Origin: an uncultured Desulfovibrio sp.
GTDB lineage: Bacteria > Desulfobacterota > Desulfovibrionia > Desulfovibrionales > Desulfovibrionaceae
DNA: 64,000 bases
Assembly (NCBI GenBank): GCA_913060505.1
Contig: CAJXRQ010000015.1
Location: 1-64,000, forward strand
Reading direction: 5' to 3'
The notes below the pieces were generated by a model that was not told where the DNA came from, did no database searches, and was given only the letters and a program-made list of their open reading frames with translations. Positions 1 to 64,000 of the stretch are shown piece after piece. The stretch's first letter is position 1, and every line of letters begins with the position of its first letter. The position numbers were made by a program, and so were the translations under genes.

Positions 1-1737
1 ATAGGCGTCGGGGCGCTCGCGGTTGACTCTAGCCAGCATGGTGGCGGCGCCTTCCCAAACCTGCTCGGGTGTTTCCAGATCAAGCAACACCCCGCCCACG
101 TCGAACGGCTGGTCGATCTGGGGCGAACGAACCTTGAGAGCCACAGGATAGCCCAGTTCGTCCGCGGCGATGCAGGCCTGCTTGGCGGAAACCGCCAATC
201 GGGTTTCCACCACCGGGATGCCGTAGGCTGCGAGAACAGCCTTTGCTTCGGGTTCGGTAAGCTCCTCGCGGTCGTCGGCCAGCGCCTTTTCCACGACTGT
301 CCGGGCTGTAGTTGTGTCCGGGAAGAAGTCCGAAGGCAGGGAATCCGGCGTTTCCATGAGCAATTCCTGATTGCGTCGGTATTCGGCCATGTACATGAAA
401 GCGCCCACGGCCTGCGCTGGTGAGCCGTAGCTCGGAATCCCCGCTTCCGCGAATATGGTGCGGGCCTGCTCCGCGCCGCCTGAACCAAGCCATGCGGTGA
501 GCACCATTCGTTTGACCCGTTTCAGCGTTTTGGCGACCGCCTCCGCAATTTCAACTTCCGGCTGTTGGGCCCATGGCACGTGCATGACCAGAATTCCGTC
601 CACGCCCTTGTCGCGGATCAGCAGTTTCAGGGCCTTGGAGTACATTTCGCCGTCCGCGTTGAAAGGAATGTCCACGGGATTGTTGCCGGAAATTCTGCCG
701 TCCGTAAGGTCGAAAAGTCCAGCCTGCGTTTCGTCGGAGAGTTCTGCGAGCCTGCCGCCTCCGGCCAGTAGCCGGTCCGCCGCCATGATGCCTGCGCTGG
801 TGCCATTGGTGAGGATGGCCAACCGTTCCCCGCGCACGGGTTTGGGCATGGAAAGGGTTTGGGCCGCGTCGAACAGGCCGTCAATGGAGTCCACACGCAG
901 CATGCCTGCCCGGCGGAAGGCCACGTCGTATATTTCGTCACAAAGACGTTTGCCGCCCACCTGACGGCAGCCCATGCCCGGAATGACCGTATCGAGGGCC
1001 TGCCCCGGACGAAGGACCAGCACAGGCTTGTTGCGCGAGGCAGCCCGTGCGGCGGACATGAATTCCCGCGCGTCCGAAAGTGTTTCCATGTAGATCATGA
1101 TGGAACGGGTGGCCGGATCGGAACCGAGATAGTCGATGATGTCCGCAAAACTGACGTCCACACGCCTGCCCAGTGCTACCAGATGGGAAAAACCGATGCC
1201 CTTGCCTTGCGCCCAGTCCAGAACCGTGGCGAACAGGGAATCCGACTGGGAGATGAACGCCACCTTTCCGGGCCGGGCCTTGGCGTGCGCCAGTGAGGCG
1301 TTCAGGTTCAGGGCCGGGACCATGAACCCGAGGCATTTTGGTCCGAGAATCCTGAGTCCGGGTGGTTCGGCTATGGAAAGGATGGTTTCGCGTACGTCCT
1401 CGACTTCGTCCGGGTCCAGTCCGGTAAAGCCCGGCCCCACAAGCACTACGGCTCGCGTGCCTTTCTTCTTCAGACTGGCGATGGCTTCGGGAACTTCATG
1501 CAGCGGGGAAGCGACAACGGCCATGTCCGGCGACTTGGGCAGGGCCTCCACGCTGGAGAACGTCAGAACGCCTGCAATGGCCTCGGCTTCGGAGGAAACC
1601 GGCATCACCGGTCCGGCAAAGCCTCCGGCCATGATGTTTTTCATGACGATATTGCCGGGATTGGCCGGATCGTTGGTCGCGCCGATCACTGCAACGGAGC
1701 GCGGATTGAAAAGGTATTCCAGATTGACGACGCTCAT
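1..1737 (-). CDS. Acyl-CoA synthetase (NDP-forming), Pat/acetate-CoA ligase family, partial
   Basis: The reading frame stays open from an ATG at 1737 to the window edge (579 codons), so the C-terminus is missing. A good ribosome site (GAGGAG) precedes the start. The N-terminus has the CoA-binding Rossmann pattern (NPRSVAVIGATNDPANPGNI), followed by succinyl-CoA-ligase-like domains and, from about residue 510, the start of an ATP-grasp domain (LTEPEAKAVLAAYGIPVVET). This is the layout of ADP-forming acetyl-CoA synthetases and of Pat-type protein acetyltransferases, which add a C-terminal GNAT domain. That end lies outside the window, so enzyme and Pat cannot be told apart. The AMP-forming acetyl-CoA synthetase, the classical Pat target, lies 2.2 kb away. 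Confidence 0.85.
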   Translation of the reverse strand, partial: MSVVNLEYLFNPRSVAVIGATNDPANPGNIVMKNIMAGGFAGPVMPVSSEAEAIAGVLTFSSVEALPKSPDMAVVASPLHEVPEAIASLKKKGTRAVVLVGPGFTGLDPDEVEDVRETILSIAEPPGLRILGPKCLGFMVPALNLNASLAHAKARPGKVAFISQSDSLFATVLDWAQGKGIGFSHLVALGRRVDVSFADIIDYLGSDPATRSIMIYMETLSDAREFMSAARAASRNKPVLVLRPGQALDTVIPGMGCRQVGGKRLCDEIYDVAFRRAGMLRVDSIDGLFDAAQTLSMPKPVRGERLAILTNGTSAGIMAADRLLAGGGRLAELSDETQAGLFDLTDGRISGNNPVDIPFNADGEMYSKALKLLIRDKGVDGILVMHVPWAQQPEVEIAEAVAKTLKRVKRMVLTAWLGSGGAEQARTIFAEAGIPSYGSPAQAVGAFMYMAEYRRNQELLMETPDSLPSDFFPDTTTARTVVEKALADDREELTEPEAKAVLAAYGIPVVETRLAVSAKQACIAADELGYPVALKVRSPQIDQPFDVGGVLLDLETPEQVWEGAATMLARVNRERPDAY

Positions 1738-1867
1738 GGGGGCTCCTCGCGGTTGTTCCGGGTGAATGAGCAATATGGAGAATAGCTTGTTTCATGCCTC
1801 GTGCGCAACATGTGCCGCTTTCTGTTATTTTTGAGGTTGAGAACCATTTTCTACGCTTCTAGAATAA

Positions 1868-1897
1868 TTGACAGTTTGTAGATGTTTGGTAATTACC
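1868..1897 (+). promoter_or_regulatory. Candidate promoter with overlapping palindrome before the C10 protease
   Basis: TTGACA at 1868-1873 is followed after 16 bases by TAATTA at 1890-1895. A perfect 10-base palindrome, GGTAATTACC (1888-1897), covers the -10 position and could be a repressor site. It lies 50 bases upstream of the protease start. This is a sequence match only. Confidence 0.4.
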
Positions 1898-1946
1898 CAA
1901 CCTAGGGTGGAAGAAATTGTTTCACATTTCTAGTGAGGGGATCATT

Positions 1947-3518
1947 ATGAGAAATCGGTTGCAGCCGTTAGGGTTTGCTTTTGTTATAGGCATTTTGTTG
2001 CTTGCGCAGGTCTGTTTTGCCGCACCTGTGACGTCGAAACAGGCGAAGCGGGCCGTGCGGGGCTGGTTGTCGCTGGACAAGGCCCCCATGGGAGCGGAAT
2101 TTGCAGCCTCGACCGCCGACACCGTGAAGGCGTATGCCGTTTCCGACGGGGATGCCGCCTATTATATCGTTTCGCTGGCCGGTGGCGGATTTGTTGCCGT
2201 TGCCGGAGATGACCTTGTGGAACCCGTCGTGGCTTTTCAGGAACACGGTTCCTTTGATGCCGATCCTGACAATCCGCTGTATGTGTTGCTGGAAAAGGAC
2301 ATGCGTGGCAGGAGGGCTAAAGCCCGGGCCATGACCGGCATGGACATGGCCACTTCCGCGAAGACCGGCAAAGCCAAGCGCTGGTCCAAGCTACTGAACG
2401 CCGGGGAAAAAGCGGAATCGGGCGTGGAACTGAGCACGGAGACCCAGAGCGCGTCCATATCGGATGTCCGCGTGGCGTCGCTCGTTTCCTCCCGTTGGGA
2501 CCAGTCCACTGTCTCGACAAAAAATGTCTATAACTACTATACGCCCAGTAATTACGTTTGCGGCTGCGTGGCCACGGCCATGTCCCAGCTTATGCGTTAC
2601 CATTCCTACCCGACCACGAGCGTGGGAACCGCCTCCTTCACAATCTCTGTGGATAGTTCAAGTACAACCCGCTCCCTGCGCGGCGGGGATGGCTCGGGCG
2701 GAGCGTATTCATGGTCGGACATGCCCTATGTGCCCACTTCGTCCATTACGACAGTCCAGCAACAAGCCATCGGCGCATTGACACACGACGCAGGCGTATC
2801 CGTGGGGATGAGTTACACCTCTTCCGGATCGGGAACGGACACGCTGGAAGCCGGTTCGGCTTTTACCAGTACCTTTCACTATGCCAATGCCCGCAAGGGT
2901 TTTAATTCCGCCAGCAATTTTGCGGGGACGGCCTTGAATAAAATGGTCAATCCGAATCTGGATGCGGGATATCCGGTGCTGTTGGGCATCACCGGATCGC
3001 CCGGAGGCCATGCCATTGTTTGTGACGGTTACGGTTATGAGAGTTCCACCATGTACCACCACCTGAATTTGGGCTGGTCCGGCAGTTATGACGCCTGGTA
3101 CAACCTTCCCACCATCGACGTTACTTCGTCCTTCACTTTCACGTCCATTTACAAATGTGTGTACAATGTGTTTCCCAGCAAGAGCGGCGAGATAATCAGC
3201 GGCCGGGTGCTGGACGGTAACGGCGACCCCATTTCCGGGGTCACTGTCACGGCCACACCTTCCGGCAGCGGAACCACGGTTTCAGACACCACGGACGCCA
3301 ACGGTATTTATGGCCTTGCCGGGGTTGATTCCGGCACGTCCTACGCTGTTGCAGCCAGCATCAATGGCTATACCTTCACCTCTCAAAGCGTTTCAACCGG
3401 AACAAGCTCCAATCTTACGACAACGTGCGGCAACGTATGGGGAACGGACTTTACCGGGACAGCTTCCACAGCAACAGATCCGGCAGGTCCGGCCCGGTCT
3501 TTTCTGTTGTTACAGTAG
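1947..3518 (+). CDS. Secreted C10-family (streptopain-like) cysteine peptidase with C-terminal CarboxypepD_reg-like domain
   Basis: This 523-residue protein starts at the ATG at 1947, which has GAGGGG six bases upstream; an in-frame ATG at 1917 lacks a site. Residues 1-25 form a signal peptide. Residues about 26-120 resemble the inhibitory propeptide of the C10 family. The catalytic cysteine is C207 in GCVATAMSQLMRYHSYP and the catalytic histidine is H355 in GGHAIVCDGYG, followed by the LNLGWSGSYDAWY segment typical of streptopain. Residues about 417-490 form a beta-sandwich repeat (ISGRVLDGNGDPISGVTV) like the carboxypeptidase regulatory domain. Family knowledge says it is made as a zymogen and digests proteins outside the cell. 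The gene is monocistronic. Confidence 0.88.
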   Translation: MRNRLQPLGFAFVIGILLLAQVCFAAPVTSKQAKRAVRGWLSLDKAPMGAEFAASTADTVKAYAVSDGDAAYYIVSLAGGGFVAVAGDDLVEPVVAFQEHGSFDADPDNPLYVLLEKDMRGRRAKARAMTGMDMATSAKTGKAKRWSKLLNAGEKAESGVELSTETQSASISDVRVASLVSSRWDQSTVSTKNVYNYYTPSNYVCGCVATAMSQLMRYHSYPTTSVGTASFTISVDSSSTTRSLRGGDGSGGAYSWSDMPYVPTSSITTVQQQAIGALTHDAGVSVGMSYTSSGSGTDTLEAGSAFTSTFHYANARKGFNSASNFAGTALNKMVNPNLDAGYPVLLGITGSPGGHAIVCDGYGYESSTMYHHLNLGWSGSYDAWYNLPTIDVTSSFTFTSIYKCVYNVFPSKSGEIISGRVLDGNGDPISGVTVTATPSGSGTTVSDTTDANGIYGLAGVDSGTSYAVAASINGYTFTSQSVSTGTSSNLTTTCGNVWGTDFTGTASTATDPAGPARSFLLLQ

Positions 3519-3528
3519 TTTTTTGGGT

Positions 3529-3552
3529 AAGGGGCTTTTGAAAAAGCCCCTT
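3529..3552 (+). terminator. Hairpin after the C10 protease
   Basis: AAGGGGCTTTT pairs with AAAAGCCCCTT around a very short loop ten bases after the stop codon. There is no clean T-run behind it, so it may act as a 3' end stabiliser rather than a strong terminator. Confidence 0.45.
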
Positions 3553-3581
3553 ATCAAACCCCACGCGCAAATTTTTTGGCG

Positions 3582-3614
3582 AGCGTCCCGGTTTGTATTG
3601 CAAACCGGGACGCT
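3582..3614. repeat. Perfect 14-bp inverted repeat
   Basis: AGCGTCCCGGTTTG (3582-3595) is the exact reverse complement of 3601-3614, with the loop TATTG. It is not followed by a T-run on either strand, so its role is unclear. Confidence 0.6.
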
Positions 3615-3653
3615 GTCTGTTTGGGGTAAGCGTAAAGATATACTCATCCGGGA

Positions 3654-3700
3654 CGCATCCGCTGGATGCGGGGCAGAACAGGTGCAGGGCAGCGCCCTGC
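3654..3700 (+). repeat. Dispersed repeat family A, copy 1 (shortened)
   Basis: A 7-bp hairpin (CGCATCC/GGATGCG, loop GCT) is followed by the conserved hairpin GCAGGGC-AGC-GCCCTGC at 3684-3700. The second hairpin is shared with copies at 44037-44111 and 54553-54627. The middle block of those copies (the CAAGGGAC hairpin) is missing here. Confidence 0.6.
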
Positions 3701-3964
3701 TTTTGGTCTGGCTGCGTCAACCCGTAATCATTGGCAATATTTTCGATATCAGCTGCACAACGCGTTTTTCCCATCCGTTCAACCGCTCACCGGACGAAAT
3801 GTGACCGTTCACCTGATAAAGAGTGCGGTTGTGTTTTTTCTTCATATAGATGTACAACACATGGTAGCCCCCGGATTTTTGGCAAGCCGGATCAAAACGG
3901 GCCGGATTGCGGCGGAACCGGGCCGCCGCGGATTTTCAGGTAGACCACATAGCAGGAGCAGCCC

Positions 3965-5950
3965 ATGAGCAACGGAAAGAACATTGAGAGCATGATGAAG
4001 GAAGGACGCATGTTTGAACCGCCCAAGGACATGCAGACGCAGGCCCATGTGCGCAGCATGGAGGAGTTCGAGGCCGCGGCCAAACGTGCGGACGAAGATC
4101 CGGAAGGCTTCTGGGCGGAGCGCGCCACTGATCTGGTGGAATGGTTCAAGCCGTGGGACACGGTGCTGGAGTATGATTTCGACAAGCCGGAGATCAACTG
4201 GTTCAAGGGCGGCAAACTCAACGTGGCCTACAACTGCCTGGACAGGCATTTGGAAAACGGGCGGCGCAACAAGGCCGCCATCATCTGGCAGGGCGAACCG
4301 GACGAGGATGTGCGCGTCTTCACCTATCAGATGCTTTACAACGAGGTGTGCAAGTTTGCCAACGCGCTCAAGAAAATGGGCGTGAAAAAAGGCGACCGCG
4401 TGGCCCTGTATTTGCCCATGGTCCCGGAGTTGGCCGTGGCGCTGCTGGCCTGTGCCCGCATCGGGGCCATGCATTCCGTTGTTTTTGCCGGATTTTCGGC
4501 GTTGTCATTGCAATCGCGTATTCAGGATTGCGAGGCCAAGGTTCTGGTCACGGCGGACGCCGTGCTGCGCGCCGGCAAGACCATTCCCCTCAAGCCCAAT
4601 GCGGACGAGGCCTTGGCCCAGTGCCCCACCGTGGAGCAGGTCGTGGTGGTCCAACGCGCCGGAAGCGAAGTCGAGATGGTCGAGGGCCGGGACAACTGGT
4701 GGCATGAGGTCATGGAGGCGGACGACATCAACGGTCCCTGTCCGCCTGAGGAAATGGACGCTGAGGACGAACTGTTCATCCTCTATACCTCCGGTTCCAC
4801 AGGCAAGCCCAAAGGCATCGTGCATACCACCGGCGGCTACCTGACTTACGCTGCCCACAGCCTGCAATGGGTTTTCGACATCAAGGAAAACGACGTATAC
4901 TGGTGCACGGCGGATATCGGCTGGATTACCGGACATTCCTATATCGTCTATGGCCCGCTTTGCCTCGGCGCCACGTCACTCATGTTCGAAGGCGTCCCCA
5001 GCTACCCCAAGCCGGACCGTTACTGGCAGATCGTGGAGAAGTTCGGGGTCAACATTTTCTATACCGCGCCCACGGTCATCCGCGCCCTCATGCGCGAAGG
5101 CTCGCAATGGACGAAGCAGCATGATCTTTCCTCGCTTCGGCTTTTGGGCACGGTGGGAGAACCCATCAATCCCGAGGCGTGGATGTGGTACCATGACAAC
5201 ATCGGGGCCGGAAAACTGCCCATTTGCGATACGTGGTGGCAGACCGAAACCGGCGGATTCATGATTTCGCCCCTGCCGTATGCCACGCCGCTCAAGCCCG
5301 GCTCGGCCACCCGCGCCCTGCCCGGTGTGGATGCGCATATCATCCGTTCGGACATGACCGAAGCCAACCCCAACGAGGGTGGGCATCTGGTGGTCAAAAA
5401 ACCGTGGCCCGGCATGTTGCGCGGCGTGTACAAAGACCCGGAGCGATTCAGGAAAACCTATTTCGACCGGTTCCCGGGCATGTATGAATCGGGTGACGGT
5501 GCCCGTATGGACGAGGACGGCTATCTCTGGATCATGGGGCGGCTCGACGACGTCATCAACGTATCCGGGCACAGGCTCGGCACTGCGGAAATCGAATCCG
5601 CGCTCGTGGCGCATCCGGCCGTTGCCGAGGCCGCCGTGGTCGGCATGCCGCATCAGGTCAAGGGACAATCCATTTATGCCTATGTGACGCTCAAGGGCGA
5701 CGAGGAAGAATCCGACGAGCTTCGGATCGACCTCAAAAATTGGGTCCGCGCGGAAATCGGCCCTATCGCCACGCCTGAGGTCATCCAGTTTGCAGAAGGG
5801 TTGCCCAAGACCCGTTCCGGCAAGATCATGCGCCGCGTATTGCGCAAGATCGCTGCGGATCAGGACGATTTTGGCGATACCTCGACCCTTGCCGATGCCG
5901 GTGTCATCGCCGACCTCGTGGAAGGCCGCAAGGAGCTTTTGGACTTATAG
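3965..5950 (+). CDS. acs: Acetyl-CoA synthetase (AMP-forming)
   Basis: The 661-residue protein has the usual length for Acs, which joins acetate, ATP and CoA to acetyl-CoA in the cytoplasm. The N-terminal Acs domain ([20 protein letters not shown]) is followed by the AMP-binding loop [18 protein letters not shown] near residue 273, the WWQTETGG segment, the hinge [20 protein letters not shown], and the C-terminal catalytic lysine in [10 protein letters not shown] (about residue 620). That lysine is the one controlled by acetylation in known Acs enzymes. A strong terminator follows. It allows growth on, or salvage of, acetate, which incomplete-oxidising sulfate reducers release. Confidence 0.96.
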
Positions 5951-5986
5951 GTGGTATGGAGGGCTGGCCGATAGGCCACAGCATGC

Positions 5987-6022
5987 GGGACGCTCTTTGT
6001 TGCGAGAGCGTCCCGTTTTTTT
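5987..6022 (+). terminator. Rho-independent terminator of acs
   Basis: GGGACGCTCT (5987-5996) pairs with AGAGCGTCCC (6005-6014), followed by a run of eight T residues. It stands 37 bases after the acs stop. Confidence 0.88.
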
Positions 6023-6041
6023 GTGTAAGAAGGGGTGTTTG

Positions 6042-6308
6042 CTACGGAGTCGTGCTTTTGGCGCCAACAGATTGCCTTGTGGCAGAGGTTGCTCCCTGAC
6101 GTGCTGCGTCCACAGCTCTTTCCGCGCCTTTGGCTGCCGCGTCGACTTCGGGTTTGACTTCTTCCGCGGCATTTGAACCCGTTGTCGTCATGGAAGATTC
6201 AGCCTTTTCCTTGGCGTCATCCATCTTTTGGCCGGAGCCGGCAAAAGCGACCATGCTCGCCAAGGACAAAACCACCACAAGAGCGATGACCTGGAATACT
6301 TTACGCAT
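6042..6308 (-). CDS. Small exported Ala/Lys/Glu-rich protein, unknown function
   Basis: This encodes 88 residues. A clear signal peptide (MRKVFQVIALVVVLSLASMVAFA) is followed by a polar, alanine-rich segment with no cysteine and a likely helical, possibly amphipathic, character (DDAKEKAESSMTTTG, VDAAAKGAERAVDAARQG). GAGG lies seven bases before the ATG. The composition resembles small periplasmic stress or YtxH-like helical proteins, but I do not recognise a family. It converges on the acs terminator. Confidence 0.6.
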   Translation of the reverse strand: MRKVFQVIALVVVLSLASMVAFAGSGQKMDDAKEKAESSMTTTGSNAAEEVKPEVDAAAKGAERAVDAARQGATSATRQSVGAKSTTP

Positions 6309-6403
6309 GTTTTACCTCACAGCTATATACTGTTGAATGTTATTTTCCACATAACCGATATAAATTCAGGAGGCAACGGGGAGCAACTTTTTATAATATC
6401 TTT

Positions 6404-7732
6404 TCAACGCGCTCGCGGCAGGTGCGTTCTGGTGCGGAACAGGGCCGCCGCAGAGAGCATGAGTGAAGTCAGCACACCCGCGAAGCTGAATATCTTCATC
6501 CCGGTCCATGCCGCGACGATGCCGAGGGTGCCGCCTGTGAGCATGGCCAGCAGTAACGTGTTCGCATTCAGGGGGCGTTTTTCCCATGCGAGGATAGCCA
6601 CGAACATGGGGGCCACGACGCCGCATACGTAGATGTCGTTGGCGGCCAGCAGCAGCGAGAGGATGCTCCCGCCCGAGCGTGCGATGATCAGGGCGCCCAG
6701 TCCGAGGGCGAGCATTATCCATCGGCAGCGGGCCGTGTTGGTTCCGCCAAGGATGTCGTGTTCCAGCACGGTGGCTGCCGTGAGCAGGCAGGAGTCCGCC
6801 GAGGAAATAATGGCCGAAAACAGGGCGAAGAGCAGTACTGTTCCGGCCCAGCCCGGCATGACTGCGGGGATGACGTGGGTAAGAATGGAATCCGGGTCCG
6901 TTCCGGCCGGTGCCAGCCCTTGCGCATAGAGTCCGATGCAGACGATGCCTACTGCGGAAAGCGCGATGACGCCAGCTCCGAGCAGTGCGCCGCGTTTTGC
7001 CTGCCGCTCCCCTCGCGTGGAAAAAAGCCTGCCGAACAGCATGGGGCAGACCACGTAACTTCCGCCGACAATAAGCATGAAATAGGACCACCTGGACATG
7101 GGAAAGTGTTCGTTGACCAGTTGCAGACGGATGTCTCCGAGGGAAACGGGGGATGCCGAACCTGCGTAGACAAGAGCCAGAGCCAGGCCGGCCACGACAA
7201 AGGCGTATTGCACCACGTCGCTCTTGAGGATGGAATTCTGGCCACCCAGCATGGTGTAGGCGGTGATGGCCGCCGCGCAACAGGCCAAGGCCGTCCCTTC
7301 GCTTATGTTTGCCAACGCCATGGCTGTTTTGGCTGCGGCAAGGTATTGGGCTGCGAGAATGGAGAGCCATGCCGGAATGATGATCAGGGCCATGAGTTTG
7401 CGCGCTGCCGGGGAAACGAATTTCTGGGCCATTTCCGGCAGGGTGAAGACATTGCTTTTGCGGACTTTAACCGCGAGAAAAGAGCTGAGGACCAGCAATC
7501 CGGCCGTTCCGGATCCGAGCCACCAGAACGCGGGTGTTCCTGCGGAGAAAGCCAGCCCGGTCATGCCCACGGTCGCGGAGGCTCCCACACAGGAGGCCGC
7601 GATGGATACCCCGGCCACAGTGCTGCCGTATCGGCGGCCAGCCACAGCGAATTCTTCGAAATTCTTGCGCTTGGCGTATTCGTATACGCCCATGCCCACA
7701 AAGAGGGCAAAGTAGAGGATCAGCAGATTCAT
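6404..7732 (-). CDS. Sodium:solute symporter (SSS family)
   Basis: The 442-residue protein has about twelve hydrophobic segments and SSS family features: an N-terminal FAVAGRRYGS segment, GMTGLAFSAGTPAFWW, AITAYTMLGGQNSILKSDVVQ in the middle, and FSAIISSADSCLLTAATVLEHD, which matches the conserved sodium-site helix of the family. It imports a solute with Na+; the substrate is not readable. It starts nine bases after the stop of the BioD-BioA fusion with a good site (AAGGGA), so the two are probably co-transcribed. A role with biotin or a precursor such as a carboxylate is a guess from context only. Confidence 0.85.
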   Translation of the reverse strand: MNLLILYFALFVGMGVYEYAKRKNFEEFAVAGRRYGSTVAGVSIAASCVGASATVGMTGLAFSAGTPAFWWLGSGTAGLLVLSSFLAVKVRKSNVFTLPEMAQKFVSPAARKLMALIIIPAWLSILAAQYLAAAKTAMALANISEGTALACCAAAITAYTMLGGQNSILKSDVVQYAFVVAGLALALVYAGSASPVSLGDIRLQLVNEHFPMSRWSYFMLIVGGSYVVCPMLFGRLFSTRGERQAKRGALLGAGVIALSAVGIVCIGLYAQGLAPAGTDPDSILTHVIPAVMPGWAGTVLLFALFSAIISSADSCLLTAATVLEHDILGGTNTARCRWIMLALGLGALIIARSGGSILSLLLAANDIYVCGVVAPMFVAILAWEKRPLNANTLLLAMLTGGTLGIVAAWTGMKIFSFAGVLTSLMLSAAALFRTRTHLPRAR

Positions 7733-7741
7733 AATTATCCC

Positions 7742-9736
7742 TTATCGATGTTGGTTCGTTCGTATGGCTTCGTGAACGGCCCCGGCCAGTTGGAATATTT
7801 CTTCCCGGCTCATGATGTAGGGCGGCATTATATAGATGAGCTTTCCGAAGGGGCGTAGCCAGACTTCTTTTTCAACAAAAAATTCCTGCAAGTTTGCCAT
7901 GTTGACTTCGTCCTTCATCTCCACCACGCCGATTGCACCCAACACGCGGACATCCGTCACGTCCGGCAGATCGCGGCAGGGAGCAAGGCTTTGGTCCAAC
8001 CAGCTCTCAATGTTGTGGACATTTGTTTCCCAGTCGGTTGTGCGCAACAGGTCGAGGCTCGCATTGGCCACGGCGCAGGCCAGAGGATTGCCCATGAAGG
8101 TCGGGCCGTGCATGAACACGCCGCCGTCACGGGAGATTGTATGCGCCACGTTTTCGGAGGCGAGCGTGGCGGCCAGCGTCATGTACCCGCCGGTCAACGC
8201 CTTGCCTACGCACATGATGTCCGGGACGATGCCGCTCCATTCACAGGCGAAAAGTTTGCCGGTGCGTCCAAAGCCGGTGGCGATTTCGTCCAGAATGAGC
8301 AGGATGCCGTGTTTGTCCGCCAAGTGGCGAAGCCCTTGCAGGTATTGCGGATGATAAAACCACATGCCTCCGGCTCCCTGCACAATGGGCTCCACGATGA
8401 TGGCCGCGATTTCGTGGCTGTTCGCTTCCAGAATCCGTGCGGTTTGATCCAGACTGCGCGTGTCGAACGGCTGATGGAAGGCGCATGCGGGACGCGGGGC
8501 GAAAATTTGTTTCGGCAAAAGCCCGGAAAAAAGATGGTGCATGCCGTTGGTCGGATCACACACGGACATGGCTCCACAGGTGTCGCCATGATAACCGCCT
8601 TGAACGGTAAACAGCTTGGTGCGCGCTGTTTGTCCGCTTGCCTGCATGTATTGCAATGCCATCTTTATGGCTGCTTCCACGCTCACGGAACCCGAATCTG
8701 CAAGAAAAACGTGTTCCAGTCCGTTCGGGGACATTTCGCGCAGGGTGCGGCAAAGCCTGATGGCGGGATCATGGGTCAGGCCACCGAACATGACGTGCGA
8801 CATGCGTCCCAGTTGCGCGTGGGCGGCCGCATCCAGATTCGGGTGGGCATATCCGTGAATGGCGCACCACCACGAAGCCATTCCGTCAAGGAGTTCCCGC
8901 CCGTCTTCCAGCACCAGCCGCACGCCGTGGGCGCTACGAACCTTGACGGTGGGCAGGGGATTCGTGGCCGATGTGTACGGATGCCAGATGTGTTTCCTGT
9001 CAAAAAGGATGTCTTCCGGACAGTCGTCTTTCTGTTGTTGCAGCAAGGCAAGCGCTTTGTCTGCATATTGCACCAGAGACTTTCCGTAATCGGGACCGTC
9101 CAGAAACGGGATGTCTGCCAGAACCGGAACGTGGCCTTCCCGTGCAATGGTTTTGGTGTTGTCTCGGAGCAGGGGCATATCTGCCTTGGCAGGGGCGGTG
9201 GTGTGGGTCATGATCACGCCTGCCACGCGCAGGCCCCTGTTACGCACGGCTTCAATGGAGAGCAAAGCGTGGTTCACAGCTCCAAGCTTGTTGCCGACAA
9301 CGATAATAACGGGAAGGTCGAGGCGTTGCATGAGGTCGAGAGTGGTGCAGCCTGCGGCCAGTGGCACGGCCACACCTCCCGCGCCTTCCACAAGAACGGT
9401 GCTTCTGCCTTGTGCCATGGCTTGAACTTCCCGGGTCAGTTGGTCCACGTCCAGCGTCTCGTCATTCCATTCCGCTGCCAGATGGGGCGAACAGGCCGGA
9501 ATGAACTTACGGCAGCATACGTCCGGGTAACCGTGCGGAAAATAAGGTGCTGCAAATTCGGCGTAGACGGCTGCGTCCGGCGCTTGCAGGCCCGATTTTG
9601 TTTGGGTGCAGCCAGTCTGGACCGGCTTGATGGCCAGTGCCGATTCCCCCTTGTTGAGCAGGGCACGCAGGAGTGCCGCTGTAATGCTTGTTTTGCCGGC
9701 GTCCGTGTCGGTCCCGGTGATGAAATATCCGTTCAT
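7742..9736 (-). CDS. bioDA: Fused dethiobiotin synthetase / DAPA aminotransferase (BioD-BioA)
   Basis: One 664-residue frame carries two biotin enzymes. Residues 1-235 are BioD: P-loop GTDTDAGKTS (8-17), substrate segment IKPVQTG (37-42) and VLVEGAGGVAVP (114-125). Residues about 245-664 are BioA: the HIWHPYTS start (249-256), PLP-binding SGSVSVEAAIKMA, the Asp in LLILDEIATGFGRTGK and the Schiff-base lysine K512 in GKALTGGYM. BioA makes diaminopelargonate from KAPA with SAM, and BioD closes the ureido ring, so the product of one domain feeds the other. The order is the same as in the eukaryotic BIO3-BIO1 fusion. No stop or frameshift is seen at the junction. Confidence 0.94.
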   Translation of the reverse strand: MNGYFITGTDTDAGKTSITAALLRALLNKGESALAIKPVQTGCTQTKSGLQAPDAAVYAEFAAPYFPHGYPDVCCRKFIPACSPHLAAEWNDETLDVDQLTREVQAMAQGRSTVLVEGAGGVAVPLAAGCTTLDLMQRLDLPVIIVVGNKLGAVNHALLSIEAVRNRGLRVAGVIMTHTTAPAKADMPLLRDNTKTIAREGHVPVLADIPFLDGPDYGKSLVQYADKALALLQQQKDDCPEDILFDRKHIWHPYTSATNPLPTVKVRSAHGVRLVLEDGRELLDGMASWWCAIHGYAHPNLDAAAHAQLGRMSHVMFGGLTHDPAIRLCRTLREMSPNGLEHVFLADSGSVSVEAAIKMALQYMQASGQTARTKLFTVQGGYHGDTCGAMSVCDPTNGMHHLFSGLLPKQIFAPRPACAFHQPFDTRSLDQTARILEANSHEIAAIIVEPIVQGAGGMWFYHPQYLQGLRHLADKHGILLILDEIATGFGRTGKLFACEWSGIVPDIMCVGKALTGGYMTLAATLASENVAHTISRDGGVFMHGPTFMGNPLACAVANASLDLLRTTDWETNVHNIESWLDQSLAPCRDLPDVTDVRVLGAIGVVEMKDEVNMANLQEFFVEKEVWLRPFGKLIYIMPPYIMSREEIFQLAGAVHEAIRTNQHR

Positions 9737-10061
9737 GAGTTTGTATGATTGGTCGGTTTTTGGTGTAGAGAACTGACCGTACGCTTGAAGGGAGGCAAGG
9801 GCAAGTAATGGACCCGATATCCCGTTTTGCGATCATGGCGTGGCCCTTTTGCGGAACATGCGGATATTGCACCATAAAAAAATGAGGTTGCGCGGGGCGC
9901 ATAATCCTTTTACACATTGGGCCGGCAATTGCCCCATGTGAGCTGTCGCACTCTCATCGGACACTTTCCGTCAGAAAAAGCAGTTATAAAAAAATATAAT
10001 GAAAACAGGAGAATGACTGTTCTGGCGTTTTTTTGCACGTCAATGCATTAGGAGGAATCTT
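9737..10061. other. 325-base divergent intergenic region, bioDA / symporter
   Basis: No gene is visible. Besides the inverted repeat at 9751-9778 there is a perfect TATAAT at 9995-10000 on the plus strand, without a convincing -35 element. It is a likely -10 for the symporter gene at 10062, leaving a leader of about 55 bases. Confidence 0.45.
9751..9778. promoter_or_regulatory. Candidate operator before bioDA
   Basis: GGTCGGTT (9751-9758) and AACTGACC (9771-9778) form an 8-bp inverted repeat with one mismatch and a 12-base spacer, 15-42 bases upstream of the bioDA start. The position suits a repressor such as BirA, but the half-site is not one I can match to a known BirA motif. Confidence 0.35.
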
Positions 10062-11264
10062 GTGAAGACCTGGGTCAAAATTTTTATCGGCATGCTGGTC
10101 GGCATCGCGTTCGGAGCTCTTTTCAAAGACGCAACGCCTTATGTGGTCCCCTTGGGAGATCTGTTCATCAAAGCGATCAAACTGTTGATCGTACCACTCA
10201 TATTTTCTTCGCTGGTTACCGGTATTACCAGTATGAGCGATCTCGGAACCCTCGGGCGTATCAGTCTGAAAACTTTTGTTATTTACCTGAGCACGACTGT
10301 TTGTGCCATTTCCATCGGTTTGCTGGTCGGCATTGTGCTGCATCCCGGCACCGGCATGCATCTTGTTGCTCCCGTGGTGGACAAGGCTGCAAAAGCCGCA
10401 CCTTCCATCGCCGAAACGCTGCTCGGTCTCGTGCCGTCCAACCCGTTCAAGGCCATGGTCGAAGGCAACATTCTTCAGGTCATCATTTTTGCCGTGCTGA
10501 TGGGAATTTCCATCAACCTGATCGGCGACAAGGCCACACCAGTGCGTAAATTCTTTGAGTCGCTGGCCGAGGTCATGTACTCCATGACCGCCATTGTCAT
10601 CGCTTTTGCTCCGGTGGGCATTTTTGCCCTGATGGCCAAGGTCGTGGCCGCTTACGGCCTTCAGGCCCTGTTGCCGCTGCTTCAGGTGCTGCTCGCTGCG
10701 TTGGCCGGTAGCCTCATTCACGTGATTCTTGTGTATGGCGGTGGCGTCTCCCTGTTGGCCAAGTTCAACCCGTTCCGCTTCTTCAAGGGCATCATGGAAG
10801 CGATCATGGTGGCTTTTTCCACCACCAGCAGCTCGGGAACCTTGCCGGTGACGACTCACTGCATGGAAGAGAACCTCGGGGTTTCCAAGTCCATCACTTC
10901 GTTTGTCCTGCCTCTGGGCGCAACCATCAACATGGATGGAACCGCAATTTATCAGGGTGTTTGCGCGGTGTTTATCGCTCAGGCGTATGGCATAGACCTC
11001 ACGGCCTCCAACTACCTGACGATTATCTTTACGGCGACGCTTGCTTCCATCGGTACTGCGGGTGTTCCGGGAGCCGGACTCATCATGCTGTCCATGATCA
11101 TGAGCGCTATTGGGCTGCCGCTTGAGGGCATAGCCCTGATCGCCAGCATCGACAGGCTGCTGGACATGCTGCGCACGTCCGTCAACGTCTGCGGTGACGC
11201 CATGGTAACCCTGCTGGTGGCGAAAAGTGAAAACGAGTTGGAAGAAGCCTACGAAACAGCCTAA
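10062..11264 (+). CDS. Dicarboxylate/amino acid:cation symporter (DAACS family)
   Basis: The 400-residue protein starts at GTG (10062) with AGGAGG in front. It shows the DAACS fold signatures: an N-terminal FIKAIKLLIVPLIFSSLVTG helix, the serine-rich hairpin loop AFSTTSSSGTLP, NMDGTAIY in helix 7, and GTAGVPGAG in hairpin loop 2, with a C-terminal DRLLDMLRTSVNVCGDA segment matching the substrate-site helix. The conserved D and N/R residues of that helix suggest acidic substrates such as glutamate, aspartate or C4-dicarboxylates, imported with Na+ or H+. The gene is single and ends at a strong terminator. Confidence 0.92.
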   Translation: MKTWVKIFIGMLVGIAFGALFKDATPYVVPLGDLFIKAIKLLIVPLIFSSLVTGITSMSDLGTLGRISLKTFVIYLSTTVCAISIGLLVGIVLHPGTGMHLVAPVVDKAAKAAPSIAETLLGLVPSNPFKAMVEGNILQVIIFAVLMGISINLIGDKATPVRKFFESLAEVMYSMTAIVIAFAPVGIFALMAKVVAAYGLQALLPLLQVLLAALAGSLIHVILVYGGGVSLLAKFNPFRFFKGIMEAIMVAFSTTSSSGTLPVTTHCMEENLGVSKSITSFVLPLGATINMDGTAIYQGVCAVFIAQAYGIDLTASNYLTIIFTATLASIGTAGVPGAGLIMLSMIMSAIGLPLEGIALIASIDRLLDMLRTSVNVCGDAMVTLLVAKSENELEEAYETA

Positions 11265-11281
11265 ATAACCGTATTAAAGAG

Positions 11282-11312
11282 ACAGGGCAGGGATTTTCCC
11301 CTGCCCTGTTTT
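11282..11312 (+). terminator. Rho-independent terminator of the DAACS symporter gene
   Basis: ACAGGGCAGGG (11282-11292) pairs perfectly with CCCTGCCCTGT (11299-11309), followed by TTTT. It lies 18 bases after the stop. Confidence 0.85.
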
Positions 11313-11358
11313 ATGAATATGCCCCGTACTTTTGGTGCGGGTTTTTTTGCTCCCGGAT

Positions 11359-12594
11359 TTATTCCTGGGTTGCCTCGACGTTGGCTTGAGCAGCCCTTTT
11401 CTTGCTTTTTTGTCCCATCACAAAATAGGTGCCGAGGGCCAAAAGCGCGGCGCAGAGCATGGACAGGCTCATGGCTTCTCCCGGTGACCATATTTGCGTC
11501 AGAATCGGGGCCACAGCACTTGCGATCGCACCCATGAACATCTGGAGTGAGTTCATGGCCCCGGAAGCGGCTCCGGCCATGTGCCCCCAGGGGGCGACGG
11601 CCTCGCTCATGGCGTTTGGTTGTGCGGTCCCGAAACAGGTCATTACCAGAAACAGGAACGGCAGGAGCATGAGCAGGCTGTCGTTGTGCGTCCACGTAAG
11701 AACGAAGATTGCCATGACGGATAGTGCCATGAGGGAAAGGGACGTGGAGATGATGCGCCGTACGGAGATTTCCTTTCGTCCGAGGACGCCGCTGGTGGTG
11801 GAACCTACCATGATGCCGAATGAGGTGAAGGCGAATATCAGCGAATAGGATTGCTCGGAGAGGTGCATCTCACCGAGCATGAGCGCAGGGGAGCCTGCGA
11901 TGTATGAGAAAATGCAGCCGAAGCCGAGGGCCTGTGGTAAAGCGAAACCGAGAAAATGCGGGTCCGAGAACAGCGTCCTGTATCCACGCGCGATGTTGCC
12001 CACATGGATGGAGTTTCGCCGGTCTTTGGGAAGAGTCTCACGAACACCTATCGCGATGAGGATGAACAGGATCAGGCTCAAAAGTCCCTGTAGACCGTAT
12101 ATGGATCGCCAACCGGCAAAGATGAGGATTCCTCCGCCGAAGATCGGGGCGATTAATGGTGCCACGCCGCCCACCAGCATAATGATGGATAATTTGGTTC
12201 TTGCCCCTGCTCCCGAATAGATGTCCCGCAGGATAGCAAGTGGTGCGAGGACGCATACGCCGGAGGCCAGTCCCTGAACCAGACGGGAAAACAGCAGGAA
12301 GTTGAACGAGAATTCCAGCGTGCAGCACATTGCCGCAATGGTGTTGAGCATGAGTGCGGTCAGCACTGTCGGACGTCTGCCGAACCTGTCCGACAATGGC
12401 CCGCCGATGATGGGGGCCACGGAAAAACCGAGCAGGAACAGGCTCAGTGTCAGTGACCCCTGTCCCTGGGCGATGCTGAAGGCGGATTCGATATCCGGAA
12501 TCGCCGGGAGGTTCATGTCTATGCAGAGTGGCGGCAACATGGATATGCCGGCCAGAATGACCATATAAGTCATGCTGTTTTGTTTGAAGGTCAT
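11359..12594 (-). CDS. MFS drug exporter, Bcr/CflA type
   Basis: The protein is 411 residues from the ATG at 12594, chosen because GGAG stands six bases before it; an upstream in-frame ATG at 12636 falls near the end of the MarR gene. It has twelve predicted membrane segments. The first loop carries DMNLPAIPDI, as in Bcr-type pumps, and the MFS motif A appears as GPLSDRFGRRPTVL. Family members export bicyclomycin, chloramphenicol or sulfonamides using the proton gradient. It follows a MarR regulator by 38 bases in the same direction, which suggests a drug- or ligand-induced pair. Confidence 0.88.
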   Translation of the reverse strand: MTFKQNSMTYMVILAGISMLPPLCIDMNLPAIPDIESAFSIAQGQGSLTLSLFLLGFSVAPIIGGPLSDRFGRRPTVLTALMLNTIAAMCCTLEFSFNFLLFSRLVQGLASGVCVLAPLAILRDIYSGAGARTKLSIIMLVGGVAPLIAPIFGGGILIFAGWRSIYGLQGLLSLILFILIAIGVRETLPKDRRNSIHVGNIARGYRTLFSDPHFLGFALPQALGFGCIFSYIAGSPALMLGEMHLSEQSYSLIFAFTSFGIMVGSTTSGVLGRKEISVRRIISTSLSLMALSVMAIFVLTWTHNDSLLMLLPFLFLVMTCFGTAQPNAMSEAVAPWGHMAGAASGAMNSLQMFMGAIASAVAPILTQIWSPGEAMSLSMLCAALLALGTYFVMGQKSKKRAAQANVEATQE

Positions 12595-12632
12595 GATTAG
12601 CTCCGAAAAATACGGTTGTCGTGGACAGGCGT

Positions 12633-13124
12633 TCACTCCCGAATGTTCGGGGGAGGAAGAAGGGGAAGAACTTCTTCAAGAACGTCCTGCAGTTTTTTTG
12701 CCAGGGAACCGGGCAGGTCTTGAAACAGGTTTTTGTAGGCGGCAGCTGTGCTTTTCTGCAACTCCTTCAGGTACGCTTCTCCTACGGAAGTCAATTGCAC
12801 CAGCCGTTCGCGGCGATTGGACAGGTTGGGTTGCTTACTGACCAATCCCTCCCTTTCCAACCTGCTGACAAGGCGGCTGGTCGCGCAGTGGCTCAGGTGT
12901 GCTCCTTCAGCCAGATCGGCGATGCGCTGCGCCCCATGCCGGTATATGCGGAACAGGGAATTGAGCTGGCTGAAGGACAGGTCGAGTGAATGCATCGATT
13001 GAGCCATCAACGAAAAGACCTGTGCGGCAGCAAGTCCGTGCAAATGGTCGAATGTTTCTCCTAACCTGCCGGTCTCAATTGTTTTTTTAAGTTGTCGGTT
13101 TTGAATATGTGCATCCATGCACAT
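12633..13124 (-). CDS. MarR-family transcriptional regulator
   Basis: It encodes about 163 residues from the ATG at 13124, which has GAGG nine bases before it. The winged helix is clear: FSQLNSLFRIYRHGAQRIADLAEGAHLSHCATSRLVSRLEREGLVSKQP, then the wing NLSNRRERLVQLTSVGEAYL. It is the first gene of a pair with the MFS exporter and diverges from nikA. Family members repress their own operon and release DNA on binding a small phenolic or drug-like ligand. A 10-bp palindrome in the divergent region is a candidate site. Confidence 0.88.
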   Translation of the reverse strand: MCMDAHIQNRQLKKTIETGRLGETFDHLHGLAAAQVFSLMAQSMHSLDLSFSQLNSLFRIYRHGAQRIADLAEGAHLSHCATSRLVSRLEREGLVSKQPNLSNRRERLVQLTSVGEAYLKELQKSTAAAYKNLFQDLPGSLAKKLQDVLEEVLPLLPPPNIRE

Positions 13125-13258
13125 GTCTTTATGCCTCAGGATGAAACATGTCAAGAGCACAGCCCGGAGGCAGGTTAATCACAAGGACTTCAGGGCTATC
13201 TGTATGGAGAAACATTAATAAATAGCAAAAATACAAAGGAATGGAAAAGTGTCGAGTG

Positions 13259-13285
13259 TTGACACAATCTTTTGTACTACGTAGT
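13259..13285. promoter_or_regulatory. Palindromic operator candidate in the marR/nikA divergent region
   Basis: TTGACA stands at 13259-13264 and the perfect palindrome ACTACGTAGT at 13276-13285, within the spacer expected for a promoter from that -35 box. It lies 57 bases upstream of nikA and 150 bases upstream of the MarR start. No matching -10 element is clear. Confidence 0.4.
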
Positions 13286-13341
13286 TGTAGCACGAATATT
13301 AAATCCATAATCATTTAAACGACAAAAAAAGGATTAATGGC

Positions 13342-14940
13342 ATGGGGAAGGTGTCTCGTTCGGTTCTTGTTGCTGCTGTCGTACTATTTGTTCTGACTTT
13401 ATGTCCTTGCATCCTTCAGGCTGCGCAAAAGGATACGTTGCATTATTCATGGTCCGCAAACGTGGGGCCGCTGAATCCACATGCGTATTCGCCAAACCAG
13501 ATGTTTGCGCAGGCCATGGTTTATGAGCCATTGGTTGCGTATGGCCAGGGTGGAAAGATCACACCCTGGCTGGCGGAATCATGGACGGTTTCTCCTGACG
13601 GCAAGACCTACGTCTTCAAGCTGCGCAAGGGGGTTCGCTTTTCGGACGGAACACCGTTCGATGCCAAGGCCGTGAAAATGAATTTCGACGCGGTGCTGAA
13701 AAACGCACAACGTCATAACTGGCTGGAATTCATCGCCCAGATCGATTCCACCAAGATTTTGGACAGCCATACGTTTCAGCTCAATCTCAAGCATGCGTAT
13801 TACCCGACCCTGCAGGAGCTTTGCCTTATCCGGCCCATGCGTTTCCTGTCTCCTTCGGGTTTTCCAGAGAGCGGAGACACTTCCAAAACCATCAAGGCCC
13901 CCATCGGAACCGGTCCATGGAAGCTGGTGGAAAGCCGCAAAGGCGAGCACGACATATTTGAGGCCAATGAATTGTATTGGGGCACCAAACCTGGCTTCAA
14001 GCGCCTTGTGGTCAAGGTTATTCCCGATTCGGACGGCAGAGCGATCGCCTTTGATACCGGTGAAATTGATTTGATTTATGGCTCTGGCGGTCATGGCAGC
14101 GGACAGATCGGTCTGGATACCTTCACCCGTTATCAATCCATGAAGGGCGTGATGACCGGAATTTCCTCGCCGCTGGCGACCCGTGTGCTGGCCATCAACA
14201 GCAACCGTTTCCCCACCAAGGATCTGGCCGTGCGCAAAGCTATCCTGCATGGCGTGAACAAGGCTGCCATCGTCAAGCACATCTTCCTTGGCGTCGAACC
14301 GCAGGCGGATACCCTGTTTTCCCCGGAGATGCCGTATTGTGATCTCGGCCTTGCCCCGTACTCTTTTGACCCCGATCAGGCTGCTGCCTTGTTGGAATCG
14401 GCCGGATGGAAGTTTGTCGACGGCAATGAATATCGCACCAGGAACGGCAAGGAGCTGGGCCTGGACCTTTGTTTCGTGGGTAATGATTCCCTGCAGAAAT
14501 CGGTGGCCGAGGTCATGCAGGGCGATCTGAAACGGCTCGGCGTCAAGGTTCGCCTTGTGGGTGAGGAAAAGGATTCATTTCTTACGCGGCAGAAAAGCGG
14601 TGAATTCGGCATGATTTTCGGCGATACGTGGGGAACTCCATACGATCCCCATTCCTTTTGCAGCTCAATGCGCAAGCCGGCCCACGCCGACTATCAGGCT
14701 CAGCTCGGCCTGCCCATGAAAAAGGACATAGACCGCAAGATCGGCGAGGTGCTCATCAGCGTGAACGAGAAGAACCGTCAGGAGCTCTATCGTGACATTC
14801 TGACCACGCTGCATGAACAGGCCGTGTATTTCCCGCTCTCTTACATGACCAACATCTTCGTATATCGTCCAGGCTTGAAGGGCGTGGGATTCGGGCATAC
14901 CAAGTACGAAATCCCCTTTGAAACGATGTATCGGGATTAG
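13342..14940 (+). CDS. nikA: Nickel ABC transporter, periplasmic nickel-binding protein NikA
   Basis: The 532-residue precursor has a signal peptide (about residues 1-28) and matches E. coli NikA along its length, for example NVGPLNPHAYSPNQMFAQ, MVYEPLV, LKHAYYPTLQEL, APIGTGPWKL and FGMIFGDTWGTPYDPH. The histidine H448 in KPAHADYQAQ corresponds to the histidine that contacts the nickel-chelator complex in E. coli NikA. This separates it from general peptide-binding relatives. It delivers nickel to NikBC; in sulfate reducers nickel serves [NiFe] hydrogenases and CO dehydrogenase. It is the first gene of a tightly packed five-gene operon. Confidence 0.94.
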   Translation: MGKVSRSVLVAAVVLFVLTLCPCILQAAQKDTLHYSWSANVGPLNPHAYSPNQMFAQAMVYEPLVAYGQGGKITPWLAESWTVSPDGKTYVFKLRKGVRFSDGTPFDAKAVKMNFDAVLKNAQRHNWLEFIAQIDSTKILDSHTFQLNLKHAYYPTLQELCLIRPMRFLSPSGFPESGDTSKTIKAPIGTGPWKLVESRKGEHDIFEANELYWGTKPGFKRLVVKVIPDSDGRAIAFDTGEIDLIYGSGGHGSGQIGLDTFTRYQSMKGVMTGISSPLATRVLAINSNRFPTKDLAVRKAILHGVNKAAIVKHIFLGVEPQADTLFSPEMPYCDLGLAPYSFDPDQAAALLESAGWKFVDGNEYRTRNGKELGLDLCFVGNDSLQKSVAEVMQGDLKRLGVKVRLVGEEKDSFLTRQKSGEFGMIFGDTWGTPYDPHSFCSSMRKPAHADYQAQLGLPMKKDIDRKIGEVLISVNEKNRQELYRDILTTLHEQAVYFPLSYMTNIFVYRPGLKGVGFGHTKYEIPFETMYRD

Positions 14941-14943
14941 GCA

Positions 14944-15888
14944 ATGCTGCGATATATAGCGAAACGTCTGCTGATACTCGTGCCCATGCTGCTGGCCGTG
15001 TCTGTAGTGGTGTTTCTCATCCTGCGGCTCGGACAGGGCGATCCGGCCATGTCGTATTTGCGCCTTTCCAACATTCCCCCAACCGATCAGGCGTTGGCCG
15101 TGGCCCGGCAGGAACTGGGCCTCGATCTCCCTCTGGCCGTGCAATATGTACATTGGCTGGGCAAGGCACTCACGTTGGACTTCGGGCGGTCATACGTTAC
15201 CGGCCTGCCTGTGCTTGAAGAAATACTCTATTACCTCCCCAACACGCTCAAGTTGGCCGGGTTTTCCCTGCTGCTGACGCTGTTGGCGAGCCTGCCCCTG
15301 GGGGTTTGGTCCGCGTTGGAGAAGGACCGCATGCCGGACCATCTCACACGGGCCGTGGCTTTTGCCGGTGTTTCCATGCCGGGATTCTGGCTGGGATTCC
15401 TGCTGGTGTGGCTCTTTTCCATCCATCTCGGCTGGCTGCCGCCGCTGGGAATTGGCGGACTGGACCATATGATAATGCCGGCCCTGTCCATGTCACTCAT
15501 GTCCATGGCCATCAACACCCGGCTCATACGCGGCAACATGCTCGACAACATGCACGCCCGCCATGTGCTCTATGCGCGTGTGCGCGGGCTGCCCGAACGG
15601 GTCGTGGTGGGCAAGCACGTACTGGTCAACTCGCTCATTCCGGTGGTCACCGCCATCGGCATGCACGTGGGTGAGCTGTTCGGCGGTGCCGTCGTGGCGG
15701 AGAGCATCTTTTCCTGGCCCGGCGTGGGCCGCTATGCGGTCTCGGCCATTTACAACCGGGATTATCCGGTCATGCAGTGTTTCATCCTGATCATGACCGG
15801 TATTTTCGTGCTCATGAATCTTGGTGTGGATATCCTTTATGCCTGGCTTGATCCCCGCATACGTCTCGAAGGGGGGAGCAACCGATGA
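14944..15888 (+). CDS. nikB: Nickel ABC transporter permease NikB
   Basis: It encodes 314 residues with six membrane segments typical of the DppB/OppB/NikB permeases. The N-terminus is MLRYIAKRLLILVPMLLAVS, the usual start of this family. The cytoplasmic EAA-like loop is seen in ARVRGLPERVVVGKHVLVNSLIPVV. It pairs with NikC as the inner-membrane channel. The start lies three bases after the nikA stop. Confidence 0.92.
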   Translation: MLRYIAKRLLILVPMLLAVSVVVFLILRLGQGDPAMSYLRLSNIPPTDQALAVARQELGLDLPLAVQYVHWLGKALTLDFGRSYVTGLPVLEEILYYLPNTLKLAGFSLLLTLLASLPLGVWSALEKDRMPDHLTRAVAFAGVSMPGFWLGFLLVWLFSIHLGWLPPLGIGGLDHMIMPALSMSLMSMAINTRLIRGNMLDNMHARHVLYARVRGLPERVVVGKHVLVNSLIPVVTAIGMHVGELFGGAVVAESIFSWPGVGRYAVSAIYNRDYPVMQCFILIMTGIFVLMNLGVDILYAWLDPRIRLEGGSNR

Positions 15889-16739
15889 GCCTTCGCGATA
15901 TGTTTCGAACCCTTGCCCGGCGGGGAGTGTTGGCGATAGCCGTTCTTATGGCCGTAGTCGTCTGCGGCACCGCGGTTTTCGCCCCGGTCATCGCGCCTCA
16001 TGATCCCACTGACGTCGTGCTGGAAAACAAGTTTGCCGCACCTTCCATGGAGCATCCGTTTGGTTGTGACCATTTGGGACGGGACGTGCTTTCCCGGCTG
16101 GTGTACGGCACCCGGACTTCCATCTGTTCCGTGGCCGCCATCATGGCGATCGTGCTGCTGCTCGGTTTTACGGTGGGAACGGTGTCCGGATATGCAGGTG
16201 GTGCACTGGATGCGACGCTCATGCGCTTTTGCGATGTGTTTCTCACTTTCCCGACGTTTATTCTGGCCATGTTTCTTATCGGCGTATTGGGCACGGGGAT
16301 GGTCAACGTCATCATTGCCGTGGCCCTGACCCATTGGGCGTGGTATGCGCGCATCATCCGCAGTATGGTGCTTTCCCTGAAGAACCGTGAGTATGTTCTG
16401 GCAGCAAAGGTTGCGGGAACCGGCCGGTTGCAGACCACTGTCCGCCACATTCTTCCCCCCATCGTGGCGCAGTTGGTCATTTTGTGTACGCTCGACATCG
16501 GGCACATGATGCTGCACGTTTCGGGATTGTCGTTCCTCGGTCTCGGTGTTACGCCTCCCATGCCCGAATGGGGTGTCATGATCAGTGATGCGCGGCAGTT
16601 TATCTGGAGCCATCCCATGCTCATCATGCTGCCCGGCGGCATGATTTTCGTCACGGTCATGGCCTTCAACCTGTTGGGCGACGCCCTGCGGGATTCTTTT
16701 GATCCGGCGCTGGCCGTGCAGGAGGATGTTGTACCATGA
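15885..16739 (+). CDS. nikC: Nickel ABC transporter permease NikC
   Basis: It encodes 284 residues of the DppC/NikC family, with the N-terminal HPFGCDHLGRDVLSRLVYGTR block of that family and the EAA loop AAKVAGTGRLQTTVRHILPP. It overlaps nikB and nikD by four bases at each side (ATGA), which indicates coupled translation. It forms the second half of the membrane channel. Confidence 0.92.
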   Translation: MSLRDMFRTLARRGVLAIAVLMAVVVCGTAVFAPVIAPHDPTDVVLENKFAAPSMEHPFGCDHLGRDVLSRLVYGTRTSICSVAAIMAIVLLLGFTVGTVSGYAGGALDATLMRFCDVFLTFPTFILAMFLIGVLGTGMVNVIIAVALTHWAWYARIIRSMVLSLKNREYVLAAKVAGTGRLQTTVRHILPPIVAQLVILCTLDIGHMMLHVSGLSFLGLGVTPPMPEWGVMISDARQFIWSHPMLIMLPGGMIFVTVMAFNLLGDALRDSFDPALAVQEDVVP

Positions 16740-17515
16740 GTTCCACACCCTTTCTCGAAGTCCGCGATCTTCAGATCCATTCCGCCAGTCGGGAACTGGT
16801 TTCCGGTGTGGGCTTTCAGGCTGTTCAGGGTCGGGTTCTCGGGTTGGTGGGCGCCAGCGGAAGCGGCAAGTCCCTGACGTGCCTTTCGGTTCTGGATCTG
16901 TTGCCCAAAGGGTTGCGCATGCAGGGGCAGATTTGCGTGCAAGGCGTTGCGCTGGAGGATCAAGCCTCGCGGCGCGCCATTCGCAGCAGCAAGGTGGGGA
17001 TGATCCTGCAAAATCCCATGAGCTGTTTTGACCCCGTGTTCACCATTCGAACCCATTTCAGGGAAACCCTTGCCGCCCATGGCATGTTGAGCGCCGATTT
17101 TGGCCAACGCATGCTGGATGCGTTGCGGGAGGTCGGCTTTGCCGAGCCGCAATCCGTTCCGGGGCTGTATCCGTTCCAGATGAGTGGCGGCATGTTGCAG
17201 CGGGTGATGGTGGCACTGGCCCTGATATTGGAAGCGCCGTTTCTCATTGCCGACGAACCGACAACGGATCTGGACACCGTGGCTCAGGCCCGGGTGTTGG
17301 ATCTTCTGGCGGGGCTCAAGGAACGTCATGGATTGGGCATGTTGCTGGTGACGCATGATCTCGGCGTCATCGCCCGTCTTGCGGACGATGTAGCCGTCAT
17401 GCACGGCGGCATGATCATAGAGCGCGGAACCGTGCACGAGATTTTCGGTAATCCGCAGCATGAATACACGCAACGGCTGATCGCCACACATCTGGAATTT
17501 TCCGGGTACAACTAA
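16736..17515 (+). CDS. nikD: Nickel ABC transporter ATPase NikD
   Basis: The 259-residue ATPase has Walker A GASGSGKS near residue 40, the Q-loop MILQNPMSCFDPVFTIRTH, signature MSGGMLQRVMVAL, Walker B FLIADEPTTDLD and the switch histidine in LLVTHDLG. Its overlap with nikC and placement before nikE give the usual two-ATPase arrangement of nickel and peptide importers. Confidence 0.92.
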   Translation: MSSTPFLEVRDLQIHSASRELVSGVGFQAVQGRVLGLVGASGSGKSLTCLSVLDLLPKGLRMQGQICVQGVALEDQASRRAIRSSKVGMILQNPMSCFDPVFTIRTHFRETLAAHGMLSADFGQRMLDALREVGFAEPQSVPGLYPFQMSGGMLQRVMVALALILEAPFLIADEPTTDLDTVAQARVLDLLAGLKERHGLGMLLVTHDLGVIARLADDVAVMHGGMIIERGTVHEIFGNPQHEYTQRLIATHLEFSGYN

Positions 17516-17526
17516 GGGAGAACGTC

Positions 17527-18348
17527 ATGCCGATCGTTGAACTTTCCGGAATCAGGAAGACCTATGGGCGCGGTGGCTTTTTTCGCAAGCAGGAGCGCTT
17601 CACGGTGCTCAGGAATGTGGATCTTTCCCTCCGTGCCGGTGAATGTCTCGGTCTTGTGGGACGGAGCGGCAGCGGCAAGAGTACGCTCGGACGCATCATG
17701 TTGGGTCTGGAGTCCCCGGATGCGGGCAGCGTGAAGATCCTTGGGCAGGATGTGACTGGGTGTACGCGATTGCCAGAGCATATACGGCGCGCTGTACAGG
17801 TGGTTTTTCAGGATGCCATCGGGTCCACCAACCCACGCATGACAGCCGGGGAAATTATCGCGGAGCCGTTGCGTAATTTTGACAAACTGCAAGGCACTGC
17901 GCTTCGTGAGCGGGTGGCCGAGTTGTTGGAGCTGGTCGGTCTTTCCCCGGATGATGCCGGCAAGCTTCCCGGCCGTTTCAGCGGCGGCCAGTTGCAACGT
18001 ATTTGCATTGCCCGGGCACTGGCTCCTTCGCCGCAGGTCATTGTTCTGGACGAGGCCGTGAGTAGTCTGGACATGTTGATTCAGGCGCATATCCTTGATT
18101 TGCTGGATTCCTTGCGGCGTCGATACGGCACGGCCTATCTTTTCGTCACGCACGACCTGCGGCTCGTGCGGCGGTTTTGCGACCGTGCGTTTTTTATGAG
18201 CGACGGCAATCTGCATGCCTTTGATCCTGCCAAGACAGTAGACATGAAAGGCTCCAAAGTGTTGGAGGAGTTGTTCAACGCCATCCTTCCCCCCATGCCG
18301 GATGCTGCCAGGCGACAAGGCAATTCAGGGGAATCGGTCGCGGTTTGA
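17527..18348 (+). CDS. nikE: Nickel ABC transporter ATPase NikE
   Basis: The 273-residue ATPase has Walker A GRSGSGKST, signature FSGGQLQRICIARAL, Walker B VIVLDEAVSSLDM and switch VTHDLRL. It is the partner of NikD. The start lies eleven bases after the nikD stop, with AGGGAG in front. A hairpin follows about 25 bases after the stop and closes the operon. Confidence 0.92.
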   Translation: MPIVELSGIRKTYGRGGFFRKQERFTVLRNVDLSLRAGECLGLVGRSGSGKSTLGRIMLGLESPDAGSVKILGQDVTGCTRLPEHIRRAVQVVFQDAIGSTNPRMTAGEIIAEPLRNFDKLQGTALRERVAELLELVGLSPDDAGKLPGRFSGGQLQRICIARALAPSPQVIVLDEAVSSLDMLIQAHILDLLDSLRRRYGTAYLFVTHDLRLVRRFCDRAFFMSDGNLHAFDPAKTVDMKGSKVLEELFNAILPPMPDAARRQGNSGESVAV

Positions 18349-18373
18349 TTGCGAGCATTTCATGGAAACCAAG

Positions 18374-18406
18374 AAGCCCCTGCCATGATTGTGGTCGGGG
18401 CTTTAT
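18374..18406 (+). terminator. Probable terminator of nikABCDE
   Basis: AAGCCCC (18374-18380) pairs with GGGGCTT (18397-18403), with further inner pairs and an 8-base loop, followed by TATT. The T-run is short. Confidence 0.6.
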
Positions 18407-18423
18407 TGTGAAGCCTCAGGTGG

Positions 18424-18463
18424 CCCAAGAGCCTTTTGTAAAAGGTTCTTGGGAATCTCCAAA
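18424..18463 (+). repeat. Dispersed repeat family B, copy 1
   Basis: CCCAAGAGCCTTTT pairs with AAAAGGTTCTTGGG around a two-base loop and is followed by GGAATCTCC and AAAAC (one G·T pair). A similar element in the opposite orientation is at 54796-54837. Confidence 0.65.
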
Positions 18464-18516
18464 ACATTTTGTCGATCACGCTACGTGTGATGGAATAAAA
18501 CATAACCGGCAAAGCA

Positions 18517-18548
18517 AAAGGCCGGAGATAACATTATCTCCGGCCTTT
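18517..18548 (-). terminator. Bidirectional terminator, mainly for the coiled-coil protein gene
   Basis: AAAGGCCGGAGATA (18517-18530) pairs perfectly with 18535-18548, loop ACAT. On the minus strand it is followed by TTTTGCTTT and stands 22 bases after the stop at 18570. It could also catch read-through from nikE. Confidence 0.85.
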
Positions 18549-18569
18549 ATTGTGTAATGATTTTTTTGT

Positions 18570-19157
18570 TTACACTTCGATGTCGATGTGTTCCTGCGCG
18601 CTGCCGGAAGAGTTTGATTGCGAAGTCGTCTTTTGTGTGGGGGAGTCGTTCGTAGTCGTTTGTTGTGCGCTTGTTTCCACATGGACATTGGCCGTGTTCT
18701 GCGTCGCGTTGACGGCTTGGGTATTGTCAACGGTGCTTTGTGTGTCTGTTTGCCTGCTTTGGCGTGCAGTTTCTTCCTGTACCCTGGCCTGTGCTTTTTC
18801 CTCGATCTGCTTTGCGATCTTTTCCTCAAGCTCCTTGCGTTCCTTTTTCAGGCGCGACTTTTCCTGGTCCGCAACCTTCTGGCCGCCGAGGTTGTTGACT
18901 TCGTTTTCCGCTTTCTTGCCGGCAAGAGTGCGCGCGGCATAGCCTTTCGCTGTATCGGCCTCAAGGGAATACAAATCCACTACTCCTTGCGCCTGAGAAT
19001 TGCTTTGGCTTTTTGTTTGAAAACCGAAACCCGTGATCGTCGTCTTTCCTTCGCTGTTGGAAGAAACGGTCGATTCTCCGTCGGCCTGTTGATCCGTAGA
19101 CTCTTTCTTCTGGAAGGAAATGTTCAGCTTGAACCCCATATCATTGGATATTTTCAT
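18570..19157 (-). CDS. Hypothetical protein with charged coiled coil and Ser/Thr/Gln-rich tail
   Basis: The 195-residue protein has no signal peptide or membrane segment. Residues about 85-135 form a strongly charged coiled coil (EKSRLKKERKELEEKIAKQIE). Residues about 135-190 are rich in T, S, N and Q. The gene has a strong ribosome site (GAGGAGG) and its own terminator, so it is probably real and well translated. I do not recognise the family. The low-complexity tail would suit a secreted, scaffold or flagellum-related protein, but nothing nearby supports a choice. Confidence 0.7.
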   Translation of the reverse strand: MKISNDMGFKLNISFQKKESTDQQADGESTVSSNSEGKTTITGFGFQTKSQSNSQAQGVVDLYSLEADTAKGYAARTLAGKKAENEVNNLGGQKVADQEKSRLKKERKELEEKIAKQIEEKAQARVQEETARQSRQTDTQSTVDNTQAVNATQNTANVHVETSAQQTTTNDSPTQKTTSQSNSSGSAQEHIDIEV

Positions 19158-19381
19158 GGTGCCTCCTCAAAAAGAAGTTGTAAATATCGTCTGCACAATA
19201 TGGGTATCGGTATCTTTTCGTCGAATCTTTATATTATATTAATAAAAATAACAGAATAAAATGTGCTTAAATTATTAACATATGAAATTATTGGAAAAAG
19301 TATGAAAAATAATGTTAAGATTGTCAAAAGGGTAAGATATGGGGCAACTCAAGGCGTCGCCCTCTTGCTCGTTTTGGCTGA

Positions 19382-20824
19382 TCAGTCGGCCTGAATGTCG
19401 TAGGCCTTGAGCTTGCGATACAGGCTGGAACGTTCCATGCCTACGGCCTTGGCGAGCTGGGAGACGTTGCCGTCATACTCGCGCAACTTGGCTTCCAGAA
19501 AACGGGCCTCAAACATGGCGCGTGCCAGCTTCAGGTCTTCCGGACCGGTGGCAATAAAAGAATCGATGCAAGGTTCCGGGGCTGTCTGCGGCCTTTCGGA
19601 TTCAGAAGCATTCGGAGGCGTCTCCGCGTTCGGGCAGGCTGTGGGAGCTGCTGCCAGAGAAGACATCTCCGGTGGGAGCATTGCCGCACGCACGGCATCT
19701 CCGGGATGCATGATGAACATCCGTTCCACGAAGTTTTTGAGTTCACGCACGTTGCCGGGCCATGCGTAGGAGCAAAGCGCATCCAGTGCATCCTGCGCGA
19801 AAGTGAGCGGCTTGAATCCATGCGTTTTGGCCAGCGAATTCACGAAGTCCGAGATCAGCAGCGCGATGTCGTTGCCGCGGGTGCGCAGAGGCGGCACTTC
19901 AAGGGGGAAAACCTTGAGGCGATAGTAGAGATCCTCACGGAAGTTGCCGTTTTCGATTTCTTCGGGAAGGTTTTTGTTGGTGGCCGCGATCACTCGTACA
20001 TCAACAGTCATTGTTTTTCGGCCGCCCACGCGCTCAAAGGACTGTTCCTGAAGAATTCGTAAAATTTTTGCCTGTGTTTTCAGGCTCATATCCCCGATCT
20101 CATCCAGAAACAGCGTGCCGCCGTCCGCCAACTCGAACTTGCCGGCCTGTGCGGTTTCCGCGCCGGTGAATGCGCCTTTTTCATGTCCGAACAGTTCGGA
20201 CTCGATCAGTTCTTCTGGAATGGCAGCACAGTTTACGGCCACGAGAGGCTTGTCCGCACGTTTACTCTGGTGGTGGATGGAGCGGGCCACAATTTCCTTG
20301 CCCGTGCCATTTTCGCCAGTGATAAGTACCCATGCCTCGGTAGGAGCCACTCGGGAAATGACTTCGTTCAGCTGTTCTATGGCCGGGGATTTTCCCGTAA
20401 GTTTGACGGGATGGTCGTTGGAAAGGCTGGACTTGAGTACCTCGTTTTCACGGGTGAGCCGTGAGAATTCAAGGGCGTTGCGGGTGGAAACCACCACTTT
20501 TTCGAGCGACAGGGGCTTTTCGATGAAGTCGAAGGCGCCCTTTTTGAGAGCCTTGACCGCCGTTTCAATGGTGCCGTGGCCTGAAATCATGATCACCGGG
20601 ACACCTTCGTTCAGGGTTTTGATGCGCTCCAGCACTTCCAGCCCGTCCATTCCCGGCATCCAGATGTCGAGAAAGATCATGTCCGGCCGGTCCGATTCCA
20701 AAGCTGCCAGCCCCTGCTCGCCGTTTTCTGCGCCGAGAGTGGTATGTCCTTCGTCTTCCAGAATGCCCTGAAGGGACATGCGGATGCTTTCTTCGTCGTC
20801 TATGATCAGGATTTGGCCGCTCAT
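19382..20824 (-). CDS. Sigma-54-dependent response regulator (NtrC/NtrX type)
   Basis: The 480-residue protein starts at the ATG at 20824 (AGGGAG in front); an upstream in-frame ATG has no site. Residues 1-120 are a receiver with the phosphoacceptor in [13 protein letters not shown]. The AAA+ domain follows: Walker [10 protein letters not shown], the sigma-54 contact loop GAFTGAE, Walker [13 protein letters not shown] and RREDLYYRL-like [13 protein letters not shown]. The C-terminal Fis-type helix-turn-helix is [20 protein letters not shown]. It activates sigma-54 promoters after phosphorylation. No cognate histidine kinase lies beside it in the window. Confidence 0.95.
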
Positions 20825-20910
20825 GTTTTCTCCCTTGTCCGTGGCACAATGTTCAGCGCTCTGCACACATCTATCGTACCAGAGCCCGGTGTTCAAGAGG
20901 GACGGCGTAT

Positions 20911-21816
20911 TCAGGGAGCGAGAATGTCGGCAAGAGCCGGTCCAAGTTCGGGAAAGCGGAATTCGAAACCGGCTTTCAACAGGGCGTCGGGCAGGGCGAA
21001 TTGCCCGGTGAGCAGCACTTCGTCCGCCATGGAGCCAAACAGGGTTCGCAGTACGAACTCGGGTGTACGCAGCCAGGAAGGCCGATGGAGCGTTTCGCCC
21101 AACGTTTTGGCGAACTTGTTGAAATCCGTCGGGGTGGGAGCCGTGAGGTTGTAGGCTCCCGTTTCGGCTTCATTTTCCGTGAGAAAACGGATGGCGCGGA
21201 CCTCGTCCTTGATATGGATCCACGAAATTCCCTGATGTCCGTGCCCGATGGGACCGCCCATATACAACCGGAAGGCCGGGAGCATTTGCGCCAGCGCGCC
21301 GCCGTGCCCAAGCACGACTCCCGTGCGGATGATACATCGCCGAACCCCCTTCTTTTCGAGGCTCTTGGTCGATGCTTCCCATTGCCGGGTGACGTCTGCC
21401 AGAAATCCTGTCCCTCTGGGGTGTTCCTCGGTAAGCGGCGTGCTTTGGTGCGGACCGTAATATCCCACCGCGGAAGCCTGTATGAGTGCTGCAGGCGGCT
21501 CATCGGCCGATTCCACGGCTTGTACGATTTTTTGTCCGGCCCGGACCCTGCTCTCCAGAATTCGCTGTTTTTTGGTTCGCGTCCAACGCCCGGAGATATT
21601 TTCACCCGCAAGGTTGACGACCACGGTCTGCCGGCCCATGAGCGAACTCCAGTCTCCGCCGCCGTTCCAAACCATGCCGATGACCCCGCCGCCGAAAATG
21701 TCGACCACGCGGGAGGGGGTGCGGGAAAGAACGATGACTTCCCATTCGTGTTCCCGCAGCTCCTTGACCAGAGCTCTTCCGATAAAGCCGGTTCCGCCGG
21801 CAATGATAGCACGCAT
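20911..21816 (-). CDS. TIGR01777-family epimerase/NAD-dependent SDR (YfcH-like)
   Basis: The 301-residue protein opens with the nucleotide-binding motif AGGTGFIGRAL and carries VVNLAGENISGRWT and SAVGYYG, which are characteristic of TIGR01777 extended SDRs. SWIHIKDEVRAIRFL matches the family domain at the end. The biochemical role of this family is not established. It runs in the same direction as the sigma-54 regulator, 86 bases upstream, and could share its transcript. Confidence 0.9.
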   Translation of the reverse strand: MRAIIAGGTGFIGRALVKELREHEWEVIVLSRTPSRVVDIFGGGVIGMVWNGGGDWSSLMGRQTVVVNLAGENISGRWTRTKKQRILESRVRAGQKIVQAVESADEPPAALIQASAVGYYGPHQSTPLTEEHPRGTGFLADVTRQWEASTKSLEKKGVRRCIIRTGVVLGHGGALAQMLPAFRLYMGGPIGHGHQGISWIHIKDEVRAIRFLTENEAETGAYNLTAPTPTDFNKFAKTLGETLHRPSWLRTPEFVLRTLFGSMADEVLLTGQFALPDALLKAGFEFRFPELGPALADILAP

Positions 21817-21886
21817 TATGGATTGCCCCTGCCTGAGTTGGCGTTTGTGTCAGCATATAGCATTAGACACAGTAGCGGCAAATGAT

Positions 21887-21912
21887 AAAGGGCCCGCTTG
21901 CGCGAGCCCTTT
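21887..21912 (-). terminator. Terminator of the GGDEF gene
   Basis: AAAGGGC and GCCCTTT enclose a partly paired loop; on the minus strand it is followed by TTTATCATTT. It stands 31 bases after the stop of the diguanylate cyclase gene. Confidence 0.7.
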
Positions 21913-21942
21913 TGAGTCGTTGTTCTGTTTGCCGCCTTGCGG

Positions 21943-23439
21943 CTATTGCGGCACTTGCTGTTCCTTGGGGCATTGCCGTGAGATGACCACCATGTTCCGG
22001 CCGTTGTTCTTGGCCTGGTACAAGGCTTCGTCGGCCTTGAGCACGAGATCCTGTTCCTTGTTCAAGCTTCCGGTTTCCACCGATGCCACACCGATGCTGG
22101 CCGTGATGGTGAACTGTTTGCCGTTGAAGGTGAAATTGGTGTCTGCCACCCGTTTGCGTATGCGTTCCGCCAGCATGTGGGCGTCCTTTTCGGTCGTGTG
22201 CGGGAGCAGTACCACGAATTCCTCGCCTCCGTATCGGGCTGCAAGGTCGGTGGAGCGGATCGCACTGTACAGGATGGCTCCGATTTCACGTAGCACCATA
22301 TCTCCGGCCTGATGGCCGTAAGTATCATTCACTTCCTTGAAGTGGTCGAGGTCTACCATGAGCAGGGAAAGGTCATGGCCGTATCGCTGGCGGCGCTTGA
22401 GTTCGTGAACCAGACGTTCGTCAAAGGTGTGCCGGTTGTAAATGCGGGTCAGGGCGTCATGGTCGGCGCGAAGCTTGACCTCCTTGAACATGAGGGCATT
22501 GCGCAGAGCCAGCCCCAGATGGTTGGCCGCGGCCTTGAAGGTTTCCACTTCGTCCTTGCCCATCCGCGCCTGCTTGTCCACGGAAAGCACGAGGCTGCCG
22601 TATGTGGCGTTTGCGGCCTGCAAGGGCATGGAAACGACCCGGGCCTGATCCTGATTGGCATTGCCGGGACGGAAAACGGGGTCGATGTGCATACTCTGAA
22701 AACCGTTGATCTTTCCGCCGCCCATGCGTTCTGCGCACCCCAGCAGCATGCGGGTCCACTCGTCTTCCTTTTCTGCCGGGGCCTTGCTGTCCAGGAACAG
22801 TTCCACGTCGGTCAGCCCGTTTTCAAACTGGCGTTGCCAGAAAACCGCGTGCAGTTCAAAGACCGGAATCAGCATATTCAGGTGTTCCTTGGCATTGGCC
22901 AGAATCACCGATGCGTCGAGGCTTTCGGTACAGCCCGTCAAAATATTGTTCAGGAACAGAAGCTGGTCGGTCTTGCGGGAGAGCAGTTCACGTTCCAGCA
23001 TGATTTCTTCGGTCATCCGGTAGATGTCCGAGTACATGCTGGACACTTCCTTGGCCCGGAAAACCGCATCCTGCACCTTGCTGCGGGTCAGAGGCGACGT
23101 GACTATGGTCAGGAAACCCTGTTCGAGCACATCTTCCATTTCCATGGTTTCATCCATCTCATCCTGAATCAGGATGCGTTGGGTGGATTCAATGCGCCTG
23201 TACGTTTCCTTGCGGTTGTCGGAAATATCTTTCCATACTTTCATGGGAATCCAGGTGGCGGAAGGTTTTTCCGTATGGGAGAGTTCGCGGCTCCAAGGCA
23301 ATTTGCCTTCCGGGAAGTTGCGCAGGAAAAAGCCGGGCCCCACTGCCTGCTTGATCTGCGCCTGCTGGGCTTCCGAGAGTCCGAGCCCCCACATGAGCTC
23401 CGGTCGCTGACCGCGATTCATTTTCGTACCCTGTGTCAT
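21943..23439 (-). CDS. Diguanylate cyclase with N-terminal receiver-like and GAF-like regions
   Basis: The protein has 498 residues and GGAGG seven bases before the ATG. The last 165 residues are a GGDEF domain with the active-site motif ARYGGEEF and an inhibitory I-site RSTD five residues before it, so it should make cyclic di-GMP with product feedback. Residues about 180-320 look like a GAF sensor. The first 150 residues resemble a receiver-type fold, with a helical LERELLSRKTDQLLFLNNIL linker, but I see no clear phosphoacceptor. It points to control of surface attachment or motility. Confidence 0.9.
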   Translation of the reverse strand: MTQGTKMNRGQRPELMWGLGLSEAQQAQIKQAVGPGFFLRNFPEGKLPWSRELSHTEKPSATWIPMKVWKDISDNRKETYRRIESTQRILIQDEMDETMEMEDVLEQGFLTIVTSPLTRSKVQDAVFRAKEVSSMYSDIYRMTEEIMLERELLSRKTDQLLFLNNILTGCTESLDASVILANAKEHLNMLIPVFELHAVFWQRQFENGLTDVELFLDSKAPAEKEDEWTRMLLGCAERMGGGKINGFQSMHIDPVFRPGNANQDQARVVSMPLQAANATYGSLVLSVDKQARMGKDEVETFKAAANHLGLALRNALMFKEVKLRADHDALTRIYNRHTFDERLVHELKRRQRYGHDLSLLMVDLDHFKEVNDTYGHQAGDMVLREIGAILYSAIRSTDLAARYGGEEFVVLLPHTTEKDAHMLAERIRKRVADTNFTFNGKQFTITASIGVASVETGSLNKEQDLVLKADEALYQAKNNGRNMVVISRQCPKEQQVPQ

Positions 23440-23695
23440 TGTTCAGCCTCCAAGCCGTCCAAAAATCGACGGTTCGTTGTATGCAGTCCAAATGTCATGC
23501 AAAATAAAGGCCATTTCAGACCAATGGCAGAGGGTAATGTTTCATGGATGGCATAACGGCATGTTTTAACAAAGCTTTCAGGAAGGGTGCGGCCAGGCCC
23601 TACTCCGGGCGGAAAAAGAAAGGGGAACAAAATTCCGACACCCGTCATGGCGGAATTTCTTTGACAAACGGTCCAAAGTCCGCTTTGACCTGAGT

Positions 23696-25321
23696 ATGCA
23701 TACGGAAAAGAAACATATCTGGGGTACGCTTGACCCGTTCTATGAATCCGGGGCCGTATTGGGTCGAAAGGTCGCCAATGCCCGATTCATGGACTTTCTG
23801 CTTCAGGCGGACCCGTTTGACGAATATCATTTCTTTTTGCAAAGCGACGTTTCGGCGCGTGCGCAGCGCGAGACCCTGGAACGTATGGCCCCGAAAATAG
23901 CGGCGCGAGGCGGATTCTCAGTCATGGACCGTCGTGAGCTTCCTTCCATGATGGCTTCGGTGGACTACCACTGCTTCCACCAATCCGACTGCATGACCCT
24001 GCAACCGCATCTGGCGAGGCTGCGCAATGCCCGAAGCAAGCGGATATTCCCTATCACCGGTGTGACACACTCCTTGAGCTATGCCGATTACGGGCGACTT
24101 TTTCTGCAACACCTCTGGCCGGGAGCCACACCCCGCGACTGCATTGTCTCCACATCCGCAGCCGGAGTTGCTGCCGTGGAAAATCACCTTGACTCCTTGC
24201 GGGACGGATACGGCCTGAGCGACATGCCCGGACCGTGTGTTCATCGCATCCCGCTGGGAATTGACCCGCAGACGTTTGAACCCGGCTCTTCGCGGAGTGA
24301 CGATCCGTGTTCGATTCTGGTTTTCGGGCGTATTTCCCATTACTCCAAGATGGATCTTTTGCCCTTGATGCGGGCCATGCACCGATTGTTTTCGGACGGG
24401 CTGGACCCGGCTTCCGTACGGCTTGTCCTCGCAGGCTGGGTGGAAGACAACGATGACTACACCCCGGTTCTGAAAGAGTTGGCCGCCAACATCGGGCTGG
24501 AGTTGGTCATCCATGCCCGGCCTTCGGAAAGCGAGAAAACAGCCATTTTTCAGGAGGCGGACATTTTTGTTTCCATAGCGGACAATCCGCAGGAAACGTT
24601 CGGGATTACGGTGGTAGAGGCCGGAGCGTTCGGCCTGCCGGCCGTAGTTTCGGATTATGACGGTTACAAGGATCTGGTCGAACAGGGGCTCACGGGGTTG
24701 CGCGTTCCGGTCATCGGTCCGGCGACGACCGAAGAGGCCGACATCATGGCGCCGTTTACCTTCGACAACCACTATCATTTGCTGCTTGCGCAACAGACCG
24801 CTGTCGAGATTCCGGCCCTGGCAAAGGCTTTGGGCCGTCTTATTGCGGACCCCGATTTACGGCGATCCATGGGAAATGCTGCCCGGGAACGAGTCTGCGA
24901 GCGTTTTTCATGGCCTTTTGTTATTGAGCAATACGTGGCCTTGTGGGACGAATTGAACCGTCGGCCCGTGAATGAAGCCGCCCTGCGCCACATTCCACAT
25001 CCCGGACAAGTCAGATTTGCACGGGTATTCGGCCATTATCCCACACGGCGTCTCACGCCGGACATGGTCCTTACGGCTGGCCGGACCGGGCAAGGGCTGT
25101 ATCGGGGCCGTGATTTTCCTTTGCTGTATGCGGGTCTGGAGCGCGTCATTGATCCCGAAGTTCTCAAGCATATGGTCTTTCTGGCCAGAAAAAACGTGAC
25201 CGTGGCCGAGATGGTGAAGCGGCTCGCCCGTCTGGACCCGCCTCTTGCCGAAGGCCGTGCAGAATATCATGTCCTGTGGGCTTTGAAGCATGACATTCTG
25301 GAATTGACGGCCTCGGATTAA
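23696..25321 (+). CDS. GT-B glycosyltransferase (family 4-like) with C-terminal extension
   Basis: The 541-residue protein has the GT4 C-terminal half: ILVFGRISHYSKMDLLPLM, then EADIFVSIADNPQETFGITVVEAGAFGLP with the conserved EX7E glutamates, and VVSDYDGYKDLV. About 110 residues after the transferase core (from RRPVNEAALRHIPHPGQ) match no domain I know. The ATG at 23696 has only a weak ribosome site, and no better in-frame start lies just upstream. It probably transfers a sugar to a surface glycan or protein. Confidence 0.82.
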   Translation: MHTEKKHIWGTLDPFYESGAVLGRKVANARFMDFLLQADPFDEYHFFLQSDVSARAQRETLERMAPKIAARGGFSVMDRRELPSMMASVDYHCFHQSDCMTLQPHLARLRNARSKRIFPITGVTHSLSYADYGRLFLQHLWPGATPRDCIVSTSAAGVAAVENHLDSLRDGYGLSDMPGPCVHRIPLGIDPQTFEPGSSRSDDPCSILVFGRISHYSKMDLLPLMRAMHRLFSDGLDPASVRLVLAGWVEDNDDYTPVLKELAANIGLELVIHARPSESEKTAIFQEADIFVSIADNPQETFGITVVEAGAFGLPAVVSDYDGYKDLVEQGLTGLRVPVIGPATTEEADIMAPFTFDNHYHLLLAQQTAVEIPALAKALGRLIADPDLRRSMGNAARERVCERFSWPFVIEQYVALWDELNRRPVNEAALRHIPHPGQVRFARVFGHYPTRRLTPDMVLTAGRTGQGLYRGRDFPLLYAGLERVIDPEVLKHMVFLARKNVTVAEMVKRLARLDPPLAEGRAEYHVLWALKHDILELTASD

Positions 25322-25356
25322 CCGCTGGCCGATCCTGTCCTCAGGGAGGATCGACC

Positions 25357-25794
25357 ATGAAAAAACTTACAGCCGCACGCATGGAGCGTTGCATCGGCTG
25401 CCATTCCTGTTCGCTGGCTTGCGCCCGGTTGGTGCACAGGCAGCTCTCGTGGAACAAGGCGGGTATACGCATCCGCTCTGCCGGTGGCTTGTCCACCGGT
25501 TTCCAAGCCCGGCTTTGTCTGGCCTGCAACCCTGCGCCATGTGCCGAGGCCTGCCCTTCCGGAGCGTTGTCCCAACGCCGTGACGGCGGCGTGATTCAAA
25601 AACGCAAGTTGTGCATACGCTGCGGCAAATGCGCCGAGGCCTGCCCTGTAGACGCTGTTTTTCTGGATCACGAAGTCAATCCCTATCTGTGTATCCATTG
25701 CGGAAGATGTGTGGAGTTCTGTCCGCACGATTGCCTTGAATTGGTTGAAATCATCCCGGAAATTGTCCCTGCTTCCCAGGAGGATGCTTCATGA
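25357..25794 (+). CDS. Polyferredoxin with four [4Fe-4S] motifs, AOR partner
   Basis: The 145-residue protein has sixteen motif cysteines in four groups: C12/15/18/22, C54/57/62/66, C86/89/92/96 and C112/115/118/122. This spacing (HycB/AOR-associated type) predicts four [4Fe-4S] clusters and an electron wire between an oxidoreductase and other carriers. It has no signal peptide. AGGAGG precedes the start and the gene overlaps the AOR gene by four bases, so the two proteins are probably made in equal amounts and work together. Confidence 0.92.
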   Translation: MKKLTAARMERCIGCHSCSLACARLVHRQLSWNKAGIRIRSAGGLSTGFQARLCLACNPAPCAEACPSGALSQRRDGGVIQKRKLCIRCGKCAEACPVDAVFLDHEVNPYLCIHCGRCVEFCPHDCLELVEIIPEIVPASQEDAS

Positions 25795-27542
25795 TCCGTG
25801 ATCATTTCCGAGTGTGCCTTGTGGATTTGAGCAAGGGAAGCATGCAGGTGCTGGAGCGTGGTGGCCGGGATCAGTTTTGTGGCGGCGGTGGTCTTGCGGC
25901 CATGCTTTTTCAGGAATTCGGCCATGTGGACCGGCCTTGGGACGATCCTGATCAGCCGCTCATTTTCGCCATCGGCCCGCTGACAGGCTACTTTCCGCTC
26001 ATGAGCAAGACTGTCTGTGCTTTCAAGTCCCCCTATCACGATCAGTATGCAGAATCGCATGCGGGAGGAAGGTCCGCTCTGTCCATGCGTTTCGGGGATA
26101 TGGATGCTCTGGTTATTCGCGGCAGGGCCAACCGTCTTTCCGCTTTGGCCGTGGGTGCGCGCACCTTTGAACTGCGGGATGTGCATTTTCTCCGTGGTCG
26201 TGACGCCCTGAGTTGCGGACGAGTCATACGCGACATGTTTCCCGGCTCCGGCCGGCGTTCCATGCTGCGTATCGGCCCGGCCGGGGAAAACCGTTGTTCC
26301 TATGCCTGCATCAATGTGGATACCTATCGGCATTTCGGACGCCTTGGAGCGGGGGCCGTCATGGGGGCCAAGAACCTCAAGGCTCTTGTCATTCTCGGTG
26401 ATCGGGGCTTTGCCCTGCCCGAAGGCAAGGCATACCCGGCTCTGTTCAAAGAGGTGTACAGGCAGCTGACCACTACGGCCATCATGGACAAGTACCATGG
26501 GCTGGGCACCGCCGGGAATGTGGGCGCACTCAACGAGTTGCGCGCACTGCCATGGCGAAACCTGCAACAGACGCATGATCCGGATGCGGACGGCATCACC
26601 GGCGAACGCATGGCCGAGGACCGGCTTTTGCGTAACGCTGCCTGTGCCGGATGTCCTGTCGGGTGTATTCATATCGGCTACGTGCGTGAAAAATTTCAGG
26701 AAAATTATCAATACCTCTATCGGCAGGTTGCCTACGACTATGAACTGATTTTTGCCGTGGGTTCCATGCTCGGAGTCAAGGATTCCTTTGATGCCTTGCG
26801 GCTTATGGATACGGTGGAACTCATGGGATTGGACGTCATGAGTACTGGAGGGGCCTTGGCCTGGGCTACCGAAGCGTTGGAAAAAGGCCTTGTGACCGAG
26901 AAACAGACCCTTGTGCCGCTCGCTTTCGGGGATGCGGCCACATACATGACTGCCATTGAGCATCTGGGCCGGAACAGCAACGAATTCTATACCTTGTTGA
27001 GCAAGGGAACCCTCCGGGCTGCCGGGGTTTTCGGCGGCGGGGATTTCGCCTGCGTATTGGGACAGGAAATGGCCGGATACGCTACGGGCGAAGTATTTTT
27101 CACTGCCGAAGGATTGGGCTTTCGTCATTCCCATCTGGATTCAGGCGGGTATGCCTATGACCAGAAGCATGAAGAACAGGACGTTGAAAGTGCCGTTGAT
27201 TTCCTCGTGGAAGACGAGAAATCCCGTGCGCTTTTGTGCGCCATGGTTTCCTGCCTGTTTGCCCGAGGCGTCTATTCCGAGGATCTTTTGAGCGAGGCAC
27301 TGGAATCCGTGGGATATGGCAATTTGGCCGGACGCTTGGACTCCATGGCCGGGAACATTCAACGCCTTCGCTGGCGCACTCGTGTGCAGACCGGCTATGA
27401 TGCCGCGGAAGTTCATATTCCCAAGCGTTTCCGTGAAGTTGTCACGTGGAAAGGGCCTGTGGACGACGCCTATATGGAGGCTTTGCGCGAGGCCTATGCC
27501 CGGCGCATTATGGCGCTTGGGGCGCCGGAGAACGCCGATTGA
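25791..27542 (+). CDS. Tungsten-type aldehyde:ferredoxin oxidoreductase family protein
   Basis: The 583-residue protein has the AOR N-terminal pattern FCGGGGLAAMLF, the middle segment GRLGAGAVMGAKNLKALVIL that binds the pterin, the cluster motif CAGCPVGC (C285, C288, C292) and a later cysteine at 482 or 487 in LLCAMVSC as fourth ligand. Such enzymes use a bis-pterin tungsten (or molybdenum) centre to oxidise aldehydes to acids, passing electrons to ferredoxin, or run in reverse. The overlapping polyferredoxin suggests an electron outlet. Sequence alone does not give the aldehyde. It ends at a point directly next to the oppositely oriented kinase gene. Confidence 0.92.
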   Translation: MIRDHFRVCLVDLSKGSMQVLERGGRDQFCGGGGLAAMLFQEFGHVDRPWDDPDQPLIFAIGPLTGYFPLMSKTVCAFKSPYHDQYAESHAGGRSALSMRFGDMDALVIRGRANRLSALAVGARTFELRDVHFLRGRDALSCGRVIRDMFPGSGRRSMLRIGPAGENRCSYACINVDTYRHFGRLGAGAVMGAKNLKALVILGDRGFALPEGKAYPALFKEVYRQLTTTAIMDKYHGLGTAGNVGALNELRALPWRNLQQTHDPDADGITGERMAEDRLLRNAACAGCPVGCIHIGYVREKFQENYQYLYRQVAYDYELIFAVGSMLGVKDSFDALRLMDTVELMGLDVMSTGGALAWATEALEKGLVTEKQTLVPLAFGDAATYMTAIEHLGRNSNEFYTLLSKGTLRAAGVFGGGDFACVLGQEMAGYATGEVFFTAEGLGFRHSHLDSGGYAYDQKHEEQDVESAVDFLVEDEKSRALLCAMVSCLFARGVYSEDLLSEALESVGYGNLAGRLDSMAGNIQRLRWRTRVQTGYDAAEVHIPKRFREVVTWKGPVDDAYMEALREAYARRIMALGAPENAD

Positions 27543-30500
27543 TCAGCGCGGCACATCCTTTGTGATAACGGCGTTGACCGCGTCGGTCAGTTCATCCAGT
27601 TCCAGTGGCTTGGAAACATAGCCGTTCATTCCCGCAGCCAGAAATCTCTCCCTGTCTCCCTGCATGGCATGGGCTGTGAGTGCCACAATGGGAATGGTTT
27701 TGCCTTGGTCGGTTTCACGAATTTTTCGTGTTGCGGTCAGGCCGTCCATGGTCGGCATCTGGATGTCCATGAGAACGCAGTCGAAATGTTGGTCCGAACA
27801 CAGGTGCACGGCTTCTTCCCCGGAGTTGGCTTCGATGACGGCATAACCGTTTTTTTCAAGGTATCGCCGGATGGTGAATCGGTTGACGGCGTCGTCTTCC
27901 ACGATCAGCACACGCAACGACTGTTCGGAGGAATGGACTGCGGAATCCGTTTCTGATGCCATGCGTTCGGAATGGGGGAGGCCGAGTTGTACGGTGACAT
28001 AGATTGTCGAGCCTTTGTCCGGTTCCGAGTCTATGCTGACTGTGCCGCCCATGCGTTCCGCCAGGGCACGCACGATGCCCAGCCCGAGGCCGGTTCCCTG
28101 ATACATGCGGGAAAAGGAACTGTCTGCCTGGGTGAACGGATCGAAAACCTTGTTCAGCAACGAATCGGGAATACCGATGCCCGTGTCCGACACTTCCAAC
28201 CCAAGCAGGATTTTTTCCCCTTGCTGGACGAGCCGGTCCGCCCGGACGCATACACCGCCTGAGTGGGTGAACTTGACGGCATTTCCCACCAGATTGAAAA
28301 GAATTTGCCGCAAGCGCGCATCGTCTCCGATCATGGTTTGCGGAAGGTTGGAGGCCAGCTCGTAGCTCAGGGATATTCGTTTGTCCCGCGCTTGGACGGA
28401 AAAACTGCGCAAAACCGTCCGCATGGTTTCACGCAGGGAGAATTCCTGCTCGGAAAGGGAAAATACGCTGGACTGCATTTTGGAAAAATCCAGAATGTCG
28501 TTGATGACCGACAACAAGCCGCGCCCGGATTCAAGGGCGGTCTCCACATATTCCGTCTGTTCCTGAGTGAGTGGTGTTGCGTCCAGCAATTGCAACATGC
28601 CGAGTACGCCGTTCATGGGTGTGCGTATCTCATGGCTCATGTTGGCCAAAAACTGGTCTTTGCTCCGGGCTGCGGATTCGGCGGCTTCTTTGGCTTGTAT
28701 CAGGTCGTCCTGTATCCGTTTGCCTTCGGTGATGTCGCGCCCCATGCCGACCGTGCCGATAAGCTCCCCCTGCCTGTCGTAGAGCGGGGATTTGCGAATG
28801 TCGAAAATTGTAGGGATACCGTCGATTTCGTACTGTTCTTCCGAACGTCCGGGGAGCCTGGTTCTCAGGACCGTTTCGTCACTTTCGATACAACTTTGCG
28901 AGAAGGAATAATTTTTTCCCATTCGCCGCAGGCGTTCGTCAAAGAATGCATCATTGTGCCCGGCCACAAATTCATTGTTGCTGTGGAGAAGGTTGTTGCG
29001 CAGGGACTTGTTGGCGAAAAGATAGTTGCCGTCCATATCTTTGGCCCAAAGCATGTCTATGAGATTGTCGGCCATGGATTCAAACAGGTTCTTATATTCA
29101 AGCGACTGTTCCTGCACTTTTTTGAGCGCGGTGATGTCAGTGTTGCTGCCGACGGTGCGCAATGGGCGTCCCTGATCGTCTCGTTCCACCACGCGTGCCC
29201 GGCACAGGATCCAGACCCATCGTCCTGTTTTGGACTGCATGCGGAACTCCACGGACAGTTCATTGCTTTGTTCAAAGCTTTTGCGAACTTTTTCCATGGT
29301 TTTGTCCCGGTCGTCCGGGTGGAGGAGATTGCCCCAGGATTGGGCGGAAGATTCAAATTCATCGGGCCGGTATCCCAGCATGGTATAGTATGTGGGAGAG
29401 AAATAGGCTTTTCCCGTAGTGAGGTCCCAGTCCCAAACTCCGTCCTTGGTGGCGGCGAGCACAAGTCGCAGTCGTTCCTCGCTTTCGGTAACGGCTTTTT
29501 TGGTACGAAGTTGCTCTGTTTCGTCTACAGTGGTCACGAGCACCCGGCTGAGTTTTTTTTCATGCCCGGGCATTACGGATGTGTGGACCCGGAACGTGCG
29601 TTCATTGCCGAGAACCGTGCGGCCCTTGATCGTGAAGGACTCGACCGGCAGTCCTTTTTCCAGGGTCAGTAAAGGCTCAAGCGTTGCAAGTCGCTCCTTG
29701 TTGCCGAACATGTCCACAATCCCGTCCGCAACCTGTTTGGCAGATGTCGCCTCCATCATCTGTACACAGGCCGAATTCATACCCAAGACCCGGATTGAAC
29801 ATGCCAGGTTGTAGAGTTCGTCCTCATTGTTGCGCAAATATGGCTCAAGGGCCGCTACGCCGTTTTCCCGCAATTGGTCAAGGCGGTGTTTGATTTTTGA
29901 GTAGTCGAGTTCCCACATGGGAATTGGAGAGCTTTCAAACAGGCTACGGTATCGGTTCTCACTAATTTCGACTTGCCTGTGTGCCTCTACCGTGTTGCTC
30001 ACATCTTCGAACTGTACGGCAACGTTGTTTGGAGGGATGTGGAAAGCATATATGTCGAACAACAGTTCCGGGTTGTCCGGGCAGGGAATTTCATGGCCGG
30101 TCCATGGTTTGCCGGTACGGGCGACTGAGCTGAAAGCTTCTTCAAGACCGAGAATCTGCATGGATGGAAATACTTCCAGTGCCGGTTTGCCCAGTTGGAG
30201 CGCCGAGGTCTGGCCTGTAAGGCGGTCTGCCGCAGGGTTGGCATCCGTGAATATGAGTGTTTCGTTTTCGTCCAGGCTGAACATGTGGATGCCCATGGGG
30301 GTATTGTGCATGATCTGGCTGAACCGGTCCCGGCTTTCCTGCGCCGTTTTTTCCGCCATGCGTACGGCAGTGACGTCACGAACAATGGAGAGCACGTGCG
30401 GTTCGCCGGTTCCCGGCGCATTCCAGCGAGTCTTGAGCACGGAAAGATGGTAGGTGGCGTTACCGATAGTCAGATTTTTTTCATAGCTGGCCGGTTCGCC

Positions 30501-30785
30501 GGAGGAGAGGACCGCACGGTCGCACCGATTGATTTCCCGGGCGTCCTTTTTTTTGTGCACGTAATCATCCGTCAATCCGCCGAGGGAATCGCGTTCAAGC
30601 CGGAGCAGGTTGCAAAGGGCATCGTTTCCCCACCTCCAGCGCAGGTTTGCGTCTTTGAGCAGCACTGGCACGGGCAGGGCGTTTATAACGCTCATTGCCA
30701 TGGATTCGTTGGCGGCTTCCAGTTCGGCCACCCGTTTCCGGAGTATCGTTATTTCTTGCAAAAGATGTGTATGTTCGGACGCCAT
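27543..30785 (-). CDS. Hybrid sensor histidine kinase with multiple PAS domains and receiver
   Basis: The protein has about 1080 residues from the ATG at 30785 (AGGGG upstream). No transmembrane segment is evident. Several PAS/PAC modules follow one another (SVINALPVPVLLKD, NTPMGIHMFSLDENE, LRLVLAATKDGVWDWDLTTG, MADNLIDMLWAKDMDG). The kinase core has the H-box NMSHEIRTPMNG, N-box FNLVGNAVKFTH, and G-boxes DTGIGIP and GTGLGLGI. A C-terminal receiver holds the aspartate in FDCVLMDIQMPTMDG. It is a cytoplasmic sensor; signal and target are unknown. It faces the AOR gene tail to tail with no spacer. Confidence 0.94.
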   Translation of the reverse strand: MASEHTHLLQEITILRKRVAELEAANESMAMSVINALPVPVLLKDANLRWRWGNDALCNLLRLERDSLGGLTDDYVHKKKDAREINRCDRAVLSSGEPASYEKNLTIGNATYHLSVLKTRWNAPGTGEPHVLSIVRDVTAVRMAEKTAQESRDRFSQIMHNTPMGIHMFSLDENETLIFTDANPAADRLTGQTSALQLGKPALEVFPSMQILGLEEAFSSVARTGKPWTGHEIPCPDNPELLFDIYAFHIPPNNVAVQFEDVSNTVEAHRQVEISENRYRSLFESSPIPMWELDYSKIKHRLDQLRENGVAALEPYLRNNEDELYNLACSIRVLGMNSACVQMMEATSAKQVADGIVDMFGNKERLATLEPLLTLEKGLPVESFTIKGRTVLGNERTFRVHTSVMPGHEKKLSRVLVTTVDETEQLRTKKAVTESEERLRLVLAATKDGVWDWDLTTGKAYFSPTYYTMLGYRPDEFESSAQSWGNLLHPDDRDKTMEKVRKSFEQSNELSVEFRMQSKTGRWVWILCRARVVERDDQGRPLRTVGSNTDITALKKVQEQSLEYKNLFESMADNLIDMLWAKDMDGNYLFANKSLRNNLLHSNNEFVAGHNDAFFDERLRRMGKNYSFSQSCIESDETVLRTRLPGRSEEQYEIDGIPTIFDIRKSPLYDRQGELIGTVGMGRDITEGKRIQDDLIQAKEAAESAARSKDQFLANMSHEIRTPMNGVLGMLQLLDATPLTQEQTEYVETALESGRGLLSVINDILDFSKMQSSVFSLSEQEFSLRETMRTVLRSFSVQARDKRISLSYELASNLPQTMIGDDARLRQILFNLVGNAVKFTHSGGVCVRADRLVQQGEKILLGLEVSDTGIGIPDSLLNKVFDPFTQADSSFSRMYQGTGLGLGIVRALAERMGGTVSIDSEPDKGSTIYVTVQLGLPHSERMASETDSAVHSSEQSLRVLIVEDDAVNRFTIRRYLEKNGYAVIEANSGEEAVHLCSDQHFDCVLMDIQMPTMDGLTATRKIRETDQGKTIPIVALTAHAMQGDRERFLAAGMNGYVSKPLELDELTDAVNAVITKDVPR

Positions 30786-30861
30786 GGCCTTATCCCCTTT
30801 TTCTGAAATTCGAATGTAGCACAGGCATCGGTAAGCCAAAACAATATTATAGGGGTGAGGG

Positions 30862-30898
30862 GAAAACAAAGCGCCCGTCTTGAAAAAGACGGGCGCTT
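30862..30898 (-). terminator. Terminator of cstA
   Basis: AAGCGCCCGTCTT (30869-30881) pairs perfectly with 30886-30898, loop GAAA; on the minus strand TTGTTTT follows. It stands between cstA and the hybrid kinase. Confidence 0.88.
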
Positions 30899-30935
30899 CT
30901 TACGAGGTGCGGGATGTTTGGACTCCCGTTAAAGC

Positions 30936-32357
30936 CTATGCAGATTCGGTTGCGGCCTTTTTCTTGCCGACAAAGTGAATCAGGAAAGCGGCCAGTGCGG
31001 CGACCGCTGCGATGACTCCGATGACGACCGAAGGCGTATACGCAAGATTCAGTCCGATCCCTGCATTGCAGATGAAGGTAACGCAGGCTGCGGTCATGAA
31101 GACGGCCGGGATGGTGGCGATCCAGTGCAGCTTTGCGCGCTGGGCCAGATAAACGGCCGAGGACCACAGAACCAGTGCGGCAAGGCTCTGGTTGGCGAAA
31201 CCGAAGTAACGCCAGATTGTGGAGAAGTTCTGCGTGGAGATGATGTAACCGAGCACGAACAGCGGCACGGCGATCATCAGGCGCTTGGAGGTGGCGTTCT
31301 GCTTGATCTTGAAGCTCTCGGCCACGATCAGGCGAGTGGAGCGGAACGCGGTGTCGCCCGAAGTGATGGGCAGCACGATGACGGCCGCGATGGCCAGAGC
31401 CCCGCCAATGGGACCGAGCAGGGTTTTGGAAACTTCAGCAACCACGGCTGCAGGGCTACCTGCGGCGATAACGGCGTTCAGGGCTTCCGGCGAGTTGTAG
31501 AAGGAAAGGCCGAGCGTGCACCAGATCAAGCCGATGATACCTTCGATGATCATCGCACCGTAGAATACGGAACGTCCTTCCTTTTCGTTCTTCACGCAGC
31601 GCGCCATGAGCGGAGACTGTGTGGAGTGGAAGCCGGAAAGGGCCGAGCAGGAAATGGTGATGAAGAGTAACGGCCAGATGGGTTTGTCTGCCGGATGTGT
31701 GTTCGTGGAGAAATCCAGGTTCGGCAGGATGTGGTAACCTCCGGCGAACAGGGCGATGACCAGAGCCACGGTCATGACCAGCAACAGTGCGCCGAGGATC
31801 GGGTAGAAACGGCCGATCAGTTTGTCGATGGGCAGGATGGTGGCCAGGAAGTAGTAAGCGAAGATGATACCCACCAAAATGCCGGTGTTGACGCCGGTCA
31901 GTCCGTTGAGCAGCTTGGCCGGGCTGAGCACGAAGACCACGCCCACCAGCATGAGCAGCACAAAGGAGAATACGCGCATGACCTGGCGAGCAGGCATGCC
32001 GAGGTATTCACCCACGACTTCGGGGATGCTTGCACCGTTATTGCGGACGGAGAGCATGCCGCTGAAGTAGTCATGGACAGCCCCGGCGAAAATACAGCCG
32101 ATGACAATCCAGAGCATGGCTACCGGGCCGTAGAGAGCACCGAGAATGGGGCCGAAAATGGGGCCGACGCCTGCAATGTCCAGAACCTGAATGAAAATGA
32201 GTTTCCATTTGGGCATGGGCATGTAGTCGATGCCGTCCTGCATGGCGTAGGCCGGAGTGGTACGGTTTTCGTCAATCACGAAAATCTTTTCGACAAACTT
32301 GCCGTACACCACGTAACCCACGATAAGCAGAATGACGCTGGCAAAGAAAAACAACAT
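30936..32357 (-). CDS. cstA: CstA-family (carbon starvation / pyruvate) transporter
   Basis: The 473-residue protein belongs to the short CstA group. Signatures are YGKFVEKIFVIDENRTTPA, FIQVLDIAGVGPIFGPILGA, GAVHDYFSGMLSVRNNGASI and SGDTAFRSTRL. Characterised members (CstA, BtsT) take up pyruvate or peptides. It follows a LytTR regulator and LytS-type kinase in the same orientation, the arrangement that controls BtsT in enterobacteria, with a 131-base gap holding a candidate LytTR site. A GGGAGG site precedes the ATG and a strong terminator ends the gene. Confidence 0.92.
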   Translation of the reverse strand: MLFFFASVILLIVGYVVYGKFVEKIFVIDENRTTPAYAMQDGIDYMPMPKWKLIFIQVLDIAGVGPIFGPILGALYGPVAMLWIVIGCIFAGAVHDYFSGMLSVRNNGASIPEVVGEYLGMPARQVMRVFSFVLLMLVGVVFVLSPAKLLNGLTGVNTGILVGIIFAYYFLATILPIDKLIGRFYPILGALLLVMTVALVIALFAGGYHILPNLDFSTNTHPADKPIWPLLFITISCSALSGFHSTQSPLMARCVKNEKEGRSVFYGAMIIEGIIGLIWCTLGLSFYNSPEALNAVIAAGSPAAVVAEVSKTLLGPIGGALAIAAVIVLPITSGDTAFRSTRLIVAESFKIKQNATSKRLMIAVPLFVLGYIISTQNFSTIWRYFGFANQSLAALVLWSSAVYLAQRAKLHWIATIPAVFMTAACVTFICNAGIGLNLAYTPSVVIGVIAAVAALAAFLIHFVGKKKAATESA

Positions 32358-32447
32358 GATTAAATCCTCCCGAAAAGCATTGTTTTCCGCATGGGCGGTA
32401 TAATGTGCTTACGAAAGGAGCGGGGCGTCCCTCCATTGATTTTGCCT

Positions 32448-32478
32448 GAAGTGACTTTTGTGCTGCCCGAAATGACCT
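32448..32478 (-). promoter_or_regulatory. Candidate LytTR-regulator direct repeat before cstA
   Basis: On the minus strand AGGTCATTTC (32478-32469) and AAGTCACTTC (32457-32448) form a direct repeat with starts 21 bases apart, two helical turns, the spacing known for LytTR-domain regulators. It lies 91-121 bases upstream of the cstA start. A -10-like TTATAC follows near 32400. Confidence 0.6.
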
Positions 32479-32488
32479 ATGGGTTGAT

Positions 32489-34204
32489 TCAGTGTGCCGG
32501 TTGTTGATGCATGGGGATGTTGAATTTGACTGTTGTTCCCTGACTCGGGGCGCTTTGCATGTTCAGGGTGTGCTGGGCGCCGTAGATGCGTTTGAGCCGG
32601 TTCATGCAGTTGAGCAGGCCGATTCCTCTGGTGTGGGAGTCTATATTGCCCTTTTCGGAGCAGATTTCCCTCAGAGTCTGTTCATCCATGCCCGTACCGT
32701 TGTCCTTGATGCTGATGTGCAGTTCGTCATTATCGCAATGGGCGCGGATGCAGACCTCGCCGCCTTCCTCCCGCTCCAGCAGGCCATGGTGAATGGCATT
32801 TTCCACCAACGGCTGGATAATGAGCGGCGGGATGGGCCATTCTTCGCATTCGACATCTATATCCATACGTACCCGGATGCGGTCGCCGAAGCGGGCCTGT
32901 TCAATGGCAAGATACGAACGCAACTGTTCCAACTCTTCGGAAAGGGGAACAAATCCCCGGCTCAGGTCCAGATTGCGGCGCATGTACAGGGAAAGGTCCA
33001 TGAGCAGTTCGCGGGCCTTTTCCGAGTTGGTGCGGCAGAACGAGGTGATGGTGTTCAGGGAGTTGAACAGGAAGTGCGGATTGATTTGGGACTGGAGCCT
33101 GCGGATTTCCGCATGGGCAAGCATTTGTTCCTTGACCTGAATGTCCTCCAGCTCCAGTTGGGTGCTGAACAGGTTGCCCAGTCCTTTTCCCAGTTCGAAA
33201 AGCGTACGGTTCAGGGGGCGGTGTTTGGTTCCGTAGAATTTGAGCGTTCCCACAATATCTTCATCCTGTCCGAGGGGTACGATGATGGCCGAATCCAACG
33301 GGCAGTTTTTGTGGTTGCATCCGATTCTGCTTGAAGAGTCCAGAAACAGAGCTTCGCCTGATGCGAGCACCTCGCGGGTGGCGTTTGTGCGGATGGGGCA
33401 TTCGGGCAGGTGGTGGTCGTCGCCAGCGCCCCGGTGGGCGAGCACGTTTTGGGTGTCGGTCACGGCCACGGCGGCCACGCCCACTCTGTCGTGGATGATT
33501 TTTGCCGTAGCTTCCGCTGATTCGCGATTCAAACCGGAACGGAGATAACTGACCGTGAGGTTGGCTATGTCCAGAATCATTTGTGCATGCAGGGATTCGC
33601 GTCGTTCCCTGTCCCGGGACAGCAGGTTGATGATTTCCACGAAAAGGCTTGCGCCCATGGCATTGACCACAATCATGGGCGGTGCGATGAGCCGCACCAG
33701 TTCCACGGCCTCGGAAAACGGGCGGGAAAGAAGCAGGATCAGGCTCATGTGCACAACCTCGCCGCCAACGGCCAGACTGAAAGCTATTGGCCAGCGCATG
33801 GCCCGGTCCCGCAGCCAGTAGCTGACCATGCCCGCTGCCGCGCCTTCCAGCCCGGTGGCAAGGCCGCAGGGCCATGAACTGAATCCGTGCAGGTCCATGA
33901 TGACGCGGTGCGCTCCGGCAATAAGGCCGGAGCCTATGCCCACGATGGGGCCGCCAAAGAGCCCGCCCGTGATGACCACCATGGCGCGCAGGTTGGCCAC
34001 GGACTGGAACACGGAGTTACCCGTGTAGGTGCCCAGAATGGCGAAAGCCCCGAACAGAGCCAGCAGCAACAGGGTGCGGGAACGGGATTCCTCGCGTTTG
34101 AAGCTCATGCGTTGCAAGGGGGCGATGGTCATGAGCAGGAATACACCGCCCACCATCAGGCCGAACCGTTCGGCCAAAACAAGAATTATGTGTAATGGGT
34201 CCAT
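32489..34204 (-). CDS. LytS/BtsS-type sensor histidine kinase
   Basis: The protein has about 571 residues from the ATG at 34204, the start that matches family members (MDPLHIILVLAERFGLM). Residues 1-190 form a 5TM-Lyt sensor domain with the motif GGLFGGPIVGIGSGLIAGAHR. A GAF domain follows (about 215-355). The C-terminal His_kinase domain has the phosphoacceptor in SQINPHFLFNSLNTI, and HATPase motifs VENAIHHG, DNGTGM and GIGLLNCMNRL. It starts five bases after the LytTR regulator stop. Related BtsS binds pyruvate; this homologue sits with cstA, so a similar signal is likely but not shown. Confidence 0.92.
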   Translation of the reverse strand: MDPLHIILVLAERFGLMVGGVFLLMTIAPLQRMSFKREESRSRTLLLLALFGAFAILGTYTGNSVFQSVANLRAMVVITGGLFGGPIVGIGSGLIAGAHRVIMDLHGFSSWPCGLATGLEGAAAGMVSYWLRDRAMRWPIAFSLAVGGEVVHMSLILLLSRPFSEAVELVRLIAPPMIVVNAMGASLFVEIINLLSRDRERRESLHAQMILDIANLTVSYLRSGLNRESAEATAKIIHDRVGVAAVAVTDTQNVLAHRGAGDDHHLPECPIRTNATREVLASGEALFLDSSSRIGCNHKNCPLDSAIIVPLGQDEDIVGTLKFYGTKHRPLNRTLFELGKGLGNLFSTQLELEDIQVKEQMLAHAEIRRLQSQINPHFLFNSLNTITSFCRTNSEKARELLMDLSLYMRRNLDLSRGFVPLSEELEQLRSYLAIEQARFGDRIRVRMDIDVECEEWPIPPLIIQPLVENAIHHGLLEREEGGEVCIRAHCDNDELHISIKDNGTGMDEQTLREICSEKGNIDSHTRGIGLLNCMNRLKRIYGAQHTLNMQSAPSQGTTVKFNIPMHQQPAH

Positions 34205-34209
34205 TATGA

Positions 34210-34992
34210 TCAGAGTTCCACTGCCGCGCGGAAGCATTTGACGCGGGCTTTGGTGACGGTCACGTCGGTTTTTTTTGTATCGTCCATGGTCAGCACGTAT
34301 TTGCCGTTGAACCACGGGGCATAGGCGCGGACGTGGGAGAGGTTGACCAACTCCGAGCGGTTGGCCCGGAAAAAGGAGAGTTTGGCAAGGCGTTGTTCAA
34401 GACGGTCCAGAGCCGCATCCGAGGCGCAGGGGAAGCTGCAATCTCGAGTGTGGGCAATCACTCGTCTGTTTTCATAGCTGAAAAAGACAACTTCCCGCGG
34501 AGCGAGCAACACGATTCTGCCCTGATGCTCCACGCTGATACGGGTAATGCCCGAACCGATGCCCATATCTCTGAGGATTTTGCGCAGTGCCGCTGCGGCA
34601 TCGGGATCCTGTTTGGCCGCAATGCGTGCACGGATACGGTCCAGGCTCATGCTCAGACGCTTTTCGGAAATTGGCTTGAGGATGTAATCGGCCGCGTTTT
34701 CTTCAAAGGCACGGATAGCGTGTTCGTCGAAGGCCGTGGCGAATATGACCAGAGGCGGCTTGTCCATGGAAGAGATTTCTTCCAGAACATGGAAGCCGTT
34801 CTTGCCGGGCATCTGGATGTCCAGAAACACGAGGTCCGGCGCAAGAGCATTGATTTTCTGCACGGCCCGATTGGCCGAATTGGCCGTGCCCACGATTTTC
34901 ACGTCCTCATGAACCGAAAGCAGATAGCTGAGTTCGTCCAGTGCGGGAAGCTCGTCGTCCACGAGCACGGTGTGGATGATGTCGGGGTGCAT
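34210..34992 (-). CDS. LytTR-family response regulator (BtsR/LytR type)
   Basis: The protein has about 260 residues from the ATG at 34992 (AAAGGA upstream). The receiver has DDE near residue 12 and the phosphoacceptor in LVFLDIQMPGKNG. The C-terminal LytTR DNA-binding domain appears as VVFFSYENRRVIAHTRDCSF and FFRANRSELVNLSHVRAYAPW. Such proteins bind direct repeats spaced two helical turns apart. It is first in a regulator-kinase-cstA run and probably activates cstA. Confidence 0.92.
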   Translation of the reverse strand: MHPDIIHTVLVDDELPALDELSYLLSVHEDVKIVGTANSANRAVQKINALAPDLVFLDIQMPGKNGFHVLEEISSMDKPPLVIFATAFDEHAIRAFEENAADYILKPISEKRLSMSLDRIRARIAAKQDPDAAAALRKILRDMGIGSGITRISVEHQGRIVLLAPREVVFFSYENRRVIAHTRDCSFPCASDAALDRLEQRLAKLSFFRANRSELVNLSHVRAYAPWFNGKYVLTMDDTKKTDVTVTKARVKCFRAAVEL

Positions 34993-35086
34993 GGTCAGTC
35001 CTTTGCGGCCCACGCCAAATGTGCGGCCAACGAAGTCCACCTAAGATACAAACGTCAGGTTGGCAAGGCCGCTTTTCGGGATATTC

Positions 35087-35851
35087 TCAGAATATCTTGT
35101 CTATGAAGCTTTGCACCCGGGGATCGTCACACTGGCGATCAAAGAAGTCCGCTGGCGTGCCTTTGGCAAGGAACGAGCCGTTTTCCATGAAGATAACCGT
35201 GTCCGCAATCTCGCGGGCAAAGCCCATGTTGTGGGTCACGATGACCATGGTCATGCCTTCCACGGCCAGTTGCTTGATGGTGTCGAATACTTCTCCCACC
35301 AGTTCCGGGTCCAAAGCGGAAGTAGGTTCGTCAAAGAGTATCATCTCCGGCTTCATGGCCAACGCACGGGCAATGGCCACGCGCTGCTTCTGCCCACCGG
35401 ACAGGGAGGCGGGATACCGGTCCGCAAAGCCTTCCATGCCCACCTTGCCGAGCATGTCCATGGCGGTTTCCCGCGCCCTGGGCTTGCTTTCTCCCAGCAC
35501 AGTGACCGGCCCTTCCATGACGTTCCGGGCCACGCTCATGTGCGGAAAAAGGTTGAACTGCTGGAAGACCATGCCGATGCGGGTACGCAGTGCACAGATA
35601 TTTTTTGGTTTGTCCGGCACCAGCTTGCCGTCCCGTTTGACATATCCGGCGGGTTTGCCCGCAAAGCGCATGGCCCCGGAGTCCATGGGCTCAAGACAGT
35701 TGATGGTGCGCAGCAGGGTGGATTTGCCCGACCCGGACGGGCCGATGATGACGACCTTTTCTCCCTTGTTGATCGAAAGGCTGACATTGTCTACGGCGCG
35801 GTGTTCGCCAAAGGCCTTGACCACGTTTTCCAGTTCGATGAGCGGTTGCAT
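35087..35851 (-). CDS. Polar amino-acid ABC transporter ATPase
   Basis: The 254-residue ATPase is of the GlnQ/HisP class: Walker A GPSGSGKST, the Q-loop VFQQFNLFPHMSV typical of this class, signature LSGGQKQRVAIARAL, Walker B MILFDEPTSALDPELV and switch VTHNMG. It overlaps the permease gene by one base. It powers amino-acid uptake. An 8-bp palindrome (GATATTCT/AGAATATC) overlaps its stop codon. Confidence 0.93.
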   Translation of the reverse strand: MQPLIELENVVKAFGEHRAVDNVSLSINKGEKVVIIGPSGSGKSTLLRTINCLEPMDSGAMRFAGKPAGYVKRDGKLVPDKPKNICALRTRIGMVFQQFNLFPHMSVARNVMEGPVTVLGESKPRARETAMDMLGKVGMEGFADRYPASLSGGQKQRVAIARALAMKPEMILFDEPTSALDPELVGEVFDTIKQLAVEGMTMVIVTHNMGFAREIADTVIFMENGSFLAKGTPADFFDRQCDDPRVQSFIDKIF

Positions 35852-36864
35852 CAGCGTTCCTCGTAGGCCCCGACCCGGCGTTCCAGTCGTTCGAAGGCAA
35901 AAGTGAATACGGTGGTGAACATCAGGTACACGCAGGCGGCCAGCGCCAGCACCGTGACATTGAAAGATGCGTTGAAAAGCTGGTCGGCCGTGCGCATGAG
36001 TTCGACCATGGCGATGGTGGAAACAAGGGCCGTGTCCTTGATCAGGGCGATGAATTCATTGGTCACGGGCGGCAGGATCACACGGTAAGTCTGAGGAATG
36101 ATGACCCGGCGCATGGCTTGGCGGTAGCTCATGCCCATGGCCTGCGCGGCCTCCATCTGGCCTTTGTCGATGGACTGGATACCGCTACGGATGATTTCCG
36201 CGAGGTATGCGGAGTAGTTCAGGCCCAGCCCGATGAGCGCCGAGGGAATGGGCTTGAGGGTAATGCCTATGGCTGGCAGGCCGTAATAGATGAAAAAGAG
36301 TTGCAGCAGTAACGGGGTGCCGCGGAAAATCCAGATGATGAACCAGCACAGGCGGCTTGCCGCAGCAATGCCGCTGATGCGCCCGAGCGCGATGAGCAGG
36401 CCGCCGATGGGCGAAACCAGCATGGTGAAGAAAACCAGCAAAAGGGTCATGAGGCTGCCCTTGAGCAGGGCGGGAACAAAGTGGACGGTGTCGCGCAGCA
36501 GCTTTTTCCATTCCGGCATCATGGCGTCCACAACCGCGCCGCGATAGCTCTTGGCTTCGATGTTATCCGGGTAGACCTCAAGCAGGGAGTCCACGGCCTC
36601 GATGGCGCGTTCAAACCGTTTCAGGGCAAAGTGCAGTCGTGCAGCCTGCATGCGCGCGTTGACGAATTGCCCCTCGTCGCCGTTTTTGTCCGGCGCGGGA
36701 ACCTGCATGTAGAGTTCCACGGCCGCGTCCAGATCGCCTGCGGCCATGGCGTCGCCTGCACGGCGCATGAGTTCGTCCGGACTTGCGGCCCGGGCGACGG
36801 TACATAAAAAAAGAAGCAGGAGCGCCACCAGTGTGGCGCTCCGTAACAGTGCTGATTTCTTCAA
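35851..36864 (-). CDS. Amino-acid ABC permease with N-terminal signal peptide and TPR-like extension
   Basis: The 337-residue protein is longer than usual permeases of this class (about 220). Residues 1-26 look like a signal peptide or first anchor (ending CTVARA). Residues 27-110 contain helical TPR-like repeats (MRRAGDAMAAGDLDAAVELY, RLHFALKRFERAIEAVDSLL), predicted periplasmic. From about residue 130 the HisMQ/GlnP permease begins, with FRGTPLLLQLFFIYYG and the EAA loop EAAQAMGMSYRQAMRRVIIP. The extension is in frame, with no sign of frameshift. It may dock the binding protein or sense the periplasm. Confidence 0.88.
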   Translation of the reverse strand: MKKSALLRSATLVALLLLFLCTVARAASPDELMRRAGDAMAAGDLDAAVELYMQVPAPDKNGDEGQFVNARMQAARLHFALKRFERAIEAVDSLLEVYPDNIEAKSYRGAVVDAMMPEWKKLLRDTVHFVPALLKGSLMTLLLVFFTMLVSPIGGLLIALGRISGIAAASRLCWFIIWIFRGTPLLLQLFFIYYGLPAIGITLKPIPSALIGLGLNYSAYLAEIIRSGIQSIDKGQMEAAQAMGMSYRQAMRRVIIPQTYRVILPPVTNEFIALIKDTALVSTIAMVELMRTADQLFNASFNVTVLALAACVYLMFTTVFTFAFERLERRVGAYEER

Positions 36865-36871
36865 GGTAATA

Positions 36872-37663
36872 TTACCACTTGCTGGGATCGGTCACATCTT
36901 CACCGAACCATTTGCGGGAGATCTTGCCCATGGTGCCGTCGGCGATCATTGCATCTATAGCCTTCTGGATGGCGGCGCGCAAGGCAACGTCTTCCATACG
37001 GAAGGCGATACCAAAGGCTTCCTTGGTGATGTAGCCGGACAGGGCGCGGAACTTGCCGGGACGTTTGGCCATGTAGAAGCGGCCGGTCACGTTGTCCACA
37101 ACCACGGAATCAAGGCGGCCCGCTTCAAGGTCGAGAAAAGCCTTGGGGTTGGTGTCGTATTCGCGGATTTCGCCGGCTGCCTTGGGCAGGACCTTGGCAG
37201 CTTCCAGCGCCGGGGAACCCTTTTGCACGCCGACTTTCTTGCCGCCGAGCTGGTCAAAGGATTTCAGGTCGGTCTGGTCAATGCGCACGGTCGCGATCTG
37301 GCCGTCCATGATGTAGGGCTTGGAAAAAGCCACTTTCTTGGCGCGTTCTTCCGTGATGGTCATACCGTTCCAGATGCAGTCGAACTTTTTGGCGTTCAGG
37401 GAAAGGATTACGCCGTCCCAGGCTGTGGGCTGCCATTCAATGGCGATGCCGAGGCGCTTGCCGACTTCCTCGGCCGCATCAACATCGAATCCGACGATTT
37501 TGTTGTTATCGTCGCGGTAACCCATGGGCGGGAAAGCATCATCGAGGCCGATAACCAATTTGCCGGCCTTTTTCACGCGGTCAAGGGAGCCGTCCGCGGC
37601 CATGGCGGTGGCAGCGCCCAGACAGAAACACAGAACCAGCATCAGTGTGACAAAACGTTTCAT
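36872..37663 (-). CDS. Amino-acid ABC transporter substrate-binding protein
   Basis: The 263-residue precursor starts at the ATG at 37663 (AGGGG upstream). A signal peptide (ending AATAMA) is followed by the SBP_bac_3 fold: KLVIGLDDAFPPMGYRDDNNKIVGFDVDAAEEVGKRLG in the first lobe, FDCIWNGMTITEERAK, GQIATVR and VQKGSPALEAA. The DDAFPPMGY and R-containing segments match alpha-amino-group binding in polar amino-acid receptors. It is first in a binding protein-permease-ATPase operon, seven bases before the permease start. Confidence 0.92.
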   Translation of the reverse strand: MKRFVTLMLVLCFCLGAATAMAADGSLDRVKKAGKLVIGLDDAFPPMGYRDDNNKIVGFDVDAAEEVGKRLGIAIEWQPTAWDGVILSLNAKKFDCIWNGMTITEERAKKVAFSKPYIMDGQIATVRIDQTDLKSFDQLGGKKVGVQKGSPALEAAKVLPKAAGEIREYDTNPKAFLDLEAGRLDSVVVDNVTGRFYMAKRPGKFRALSGYITKEAFGIAFRMEDVALRAAIQKAIDAMIADGTMGKISRKWFGEDVTDPSKW

Positions 37664-37722
37664 GAGAACCCCTTTGTGAAAAAAATGCAAAATTGTGAAG
37701 TATCAAGACAAAGGGGAGATAC

Positions 37723-37736
37723 GTGAAACGTTACAC
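37723..37736. promoter_or_regulatory. Imperfect palindrome upstream of the amino-acid ABC operon
   Basis: GTGAAACGTTACAC is an inverted repeat with one mismatched pair (GTG-A/T-AACGTT), 60 bases upstream of the binding-protein start. The 280-base region 37664-37943 holds no gene that I can support; a small hairpin (AGGCTC/GAGCCT near 37911-37928) may end the nitroreductase transcript. Confidence 0.3.
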
Positions 37737-37943
37737 AAAGGCAACGGAATATTTCATCAAATAATACGAAGCGTTAAGGTGTCTATCTGTGTCGGTGAAT
37801 GTATATGCATTTCGCTTGGTGCTGAATTTCAAGGAGATTTCATTTTCAGACCGCCTTTGCGTCGCAGAGGCCCCGATTGAGGGACTGTTTTTTCGTCTTC
37901 CCGGGAGGCTCTTTGGCGAGCCTTTCGAATTGTGGAATAAGTG

Positions 37944-38729
37944 CTACAGCCACGTCACTTGCACAGGGTTTCGCGGTGGCACAAGGCGATGTTTGTGGCG
38001 GGGCAATCCCAGCATGAGCGCGCCGCCCAGTCTGCGGCCTTCGGGAACGCCAAGTATGTGCGCAATCTCCGGGATGTCATGGGCAGCCTTGGTTACCAGC
38101 CCTCCCCAGCAGGCGCCGAGCCTCATGGAGGATGCATAGAGTTCCATATATGTAATGGCTATGGCACTGTCGATTTCCGTCCAGTAGTAGTCTTTTGGAC
38201 AGTGGGCCACAGCCAGCACCGTTCCTCCCCGCAGGATCGGGTCACGCCCCTGCTTTGCTGCTTCGCGATGGTATGTCCGTGTCGGGTCGCTACAGAGCCA
38301 GTCCAGAGTCTTTTCCCGAATCTGTTCCAGAAGTTGTGGGGCCTGAATAATGTTCCAGGCAACGTTTTGCGTGTTTGAGGCCGTGGGCGCGCGTCGAACG
38401 ACCTCCAGCAGTTGTTCCAATTGTTCGCGCTGTACCGGGGATTTACGGAATCCTCGGATGGAACGTCTGCCCAGCAGCAGAGCCTCGACCTGCTCCGCAC
38501 CCGGCCTGTTTTCGGCAACCTGAAATTCTTCAACAGGCATAAGGCTGTTGCTTAAGGCTCCTGTCGGGCAAATGGCTACACAATGACCGCAACGGATACA
38601 TTTTTTTGCCAATTCGGCGTCTTCCGTCGGGGTCTGGCCTTTCTCCGAGCGCAGGATGTTGATCGGGCAGACCTGTACGCACAGGTCGTCATGTTTGCAT
38701 TTGTCCGGATCGATGGTGATCAGATTCAT
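37944..38729 (-). CDS. Ferredoxin-nitroreductase fusion protein
   Basis: The protein has 261 residues from the ATG at 38729 (AAGGAG upstream). Residues 1-65 carry two [4Fe-4S] motifs, CKHDDLCVQVCPIN-type and CIRCGHCVAICPTGAL. Residues about 85-261 are a nitroreductase domain (LLGRRSIRGFRKSPVQREQLE, RRAPTASNTQNVAW, MELYASSMRLGACWGGLV) that binds FMN. Such fusions are common in anaerobes and pass ferredoxin-level electrons to a flavin; the acceptor is unknown. Confidence 0.9.
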   Translation of the reverse strand: MNLITIDPDKCKHDDLCVQVCPINILRSEKGQTPTEDAELAKKCIRCGHCVAICPTGALSNSLMPVEEFQVAENRPGAEQVEALLLGRRSIRGFRKSPVQREQLEQLLEVVRRAPTASNTQNVAWNIIQAPQLLEQIREKTLDWLCSDPTRTYHREAAKQGRDPILRGGTVLAVAHCPKDYYWTEIDSAIAITYMELYASSMRLGACWGGLVTKAAHDIPEIAHILGVPEGRRLGGALMLGLPRHKHRLVPPRNPVQVTWL

Positions 38730-38874
38730 GATGGTACTCCTTCTGGGCGTTTCCATGTCGGCAGCCCATGCCTGACAAAATACAAGATAGCCGCTCCAAG
38801 ACAAGAAGGCACGTACAGGTGCCATGGTTCCCGACAGGGAACCGAGGGAGGGTGCGGGATTTTTTGTGGGGAAC

Positions 38875-38912
38875 AAAAAACGCCCCTCATCATACGATGA
38901 GGGGCGTTTTTT
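38875..38912 (-). terminator. Bidirectional terminator of the small membrane protein gene
   Basis: AAAAAACGCCCCTCATC pairs with GATGAGGGGCGTTTTTT around the loop ATAC. It lies 19 bases after the stop at 38932 and works in either direction by sequence. Confidence 0.9.
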
Positions 38913-38931
38913 CTTTCTCTACAATAAAATT

Positions 38932-39183
38932 CTATTGCAAGTGATGTCGTCTTCCCAGCAGGAGATGGACGTCGATCACGTTGATCATGGCCAGGAAGCC
39001 AAGAGCAAACAGGGCGAGGCCGATGACGATGTAGAAAATCCGTGCTCCCTTGTGTCCAATAAGATTGGTCAGGCGTTGCGCTTTGCGGCTGTTGAAGAAA
39101 AAGCCCCATTCAAAAACAGCGCCGAGAACCGAGAAGGCTCCGATGGCCATAAAAAATATTTGGGTCAACAATTGTTTATCCAT
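38932..39183 (-). CDS. Small two-helix membrane protein, Imm17-like
   Basis: It encodes 83 residues with two hydrophobic helices (FFMAIGAFSVLGAVFEWGFF and YIVIGLALFALGFLAMI) separated by a basic loop FFNSRKAQRLTNLIGHKGAR. The FFNSRKA and KGARIFYI pattern resembles proteins annotated as Imm17-type, from memory. No toxin gene stands beside it, so an immunity role is unsupported. A strong terminator follows. Confidence 0.55.
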   Translation of the reverse strand: MDKQLLTQIFFMAIGAFSVLGAVFEWGFFFNSRKAQRLTNLIGHKGARIFYIVIGLALFALGFLAMINVIDVHLLLGRRHHLQ

Positions 39184-39255
39184 TATAATATCTCTCGTTT
39201 GTGGTTGGTCAATAGTGAGTTCCGGCTATAGACGAGTACAATGCACGACAATAAA

Positions 39256-39287
39256 AAAAAGCTTTCATCCTCGGATGAAAGCTTTTT
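39256..39287 (-). terminator. Terminator of the tRNA-Phe gene
   Basis: AAAAAGCTTTCATCC pairs perfectly with GGATGAAAGCTTTTT (two-base loop), with T-runs on both strands. It begins 11 bases past the tRNA 3' end. Confidence 0.9.
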
Positions 39288-39297
39288 AATTTTCAAG

Positions 39298-39373
<76 letters not shown>

Positions 39374-39451
39374 TCCGTGTCGCGGAGAGAATGTCTACCG
39401 AATGCGGCGATACTTGGCAAGGCTTTTTTTCGACCCTGCTGCAAAAAATAT

Positions 39452-39658
39452 TCAGTTTTTCCTGTCGGACTCATTTTGGGCCGCACGTTTGTCTTTATAG
39501 CGGATGACCCGGCCCGCAATCCATAAGACTACGGCCACTCCGGTCAGGCCCAAGGAGATCGTTCGCCAGAAGCCAGTCCCACCGGTCAGCGTTTCGATCG
39601 TCAGGATCACGAAAACAACACACAGTATCAGGATGTTGACAAGCAAAAACGGTTGCAT
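39452..39658 (-). CDS. Small membrane protein, unknown
   Basis: It encodes 68 residues: two hydrophobic helices (FLLVNILILCVVFVILTIET and SLGLTGVAVVLWIAGRVI) and a charged tail (RYKDKRAAQNESDRKN). A site AAGGAAG precedes the ATG, ten bases after the GNAT gene, so it is probably the last gene of that operon. I do not recognise the family. Confidence 0.6.
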   Translation of the reverse strand: MQPFLLVNILILCVVFVILTIETLTGGTGFWRTISLGLTGVAVVLWIAGRVIRYKDKRAAQNESDRKN

Positions 39659-39668
39659 GAGGCTTCCT

Positions 39669-40523
39669 TTAGTCCAGTTTGAGGTCCAGCAGTTGCAATT
39701 CGGAATAGAGCAGGTCCACGTCTTCCCGGGCTACGGTTTCCGAACGGTAAAAGCGGGGAGAGGCAATACGCTCCACAGTGGCGTCAAGCCCCGGTCCGAG
39801 CACAAAGCGTTTGTCCGCCGCCAATACGGCATCTTCGTCCGGTAACAGGGCGTTGGCGAGATCTTGCGCCGTCTCCGTGAACAGTCTCGGGTTACTGCGG
39901 TAGAGCACATCAAAGTATGTCCGGCCACCCTGTTTGACGGACTCGCGGTAGAGCACGAGACATTCCTCGCACATGATGCTGACGAGGCACGCCTTGATCC
40001 CATAGGGCAGGTTATCCAGCAAAATGCGTTGCTGTTCGGGCCAGACACGGTATTGGATGACGTCCGTATCCGTGAACAGGGTCAGGTCGTGGCCGCCGCG
40101 CTTGCGCCAGAGCAGGCGTTCCTCTTCCAGTAATTCCAGCCCGAGACCGCGGAACATGTCCACTCGTTTGGGGGACAGGGAAAAAACAGTATAGGTGGTG
40201 TTCGGCGTTTGAATGGCGGTGCGCACCATGGTGCTGCCGAGACCCTGGCCCCGGTATTCCCGGCACAGGTACCAGGAAGAAAAATTGACGAACCGTTCAC
40301 GTTTGCCGCCTATCATGCGGTGCGAACAGATGTGCCCGTGAAAGCCCACGATGCGCCCTGCATCTTCCACCACAAGGCCAATCTCTTTGGGAACGGCGTT
40401 CCAGCCGGGCTTGAACATGCCGCGCCAGCGTTCCACGGAAAATTTGGCGTTCATGTGCTCGTGGAGCATGGTACAGATTGCAGGGATATCTTCAATGCAG
40501 GCCGGGCGTATGGTCACGCTCAT
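39669..40523 (-). CDS. GNAT-family acetyltransferase
   Basis: The protein has 284 residues from the ATG at 40523, which overlaps the stop of the deacetylase gene (ATGA). The first 140 residues form a GNAT domain: SVTIRPACIEDIPAICTMLH, GLVVEDAGRIVGFHGH and the acetyl-CoA loop REYRGQGLGSTMV. The remaining 140 residues are not a domain I know and may be a second degenerate GNAT half. With the deacetylase in front, modification of a surface sugar is possible. Confidence 0.82.
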   Translation of the reverse strand: MSVTIRPACIEDIPAICTMLHEHMNAKFSVERWRGMFKPGWNAVPKEIGLVVEDAGRIVGFHGHICSHRMIGGKRERFVNFSSWYLCREYRGQGLGSTMVRTAIQTPNTTYTVFSLSPKRVDMFRGLGLELLEEERLLWRKRGGHDLTLFTDTDVIQYRVWPEQQRILLDNLPYGIKACLVSIMCEECLVLYRESVKQGGRTYFDVLYRSNPRLFTETAQDLANALLPDEDAVLAADKRFVLGPGLDATVERIASPRFYRSETVAREDVDLLYSELQLLDLKLD

Positions 40524-41302
40524 TGTACATCCTCCGGTGTGAACACTTCCGGTGCCGGGAGCCAGCGGCTGGCCGGGTGTGTGGCTGTGACTTTCAGCAG
40601 GGCGGCCATGAAGTCCCACGCAGCCTCATCCATTTCCAGATGGTGGGTGAGCACGCCTGTGGGCGTGTTCTGTTCGGCTGTGCCTGTTCGCCGGGCACGG
40701 AGGTTGCCGACCAGTTGTCCGGCCACTTTCATGGCTCCGGCAAATCGGGCCGTCCCACCTTTCCAGCGCAGCAGGTCCGCATGGGCTGGGACAATACGAA
40801 CTGCATCAGCCACCAATTGGTTGTCCTCTTCCGCAGACAGGCCGATCAGCCCAAGGTCGGGAAAATGTTTGAGCAGAGCCGGCTCAATGCGGTTCCATGG
40901 CGGCACAACCACGGGGATGAATCGCTGGCCGAAGCGCGTTTCAAGAATTTTTTTCCCGGAGGCCAGTTCCTTTAGGACTGCTTCAAGGGGACGGTGCAGG
41001 CCCAATTCCCACGCGCCAAGACCTTGGCCCTGTGACGCATGGTTCTCATGGGCAAACCCGTGTTGCAGCACCCATGCGTGTGGCGAGTTTTGCAACGCAT
41101 GGACAAGCGAGTCCTCAATACGTGCCGGGATTGCCGCCAGACAGCACGGCACACTGTGGGCATCGCACAGCTTCAGAAGCCGTTTCAAAGCCGGGCTTGC
41201 GGCGTGGGCGTCGTCATCCCGCCACCAGAGCGTCGCGATGCGCCCCGCCTTGTGCCAGACGTCCAGTTCCCGACGTATGATTGCCAATGCCTCGTGGCTC
41301 AT
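40520..41302 (-). CDS. Polysaccharide deacetylase-like protein
   Basis: The 260-residue protein has features of the NodB/CE4 fold: the metal aspartates in LWWRDDDAHA, the histidines in LQHGFAHENH, the VVPPWNR motif and LTHHLEMD near the end. It would remove N-acetyl groups from a sugar polymer. There is no signal peptide, so it may act on a cytoplasmic intermediate, or the product is different. It is co-transcribed with the GNAT gene and diverges from two glycosyltransferase genes. Confidence 0.82.
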   Translation of the reverse strand: MSHEALAIIRRELDVWHKAGRIATLWWRDDDAHAASPALKRLLKLCDAHSVPCCLAAIPARIEDSLVHALQNSPHAWVLQHGFAHENHASQGQGLGAWELGLHRPLEAVLKELASGKKILETRFGQRFIPVVVPPWNRIEPALLKHFPDLGLIGLSAEEDNQLVADAVRIVPAHADLLRWKGGTARFAGAMKVAGQLVGNLRARRTGTAEQNTPTGVLTHHLEMDEAAWDFMAALLKVTATHPASRWLPAPEVFTPEDVQ

Positions 41303-41510
41303 GGACTCTCCTTGAACGGTCCTGATAGCAGAACCGGAAGGTAAAGGCCATGGCTCTTCATGCCGGAAACGGCGTTCGCTAATGAAATATGTTTTTGTAT
41401 AAAAAAAGAGGCATTATTGAAAAAAAAATTGAGGCTCATGGACATGAATCGCCCAAACAGCTATGTTCACCTTTCAGCTGTCGGGCTGGCACAGGACGGA
41501 TGAACCGGGT

Positions 41511-42677
41511 ATGACCAACGATACTTACAATATATTAATGTACTCCCATGACACCTATGGTCTGGGGCACATCCGCAGGACAATGGCCATTGCGCGAACA
41601 TTGGTCCAGCCGGACGTGAATATTCTCATCCTTACCGGATCGCCCATTGCCGGGCGTTACAACCTGCCTCAGGGCGTGGACTTTGTGCGCGTTCCGGGCA
41701 TGATCAAGCAATCCAACACCGTATACGCGCCTCATTCCATCAAGGTGGACCCGAAGCAGGCCGTGGCCATCCGGCGGAACATCATCACGGCCACCACCCG
41801 GACCTTCAAGCCGGATCTTTTCATTGTGGACAAGGTGCCCACCGGCCTCAAAGGCGAAATCAAGCCCACGTTGCAATGGATTCGCAAGCACTGTCCCCAA
41901 ACCCGTGTCGTGCTTGGCCTGCGCGATATTCTGGACAATGCCCACAACACCATCAACGAATGGAAGCGCAAGCAGTTCGTCAAGGTTTTGCGGGAATTGT
42001 ATACGGAAATATGGGTTTACGGAGAACAGGAACTGTATGATCCGATTTCGGAATACTCCATTCCCGAGGATATTGCCGAAAAGACGTTTTTTACCGGATA
42101 TATCCCGCGCAGGAAACCGAAGACACGCCCTCCCAAAAGCAGGGAAAAGCTTGTGGTGGTCACTATCGGCGGCGGTGGTGACGGCTATCCTGTGTTGGAC
42201 AACTATCTTTCCATGCTGGAACAGAACGGGTCCGTGGATTTCAAGACACTGATGGTGACCGGCCCGTTCCTGCCCGGCCATATGATAGATACTCTCGCCG
42301 ACCGGGCTCGCGCGCTCGGGGTTCGGTTCACCGCCTTTGTCCGCAATCTGGAAAAGAAGATCGCCCAGGCCGATCTGGTCATCAGCATGGGCGGGTATAA
42401 CACCTTGTGCGAAATTCTATCGCAGAAAAAGGTTTCTCTCATTATTCCGCGCGACAACCCTCGAGAGGAGCAGCTGATCCGCGCCCGTGTATTTGCCAGC
42501 CGGGGACTGGTGGACTACATCAAGTGGAGCGATCTTTCCCCGCAGGCGATGCGGACCAAGGTGGACGCCATGCTTGCAAATCCACGTCCTTTTGAGGAAG
42601 CCATGAGCGGTTTTACCATGACCGGGCTGGATTTCATGCGCAACCGGCTCGACGAATTCAGAAAGGAACAGGAATGA
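41511..42677 (+). CDS. Glycosyltransferase, GT28/MurG-like C-terminal fold
   Basis: The protein has 388 residues from the ATG at 41511; 41463 is a longer in-frame option with no better ribosome site. The N-terminus ILMYSHDTYGLGHIRRTMAI is typical of a family of predicted glycosyltransferases with a glycine-histidine loop. The C-terminal half has VVVTIGGGGDGYPVLDNYL and the donor-site segment ADLVISMGGYNTLCEILSQK, like MurG and related GT28 enzymes. It overlaps the next glycosyltransferase by four bases (ATGA), indicating one pathway. Confidence 0.84.
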   Translation: MTNDTYNILMYSHDTYGLGHIRRTMAIARTLVQPDVNILILTGSPIAGRYNLPQGVDFVRVPGMIKQSNTVYAPHSIKVDPKQAVAIRRNIITATTRTFKPDLFIVDKVPTGLKGEIKPTLQWIRKHCPQTRVVLGLRDILDNAHNTINEWKRKQFVKVLRELYTEIWVYGEQELYDPISEYSIPEDIAEKTFFTGYIPRRKPKTRPPKSREKLVVVTIGGGGDGYPVLDNYLSMLEQNGSVDFKTLMVTGPFLPGHMIDTLADRARALGVRFTAFVRNLEKKIAQADLVISMGGYNTLCEILSQKKVSLIIPRDNPREEQLIRARVFASRGLVDYIKWSDLSPQAMRTKVDAMLANPRPFEEAMSGFTMTGLDFMRNRLDEFRKEQE

Positions 42678-43933
42678 ATTCCTCCGATACACAGCAGAAA
42701 ACCGTTGGCATGGTGCTCAAGGGCTTTCCCCGCATTTCCGAGACATTTATTTCCAACGAGTTGCGATTGCTTGAAACCATGGGATTTCGCATCCATATTT
42801 TTTCCATGCGTTGTCCTCGCGAGAACTTCAGTCATGATTCGGTCAAGGAAATCAAGGCTGGCGTGACTTATCTGCCCGAGACCATGACCAGGGGATTTCC
42901 TGTCCTGCTTTGGCATACGTTCATGCTCATGTTGGAGCGACCAGGGCGATTTTTTTCCGGCTTGCGTATGCTCTGCAAACGGTTCGCTCTTGCCCCAAAA
43001 AAGCATACGTGGCTCAAGCATTTCATGCAGGCCGCCTTTCTTGTGCGCAAGGCCAGGGGCCTGAATCTCGGACATATTCATGCCCATTTCGCGCACACTC
43101 CCGCCACGGTGGGATTGTATGCCGCGCATTTTGCGGGAGTGCCGTTCAGTTTTACGGCTCATGCAAAGGATATTTATACGCAGGCCCCGGAGCGGATTGC
43201 GGACAAGATCGACAGGGCGGAGTTCGTGGTCACCTGCACTGAGTACAACAAGCGGCATCTGGAAGAAGTCGTTCACTCGGCCAAGCCCGTGCATTGCGTA
43301 TACCACGGCATCAATCTCGATCTTTTTTCCTGCAATGGCCGTCCTGCTGCCGCCTCGGCTCCGTATTCCATCATGACCGTAGCCCGTTTCGTGCCCAAGA
43401 AAGGTTTGGATATTGTCTTGCGTGCCCTTGCCCGGCTGCGGGATAAGGGGCTGGATTTTCGGTACACTCTTTTGGGCGATGGAGCACAGCGGGAGGAAAT
43501 CAAGGCTCTTGTGCGTGAATTGGGGCTGGAAGACGTTGTTGATATGCCCGGAACCGTAACGCATGAGCAGGTCATCGGACATTTCCGGACCGCGGATATC
43601 TTTGTGCTTGGCTGTCGTCAGGCTGCGGACGGCGATCGCGACGGCATTCCCAATGTTGTGGCCGAATCCATGGCCATGGGCGTGCCTGTGGCGGCAACGA
43701 GTATTTCCGGTGTCCCGGAATTGGTGGAGCATGAGCAGACCGGACTGTTGTGCGAACCCGAATCCGTGGACGGGATGGAAACCGTTATCGAGCGGTTGCT
43801 TACGGATGAGGCGTTGCGTTCCCGCGTCATTCCTGCTGCCCGTGCCAAGGTGGAAGCCGTGTTCGACAACAAGGCTCTCATCCGAGATCTTGGCGAGATA
43901 TACAAGAGCCACGGCGTTCCGTGTGGTGAATAG
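42674..43933 (+). CDS. GT4 glycosyltransferase (WcaL/AmsK-like)
   Basis: The 419-residue protein starts MVLKGFPRISETFISNEL, a pattern of exopolysaccharide glycosyltransferases. It contains HIHAHFAHTPATVGL and FTAHAKDIY in the N-terminal half. The GT4 donor domain has TVARFVPKKGLDIVLRAL, FVLGCRQAADGDRDGIPNVV and ESMAMGVPVAAT with the paired glutamates. It probably acts after the preceding transferase in assembly of a surface glycan. Confidence 0.88.
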   Translation: MNSSDTQQKTVGMVLKGFPRISETFISNELRLLETMGFRIHIFSMRCPRENFSHDSVKEIKAGVTYLPETMTRGFPVLLWHTFMLMLERPGRFFSGLRMLCKRFALAPKKHTWLKHFMQAAFLVRKARGLNLGHIHAHFAHTPATVGLYAAHFAGVPFSFTAHAKDIYTQAPERIADKIDRAEFVVTCTEYNKRHLEEVVHSAKPVHCVYHGINLDLFSCNGRPAAASAPYSIMTVARFVPKKGLDIVLRALARLRDKGLDFRYTLLGDGAQREEIKALVRELGLEDVVDMPGTVTHEQVIGHFRTADIFVLGCRQAADGDRDGIPNVVAESMAMGVPVAATSISGVPELVEHEQTGLLCEPESVDGMETVIERLLTDEALRSRVIPAARAKVEAVFDNKALIRDLGEIYKSHGVPCGE

Positions 43934-44036
43934 GGACGTGGAACGGTCTTTTTTCTGTCTTTCGTACGGAATAGGTGCCCTTATTCTGCGCGGTAACAGA
44001 TCTTTTTCTCATTTCATCATGTAGTTCAAAGAAGTT

Positions 44037-44111
44037 GTCTCGCATTCGGAGAATGCGAGACAAAATAGGGTCAAGGGACGTGTCCCTTGCGGGTGCAGGG
44101 CAGCGCCCTGC
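44037..44111 (+). repeat. Dispersed repeat family A, copy 2 (complete)
   Basis: Three hairpins in a row: GTCTCGCATTC/GAATGCGAGAC (44037-44061), CAAGGGAC/GTCCCTTG (44072-44089) and GCAGGGC/GCCCTGC (44095-44111). Copy 3 at 54553-54627 has the same order on the other strand. Short open frames here (RDVSLAGAGQRPA) are by-products of the element. Confidence 0.75.
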
Positions 44112-44125
44112 ATTATCTTTATTCC

Positions 44126-44160
44126 TTAAAAAAGGCCGTCCCGAAATCGGAACGGCCTTG
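44126..44160 (-). terminator. Terminator of the fur-DUF4198 operon
   Basis: AAGGCCGT (44132-44139) pairs with ACGGCCTT (44152-44159) plus inner CCG/CGG pairs; on the minus strand TTTTTT follows. It stands just after the DUF4198 stop at 44166. Confidence 0.82.
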
Positions 44161-44165
44161 ATTTT

Positions 44166-45023
44166 CTAGTGCCCTTCGACTTTCGGCTTTTTGCGAGCGT
44201 TGGGAATCTCGAAAACAAGCGTGGCAGTCAACTTGCTGGTCAAATATTCCTTGTGCTTGTTTTTCGGCGCTGGCGTTTTGATGAAGAATCGCACGAACCA
44301 ACGGCCAGTTGTATCCAACGGCAACTTGATCAAACCATCGTCGATTTTGGCGCGTTGAAAATACATGTCCTCGGCCTGAGTGGAATAACCATTATAGGTC
44401 GCATCCCAGAAGCCTTCTCCCCTGTAGGGCTTGCCGTAACGATAGACCTTGAATTCTGCGACACCACCCTTCTTGTAAGTAGACGGATCCTTGACCGGCA
44501 CCAACTCCAACGGCATGCCGATGACACCCGGAAATGGCTCGGACGGTTTGTCGCAAACAACATATGTTTTGGTCCATTGCTTGCTGAAAATACTTGTTTC
44601 CACGGAAGAAGCCTTGTCGGCAATTGCGCTGAGAGGCTTGATGGAATGACGCTTCCTCCCTTTCTTGTCTGTCCAGCGGGTGAAATAGCCGGGGGACGTT
44701 TCCGCGGTCAATACGTAGGTTCCGGGCTGCTCGTAATCCACCATGTATGAATGCAGGGATTTGCCTTCGCGAAGAGCGACCGGAACGATGGATTTGTCAG
44801 GGCGTTGAATTTGTACGTTGTGAAGTTTTTCCTTGCGCAGGGCGTCGTCCACGGGGAAATGATGCCCGTAGCAGAAAAAGAGGGGCGAAACCTTGCCCTT
44901 GGAAACATGATAGCGCGATGCCTGAATGAAAAGGGAATGGGCCTTTGCCACATGGGGCGGGAGGCAAAGAATGCAGGCAACGGCCAAGAGGGCCGCCGCC
45001 AAAAGCGGTTTGCGAATTGTCAT
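44166..45023 (-). CDS. Periplasmic DUF4198 (NikM-like) protein
   Basis: The 285-residue precursor starts at the ATG at 45023 (AGGAG upstream). The signal peptide ends HVAKA, and cleavage there leaves histidine as the first mature residue (HSLFIQASRYHV). The rest fits DUF4198, a beta-rich periplasmic family linked by context to nickel, cobalt and iron uptake (FFCYGHHFPVDD, PGTYVLTAETSPGYFTRW, LPLDTTGRWFVRFFI). It lies 16 bases after a Fur-family regulator gene and probably shares its transcript. I infer a metal-handling role in the periplasm; no ligand is proven. Confidence 0.78.
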   Translation of the reverse strand: MTIRKPLLAAALLAVACILCLPPHVAKAHSLFIQASRYHVSKGKVSPLFFCYGHHFPVDDALRKEKLHNVQIQRPDKSIVPVALREGKSLHSYMVDYEQPGTYVLTAETSPGYFTRWTDKKGRKRHSIKPLSAIADKASSVETSIFSKQWTKTYVVCDKPSEPFPGVIGMPLELVPVKDPSTYKKGGVAEFKVYRYGKPYRGEGFWDATYNGYSTQAEDMYFQRAKIDDGLIKLPLDTTGRWFVRFFIKTPAPKNKHKEYLTSKLTATLVFEIPNARKKPKVEGH

Positions 45024-45039
45024 TTGATTCTCCTGAATA

Positions 45040-45501
45040 TTAGTGATGTCTGTTACTCTGCTTCTGGTTGGGCAGGTGTTCCTTGAGGCATTCGTGGCAG
45101 AGTCCGAAAATTGTTGTCTGGCTGCGAAACATCCGAAATCCTTCCTGCCGTGCGCTTTCCTGCTGCAAACACTCAAGATATGGATTCAGAATGGGGATTT
45201 TCCGTCCGCATTTTTCACAAATGAGATATGACGTATGGCCTTCGCTTGGTTCATACCGCGTGGTGCCGTCTCCATAGTGGACGCAACGGGCAAGGCCGGC
45301 CTGCTGCAAATGTTTGAATGTGCGGTAAACTGTGGAAAGGCTGATACCCGGATCAATTTCCGTTACCTGCCTAAAAAGTTCTTCCGCCGTAAGCAACTGG
45401 GAACCGCTCACAAAGATATCCAGAATAAGCTTGCGCTGGCTGGTCAGTTTGAGCCTGTTGGCCTTGAGATATTCCTGAAAGGTCCGTGTTGTGCCACTCA
45501 T
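45040..45501 (-). CDS. Fur-family transcriptional regulator
   Basis: The 153-residue protein has the Fur winged helix (LTSQRKLILDIFVSGSQLLTAEEL, GISLSTVYRTFKHLQQAGL) and the metal-site region SEGHTSYLICEKCG with a second cysteine pair in LCHECL, suggesting a structural zinc. The usual HHDH motif is replaced by HTSY, so the regulatory metal site differs from classical Fur. It diverges from feoA across 258 bases that contain a Fur-box-like repeat. It could be the iron repressor of both arms, or a Zur/PerR-type relative. Confidence 0.9.
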   Translation of the reverse strand: MSGTTRTFQEYLKANRLKLTSQRKLILDIFVSGSQLLTAEELFRQVTEIDPGISLSTVYRTFKHLQQAGLARCVHYGDGTTRYEPSEGHTSYLICEKCGRKIPILNPYLECLQQESARQEGFRMFRSQTTIFGLCHECLKEHLPNQKQSNRHH

Positions 45502-45670
45502 GGGTGATCCTGTGTTGTGAAATGCGTCTGTTTCTCATTTTCGCATGTGGTATTCATGACTTGTTTATGGATGCTTTTCTTGTGATTTTGAAGCTCGTTT
45601 TCAATTGTTGTTTCAATTTTATTGATGTTTTTAACCCAAGTTGCAATCTGTTCGCAATTTGCTTTTTTCT

Positions 45671-45720
45671 TTGACACTGTATGCCCCGCGGCCTATTTAT
45701 GATGACGAAATTCATTATCA
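45671..45720 (+). promoter_or_regulatory. Promoter and Fur-box-like operator of the feo operon
   Basis: TTGACA (45671-45676), a 17-base spacer, and TATTTA (45694-45699) make a near-consensus sigma-70 promoter. Directly behind, 45700-45720 is an inverted repeat with half-sites TGATGACGAA and TTCATTATCA (8 of 10 pairs match), close to the known Fur box. It would cover the transcription start. feoA begins 40 bases further on. Confidence 0.75.
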
Positions 45721-45759
45721 GCACAGGCCCATGATTGCAAGGGGCCAGAGTGAGGGCAG

Positions 45760-45984
45760 ATGGAAACATCAAAAACATTGAATTCCGTTGAGGCCGGAGG
45801 CAGCGCGCTGGTGGTTGGCATCCGCGCAGGAAGCAAGGCGCAAAGTCGACTTGAGTCCCTGGGCCTGGTTCCGGGAACCATGGTGGAAGTTCTCAACAAT
45901 GGTGGTGGTCCCATGCTTGTTTGCGTGGGCGAAGGGCGCGTCGTTGTTGAACGCGGCATTGCCGAAAAGGTGTTGGTGGCCTGA
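45760..45984 (+). CDS. feoA: FeoA-family protein (first copy)
   Basis: The 74-residue protein has the SH3-like FeoA fold with RLESLGLVPGTMVEVLNNGGGPMLVCV and VVVERGIAEKVLV. FeoA is a small cytoplasmic partner needed for FeoB function. A good site (GAGGG) precedes the ATG. It is the first gene behind the Fur-type promoter and is followed by a second feoA. Confidence 0.92.
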   Translation: METSKTLNSVEAGGSALVVGIRAGSKAQSRLESLGLVPGTMVEVLNNGGGPMLVCVGEGRVVVERGIAEKVLVA

Positions 45985-46024
45985 ACGTGGCCGGCACAAA
46001 AAAGCAAGAAGACGGAGAAACGGC

Positions 46025-46243
46025 ATGACTCTGGATGAATTGACTCCGGGAACCGGGGGAGTAATGAAAGATTTGACGGCCGAAGGGGCTTTGGGCCAAC
46101 GGCTCATGGATCTCGGCTTTTATCCGGGTGCGACTATAAAAATAGTACGCAACGCACCACTGGTGGACCCGATTGAACTGGAGCTGGACGGCTATCACGT
46201 CAGTATCCGGCATGACGAAGCGCGTCATGTGGAGGTCGAGTAA
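46025..46243 (+). CDS. feoA: FeoA-family protein (second copy)
   Basis: It encodes 72 residues: MTLDELTPGTGGVMKDL, RLMDLGFYPGATIKIVRNAP and DPIELELDGYHVSIR are classic FeoA features. The site GGAG is ten bases before the ATG at 46025. The stop TAA is directly followed by the feoB ATG. The two FeoA proteins are clearly different from each other, so they probably have separate contacts on FeoB rather than being a recent duplication. Confidence 0.92.
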   Translation: MTLDELTPGTGGVMKDLTAEGALGQRLMDLGFYPGATIKIVRNAPLVDPIELELDGYHVSIRHDEARHVEVE

Positions 46244-48736
46244 ATGAGTTCGCAAACCCTTCTGGTTGCCCTGGCCGGGCAGCCGAACTGCGGTAAGTCC
46301 ACGGTTTTCAACATGCTTACCGGCGCGCGCCAGCATGTGGCCAACTATCCCGGCGTAACTGTGGAAAAAAAGGTTGGTCATTTTCGTACGGATTCGCGTC
46401 GAGTTGAGTTGGTGGACCTTCCGGGAACCTACAGCCTGAGTTCCTATTCGCTGGAAGAGCGTGTGGCCCGGGATTTCATTCTCCATGATCGCCCGGACGT
46501 GATCGTGGACGTGATGGACGCTTCCAACCTCAAGCGCAATTTGTATCTGGCCCTGCAACTGTTGGAAATGGAAGCCACGGTCGTTTTGGACCTGAACATG
46601 ATGGACGTTGCCGAACGCCGAGGCATAAGTGTGGACCATGCCGGCCTTTCCAAACACCTTGGCGTGCCTGTGGTTCCCACGGTGGGCAAAGCTGGTGTCG
46701 GCGGCAAGGATCTCAAACGGATTTTGGACGAAGAGGCGGAAAAGCCGAACAAGGCATCGTATAAAATTGATTACGGCACCATGGAGCCGTTTATCCAGAA
46801 GATGCAGGATCAGGTCGTTTCGGCCATGCAGTTGCCCGAGACCTACCCGCACCGCTGGGTTGCATTGAAGCTGCTGGAAAATGATGCCGAAGTCCTCAGG
46901 CTGGCAACGGAAGATCCGAAGAGTTCGGAAACGTTGACGCGTGATATCGAGCAACTGCGCAAGGACTTTCAGGAAGAGACCGGAACGCCGGCAGAGCGTC
47001 ACATCGCTTTTGCCCGGCACCGTTCCTGCGCGGCTATCTGCCGTGATTACATGAAGCTGCCAGAGCAGAAAAGGGCCAGTCTTTCCGACCGCGCGGATAA
47101 ATTTGTATGCAACCGGTTCTTCGGGCCGTTGCTGCTGATTGCCATTTTGTTCGTGCTGTATGAGGTTTCCATCGTTTTCGGTGGATGGTTGGCCGTTAAG
47201 GTCTGGCCTGTCTGGGGAGCTGTGGAGGCTTTTGCCGCCAAGGTGTTGCCACAGGCAGGATTTCTTGAGGATCCCCTTTTGCGTGGGCTGGGTGTATGGG
47301 TTGTCAAGAGTACCACGGCAATTCTTAACTATTTGCCCATCTTTTTTCTGCTGTTCGCGCTTATCGCCATTTTGGAAGACAGCGGATACATGCCGCGTAT
47401 GGCCTTCATTCTGGACCGGCTGTTCCGCCGTTTCGGTCTGCACGGCCAGTCCACGCTGCCGCTGATTTTGGGTGGTGTTTATGTGGGCGGTTGTGCCATT
47501 CCCGGCGTCATGGCTACCAAAGCCATACCCGATGAACGTGCGCGGCTGGCGACCATACTCATTGTTCCCATGATGAACTGCCTGGCCAAGGTTCCGCTTT
47601 ATCTGATTCTGATCGGGGCCTATTTCCCCGAACACGGCGGGCTTGCCATGTTCTTTATCGCCACGGTGACATTGTTCATGGCTTTGCCTGTAGCCAAGAC
47701 GCTTTCCCTGACAGTTTTGGGCAAGCGGGAAAGCGCTCCGTTTATCATGGAAATGCCTCCCTACCATTTGCCGACGGTTACCGGTGTATTGCGCCGCGCT
47801 TTTGAGCGTATCTGGCTTTTCCTCAAGAAGATCGTGACGGTTGTCGTGGCCGTGGCTGTGGTTATTTTTGTGCTGATTAACTTCCCCGGCCTGAGCGAGA
47901 AGCGGGAAGCCTCGTATCAGGCCCAGCAGGAAGCTGTCGTCGGCAAGTTTATGAAAGTGGTGGATAAGACTTCCTATAAGGGAGAACTTCTCCCGGCGGA
48001 CGTCCCGGAAATAGTGCTTTTTGCAGACCGGCTCAAGAATGCCAAACGCGGGTTGACGGACAAGAGCGCTGCCGCTGCCGTGAACAAGTCGTTCGAGCAG
48101 GCCAACCCGATCTATTATGCCGTGGTCAAGCGCAAGGGCGCGGACGGCAAGAAGTTGAACAAGGCCTTCAAAAAAGTGGTCAAAACCCGCAAGAAGTTAC
48201 GCCGCGAAATGCGTGCCGAGCGTTTTGAATCGAGCTTCCTTGGCGTGTTGGGACGTGCCCTTGAACCTGTAACCAAGTATGCCGGTTTCAACTGGCGCAT
48301 CAACATCGCGCTTTTGTCCGCATTTGCGGCCAAGGAAAACAGCGCTGCGACCTTGGGCTCCATTTACGGCATAGATGGCAGCGGATCGGTGCAGGAGAGC
48401 ATGAAAGCCGGTGAAACCGGATTCACAGCGCTGCACGCCTTGGCGCTGATGTTGTTCATGGCTTTGTATCCTCCGTGCGTACCAACTTCCATCATGGTGC
48501 GCATGCAATCCGGTTCCAACAAATGGATGCTGTTCTCTATTTTATATCAGACCCTGTTGGGCCTTGGCGTGGCCGTGTTGGTATTCTCCGGCGGTAAAAT
48601 GCTGGGATTGTCCGGTCTCCAGGCCATGTGGGGCTTCTATGGCTTATGCGTAGCAGCCACCGTGATCATGGCTTTGATACCGGATAGGAGCGCGCAAAAG
48701 GCTGATATTGGCAAAACATGCAAACAAAATTGTTGA
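46244..48736 (+). CDS. feoB: Ferrous iron transporter FeoB
   Basis: The 830-residue protein has an N-terminal G domain with G1 GQPNCGKST, G2/switch region VANYPGVTVEKK, G3 DLPGTYSL and G4 NMMD, a helical spacer, and a membrane part with two gate regions (GGVYVGGCAIPGVMATKAI and a second near LMLFMALYPPCVPTS). The insert at about residues 555-650 before the last helices is long and Lys-rich (KRKGADGKKLNKAFKKVVKT). It imports Fe(II) across the inner membrane. Two feoA genes precede it and exported accessory genes follow. Confidence 0.96.
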   Translation: MSSQTLLVALAGQPNCGKSTVFNMLTGARQHVANYPGVTVEKKVGHFRTDSRRVELVDLPGTYSLSSYSLEERVARDFILHDRPDVIVDVMDASNLKRNLYLALQLLEMEATVVLDLNMMDVAERRGISVDHAGLSKHLGVPVVPTVGKAGVGGKDLKRILDEEAEKPNKASYKIDYGTMEPFIQKMQDQVVSAMQLPETYPHRWVALKLLENDAEVLRLATEDPKSSETLTRDIEQLRKDFQEETGTPAERHIAFARHRSCAAICRDYMKLPEQKRASLSDRADKFVCNRFFGPLLLIAILFVLYEVSIVFGGWLAVKVWPVWGAVEAFAAKVLPQAGFLEDPLLRGLGVWVVKSTTAILNYLPIFFLLFALIAILEDSGYMPRMAFILDRLFRRFGLHGQSTLPLILGGVYVGGCAIPGVMATKAIPDERARLATILIVPMMNCLAKVPLYLILIGAYFPEHGGLAMFFIATVTLFMALPVAKTLSLTVLGKRESAPFIMEMPPYHLPTVTGVLRRAFERIWLFLKKIVTVVVAVAVVIFVLINFPGLSEKREASYQAQQEAVVGKFMKVVDKTSYKGELLPADVPEIVLFADRLKNAKRGLTDKSAAAAVNKSFEQANPIYYAVVKRKGADGKKLNKAFKKVVKTRKKLRREMRAERFESSFLGVLGRALEPVTKYAGFNWRINIALLSAFAAKENSAATLGSIYGIDGSGSVQESMKAGETGFTALHALALMLFMALYPPCVPTSIMVRMQSGSNKWMLFSILYQTLLGLGVAVLVFSGGKMLGLSGLQAMWGFYGLCVAATVIMALIPDRSAQKADIGKTCKQNC

Positions 48737-48751
48737 AGAAGGAGTTTTCAA

Positions 48752-49069
48752 ATGAAGAAATTGATGATTCTCACATTGACTTTGGCTGCTCTGGCTTTTG
48801 CTGCAACAGCTTTTGCCCACAGCCCCCTGTGCGACTGCTTTGACAACGGTGACGGCACAGTAACCTGCGAAGGCGGTTTTTCGGACGGTTCCTCGGCTAC
48901 CGGCGTTAAAATGTACGTCAAAGACGGTGCCGGTAAAGTGCTGCAGGAAGGCGCCATGAACGCGGACAGCGAATACAATTTCAAGAAACCTGAAGGCAGC
49001 TACTCTGTGTTTTTTGATGCAGGCGAAGGCCATCAGGTCACGGTGAACGGTTCGGATATCGTGGAATAA
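48752..49069 (+). CDS. Small periplasmic protein with Cys motif, NikL-like
   Basis: The 105-residue precursor has a clear signal peptide ending ATAFA; cleavage leaves mature HSPLCDCFDNGDGTVTC, that is an N-terminal histidine followed by CxC and a third cysteine. The rest (FSDGSSATGVKMYVKDGAGK, GSYSVFFDAGEGHQVTV) resembles the one-domain NikL/carboxypeptidase-regulatory-like proteins of nickel importers, from memory. AAGGAG precedes the ATG, 15 bases after feoB. A metal chaperone role is my inference. Confidence 0.65.
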   Translation: MKKLMILTLTLAALAFAATAFAHSPLCDCFDNGDGTVTCEGGFSDGSSATGVKMYVKDGAGKVLQEGAMNADSEYNFKKPEGSYSVFFDAGEGHQVTVNGSDIVE

Positions 49070-49084
49070 TGGAACAGGCACAAA

Positions 49085-49122
49085 CCGGAGGATCGGCACC
49101 GGGTCGATCCTCCGGATTTTTT
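49085..49122 (+). terminator. Internal terminator or attenuating hairpin in the feo operon
   Basis: CCGGAGGATCG (49085-49095) pairs perfectly with CGATCCTCCGG (49105-49115), followed by ATTTTTT. It separates the feo genes from the DUF4198 gene at 49177 and could reduce, rather than end, transcription into the second half. Confidence 0.85.
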
Positions 49123-49176
49123 CCCCAAAGGCTGAAAACAGGAATCAAATTCATTTCAAAACAAGGAGAGTCAGTG

Positions 49177-50004
49177 ATGAAAAAAGGTTTGTTTGCGGCG
49201 TTTGCCCTTCTTGCCGTGGTGGCCATGGCAATTCCGGCATCGGCGCACTTCATGATGGTCTACACTCCGGAAATTGCCTTGGACAAAGGCAAGGATATGG
49301 ATTTCCGCATGGTGTTCACCCACCCGGCCGAAGCCGGACACACCATGAACATGGGCGGCGTGAAGGAGTTTTACGCCATGTTCCAGCGCGGTGATTCCAA
49401 GGCCAAGAAAATTGACCTGATGCCGTACGTGAAGGAGATCAAGTGGACCAACCCTGAATCCTCCAACACCGCTTACTCTGCAATGCTGCCCAAAAAGCTT
49501 GTGCGTTCCATGGGCGACTACACGTTCGTGTTCGTGCCGGGCTACTACTATGAAGAAGAGGAAGGCCTCTACATGCAGCAGATCGCCAAGCTGATCGCCA
49601 ACGTGGGCGGCATCCCGGGCAACTGGGCCGAACCTGTTGGCCTGCCCTGCGAAATCGTTCCGCTGATCAAGCCCTACGGCATGTGGACCGGCAACGTCTT
49701 CAAAGGTCAGATCCTTTCTCAGGGCAAGCCCGTTCCCGGTGCTGAGGTGGAAGTGGAATACATGAGCCACATGCCGAATCTCAGCAAGAACGGCATGCCT
49801 GCCAAGAGCTCCGTGAACTACCCGCATGATTGCATGGTCACCCAGACCATCTTCGCGGACGCCCAGGGCTACGTGACCTTCGGTATCCCCAAGGCTGGCT
49901 GGTGGGGCTTTGCCGCACTGGGTGTGGGGCCGATGACCGAATACAAAGGAAAGGAAATGTCTCAGGACGCCGTTCTTTGGGTCAAGGCCGTTGATATGAA
50001 ATAG
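49177..50004 (+). CDS. Periplasmic DUF4198 (NikM-like) protein
   Basis: The 275-residue precursor starts at the ATG at 49177 with AAGGAGAG in front. The signal peptide ends IPASA, leaving mature HFMMVYTPEIALDKG with an N-terminal histidine. DUF4198 features are DFRMVFTHPAEAGHTM, GDYTFVFVPGYYY and LSQGKPVPGAEVEVEYM, with a C-terminal carboxypeptidase-regulatory-like domain (QTIFADAQGYVTFGIPKAGWWGF). It is a second member of the family in this island, after 44166-45023. It probably captures or presents a divalent metal in the periplasm. Confidence 0.82.
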   Translation: MKKGLFAAFALLAVVAMAIPASAHFMMVYTPEIALDKGKDMDFRMVFTHPAEAGHTMNMGGVKEFYAMFQRGDSKAKKIDLMPYVKEIKWTNPESSNTAYSAMLPKKLVRSMGDYTFVFVPGYYYEEEEGLYMQQIAKLIANVGGIPGNWAEPVGLPCEIVPLIKPYGMWTGNVFKGQILSQGKPVPGAEVEVEYMSHMPNLSKNGMPAKSSVNYPHDCMVTQTIFADAQGYVTFGIPKAGWWGFAALGVGPMTEYKGKEMSQDAVLWVKAVDMK

Positions 50005-50096
50005 TTGCTATCCGAAAAGGTTGCGCTTTTGTGGAGGGCGGACCATCTGGTCCCCCCGAAACACAGGCAAAAGGGCTCGACACTCGGAGGGGAGCG

Positions 50097-50768
50097 ATGA
50101 TTATGGGCCGAAAGCTTGAGGACATGCATCCGGTGCGCGAAGAGTTCGTACGACCGTGCAATGGCGGATCGGAGACGTGGTGGTTGATTGGTTGTGCCCT
50201 GCTTACATTGACCATATGCTCGTTGAGCATTGGTGTTCGAAAGGCAAATGTTCAATCACAGTCTCTGCATTCCTGGCAATTGAACGCCTTCCGCGATCTT
50301 CGTGCCGAAGAGCGGGGAACCTACAGTGCCTTGTACACTGCCGCCATCGAGATAGACGATACCCATCAAAATGGCGACGGCGAATGGCTTGAAGTTTCGG
50401 ACATGGAACAGGACTTTGTGCCGCCATTTGTTCACGATGCCGCCTGGAGGCGTCAGGGCAAGCTTGTCTGGCAGCGAAAACTGCTTCCTGCCGGAACATT
50501 GGACATGGCCCTGTATCTCGGCGAGCCACAGCAAAAGGAAATTTCCGGGTCGTTTCTGTTGGTCATGCAACATTCCCACGGCAATGGTTCCGGCCATGCC
50601 GCACCATCCACCCATCCTTCACACGAAATCTGGTACAGCCCCTCTCCTCATCCCAGACTTCCAGCGTCGTATACGGATCAGGCCTTGATTACATCCGGCT
50701 GGAAAGAGGTCGTTCCGTTGCGGGGCAGGGATGAAATCATGCGGACCAAGGGAGAAAACGTATCGTGA
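50097..50768 (+). CDS. DUF6162-family protein with His-rich C-terminal part
   Basis: The 223-residue protein starts at the ATG at 50097 (GGAGGGG upstream). One transmembrane helix (WWLIGCALLTLTICSLSIGV) anchors it; the rest should be periplasmic. LNAFRDLRAEERGTYSALYTA and DFVPPFVHDAAWRRQGKLVW resemble DUF6162 proteins that stand with Zn/Mn-type ABC importers, as remembered. The segment HSHGNGSGHAAPSTHPSH carries six histidines and looks like a metal-binding tail. The last bases overlap the GTG start of the binding-protein gene. Confidence 0.72.
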   Translation: MIMGRKLEDMHPVREEFVRPCNGGSETWWLIGCALLTLTICSLSIGVRKANVQSQSLHSWQLNAFRDLRAEERGTYSALYTAAIEIDDTHQNGDGEWLEVSDMEQDFVPPFVHDAAWRRQGKLVWQRKLLPAGTLDMALYLGEPQQKEISGSFLLVMQHSHGNGSGHAAPSTHPSHEIWYSPSPHPRLPASYTDQALITSGWKEVVPLRGRDEIMRTKGENVS

Positions 50769-51688
50769 TTCGAATTTATTTGTTGGCCATGGTCCTGCTC
50801 TGCATGCTGGTTTCTCCTGCTGGCGCAGACAGCGGCAAGCGGCTTCGCATTGGTATAACGCTCCATCCCTACTACAGTTTTGTGGTCAATATTGTTGGAG
50901 ACAGGGCCGAGGTCGTGCCGCTCATCGGCGAGGGCTTCAACCCACATAATTATCGGCCCCAGCCTGCGGATATAAAACGGTGCATGACGCTGGACGTTTT
51001 GGTCGTCAACGGCATCGGCCATGATGAATTTGCCACGGAAATATTGAGAGCGGCAAACATGGAGGGCAGGATTCCGGTTATCCAATCCAACAAGGACGTT
51101 TCCCTGATTCCTGTCTCCGGGACACTGGATGGAAAAAAGATCGTCAATCCCCATACTTTTGTCTCCGTAACAGCCTCCATCCAGCAAATTTATACGATTT
51201 CCAAGGAATTGCAGAAGCTCGACCCTGACAATGCGCAGGAGTACAGGGAAAATACCAGAAAGTATGTTCGCAAGTTGCGGCGTATGAAAGCCGAGTACAT
51301 GCAGCGTGTCGCTGATTTGCCCGGTCTGGATTTTCGTTGTGCAACCATTCATGGCGGCTACGATTATCTTTTACAGGAATTTGGGCTTCAGGTTACGGCC
51401 GTTATTGAACCGGGGCACGGTCTCAAGCCTTCCGCAAGCCAATTGGCAAAGACCATTGAGAAAATTCGTAAACTCGGCGTGGAAGTCGTTTTTACCGAGA
51501 TGAATTTTCCGGATAAATATGTGGACACCATCCATGCGGAAACCGGAGTACGCATCCGTCATCTTTCACACCTGACCTCCGGCGCCTATACTGCAGACAG
51601 TTTCGAAAAGGGAATTCGTGCCAATCTGAAAGCGCTTGTGGATGCCTTGATCGAAGCCTACCAGCTGCGGCAGGGAGAGGCTTCATGA
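50765..51688 (+). CDS. Metal ABC transporter substrate-binding protein (ZnuA/MntC class)
   Basis: It encodes 307 residues from a GTG start that overlaps the preceding stop. A signal peptide (ending SPAGA) is followed by an A-I cluster fold. Candidate metal ligands are H61 in NPHNYRPQPADI, the histidine in IVNPHTFVS, the histidine in CATIHGGYDYLL, and the acidic residue in TEMNFPDKY, as in Zn/Mn/Fe receptors. There is no long His-rich loop; that feature is on the neighbouring DUF6162 protein. It works with the following ATPase and permease. Confidence 0.88.
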   Translation: MIRIYLLAMVLLCMLVSPAGADSGKRLRIGITLHPYYSFVVNIVGDRAEVVPLIGEGFNPHNYRPQPADIKRCMTLDVLVVNGIGHDEFATEILRAANMEGRIPVIQSNKDVSLIPVSGTLDGKKIVNPHTFVSVTASIQQIYTISKELQKLDPDNAQEYRENTRKYVRKLRRMKAEYMQRVADLPGLDFRCATIHGGYDYLLQEFGLQVTAVIEPGHGLKPSASQLAKTIEKIRKLGVEVVFTEMNFPDKYVDTIHAETGVRIRHLSHLTSGAYTADSFEKGIRANLKALVDALIEAYQLRQGEAS

Positions 51689-52410
51689 CCGTACCGACCA
51701 ATGCCATGGGACCGGCCATCCATTTTGAAAGAGTCGGGCTGCAACTGGGGGGCAATTGCATTCTTTCCAATGTGGATTTTTCCGTTGAACCCGGCACCAT
51801 TCATTGTATTATCGGTCCCAATGGCGGAGGAAAGAGTTCACTGGTGCGCTGCCTGTTGGGGCAAATGCCGCACACCGGAACAATCCGGATCGGTTGGGGG
51901 ACGGGCAATGTCATCGGCTATGTGCCGCAATCCCTCGACTTCGATCGAACCCTGCCCATGACCGTGAAAGATTTCATGGCCATGATCTGCCAGAATCGAC
52001 CGGCGTTTTGCGGCCTGGGGCGCAAGTATGGTCCCATCGTGGAACATGCCTTGAAAATGGTGGGCATGGAAGGCAAACGCCAGCGTCCTTTCGGGGCTCT
52101 TTCCGGCGGAGAGCGCCAGCGGGTGCTGCTGGCACAAGGATTGATTCCCAAGCCCGACCTGCTGGTGCTGGATGAACCCGGAACGGGGTTGGACAAAGCC
52201 GGAGCCTCCATCATGCGTGACCTGCTTGCGGATCTGAAAGAGCGCGGCGTGACTATTCTGATGATTCATCACGATCTGGCCGAGGTCCGGGATATGGCGG
52301 ATTCCGTGACCTGTATCAATCGGAATCTTGTTTTTTCCGGCGAGCCGGAAGTTGAATTGACCCCGGAAAAGATTTTGAATGTTTTTTCTCCGGCAGGAGG
52401 AACGTGTTGA
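51685..52410 (+). CDS. Metal ABC transporter ATPase (ZnuC-like)
   Basis: The 241-residue ATPase has Walker A GPNGGGKSS, the Q-loop VPQSLDFDRTLPMTVKDF, signature LSGGERQRVLLAQGL, Walker B LLVLDEPGTGLD and switch IHHDL. It overlaps its neighbours on both sides, which shows a coupled operon. Confidence 0.9.
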   Translation: MTVPTNAMGPAIHFERVGLQLGGNCILSNVDFSVEPGTIHCIIGPNGGGKSSLVRCLLGQMPHTGTIRIGWGTGNVIGYVPQSLDFDRTLPMTVKDFMAMICQNRPAFCGLGRKYGPIVEHALKMVGMEGKRQRPFGALSGGERQRVLLAQGLIPKPDLLVLDEPGTGLDKAGASIMRDLLADLKERGVTILMIHHDLAEVRDMADSVTCINRNLVFSGEPEVELTPEKILNVFSPAGGTC

Positions 52411-53315
52411 TGCATGCCTTCTATGATCTGCTTCGTATTCCGTTGATTGAGATGGGCAGAAACGGCGTTTTGCCTGAATTCTTTCAGTATGCGTTTGTGA
52501 TCAATGCGCTTTTGTGCTCCCTGTTGCTTGGTCCGGTTCTGGGCGGGGTGGGCACCATGGTCGTGACCAAGCGGCTGGCCTTTTTTTCTCAGGCCGTAGG
52601 GCAGGCGGCCCTGACGGGTGTGGCGCTGGGTATTTTGCTGGGCGAGCCCATTTCCGCGCCGTATGTCTCCCTGTTCGGATTTTGCATTTTATTCGGACTG
52701 CTCATGAACTACACCCGCAACAGGACAAACATGTCCACGGATACGGTTATCGGCGTATTCCTTTCGGTCTCGTTGGCCATGGGCGCCTGCATTCTGCTTT
52801 ACGTGACCGGCAAGGTGAACATGCATGTTTTGGACAATATTCTGTTCGGATCGGTTTTGACGGTGAATGATACCGACATGAATGTATTGTTGATTATCAG
52901 CGGCTTGTGCCTGCTGATTGGTATACCTCTTTACAACAGGATGCTGCTGGCCAGCTTCAATCCGAGTCTCGCCCGTGTGCGCGGAGTGAACGCAACCTTG
53001 TACGATTATATTTTCATTCTCATGATTACCGTGCTGACCGTGGCTTCACTCAAGATCGTCGGTGCCGTTCTGGTGGAAGCCCTTTTCATCATTCCGGCGG
53101 CCGCAGCCAGAAATGTGAGTCGATCCATGAAGGGTTTTTTTCTGTACAGCATGATTATCGCCACAGCCAGTTGCATACTCGGTATCATTTTGCCCATGCA
53201 GTTTGAAATTCCTGTGCCTTCGGGCGGAGCGATCATATTGGTAGCGTCATGCTTTTTTGCTCTTTCGGTTTTGATCCGGGCTTCTTCTACCGCATTCCGG
53301 GGGGCTAGCGCATGA
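52410..53315 (+). CDS. Metal ABC transporter permease (ZnuB-like)
   Basis: It encodes 301 residues. The ATG at 52410 has AGGAGG nine bases in front and shares one base with the preceding stop; a GTG at 52404 is too close to that site. Eight or nine helices with family motifs: VVTKRLAFFSQAVGQAALTGVALG, TDTVIGVFLSVSLAMG and LKIVGAVLVEALFIIPAAAARN. It forms the membrane channel of the importer. Confidence 0.9.
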   Translation: MHAFYDLLRIPLIEMGRNGVLPEFFQYAFVINALLCSLLLGPVLGGVGTMVVTKRLAFFSQAVGQAALTGVALGILLGEPISAPYVSLFGFCILFGLLMNYTRNRTNMSTDTVIGVFLSVSLAMGACILLYVTGKVNMHVLDNILFGSVLTVNDTDMNVLLIISGLCLLIGIPLYNRMLLASFNPSLARVRGVNATLYDYIFILMITVLTVASLKIVGAVLVEALFIIPAAAARNVSRSMKGFFLYSMIIATASCILGIILPMQFEIPVPSGGAIILVASCFFALSVLIRASSTAFRGASA

Positions 53316-54241
53316 TCAAGCGAGTTGTCTTTTTTCTGACCCTGTTGCTTGTATTGCCAGCCTGCACGCCCAAGCCGGTCAATGCCGTTTCGCAGGAACG
53401 AGTTGTTTTGGCCTCGCAATCCGTGACCTTTGCGCTGGGTTCAGTTTTGGTCAAAGGAACGCCGATTGCCATGGTCCGAGCTGTTCCGGATGCCTATTCT
53501 CCCGGAGGGCACGCGGCATATTTCAAAAAACATTGGGAAGATTTTCAAAGTTTGGCGAGTAGCGCCGATGCCGTGCTGTGCACGACCGGCGTATGGCCGG
53601 ATGATCCCCTGTATCCATGGGCACGGCGCGCCAATATTCATGTTGTGAACGTGGATGCCACGCACCCTCTTGATTACAGCCGTGCTGGTGTTCCTCATGG
53701 TGCGAAGGGGCATGGAGCTGTTTCACCCGTATGGGTAGCGCCCGGCAATCTTGCGCGTATGGCGGACATTGCAGGGGCGGATTTTATGCAATTGTATCCG
53801 GAACATGCAAAGCGGATTGGTGAAAATATCAGGCTGTTCAAACAGCAACTTTTCCGTTTGCGCAGTGAATTTGAAGTTTGGCTCGTAGCTGCGCCATGGT
53901 TTCGTGTCGTCGCCCTGACGCCGGATTTTGCTCCGCTGCTCGAAGAGTTCGGCGTTGAGACTGTGGAAACCTTGAGCAAGCCGGAGAATCATTGGACGGC
54001 GCAGGACGTTGAACGATTGGAAGGAGTGTTGACCGACAACCATGTACATGTGGTAGTGTGTGCATGGACACCTCGTGCGGACATAGCCGAAGCCATTGCC
54101 CGTGCCGGAGCCCAGGTGCTGGTGTTGAAGGCGTTTCCGGGTTTTGAAAGCCCGGATGCTTCAAGTGTTGTTGGGTATTATAAGAATAATTTGAAGCGTT
54201 TGCTGGACGCCATGTACGGTAACGCACATAAAAAATTATGA
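53312..54241 (+). CDS. Second metal-binding-protein-like lipoprotein (degenerate A-I cluster)
   Basis: The 309-residue protein has a lipobox, LPAC, at residues 15-18, so it is probably lipid-anchored. The overall shape follows the Zn/Mn-binding proteins (DVERLEGVLTDNHVHVVVCA, AGAQVLVLKAFPGFE), but the expected metal histidines are replaced: VPDAYSPGG stands where DPHxYxP is usual, and VSPVWVAP where NPHxWLSP is usual. A nearby HGAKGHG segment may compensate. It could be an accessory subunit, a scavenger for a different metal, or an inactive paralogue. It overlaps the permease gene (ATGA). Confidence 0.75.
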   Translation: MIKRVVFFLTLLLVLPACTPKPVNAVSQERVVLASQSVTFALGSVLVKGTPIAMVRAVPDAYSPGGHAAYFKKHWEDFQSLASSADAVLCTTGVWPDDPLYPWARRANIHVVNVDATHPLDYSRAGVPHGAKGHGAVSPVWVAPGNLARMADIAGADFMQLYPEHAKRIGENIRLFKQQLFRLRSEFEVWLVAAPWFRVVALTPDFAPLLEEFGVETVETLSKPENHWTAQDVERLEGVLTDNHVHVVVCAWTPRADIAEAIARAGAQVLVLKAFPGFESPDASSVVGYYKNNLKRLLDAMYGNAHKKL

Positions 54242-54252
54242 TGGAGGTCGGT

Positions 54253-54429
54253 ATGGATACGGCTATAGCGTTGATTATTGTTGCAGTGGCTGCGGTATAT
54301 GTTTTTCGTCGCATGCGGCGCAACATGTCCGGTAAGTCCAGTTGCGGGTGCGGGAGCGATTGCGGCTCCTGCTGCGGCAACGATTCCAACGAAAGCTGCT
54401 CTTCCCAAAAGGATGCGCCTCTGAAATAG
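54253..54429 (+). CDS. FeoB-associated Cys-rich membrane protein
   Basis: It encodes 58 residues from the ATG at 54253 (GGAGG five bases upstream). One helix (TAIALIIVAVAAVYVFRRM) is followed by CGCGSDCGSCC and one more Cys, seven or more cysteines in a short tail. This is the layout of FeoB-associated Cys-rich proteins. It is the last gene before a strong terminator. Its presence ties the ABC part to iron. Confidence 0.82.
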   Translation: MDTAIALIIVAVAAVYVFRRMRRNMSGKSSCGCGSDCGSCCGNDSNESCSSQKDAPLK

Positions 54430-54489
54430 CCTTTTTCTTTTCATGTTCCGGCATTATCCGGACGGCGCCGATTGCCCCCGGTGCCCGTT

Positions 54490-54537
54490 GATGTTCCCGC
54501 CTGTTTCTGCCGTTGCAGCGCGGGAACATCTTTTTTT
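54490..54537 (+). terminator. Terminator of the feo/metal operon
   Basis: GATGTTCCCGC (54490-54500) pairs with GCGGGAACATC (54520-54530), then TTTTTTT. It stands 60 bases after the last gene. Confidence 0.85.
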
Positions 54538-54552
54538 GGGGGGGGGAAAGGA

Positions 54553-54627
54553 GCAGGGCAGCGCCCTGCACCCGCAAGCGACACGTCCCTTGACCCTTTT
54601 CTGTCCCGTATTCTGCGAATACGGGAC
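54553..54627 (-). repeat. Dispersed repeat family A, copy 3 (complete)
   Basis: Read on the minus strand: GTCCCGTATTC/GAATACGGGAC (54627-54603), CAAGGGAC/GTCGCTTG (one mismatch) and GCAGGGC/GCCCTGC (54569-54553). The first stem differs from copy 2 at two positions, both compensated on the other arm. Confidence 0.75.
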
Positions 54628-54741
54628 GGGGGTGGGAGAATAAATAGAAGAGAGAATTTTTGATAGTAGAGGGATTGACATTGAAAGGGTCTCGTTTGTC
54701 CGGCTATGTTTGAGATCTCCTGTTTTTCCCCCATAACGCAT

Positions 54742-54784
54742 AAACAAAACTGCGCCCCGGTTAGCAGTGCTAACCGGGGCGCAG
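54742..54784 (-). terminator. Terminator of cydAB
   Basis: CTGCGCCCCGGTTAGC (54750-54765) pairs perfectly over 16 bp with 54769-54784. On the minus strand it is followed by TTTTGTTT. Confidence 0.85.
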
Positions 54785-54795
54785 GCATAAACGGT

Positions 54796-54837
54796 TTGGG
54801 AGATTCCAAAGAACCTTTTTCCCAAAAGATTCTTTGG
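54796..54837 (-). repeat. Dispersed repeat family B, copy 2
   Basis: CCAAAGAATCTTTT and AAAAGGTTCTTTGG form a hairpin on the minus strand, followed by GGAATCTCCCAAAC, matching the element at 18424-18463. It lies 18 bases after the cydB stop. Confidence 0.65.
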
Positions 54838-54854
54838 CCGCCGGAGGCTTCTTC

Positions 54855-55886
54855 CTAGTATTCGAGTTCAGCCTCGTCCACGGGATGGCTGAAGTGCTTG
54901 TATGCCCAGAACTGGTAAAGCAGCACGGTGGGCACGAAAACAATCGCCACACCAAGCATGATCATGAGTGTCAGCTCGCTGGATGACGAGTTCATGATGG
55001 TCAGGCTGTTGGCTGGGTTGGGATTGGACGGAATGATGGCCGGGAACAGGCCTATCACGCCGAACATGGCCGTGCCGCCGATAAAGACCGCAGACGATCC
55101 CCATGCTCCCCACCAACGGGAAGACCCCATGTATACACGCATGAGCACCAGCCCGCCCACAGGCAGGGCCAGCACCACAAACAGCAACGGTGTTTGCAGA
55201 TAATTACCGAAGAGCTGCGTGCTCACGGCCGAAAAGGCCAGGAACAGTACGGTGATGACCACCAGCACCGGCCAGAGCTTGACCGCAAGGTTGATGGCCC
55301 GTTCGCGCAGATCGCCCTGTGCCCGGATGGCCAGCCAGAGCGCACCGTGCATCACGAACATGACCGTGAACAATACGCCGCCAGCCAGGCCGTATGGATT
55401 GAGCAGCTGGAAGATGTTGGCCTGATTGAGATGCGTTTCGTCCAGAGGCAGCCCCTGGAAGATGTTCGCAAAGGCGACACCCAGCAGCAGGGCAGGCAGG
55501 AAGCTGCCAAGGAACTGGCAGGTATCCCATACCTTTTTCCATGCCGCGCTTTCCACCTTGGAGCGGAATTCAAAGGATACGCCGCGCAGGATCAGTGCGA
55601 AGAGCAGCAGCATGAGCGGGGTATAGAGACCGCTGAACATCTGTGCATAGGCCAGCGGAAAAGCGGCGAAAGTCACGCCGCCTGCGGTGATGAGCCAAAC
55701 TTCATTGCCGTCCCAGAACGGGCCGACGGAATTGTACATGACCCGTTTTTCGGTTTCATTTTTTGCCAGGAAGGGCATCAGTGTGCCGACACCCAGATCA
55801 AAGCCGTCGAGTACAAAGTACATCGCCCACAGCACGCCCCAGAGCAGGAACCAGACAGTGGCAAGGGTATAGTGCAGAGATTCCAT
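54855..55886 (-). CDS. cydB: Cytochrome bd oxidase subunit II
   Basis: The 343-residue membrane protein has the CydB N-terminus (VWFLLWGVLWAMYFVLDGFDLG), the GPFWDGNEVWLITAGG motif and RGVSFEFRSK. It pairs with CydA to reduce oxygen to water with quinol. It starts 27 bases after cydA. In a strict or near-strict anaerobe the enzyme mainly protects against oxygen. A GGAG site precedes the ATG. Confidence 0.95.
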   Translation of the reverse strand: MESLHYTLATVWFLLWGVLWAMYFVLDGFDLGVGTLMPFLAKNETEKRVMYNSVGPFWDGNEVWLITAGGVTFAAFPLAYAQMFSGLYTPLMLLLFALILRGVSFEFRSKVESAAWKKVWDTCQFLGSFLPALLLGVAFANIFQGLPLDETHLNQANIFQLLNPYGLAGGVLFTVMFVMHGALWLAIRAQGDLRERAINLAVKLWPVLVVITVLFLAFSAVSTQLFGNYLQTPLLFVVLALPVGGLVLMRVYMGSSRWWGAWGSSAVFIGGTAMFGVIGLFPAIIPSNPNPANSLTIMNSSSSELTLMIMLGVAIVFVPTVLLYQFWAYKHFSHPVDEAELEY

Positions 55887-55913
55887 GTTTTCTTCTCCTT
55901 TTTCGTCTGTTTC

Positions 55914-57215
55914 CTAGTGGCCTTCCACGGGGCCCTGCTTGGCAAAGCGGATCATGAGCCAGATGCCGCAGATGCCCAACAGCGTGTAGATGGCGCACAT
56001 GACGATGAACGAGAAGCCCACCTGCGCCGCAGTAATATTGGATACGGCGTCCGAGGTGCGCATGACTCCATACACGATCCATGGCTGGCGGCCGACTTCG
56101 GCCACGATCCACCCGAATTCTATGGCAAGATACGGCGCAGGAATAAGGAACGGCAGCACTTTCAGGAACGTGGGATAGTTTTCGATGCTGTCACGTTTGA
56201 GCCATGCAAAGGCCGCGACCAGAATCATGAGCGTGCCGAGTCCCACCATGGCGCGAAAAGACCAGAAAGTCAGGGCCACGGGCGGACGTTCGTTTTCGGG
56301 GATGTCGTTCAGCCCCACAACTTCCGCCGAGGGATCGTTGAAGGCCAGAAAGCTGAGCAGACCCGGAATGGGCAGGGCTTCCAGAAGGTTGCCTTCCTGA
56401 CCGGGGATTTGCAGCAAATACATGGGCGCGTTGGTCTGGGTGTGCCAGTGCGACTCCATGGCCGCCAGTTTGGCAGGCTGCACCTCGGCCACATGGTTGC
56501 CGTGGAAGTGCCCCTGGCTGGCAACCAGTATGGAGGCCACAAGTGCCAGTGTTGCGCCGAGGCGGAATGATTTTTTGAAAAAGTCGGTTTCGTTTTTGCG
56601 CAGCAGGTGCCATGCGGAAACACCCATCACGAAAAACGAAGCCACACAGAACGCGCCTAGGATAGTGTGCATGAATTCATGCCAGGCAAACATATTGGTG
56701 ATGACGGCAACGAAATCCGCCAACTCGGCCCGACCATTGCGCATCACGTATCCTACAGGCTGCTGCATGAAACCGTTTGCAATGAGAATCCAGATGGCGG
56801 AAAGGTTGCTGGCTCCGGCCACTAGCCATGCGGTGATCATGTGCGCCTTGGGTGAAAGTTTGTTCCATCCGAAGGTCCACACGCCAACAAACGTGGATTC
56901 CAGGAAGAAGGCCGCCGTGGCCTCAATGGCCAGCAGTGAGCCGAAAATGTCGCCAACATACGCGGAGTAACCCGCCCAGTTGGTGCCGAACTGGAATTCC
57001 AGCGTAATGCCGGTCACTACGCCCAGCGCAAAGTTCACCAGAAAAATTTTGCCCCAGAACTTGGCCATTTTCCGGTACACTTCCTTTCCGGTCCTGACGA
57101 ATGCGGTTTCCATGCAGGCAATGAGCACGGACATTCCCAGAGTCAGGGGCACGAAAATGAAGTGGAAAGCGGTGGCAGAAGCAAACTGCAACCGAGAAAG
57201 CATTAGAGCATCCAT
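55914..57215 (-). CDS. cydA: Cytochrome bd oxidase subunit I
   Basis: The 433-residue protein is of the short Q-loop type. The N-terminal FASATAFHFIFVPLTLG carries the heme b595-side histidine, TNMFAWHEFMHTILGAFCV another conserved histidine, and GWIVAEVGRQPWIVYG the GRQPW motif with the region of the b558 ligands. The quinol loop between about residues 240 and 310 is short. It is the first gene of cydAB. The 240-base upstream region holds a 7-bp hairpin at 57269-57287. Confidence 0.95.
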   Translation of the reverse strand: MDALMLSRLQFASATAFHFIFVPLTLGMSVLIACMETAFVRTGKEVYRKMAKFWGKIFLVNFALGVVTGITLEFQFGTNWAGYSAYVGDIFGSLLAIEATAAFFLESTFVGVWTFGWNKLSPKAHMITAWLVAGASNLSAIWILIANGFMQQPVGYVMRNGRAELADFVAVITNMFAWHEFMHTILGAFCVASFFVMGVSAWHLLRKNETDFFKKSFRLGATLALVASILVASQGHFHGNHVAEVQPAKLAAMESHWHTQTNAPMYLLQIPGQEGNLLEALPIPGLLSFLAFNDPSAEVVGLNDIPENERPPVALTFWSFRAMVGLGTLMILVAAFAWLKRDSIENYPTFLKVLPFLIPAPYLAIEFGWIVAEVGRQPWIVYGVMRTSDAVSNITAAQVGFSFIVMCAIYTLLGICGIWLMIRFAKQGPVEGH

Positions 57216-57268
57216 ACAATCCCCCTCGAAAAAGATATTTTCATCTATATGCCTGAAAAAAACGATTC

Positions 57269-57287
57269 AATCCACATCTCGTGGATT
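57269..57287. promoter_or_regulatory. Inverted repeat upstream of cydA
   Basis: AATCCAC and GTGGATT form a perfect 7-bp repeat with a 5-base spacer, 54-72 bases before the cydA start. It could be a regulator site. It does not match the Rex or FNR consensus that I know. Confidence 0.35.
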
Positions 57288-57395
57288 TTTATAAGACCTA
57301 CATCAGCCACGGCGAGGAATCAATAAAAATTATTATTACTACTTCACGTTAGCGTTTTACGGATGAGGGCAGCTTTCAGAGGGCGGTTTTTGAAA

Positions 57396-57430
57396 ATAAA
57401 AAAAGCGTCCACCGTTTGAAGATGGACGCT
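57396..57430 (-). terminator. Terminator of the phosphofructokinase gene
   Basis: AGCGTCCA (57404-57411) pairs with TGGACGCT (57423-57430); on the minus strand TTTTTTTATTTTC follows. It stands 25 bases after the stop. Confidence 0.85.
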
Positions 57431-57455
57431 CGTTCATTCTGTTTGCAATATTTGT

Positions 57456-58784
57456 TTACTCGTTTTTCATGCTGGCTGGTTGCCCGGTTGATTCCAGTAC
57501 CGCGCGCCAGTAGTTGGAGCAGGTGTTGAGCTTTTTGCGCGCTTTCGTCATCAATTTCATGGGAATGTGCACATATCGCCCATTCCAGCGCGAAATAACC
57601 AGTCCGGTACGTCCGGTCATGCCGGCGTGAACGGCGTGGATGCCAAGGAACGAGCAGTATATGCGGTCGTTCGCATTGGCCGGGACCGAGCGGATGATGT
57701 AGCTGGGGTCAATATATTTGAGGGTGCATTCAATACCCTTCTGATGGAAATATTCCTTGATTTCGGTTTTGAGGGTTCCGGCGATGTCGCCAAGCACCGG
57801 GTTACCGGATTTATCCTGCTCGCGACTCTGGCCGATGATGTTTTGCCCGGCGCCTTCAGCCACCACGATAACCGCGTGGCCGTGTTCATGCACACGTTCC
57901 CCAAGGTGATGCAGAAAACCGTTATCGCCCTGCAGGTCGAATTCGTCTTCGGGCACGAGAACGAAGTCCACGTCCTGCAAGGCCATGGCACTTTGTGCGG
58001 CAATGAAGCCGGATTCCCGGCCCATGACTTTGACCAGCCCCAGTCCCCATGGTGCCCCAGTGGCTTCCACATGAGCGCAACGAATGGCCTCGGTGGCTTT
58101 TTCCACGGCCGTGTCGAACCCGAAGGACGGTGACGCGAACTGGATGTCATTGTCGATAGTCTTGGGCAATCCCACAAGAGCAATGGAAAGATTTCGTTTG
58201 GATATTTCCGCCTGTACACGTTCCGCGGCTTTCAAGGTTCCGTCGCCGCCGATCATGAACAGGATGGAAATATTCATGCGTTCCAGAGCATCCACTATTT
58301 CGGTGACTTCCTGCGGACCTCGGGAGCTGCCGAGCATGGTGCCACCGAATTCGTGGATTTGGCTCACGTTTTCCGGGGTCAGTTCCATGACGTCATACCC
58401 CTCGGCAGGAATGAATCCGGCAAGCCCATAGCGGATGCCCAGTACGCTGGGGACGTGATATTCATTGTGAGCGGTCATGACGATGGCCCGGATTACGTCG
58501 TTCAAGCCCGGGCAGAGTCCGCCACAGGTGACGACCGCGCATTTGGCCTTGCTGGGATCGAAATAGAGTTTGGTCCGGGGACCGGCCAGTTCAAAGTAGG
58601 CGGGTTCCTTTTTTTTGCGACCCCTGGTTCCCTCTATGCTTTGGCGCGAGAGGTTGACCAGAACGGCGTCGTCCTCTTCAACATAACGTCCGTGCTTGAG
58701 AGGGCTGCTGACCTTGGGGTCTCCCAGTCGTGGAATGTCCGTATCCGAGGGCTTGTAGACCTGCTCCTTGCAGATTTGCGGCAT
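57456..58784 (-). CDS. pfk: 6-phosphofructokinase, long type with mixed ATP/PPi signature
   Basis: The 442-residue protein starts at the ATG at 58784 (GGAGAGG upstream). Key motifs are CGGLCPGLNDVIRA, FGGTMLGSSRG, GGDGTLKAA (179-187) and PKTIDNDI (207-214), then MGRESGFIA. In this family glycine in GGDG is linked with ATP use, while lysine in PKTIDND is linked with PPi enzymes. The combination here (G, K) is known from ATP-dependent trypanosome and plant-related enzymes. ATP dependence is therefore likely. The first 75 residues are an extension. It is a single gene with its own terminator. Confidence 0.9.
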   Translation of the reverse strand: MPQICKEQVYKPSDTDIPRLGDPKVSSPLKHGRYVEEDDAVLVNLSRQSIEGTRGRKKKEPAYFELAGPRTKLYFDPSKAKCAVVTCGGLCPGLNDVIRAIVMTAHNEYHVPSVLGIRYGLAGFIPAEGYDVMELTPENVSQIHEFGGTMLGSSRGPQEVTEIVDALERMNISILFMIGGDGTLKAAERVQAEISKRNLSIALVGLPKTIDNDIQFASPSFGFDTAVEKATEAIRCAHVEATGAPWGLGLVKVMGRESGFIAAQSAMALQDVDFVLVPEDEFDLQGDNGFLHHLGERVHEHGHAVIVVAEGAGQNIIGQSREQDKSGNPVLGDIAGTLKTEIKEYFHQKGIECTLKYIDPSYIIRSVPANANDRIYCSFLGIHAVHAGMTGRTGLVISRWNGRYVHIPMKLMTKARKKLNTCSNYWRAVLESTGQPASMKNE

Positions 58785-58894
58785 GATCCTCTCCGGTTTT
58801 TTTTCGGAATGTTGAGATTGCTTCCACAATGCTATAAGGGAATAGATACTTGGGCAAATTATATTTCCCTTACATTGAGGTGACGAGCACGAAA

Positions 58895-59317
58895 ATGGGC
58901 AAAATGAACTGGAATCCGTGGGTGGGAATGGATATGGCCGCCGAAGAACTGGATCGGCTCATGGGCAAATCGTGTCCGGGCGCGGCTGCCGTGTGGAAAC
59001 CTGTGGCTGATATGGTCGAGGATTCAAAGGGCGTGGTCATCCGGCTGGATGTCCCCGGCGTCTCTCTGGAAGATGTAACCGTGGAAATCAAGGGCAACGA
59101 GCTGTTGGTCTACGGCATACGCCGGTTCGGGCGCGATGAGCACAGCAACGCCTTTCATGTGTTGGAGCGGCCGTGCGGTCCGTTCGTGCGCCGCTTCACC
59201 CTGCCGGTTTCCGTGGATCGGGATTCGGTACGTGCCCGGCTCAAGCATGGGGAATTGACTGTCTCCGTGGCTCGCAAGAAAGTGCGCCGGAGAACCATTC
59301 CCGTGAACCAGCCCTGA
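58895..59317 (+). CDS. Small heat-shock protein, Hsp20 family
   Basis: It encodes 140 residues from the ATG at 58895. The alpha-crystallin domain is visible as VWKPVADMVEDSKGVVIRLDVPGVSLEDVTVEIKGNELLVYG and ending GELTVSVARKK. It holds unfolding proteins under stress. The nearest GAGG lies 14 bases before the ATG, longer than usual, so the exact start is less sure. No heat-shock operator was identified. Confidence 0.88.
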   Translation: MGKMNWNPWVGMDMAAEELDRLMGKSCPGAAAVWKPVADMVEDSKGVVIRLDVPGVSLEDVTVEIKGNELLVYGIRRFGRDEHSNAFHVLERPCGPFVRRFTLPVSVDRDSVRARLKHGELTVSVARKKVRRRTIPVNQP

Positions 59318-59403
59318 TATTCGTCAATATTGCAAATGGCCGTTGCGATCTTCGACGTTCTGTTTTTTTATCAGAAAAATTTAATTCTTGTGCCGAGCCG
59401 TTG

Positions 59404-60075
59404 TCAGCGGACATTGAGCGCCCAGAAGTAGTGTTGCTTGCCTGCCACCGGGTAGGATGTGGCTGCCGTCAGGCCCCATGATTCGGGCAAATCCGCCTCC
59501 GGCGGCGGATCGTTGGACAGGATCACCAGCATGCCGCCGGGATAGCCGTCCGCAGGTCGAAGCATGGGACGGGTGAAGTCCAACAGTTTTCTCCATGGCA
59601 TGAATGCCTTGCTTACGATGAGGTCCGCCGTGCTTTCCTGCTCCGACTGTTGCAAACGATCCAGTGCTTCCTCTGCCCGGCCATGAAAGACCTCGGTATG
59701 GGGCAGTCCCAGCCGGGCGAGCGCGGAACGCATGAATCCAACCCGTTTTTGCCGTACTTCCACCAGCCAGTAGCGGCCATCCTGCCAGAACATGCGCAAG
59801 GGAATTCCGGGCAGCCCGGCCCCGGCGCCAAAATCAAGGCAAAGCGGGTTTTCCCGCAGGGATTGGTCGTTCAGGAATTCGGCCAGATACAGGCTGTCCA
59901 CCACCAGTGAATTCAGCATGTCCTCCCAGTGCGATGGCCCCACAAGATTCATTTTGCGGTTCCATTGTTCGAGCATGCTCAGGTATCGGACCAACTGGTC
60001 GGCCTGTTCCTGTGTAGCGGTCCTGTCCAGTTTGCCGACTGCGCGCAAGACCTTTTGTGCGTTTATGGTTGCCAT
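59404..60075 (-). CDS. rsmG: 16S rRNA (guanine-N7) methyltransferase RsmG
   Basis: The 223-residue protein has MLEQWNRKMNLVGPSHWEDMLNSLVVDSL, the SAM-binding motif LDFGAGAGLPGIPL, and VEVRQKRVGFMRSALARLGL. RsmG modifies G527 of 16S rRNA, and its loss gives low-level streptomycin resistance in known bacteria. The start at 60075 fits the family; an upstream ATG at 60174 is too far and lies in sppA. It follows sppA by 37 bases in the same orientation. Confidence 0.92.
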   Translation of the reverse strand: MATINAQKVLRAVGKLDRTATQEQADQLVRYLSMLEQWNRKMNLVGPSHWEDMLNSLVVDSLYLAEFLNDQSLRENPLCLDFGAGAGLPGIPLRMFWQDGRYWLVEVRQKRVGFMRSALARLGLPHTEVFHGRAEEALDRLQQSEQESTADLIVSKAFMPWRKLLDFTRPMLRPADGYPGGMLVILSNDPPPEADLPESWGLTAATSYPVAGKQHYFWALNVR

Positions 60076-60112
60076 GGGCCGCGTGTATCCGGTTTGCCTT
60101 CGCCCGTCCAGC

Positions 60113-61078
60113 CTACCAGCCCGGATTCCAGAGGTAATAGAACCCGGCCTTGGGCGGAAGCAGGTGCCCGACATCCATGTTCAGCAGCGCGGCCCGACCC
60201 GGCTCCGCCGTGCTCATGGTATTGTATGGATTGTCGTCCGGGTATTCGTCGCGGCGGTAGGCCACCACACGGGCCTTGTCCACTCCTGCCAGCCTGCGGG
60301 CTTCGGCAAAGGCGTCGTCCATGTATCCGATCTTGTCCACCAGCCCCAATTCTTTTGCCTGCGCCGCCGTGAAAATGCGGGCCGTACGGATTTTGGCAAA
60401 GGCCTGTTCGGATGGATGGCGGCGCTCACGCACCACGGCATGGAAACGTCCGGCCATGTCGTCGATGATGTCCTGGAAAAGCCTGCGTTCCTTTTCCGTG
60501 GCCGGAGCAAAGGGCGATCCCATATCCTTGTCCGCGCCGGATTTGGACACTTCGACATCCACGCCGATTTTGTCCATGAGCCCAACCACTTTGGGGCGTA
60601 CGAGAATCACACCCACGGAGCCGGTCAGGGTCGTGGGATGGGCAATGATCGTATCCGCTGCGAGCGCGGTGTAATAACCGCCGGAAGCGGCCACATCCAT
60701 CATCAGGGCAACCACGGCCTGCCCGGTTTTTTCTCGGTGCTTCATCAACTCGCGGTAGAGGATGTCGCTGGCCGTTGTCGTGCCGCCCGGTGAATTGATC
60801 TTGACCACGACGGCCTTGATGTCCTTGTCCCTGGCGGCCCGCCGCAGATGGCTGACCAGCTCCTGCACCGCTCCTGGTTTGGAGCGCAACAGGCCCGAAC
60901 GGGGCTGGTCCTGCAAGAAGCCGGACACGTTCACCAGAAGGATTTTGGCCTCTCCCTCGCCCTGCAGGGTGTATTCGGACAGCGGGTCTGTGGCCTGGGA
61001 AAAGAGTTTGAACTTGGGGGCGCAACCCCATGCCAGCAAAAGCATCAGCAGAACCGGAACAATGTATCGTTTGCGCAT
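60113..61078 (-). CDS. sppA: Signal peptide peptidase SppA, single-domain type
   Basis: It encodes 321 residues from the ATG at 61078 (AAGGAG upstream). The N-terminus is a signal anchor with a possible lipoprotein site (LLLAWGC). The serine protease core has INSPGGTTTASDILY, the nucleophile serine in VAASGGYYTALAAD and the general-base lysine in SKSGADKDMGSPF, matching B. subtilis SppA. It cleaves remnant signal peptides in the membrane. It is co-oriented with rsmG and probably co-transcribed. Confidence 0.92.
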   Translation of the reverse strand: MRKRYIVPVLLMLLLAWGCAPKFKLFSQATDPLSEYTLQGEGEAKILLVNVSGFLQDQPRSGLLRSKPGAVQELVSHLRRAARDKDIKAVVVKINSPGGTTTASDILYRELMKHREKTGQAVVALMMDVAASGGYYTALAADTIIAHPTTLTGSVGVILVRPKVVGLMDKIGVDVEVSKSGADKDMGSPFAPATEKERRLFQDIIDDMAGRFHAVVRERRHPSEQAFAKIRTARIFTAAQAKELGLVDKIGYMDDAFAEARRLAGVDKARVVAYRRDEYPDDNPYNTMSTAEPGRAALLNMDVGHLLPPKAGFYYLWNPGW

Positions 61079-61149
61079 GGTCGTCTCCTTTGGATGTGTC
61101 ACAGCATAGCCGTTGACAGGCGCGGGGACAAGACGGACAATGCGGCCCC

Positions 61150-61500
61150 ATGAGTGATTCATTAAAAGAACTGACAGAAAACATACGTGTATTCGTGGAT
61201 GAACGGGACTGGGCAGCGTTCCAGTCTCCAAAGAATCTGGCAATGGCCCTGTGCGGCGAAGCCGGGGAGCTGGCCGAACAGTTTCAGTGGCTGACGCAGG
61301 AACAGAGCCGCAATCCCGAGCCGGACCGCAGGCAGCGCATTGCGGACGAATGCGCGGACGTGCTTGTGTATCTGGTACGCATTGCGGACGAATTGGGTTT
61401 TGACCTCGTGGAGGCGGCCCGGTCCAAGTGCCTGAAGAACGAAAAAAAATATCCGGTGGAATTGGTGCACGGTCGCCTGAAACGCCGGGACGAATACTAG
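61150..61500 (+). CDS. MazG-like nucleotide pyrophosphohydrolase
   Basis: The 116-residue protein fits the all-alpha NTP-PPase family: the metal site ALCGEAGELAEQFQW and ADECADVLVYLVRIAD carry the conserved EExxE and D residues, followed by SKCLKNEKKYP. Small members (DCTPP1/RS21-C6 type) clean up dCTP or modified nucleotides. It opens a short run with queD and dtd and diverges from sppA over 71 bases. Confidence 0.9.
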   Translation: MSDSLKELTENIRVFVDERDWAAFQSPKNLAMALCGEAGELAEQFQWLTQEQSRNPEPDRRQRIADECADVLVYLVRIADELGFDLVEAARSKCLKNEKKYPVELVHGRLKRRDEY

Positions 61501-61525
61501 CGGTTTGGCCGCAGGGAGCAAATGC

Positions 61526-61918
61526 ATGGCCGGTAAATGGAAACTGACCATTACTCAGGATTTTTCCTCGTCGCACCAGTTGCGCAACTACGGGGGCAAG
61601 TGTGAACACATGCATGGCCACAACTTTGGTGTTGAGGTCTGCGTGCAGGGCGAAAAGCTGGACGACAAGGTTCACTACCTTATGGATTTCAAGGAATTGA
61701 AACGGCATACAAAAGCCGTTCTGGATACGCTGGATCATAAGCATCTTAACGAGGTTCCTCCGTTTACCGAGATCAATCCCTCGTCCGAAAATCTGGCCAT
61801 GCACATTTACCGGGAACTCAAGCCGACACTGCCGCAAAATGTGGAACTCGCATGGGTCAGCGTGTCGGAAAAGGAATCCTCCAAGGCGACCTATTGGGAG
61901 GAGGATTCGTGCGGCTGA
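61526..61918 (+). CDS. queD: 6-carboxytetrahydropterin synthase QueD / PTPS family
   Basis: It encodes 130 residues from the ATG at 61526 (GGGAG eight bases upstream). The zinc histidines are seen in FSSSHQL and MHGHNF, with the catalytic cysteine in GGKCEHMHGH. MDFKELKR, LDHKHLNE and NPSSENLAMHI are also conserved. It acts in queuosine or a related pterin pathway. The last ten bases overlap dtd. Confidence 0.9.
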   Translation: MAGKWKLTITQDFSSSHQLRNYGGKCEHMHGHNFGVEVCVQGEKLDDKVHYLMDFKELKRHTKAVLDTLDHKHLNEVPPFTEINPSSENLAMHIYRELKPTLPQNVELAWVSVSEKESSKATYWEEDSCG

Positions 61919-62373
61919 TCATCCAGCGCGTGACCGAAGCGCGTGTGTTGGTGGACAAGGAGATAAAGGGGGAGATCGGCACCGGTTTCCTGGTGCTGGT
62001 CGGTTTCGGGCGTGAAGACGATGCGAACCTTCCCGGTTCGGCCGCCTGGAACAAGATGCTCGACAAACTCGTGAACCTGCGGATTTTTACTGACGACGAT
62101 GGCCGATTCAATCTGAGCCTCAAGGATGTGGCCGGTGATTTGCTGCTGGTTTCCCAGTTCACCCTGTATGCGGATTGCCGCAAGGGGCGTCGCCCTTCAT
62201 TTACTGATGCATGCGTCCCGGAACTGGCGGATTCCCTGTTTGGCCGCTTTGTGGAGGATGCCCGCGCCAAGGCTCCAGCAACCGTGGCAACAGGCGTGTT
62301 TGGGGCCGAAATGTTTCTGGATTTCACCAATTGGGGACCAGTGACCATCACCCTCGACAGTCGGGATTTTTAG
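61909..62373 (+). CDS. dtd: D-aminoacyl-tRNA deacylase
   Basis: The 154-residue protein starts at GTG 61909, chosen because GGGAGGAGG stands directly before it and VRLIIQRVTEARV is the family N-terminus. SQFTLYADCRKGRRPSF is the active-site motif, and NWGPVTI is the Gly-cisPro-type selection segment. It removes D-amino acids from tRNA. It overlaps queD by ten bases in a different frame. Confidence 0.94.
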   Translation: MRLIIQRVTEARVLVDKEIKGEIGTGFLVLVGFGREDDANLPGSAAWNKMLDKLVNLRIFTDDDGRFNLSLKDVAGDLLLVSQFTLYADCRKGRRPSFTDACVPELADSLFGRFVEDARAKAPATVATGVFGAEMFLDFTNWGPVTITLDSRDF

Positions 62374-62476
62374 GAAGAGGAGTGTGATGTCGCCTGTGGC
62401 GGCATTGGATGACAAGACTTTGCCTCTCTGCTTTCTCCATACAAAAGAGCTTCTTTAAAGACTTTAAAGCTATAAG

Positions 62477-62511
62477 CAACGGCCCGCCCTGCATCGCAGG
62501 GCGGGCCGTTG
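62477..62511. repeat. Perfect 17-bp hairpin without T-run
   Basis: CAACGGCCCGCCCTGC and GCAGGGCGGGCCGTTG enclose a three-base loop. There is no T-run on either side. It may stabilise the 3' end of the dtd transcript or belong to another repeat. Confidence 0.6.
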
Positions 62512-62533
62512 CGCCAGAAAGTTTTGCAGGTGG

Positions 62534-62582
62534 GTTTGGGGAAGGCGCTTTTTTATAGCGCCTTCCCCAAACTGTTTTTTTT
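62534..62582 (+). terminator. Strong terminator downstream of dtd
   Basis: GTTTGGGGAAGGCGCT (62534-62549) pairs perfectly over 16 bp with 62557-62572, followed by TTTTTTTT. It stands 160 bases after dtd and just before the oppositely oriented MarR gene. Confidence 0.88.
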
Positions 62583-62592
62583 GCTCAAAAAA

Positions 62593-63066
62593 TCATCGCC
62601 GTTTCATTGATTCCTCATAAAACGACTCAATCCACTGTGTAATCGACTCGGCGAACGCATTGGATTTTTGCAAATCATCGCTGTCCAGCGAGCGTAAGAA
62701 ATCAAGAATTTTACCATTGTGCCGTGCGTGATATTCAGCATGGACCTTACATGCCTTTTTCCCCAATCGCGTCAGGGTCACTACTGCCTGAGATTTTTTC
62801 AGGGGGCTTTTATTTTTGTTCACCACGCCTTTTTTTTCCAGCTTGGTCACGTAAAGCGAGGCCCCGGCAAGAGTCATATCTGACTGCCTGGCGATATCCG
62901 TGATGCTACAGTTTTTCGTCTTGTCAACGACCGACAGGATTTCAAGTTCGGAATGCGTCATTGAAAGCTTTTCATCTATCTTCAGATTCTTTTTCGTTAT
63001 CAACTTGAAGTAGATATAAAAAGCGTTTTCAAGTTCTTTCAATACGGTTTCTGGCTGCATGTTCAT
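62593..63066 (-). CDS. MarR-family transcriptional regulator
   Basis: The protein has about 157 residues from the ATG at 63066; the ribosome site is weak, so the start is uncertain. The winged helix is seen in SMTHSELEILSVVDKTKNCSITDIARQSDMTLAGASLYVTKLEKKGVV, with a Lys-rich wing (NKNKSPLKKSQAVVTLTRLGKKA). The gene and its upstream region are clearly richer in A and T than the rest of the window. It diverges from a TonB-dependent receptor and probably controls it. Confidence 0.85.
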   Translation of the reverse strand: MNMQPETVLKELENAFYIYFKLITKKNLKIDEKLSMTHSELEILSVVDKTKNCSITDIARQSDMTLAGASLYVTKLEKKGVVNKNKSPLKKSQAVVTLTRLGKKACKVHAEYHARHNGKILDFLRSLDSDDLQKSNAFAESITQWIESFYEESMKRR

Positions 63067-63462
63067 CGGAAAATCTTTTGTAAGAGTAAAATATAAACTT
63101 TTATGGGTTAAGTATTCAACCACTTGGACGGTATTTCGATGATAACAAATACCGGGAACTCCGTAAAATGTCTGATTCTCCCTGCTTGGGAGAGCCTTGG
63201 TCAATTCTCTCCACGTTTCGTTTTTCCTTCTCTGTAATAACCCGTTTTCAATTTTATTAAACTACTTAATTAATTTGAATTTTACTTAAATAGGTTAATA
63301 AAAATTAAATTAATTAATTCAAAGCATTGACAATATATAATCGGGTTTGTATTTCACGCAAATGAAATTGAGTTTCAGTATCGTGAAGGGCTGAAGGTGA
63401 GCAGCTGGTCCCTGTCTCATTTTCAAATCAATTTCCAAATACTTTTTTCGAAGGGGAGAGTC
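63067..63462. other. 396-base AT-rich divergent regulatory region
   Basis: No gene is visible. It contains a long AT-only inverted repeat (63266-63283 with 63301-63317, one gap), a TTGACA at 63327-63332 with a poor -10 (TATTTC) 17 bases later, and the inverted repeat TGAAA-TTGAG-TTTCA at 63363-63377. The ribosome site AAGGGGAG for the receptor is just before 63463. Confidence 0.5.
63266..63317. promoter_or_regulatory. AT-rich inverted repeat, operator candidate for the MarR regulator
   Basis: TTAATTAATTTGAATTTT (63266-63283) pairs with AAAATTAAATTAATTAA (63301-63317) with a single unmatched base. The arms stand 17 bases apart. In very AT-rich DNA such matches can arise by chance. Confidence 0.4.
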
Positions 63463-64000
63463 ATGAAGAGGGTCCTGCCTTTTCTTTTTAGCGTTTTGGC
63501 GTGCTTTTTCTGGGTTGCTTCAGTCATGGCGGCAGTTGAGCCGCAAGGAGAGGATGCAGCTCAATTAAACGATGCAAACGCATCGTATCTCCTGCCAGCG
63601 GTGGTCGTTACGGCGGGCAAGATGGAAACGGACGTGCAGAAAACGCCTGCCAGCATAAGTGTATTGACTGCCGACGAGATCGAGAGTCGGCAGATAGAGA
63701 AGACGCGGGACATTTTCAACGCTGCTCCCAACATGTTTTTCATCAAGGCGGGGCCGGATGCCCATACCGGGGACTCCTTTGCCGCGGTCAGGGGAATTAC
63801 CTCGTTTATGTCCGGCTCGCCGATGATCGGCTTCTATGTCGACGACATGTACATGCCCGGATATGAGATTCCGCTTTTTGACTTGGAAAAGGTTGAAGTT
63901 CTGCGTGGCCCACAGGGAACGCTCTATGGGCGCAACAGCGAAGGTGGCGTCATTAGTATTTTCACCAAGAAACCCGGCAATGAATTGAAAACCAAGGTTA
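63463..64000 (+). CDS. TonB-dependent outer-membrane receptor, 3'-truncated by the window
   Basis: The first 179 codons are present. A signal peptide (about residues 1-23) is followed by a TonB-box-like segment (VVVTAGK) and the plug domain: KTPASISVLTADEIES, TRDIFNAAPNMFF, AVRGITSF and VEVLRGPQGTLYGRNSEGGVISI. The plug pattern with VEVLRGPQGTLYGRN fits siderophore- or small-molecule-type receptors. The AAGGGGAG site precedes the ATG. The ligand cannot be told from this part. Confidence 0.92.
   Translation, partial: MKRVLPFLFSVLACFFWVASVMAAVEPQGEDAAQLNDANASYLLPAVVVTAGKMETDVQKTPASISVLTADEIESRQIEKTRDIFNAAPNMFFIKAGPDAHTGDSFAAVRGITSFMSGSPMIGFYVDDMYMPGYEIPLFDLEKVEVLRGPQGTLYGRNSEGGVISIFTKKPGNELKTKV

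Follow-up and report, generated by a model that had tools for sequence, protein, structure and literature searches.

A feoA-feoA-feoB operon of Desulfovibrio with exported proteins predicted to start with His and an optional Fpv-like ABC cassette: a probable periplasmic Fe(II) relay

The 64,000-nucleotide stretch of DNA analysed here (the window), from an uncultured Desulfovibrio sp., contains a metal-acquisition island that probably encodes a Fur-controlled periplasmic relay of Fe(II) feeding two inner-membrane pumps, built as a core with an optional cassette. Profile searches found every gene that an earlier note had named in the island in its place and in the expected family (Table 1). The island comprises 13 genes, two on the minus strand (a DUF4198 gene and fur) and 11, from feoA onward, on the plus strand, of which the final six run into one another, every one of their five junctions showing an overlap of 4-7 bases. 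The channel is of the Feo type, with a FeoB that carries both GTPase and Gate domains and two FeoA proteins alongside; the hairpin that follows the NikL-like gene was called by consensus scan alone, which returned 26 hairpins in the window where 15.8 were expected. The presence of a feo channel and an Fpv-type pump in one apparently iron-controlled operon suggests two pumps served by common periplasmic carriers.

Table 1. Genes and predicted sites of the island, in window coordinates
Feature	Position	Strand	Remarks
DUF4198 protein a	44166..45023	-	PF10670 134 bits; exported; predicted mature start His (AKA|HSLF)
Fur-family regulator	45040..45501	-	PF01475 87 bits; divergent from feoA
Weaker dFUR-box-like palindrome, fur-feoA1 gap	45588..45604	.	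12.4 bits
Tandem dFUR-box-like sites, 6 bp shift	45699..45721	.	16.9 and 11.9 bits; 38 bp before feoA1
FeoA, first copy (feoA1)	45760..45984	+	PF04023 57 bits
FeoA, second copy	46025..46243	+	PF04023 70 bits
FeoB, GTPase + Gate domains	46244..48736	+	PF02421 (FeoB_N) 216, PF07670 108, TIGR00437 483 bits
NikL-like small exported protein, FpvJ position	48752..49069	+	predicted mature start His (AFA|HSPL)
Hairpin, terminator-/attenuator-like	49085..49115	+	13 pairs, T tail; between NikL-like and DUF4198b
DUF4198 protein b	49174..50004	+	PF10670 172 bits; exported; predicted mature start His (ASA|HFMM)
DUF6162 protein, FpvK position	50097..50768	+	PF19659 57 bits; one N-terminal TM segment (hydropathy)
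SBP1, FpvC-like periplasmic metal-binding protein (putative)	50765..51688	+	PF01297 176 bits
ABC ATPase, FpvD-like	51685..52410	+	PF00005 84 bits
ABC-3 permease, FpvE-like	52404..53315	+	PF00950 180 bits
SBP2, FpvF-like lipoprotein	53312..54241	+	PF01297 partial match, 50.6 bits
FeoB-associated Cys-rich membrane protein	54238..54429	+	PF12669 39 bits

Whilst the earlier note had treated the full gene set as one system, the genes fall into a constant core (fur and feoA-feoA-feoB-NikL-like-DUF4198) and an optional five-gene cassette, which is missing from 13 of the 25 core-bearing genomes in the genus (the Pseudodesulfovibrio group, 36 genomes); deletion scars are seen in two of these 13. Where a genus genome carries the cassette (12 genomes), it lies inside the feo operon without exception, so that the conserved association of the ABC half with feo in relatives, on which that note had made its case depend, was indeed found. 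A sample of 247 genomes was surveyed across the class and 18 DUF6162 loci, the window included, were examined (a 19th match, L045, was sub-threshold, lacked the module and was left out); feo stands in the same order at 14 of them. Together, the class and genus counts argue that the association is no chance neighbourhood, and a plain Feo variant beside a chance neighbour was rejected on the genus linkage and the two deletion scars. Beyond the genus, feo and cassette are likewise joined in a Halodesulfovibrio contig and in MAG contigs of SAR324 and KSB3. The gene for DUF4198a varies in place: it adjoins fur in the window and at L038, L121, L122 and L133, but other loci have it at the opposite end of the operon or lack it. 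An apparent DUF6162 N-terminal domain in L038 (a tblastn match to L122 and L133) proved to be a wrong-frame reading of an HD-GYP-like gene. The suggestion that a Fusobacterium record is a misassembly was unsupported (record GC 27%).

Fur-box-like sites were scored with a position weight matrix built from Table 3 of PMC545781. The region upstream of feoA1 holds a predicted dFUR box (empirical p 0.009 for the region), the stronger of whose tandem sites ranks third in the window, two stronger Fur-box-like sites lying elsewhere; the Fur of the island is the weakest of the four Fur-family proteins found in this genome. Tandem sites 32-38 bp before feoA1 recur at 10 of the 14 linked loci (empirical p 0.003-0.031 each), the remainder having a single site without tandem (L030), a best site 218 bp off (L038) or weak sites only (L041, L043). 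Fur-box-like sites also precede four of the five unlinked cassettes tested (L037, L039, L042, L044), and none was found at the fifth, L054. Taken with the 12/12 linkage to feo and the FpvJKCDEF homology set out below, these sites bear out the earlier view that the ABC half goes with iron. The known counterpart is the set of Desulfovibrio feoA-feoA-feoB operons with tandem Fur boxes (Rodionov et al. 2004, PMC545781); unlike the operon described here, these are listed in the excerpt of that paper with no ABC cassette, NikL-like or DUF4198 gene.

The ABC half, hitherto labelled 'ZnuABC-like', is on homology better read as an FpvK-C-D-E-F cassette of DUF6162 protein, SBP1, ATPase, permease and SBP2. 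The label proved a poor guide to function, as the nearest solved relative of SBP1 (PDB chains 6ru4/6r3z) scores 331 bits, whereas the best zinc SBP reaches 92, and the equivalog models for ZnuA (51.1 of 268 bits) and AztC (132 of 350 bits) fall far under their cut-offs. The six His residues for which PDB 6r6k carries Gly are kept in 72, 73, 73, 72, 73 and 71, respectively, of 73 SBP1 ORFs; profile comparison places SBP2 in the same family as SBP1, with none of the six. HMMs built from the Desulfovibrionia set matched six of six products in Azospirillum and, for the four tested (J, K, C and F), all in Cereibacter and Vibrio. At the FpvJ position the NikL-like HMM scored 84.7, 82.6 and 50.4 bits in Azospirillum, Cereibacter and Vibrio, and at the FpvK position the DUF6162 HMM scored 75.6, 74.0 and, weakly, 18.5 bits; Azospirillum proteins at the FpvD, FpvE and FpvF positions gave 347, 397 and 247 bits with the ATPase, permease and SBP2 HMMs. 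A DUF6162 profile search of solved structures gave no match at E up to 1. The link to Pseudomonas aeruginosa Fpv runs through loci of Azospirillum, Cereibacter, Shinella and Vibrio and through PDB entries 6r6k and 6ru4, which we take to be FpvC. In seven plasmid loci of these four genera, with that of Shinella and three further Azospirillum loci among them, the module stands downstream of a PepSY reductase at the FpvG position, a place occupied in the present operon by FeoA-FeoA-FeoB.

In P. aeruginosa the layout is fpvGHJKCDEF; FpvC chelates Fe(II) in vitro, FpvF binds pyoverdine, and the roles of FpvJ and FpvK are given as unknown (PMC6954188). The Desulfovibrio operon shares the J, K, C, D, E, F order with homologous products, two SBPs with one ABC-3 permease, and a first SBP with six conserved His beside a divergent second. 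It differs in the DUF4198 gene inserted between J and K, in the feo genes at the reductase's place and in that neither FpvG, FpvH nor siderophore genes were seen in the operon; the genome (81% complete) gave no PepSY_TM match. That PepSY and DUF4198 exclude each other at module loci is a lead, since the PepSY profile was made from three proteins and the plasmid matches were hand-picked (10 of 15 among the matches listed, with 1310 more records).

The closest alternative, which we consider unlikely, is that the cassette serves iron chelates or siderophores, as its Pseudomonas counterpart does: an iron chelate would enter the periplasm through a TonB receptor encoded elsewhere, SBP2 would bind it and iron would pass to SBP1 and FpvDE, with feo merely under a common promoter. 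SBP2, in the position of the pyoverdine-binding FpvF and with zero of the six His, fits such a scheme, as do the 13 TonB-barrel matches in this genome, the TonB receptor some 10 kb downstream (G000:C15:64153) and the presence of at least one TonB-barrel match in 11 of 12 cassette-bearing genus genomes against 15 of 24 without the cassette. However, PepSY_TM, the FpvG family, occurs in just two of the 36 genus genomes and in one of the 12 with the cassette, one cassette-bearing genome (G167) gave no TonB-barrel match, and no receptor, reductase or MacAB genes were seen in the operon.

The exported proteins of the core are marked by histidine. In the NikL-like protein His23, the predicted mature start, and His94 are present in 60/60 ORFs, and in DUF4198b His26, likewise the predicted mature start, and His51 are present in 58/58; cleavage was judged by motif alone, the strict A-x-A/G-HF form occurring in 51 of the 58, and all nine survey ORFs matching DUF4198a have A-x-A-H. 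Both DUF4198 proteins belong by score (134 and 172 bits against a cut-off of 34) and by their predicted mature N-terminal His to the N-terminal-His class. Among solved structures the DUF4198b profile matched 9mhi/9mhk alone, named as another enzyme, over 64 positions, and the NikL-like profile matched an SdrD repeat domain (E 0.00027), its match to CopC falling short of significance (E 0.16). The secreted Ideonella DUF4198 protein (PDB 9GCB), which prefers Ni (Kd 18 nM) and whose neighbourhoods pointed its authors to nickel (PMC12537917), likewise combines an N-terminal His after signal cleavage with a second conserved His, although this is residue 18 of the mature protein as opposed to 26 here, and the present protein lies in an iron operon. 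In favour of iron, DUF4198 genes of Caulobacter are reported to rise 44- to 168-fold when iron is limiting or fur is lost (PMC3751524).

It is accordingly conceivable, but in our judgement improbable, that the metal handled by the His-first proteins and cassette is nickel or cobalt, or that they take several divalent metals, their place in a feo operon reflecting shared regulation of hydrogenase and iron metabolism. Beyond the Ideonella data, this gains from the weak match of the NikL-like protein to the NCBIfam NikL model (48.6 bits, below the cut-off of 100) and from NikK and NikL, named in the excerpt of Rodionov et al. (PMC545781) as added parts of NikMQO, which resemble the present pairing of a small, exported NikL-like protein with a DUF4198 neighbour. 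Nevertheless, the operon has no ECF nickel transporter gene as partner, the ABC transporter in it being FpvCDE-like; it carries a Fur-family regulator and Fur-box-like sites, the NikL-like and DUF4198b proteins come after FeoB in 25/25 genus operons, and in Pseudomonas the homologous module is an iron system.

An ordinary zinc or manganese importer downstream of feo by chance, as the Pfam families (ZnuA, ABC-3 permease) and the automatic annotation of such SBPs as zinc ABC transporter proteins would have it, is very improbable and was rejected on the subfamily scores above, on the presence elsewhere in the genome of a ZnuA (207 bits, contig C3) and an ABC-3 permease (247 bits, contig C1) that score higher, and on the missing Zur-box match (best before feoA1, 9/14 positions), the cassette moreover never lying outside the feo operon in its 12 genus genomes. 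The separate zinc genes L049 and L120, intended as positive control, had no Zur box of at least 11/14 positions either, so the control failed and zinc control is not demonstrable there. At L049 no SBP gene stands beside the ATPase and permease. ZnuABC and SitABC importers share the SBP, ATPase and permease superfamilies with the cassette, which differs from them in SBP subfamily, second SBP, DUF6162 partner and Fur-type site.

The reading we favour is the Fe(II) relay. It starts from what is observed, namely the genes and their order, homology, conserved residues, the presence and loss of the cassette and the Fur-box-like sites; the metal, the hand-over steps, the roles of SBP2 and the DUF6162 protein, and actual control by Fur are what we infer. 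The operon would be repressed by Fur and code for Fe(II) uptake, its core consisting of FeoA-FeoA-FeoB with the exported NikL-like and DUF4198 proteins and usually the Cys-rich membrane protein. With Fe(II) already in the periplasm as starting point, the mature NikL-like and DUF4198 proteins, predicted to begin with a metal-binding His, would bind iron and pass it either to FeoB, driven by GTP, or to the FpvC-like SBP1 with its six His, from which it would reach the FpvDE permease, driven by ATP; the FpvF-like SBP2, lacking those six, may bind FpvC or an organic iron ligand. Counted against this relay are the nickel preference of the sole DUF4198 protein with published binding data (PMC12537917), the nickel-system names of NikL and NikK, the 13 of 25 core genomes that manage without the cassette, the Pseudomonas module's use of a ferric siderophore and a reductase that are both missing from this operon, the TonB receptors of 11 of the 12 cassette-bearing genomes, which make a chelate route conceivable, and the stronger Fur-box-like sites elsewhere in the window together with the less regular sites at L030, L038, L041 and L043 and the lack of one at L054. 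A more specific version is possible rather than probable: the NikL-like (FpvJ-type) and DUF4198 proteins could be dedicated periplasmic Fe(II) chaperones with an N-terminal His site, serving FeoB. FpvKCDEF would then be an additional, ATP-powered exit from that chaperone pool, independent of both siderophore and reductase, with DUF4198 standing where the siderophore version has the FpvG reductase.

Searches of open-licence PMC found no paper on DUF6162; FpvC with Desulfovibrio returned only the FeGenie paper, whose matching excerpt does not join the two, and among the matches listed for DUF4198 with feoB, DUF4198 alone and the fpv cluster with feoB the layout is undescribed. Operons of feoA-feoA-feoB with tandem Fur boxes and the Fpv module are each known separately; what appears new is their combination in one operon without the reductase, for whose SBP subfamily the automatic 'zinc ABC transporter' annotation is misleading. 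To our knowledge, the route of Fe(II) to FeoB in the periplasm is an open question, for which the two His-first exported proteins found behind feoB throughout the genus operons are named candidates. If the chaperone reading is true, they would fill in how iron is handed to the most widespread ferrous iron channel, a step so far missing. The cassette, offering FpvC, FpvF, FpvJ and FpvK without a reductase and perhaps without a siderophore, may allow the roles of FpvJ, FpvK and the second SBP to be separated from iron reduction.

The earlier note had described a metal-acquisition island at 44166-54429, and domain matches confirm both its gene list and its coordinates. The block contains 13 genes, with DUF4198a and fur reading leftward, and feoA, feoA, feoB, a NikL-like gene, DUF4198b, DUF6162, SBP1, ATPase, permease, SBP2 and a gene for a Cys-rich membrane protein reading rightward (SBP1 and SBP2 being the two substrate-binding proteins of an ABC importer). 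feoB directly abuts the second feoA, neighbours share 4-7 bases at every junction among the six genes from DUF6162 through the Cys-rich gene, and DUF4198b is set off by 104 bases on one side and 95 on the other. The window comes from contig C15 of an assembly of 3.16 Mb and 81% completeness. A strong terminator-like hairpin with a T tail lies inside the operon, between the NikL-like gene and DUF4198b, and could determine how much core product is made relative to what is encoded downstream. In seven relatives DUF4198b is separated from DUF6162 (or from the Cys-rich gene) by an HD-GYP-like gene, which is not present in the 95-bp DUF4198b-DUF6162 gap of the window; according to PMC545781, an HD-domain gene is predicted within the Desulfovibrio Fur regulon.

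Features in and around the block and at related loci
Feature	Locus	Position	Remark
Fur-box-like site	window	13672-13688	outside island; among two strongest
Fur-box-like tandem	window	45699 and 45705	6 bp shift; 38 bp 5' of first feoA
Hairpin	window	49085-49115	T tail
Fur-box-like site	window	63362-63378	outside island; among two strongest
TonB-barrel match	G000:C15	64153 (start)	just past window end
Second feoAB	L050 (G000:C5)	11956-14069	adjoins TonB-barrel match
Split feoB	L036 (G167:C1)	1410392-1412855	two overlapping frames
SBP2 scar	L121 (G066)	9082-9243	between DUF4198b and Cys-rich gene
DUF6162 scar	L122 (G112)	about 8663-8770	ahead of Cys-rich gene
HD-GYP-like gene	L029	8935-9720	
HD-GYP-like gene	L031	9121-9807	
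HD-GYP-like gene	L035	9083-9859	
HD-GYP-like gene	L036, L038, L122, L133		

The solved structures nearest to SBP1 are 6ru4 and 6r3z ('Probable adhesion protein'), at 331 bits; the best zinc-binding SBP reaches 92 bits. 6r6k has the sequence of 6ru4/6r3z except that six His are replaced by Gly. SBP1 carries His at each of these positions (61, 86, 130, 196, 218 and 269), which are kept in 72, 73, 73, 72, 73 and 71, respectively, of 73 survey ORFs. We take these three structures to be FpvC of P. aeruginosa. Plasmid loci of Azospirillum and Cereibacter encode, in order, a PepSY reductase, a hypothetical protein, a ~105-aa hypothetical protein, DUF6162, SBP, ATPase, permease and SBP; the Vibrio plasmid run lacks the second hypothetical, scans recovered the PepSY-to-SBP run from an unannotated Shinella record, and TonB receptors occur in 6/7 of the fetched PepSY-module stretches. 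The layout of these plasmid loci is that of fpvGHJKCDEF as reported for P. aeruginosa (PMC6954188; listed as PA2403-PA2410 in PMC3195088). HMMs made from the Desulfovibrionia proteins and run against the plasmid products matched position by position in Azospirillum: the NikL-like HMM scored 84.7 bits with J and the DUF6162 HMM 75.6 with K, and those of SBP1, ATPase, permease and SBP2 matched C, D, E and F at 381, 347, 397 and 247 bits, respectively. The DUF6162 match to K of Vibrio is weak (18.5 bits). Judged by homology, the ABC half is Fpv-like.

In a profile comparison, the alignment of SBP1 with SBP2 spans 287 columns at a probability of 99, and the window's SBP2 has no His there at any of the six SBP1 positions. 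SBP2 is best seen as a maintained, divergent partner and not as a decayed copy, since no complete module surveyed lacks it; it also retains conserved Trp, Asp and Pro columns. A rotated module, running from DUF6162 to SBP2 and then to NikL-like and DUF4198, is found in Pseudomonas and Variovorax (L059, L064 and other Pseudomonas loci); it has no PepSY nearby and is distinct from the pyoverdine operon. A Fusobacterium vincentii record (L103, NZ_CP084075.1; 2.1 Mb, labelled plasmid, GC 27%) holds DUF6162, two SBP1 copies, ATPase, permease, SBP2, NikL-like and a divergent DUF4198.

DUF6162 matches were found in 17 of 247 sampled genomes of the class (16 over the cut-off), and 18 stretches were fetched around matches outside the window; no module surrounds the sub-threshold match (L045). 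The true loci number 18 including the window, of which 14 are feo-linked and four (L037, L039, L042 and L044, all from one genus) have the five-gene DUF6162-to-SBP2 cassette alone. A wider, non-exhaustive contig scan with two SBP1 peptide patterns gave 50 loci, of which those of Pseudodesulfovibrio (L053, L055), Halodesulfovibrio (L060), a SAR324 MAG (L057) and a KSB3 MAG (L058) are feo-linked, with possible mis-binning of both MAG contigs; feo is absent from the remainder (Pseudomonas, Variovorax, alpha- and gammaproteobacterial MAGs, L054 and L056). With contigs of matching length counted once (L053 = L032, L060 = L030), 17 distinct feo-linked loci remain, including the window. A tree of joined SBP1, ATPase and permease speaks against a single recent event of linkage: the main Desulfovibrionia clade of 23 tips (support 100) includes neither Halodesulfovibrio nor KSB3, with support of 51 for joining KSB3. 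Two linked loci, L041 and L043, have a far more divergent FeoB (842 vs ~1280 bits) and a single detected FeoA, though their cassette groups with the others; an exchange of feo, or a fresh joining of feo to the cassette, may have taken place here.

Within the host's genus, all 36 sampled genomes have some FeoB and 25 a close orthologue (at least 61% identity; interrupted by a stop in G247). SBP1 occurs in 12/36, all within these 25 and inside the feo operon. The other 13 retain fur / feoA, feoA, feoB, NikL-like and DUF4198b, bar gaps in L128 (single feoA, no fur match), and the cassette is absent from all 13 fetched loci. Two carry deletion scars, one of 54 SBP2 residues (63% identity to the window's SBP2) and one of ~27 codons of the DUF6162 start. 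Since the other 11 show no cassette remnant, the cassette may have been gained in some lineages. The split feoB of L036, in an otherwise intact operon, is either a real break or a sequencing error. In adjoining a TonB-barrel match, the second feoAB of the window's genome resembles the fepA-feoA2-feoB2 operon listed in PMC545781.

Fur-box-like sites were scored with a matrix built from published delta-proteobacterial Fur sites (PMC545781). The stronger site of the window's tandem ranks third in the window, and a tandem 32-38 bp before the first feoA occurs in 10/14 linked loci tested, several of the site-tested loci being close relatives and thus not independent; the exceptions are L030 (single site), L038 (strong site 218 bp off), and L041 and L043 (weak sites). 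Five unlinked cassettes were tested as well: sites lie 27-36 bp ahead of DUF6162 in L037, L039 and L044, that of L042 overlaps the assigned DUF6162 start, and L054 has none. Iron control of the ABC half itself is argued for most strongly by these Fur-type sites, which unlinked cassettes have of their own.

In the NikL-like proteins, His23, directly after the predicted signal peptide, and His94 are present in 60/60 ORFs, 49 of which show the strict A-x-A-H-x-P motif; in DUF4198b, His26 and His51 occur in 58/58 ORFs (strict motif in 51), and A-x-A-H occurs in 9/9 DUF4198a ORFs, all these counts including duplicates and near relatives. A 2025 study (PMC12537917) showed that one DUF4198 protein uses the N-terminal His together with His18 to bind Ni (Kd 18 nM), and that it binds Zn and Co more weakly; this favours metal carriage, though not iron. 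The DUF4198 genes of Caulobacter are reported as Fur-regulated (PMC3751524, PMC12004947), which favours iron. A purely siderophore-free reading has against it the TonB-barrel matches in 11/12 cassette-bearing genomes of the genus, 13 of these matches being in the window's genome.

No PepSY match lies within 7.5 kb at any DUF4198-bearing module locus, and no DUF4198 match was found in the seven PepSY module loci; PepSY_TM occurs in 2/36 genomes of the genus, one of them with the cassette. This exclusion is probably a feature of the module and not of the DUF4198 family, because flavinylation clusters, another DUF4198 context, are described as often containing both (PMC8238504).

Beyond the observed gene content, order, homology, residues, sites and losses, we propose a mechanism of which the metal, its transfer, the partners and the regulation are inferred steps. 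Fe(II), abundant as the reduced form in an anoxic periplasm, would be captured by the His-first proteins and handed either to FeoB or to SBP1-FpvDE. At the membrane, the transfer would be tethered or gated by DUF6162, and the pairing of SBP2 with SBP1 would mirror that of FpvF with FpvC. Both halves, Feo and the Fpv-like ABC module, are of known kinds, and no description of the joined operon or of the reductase-free module was found in the open-licence PMC literature searched.
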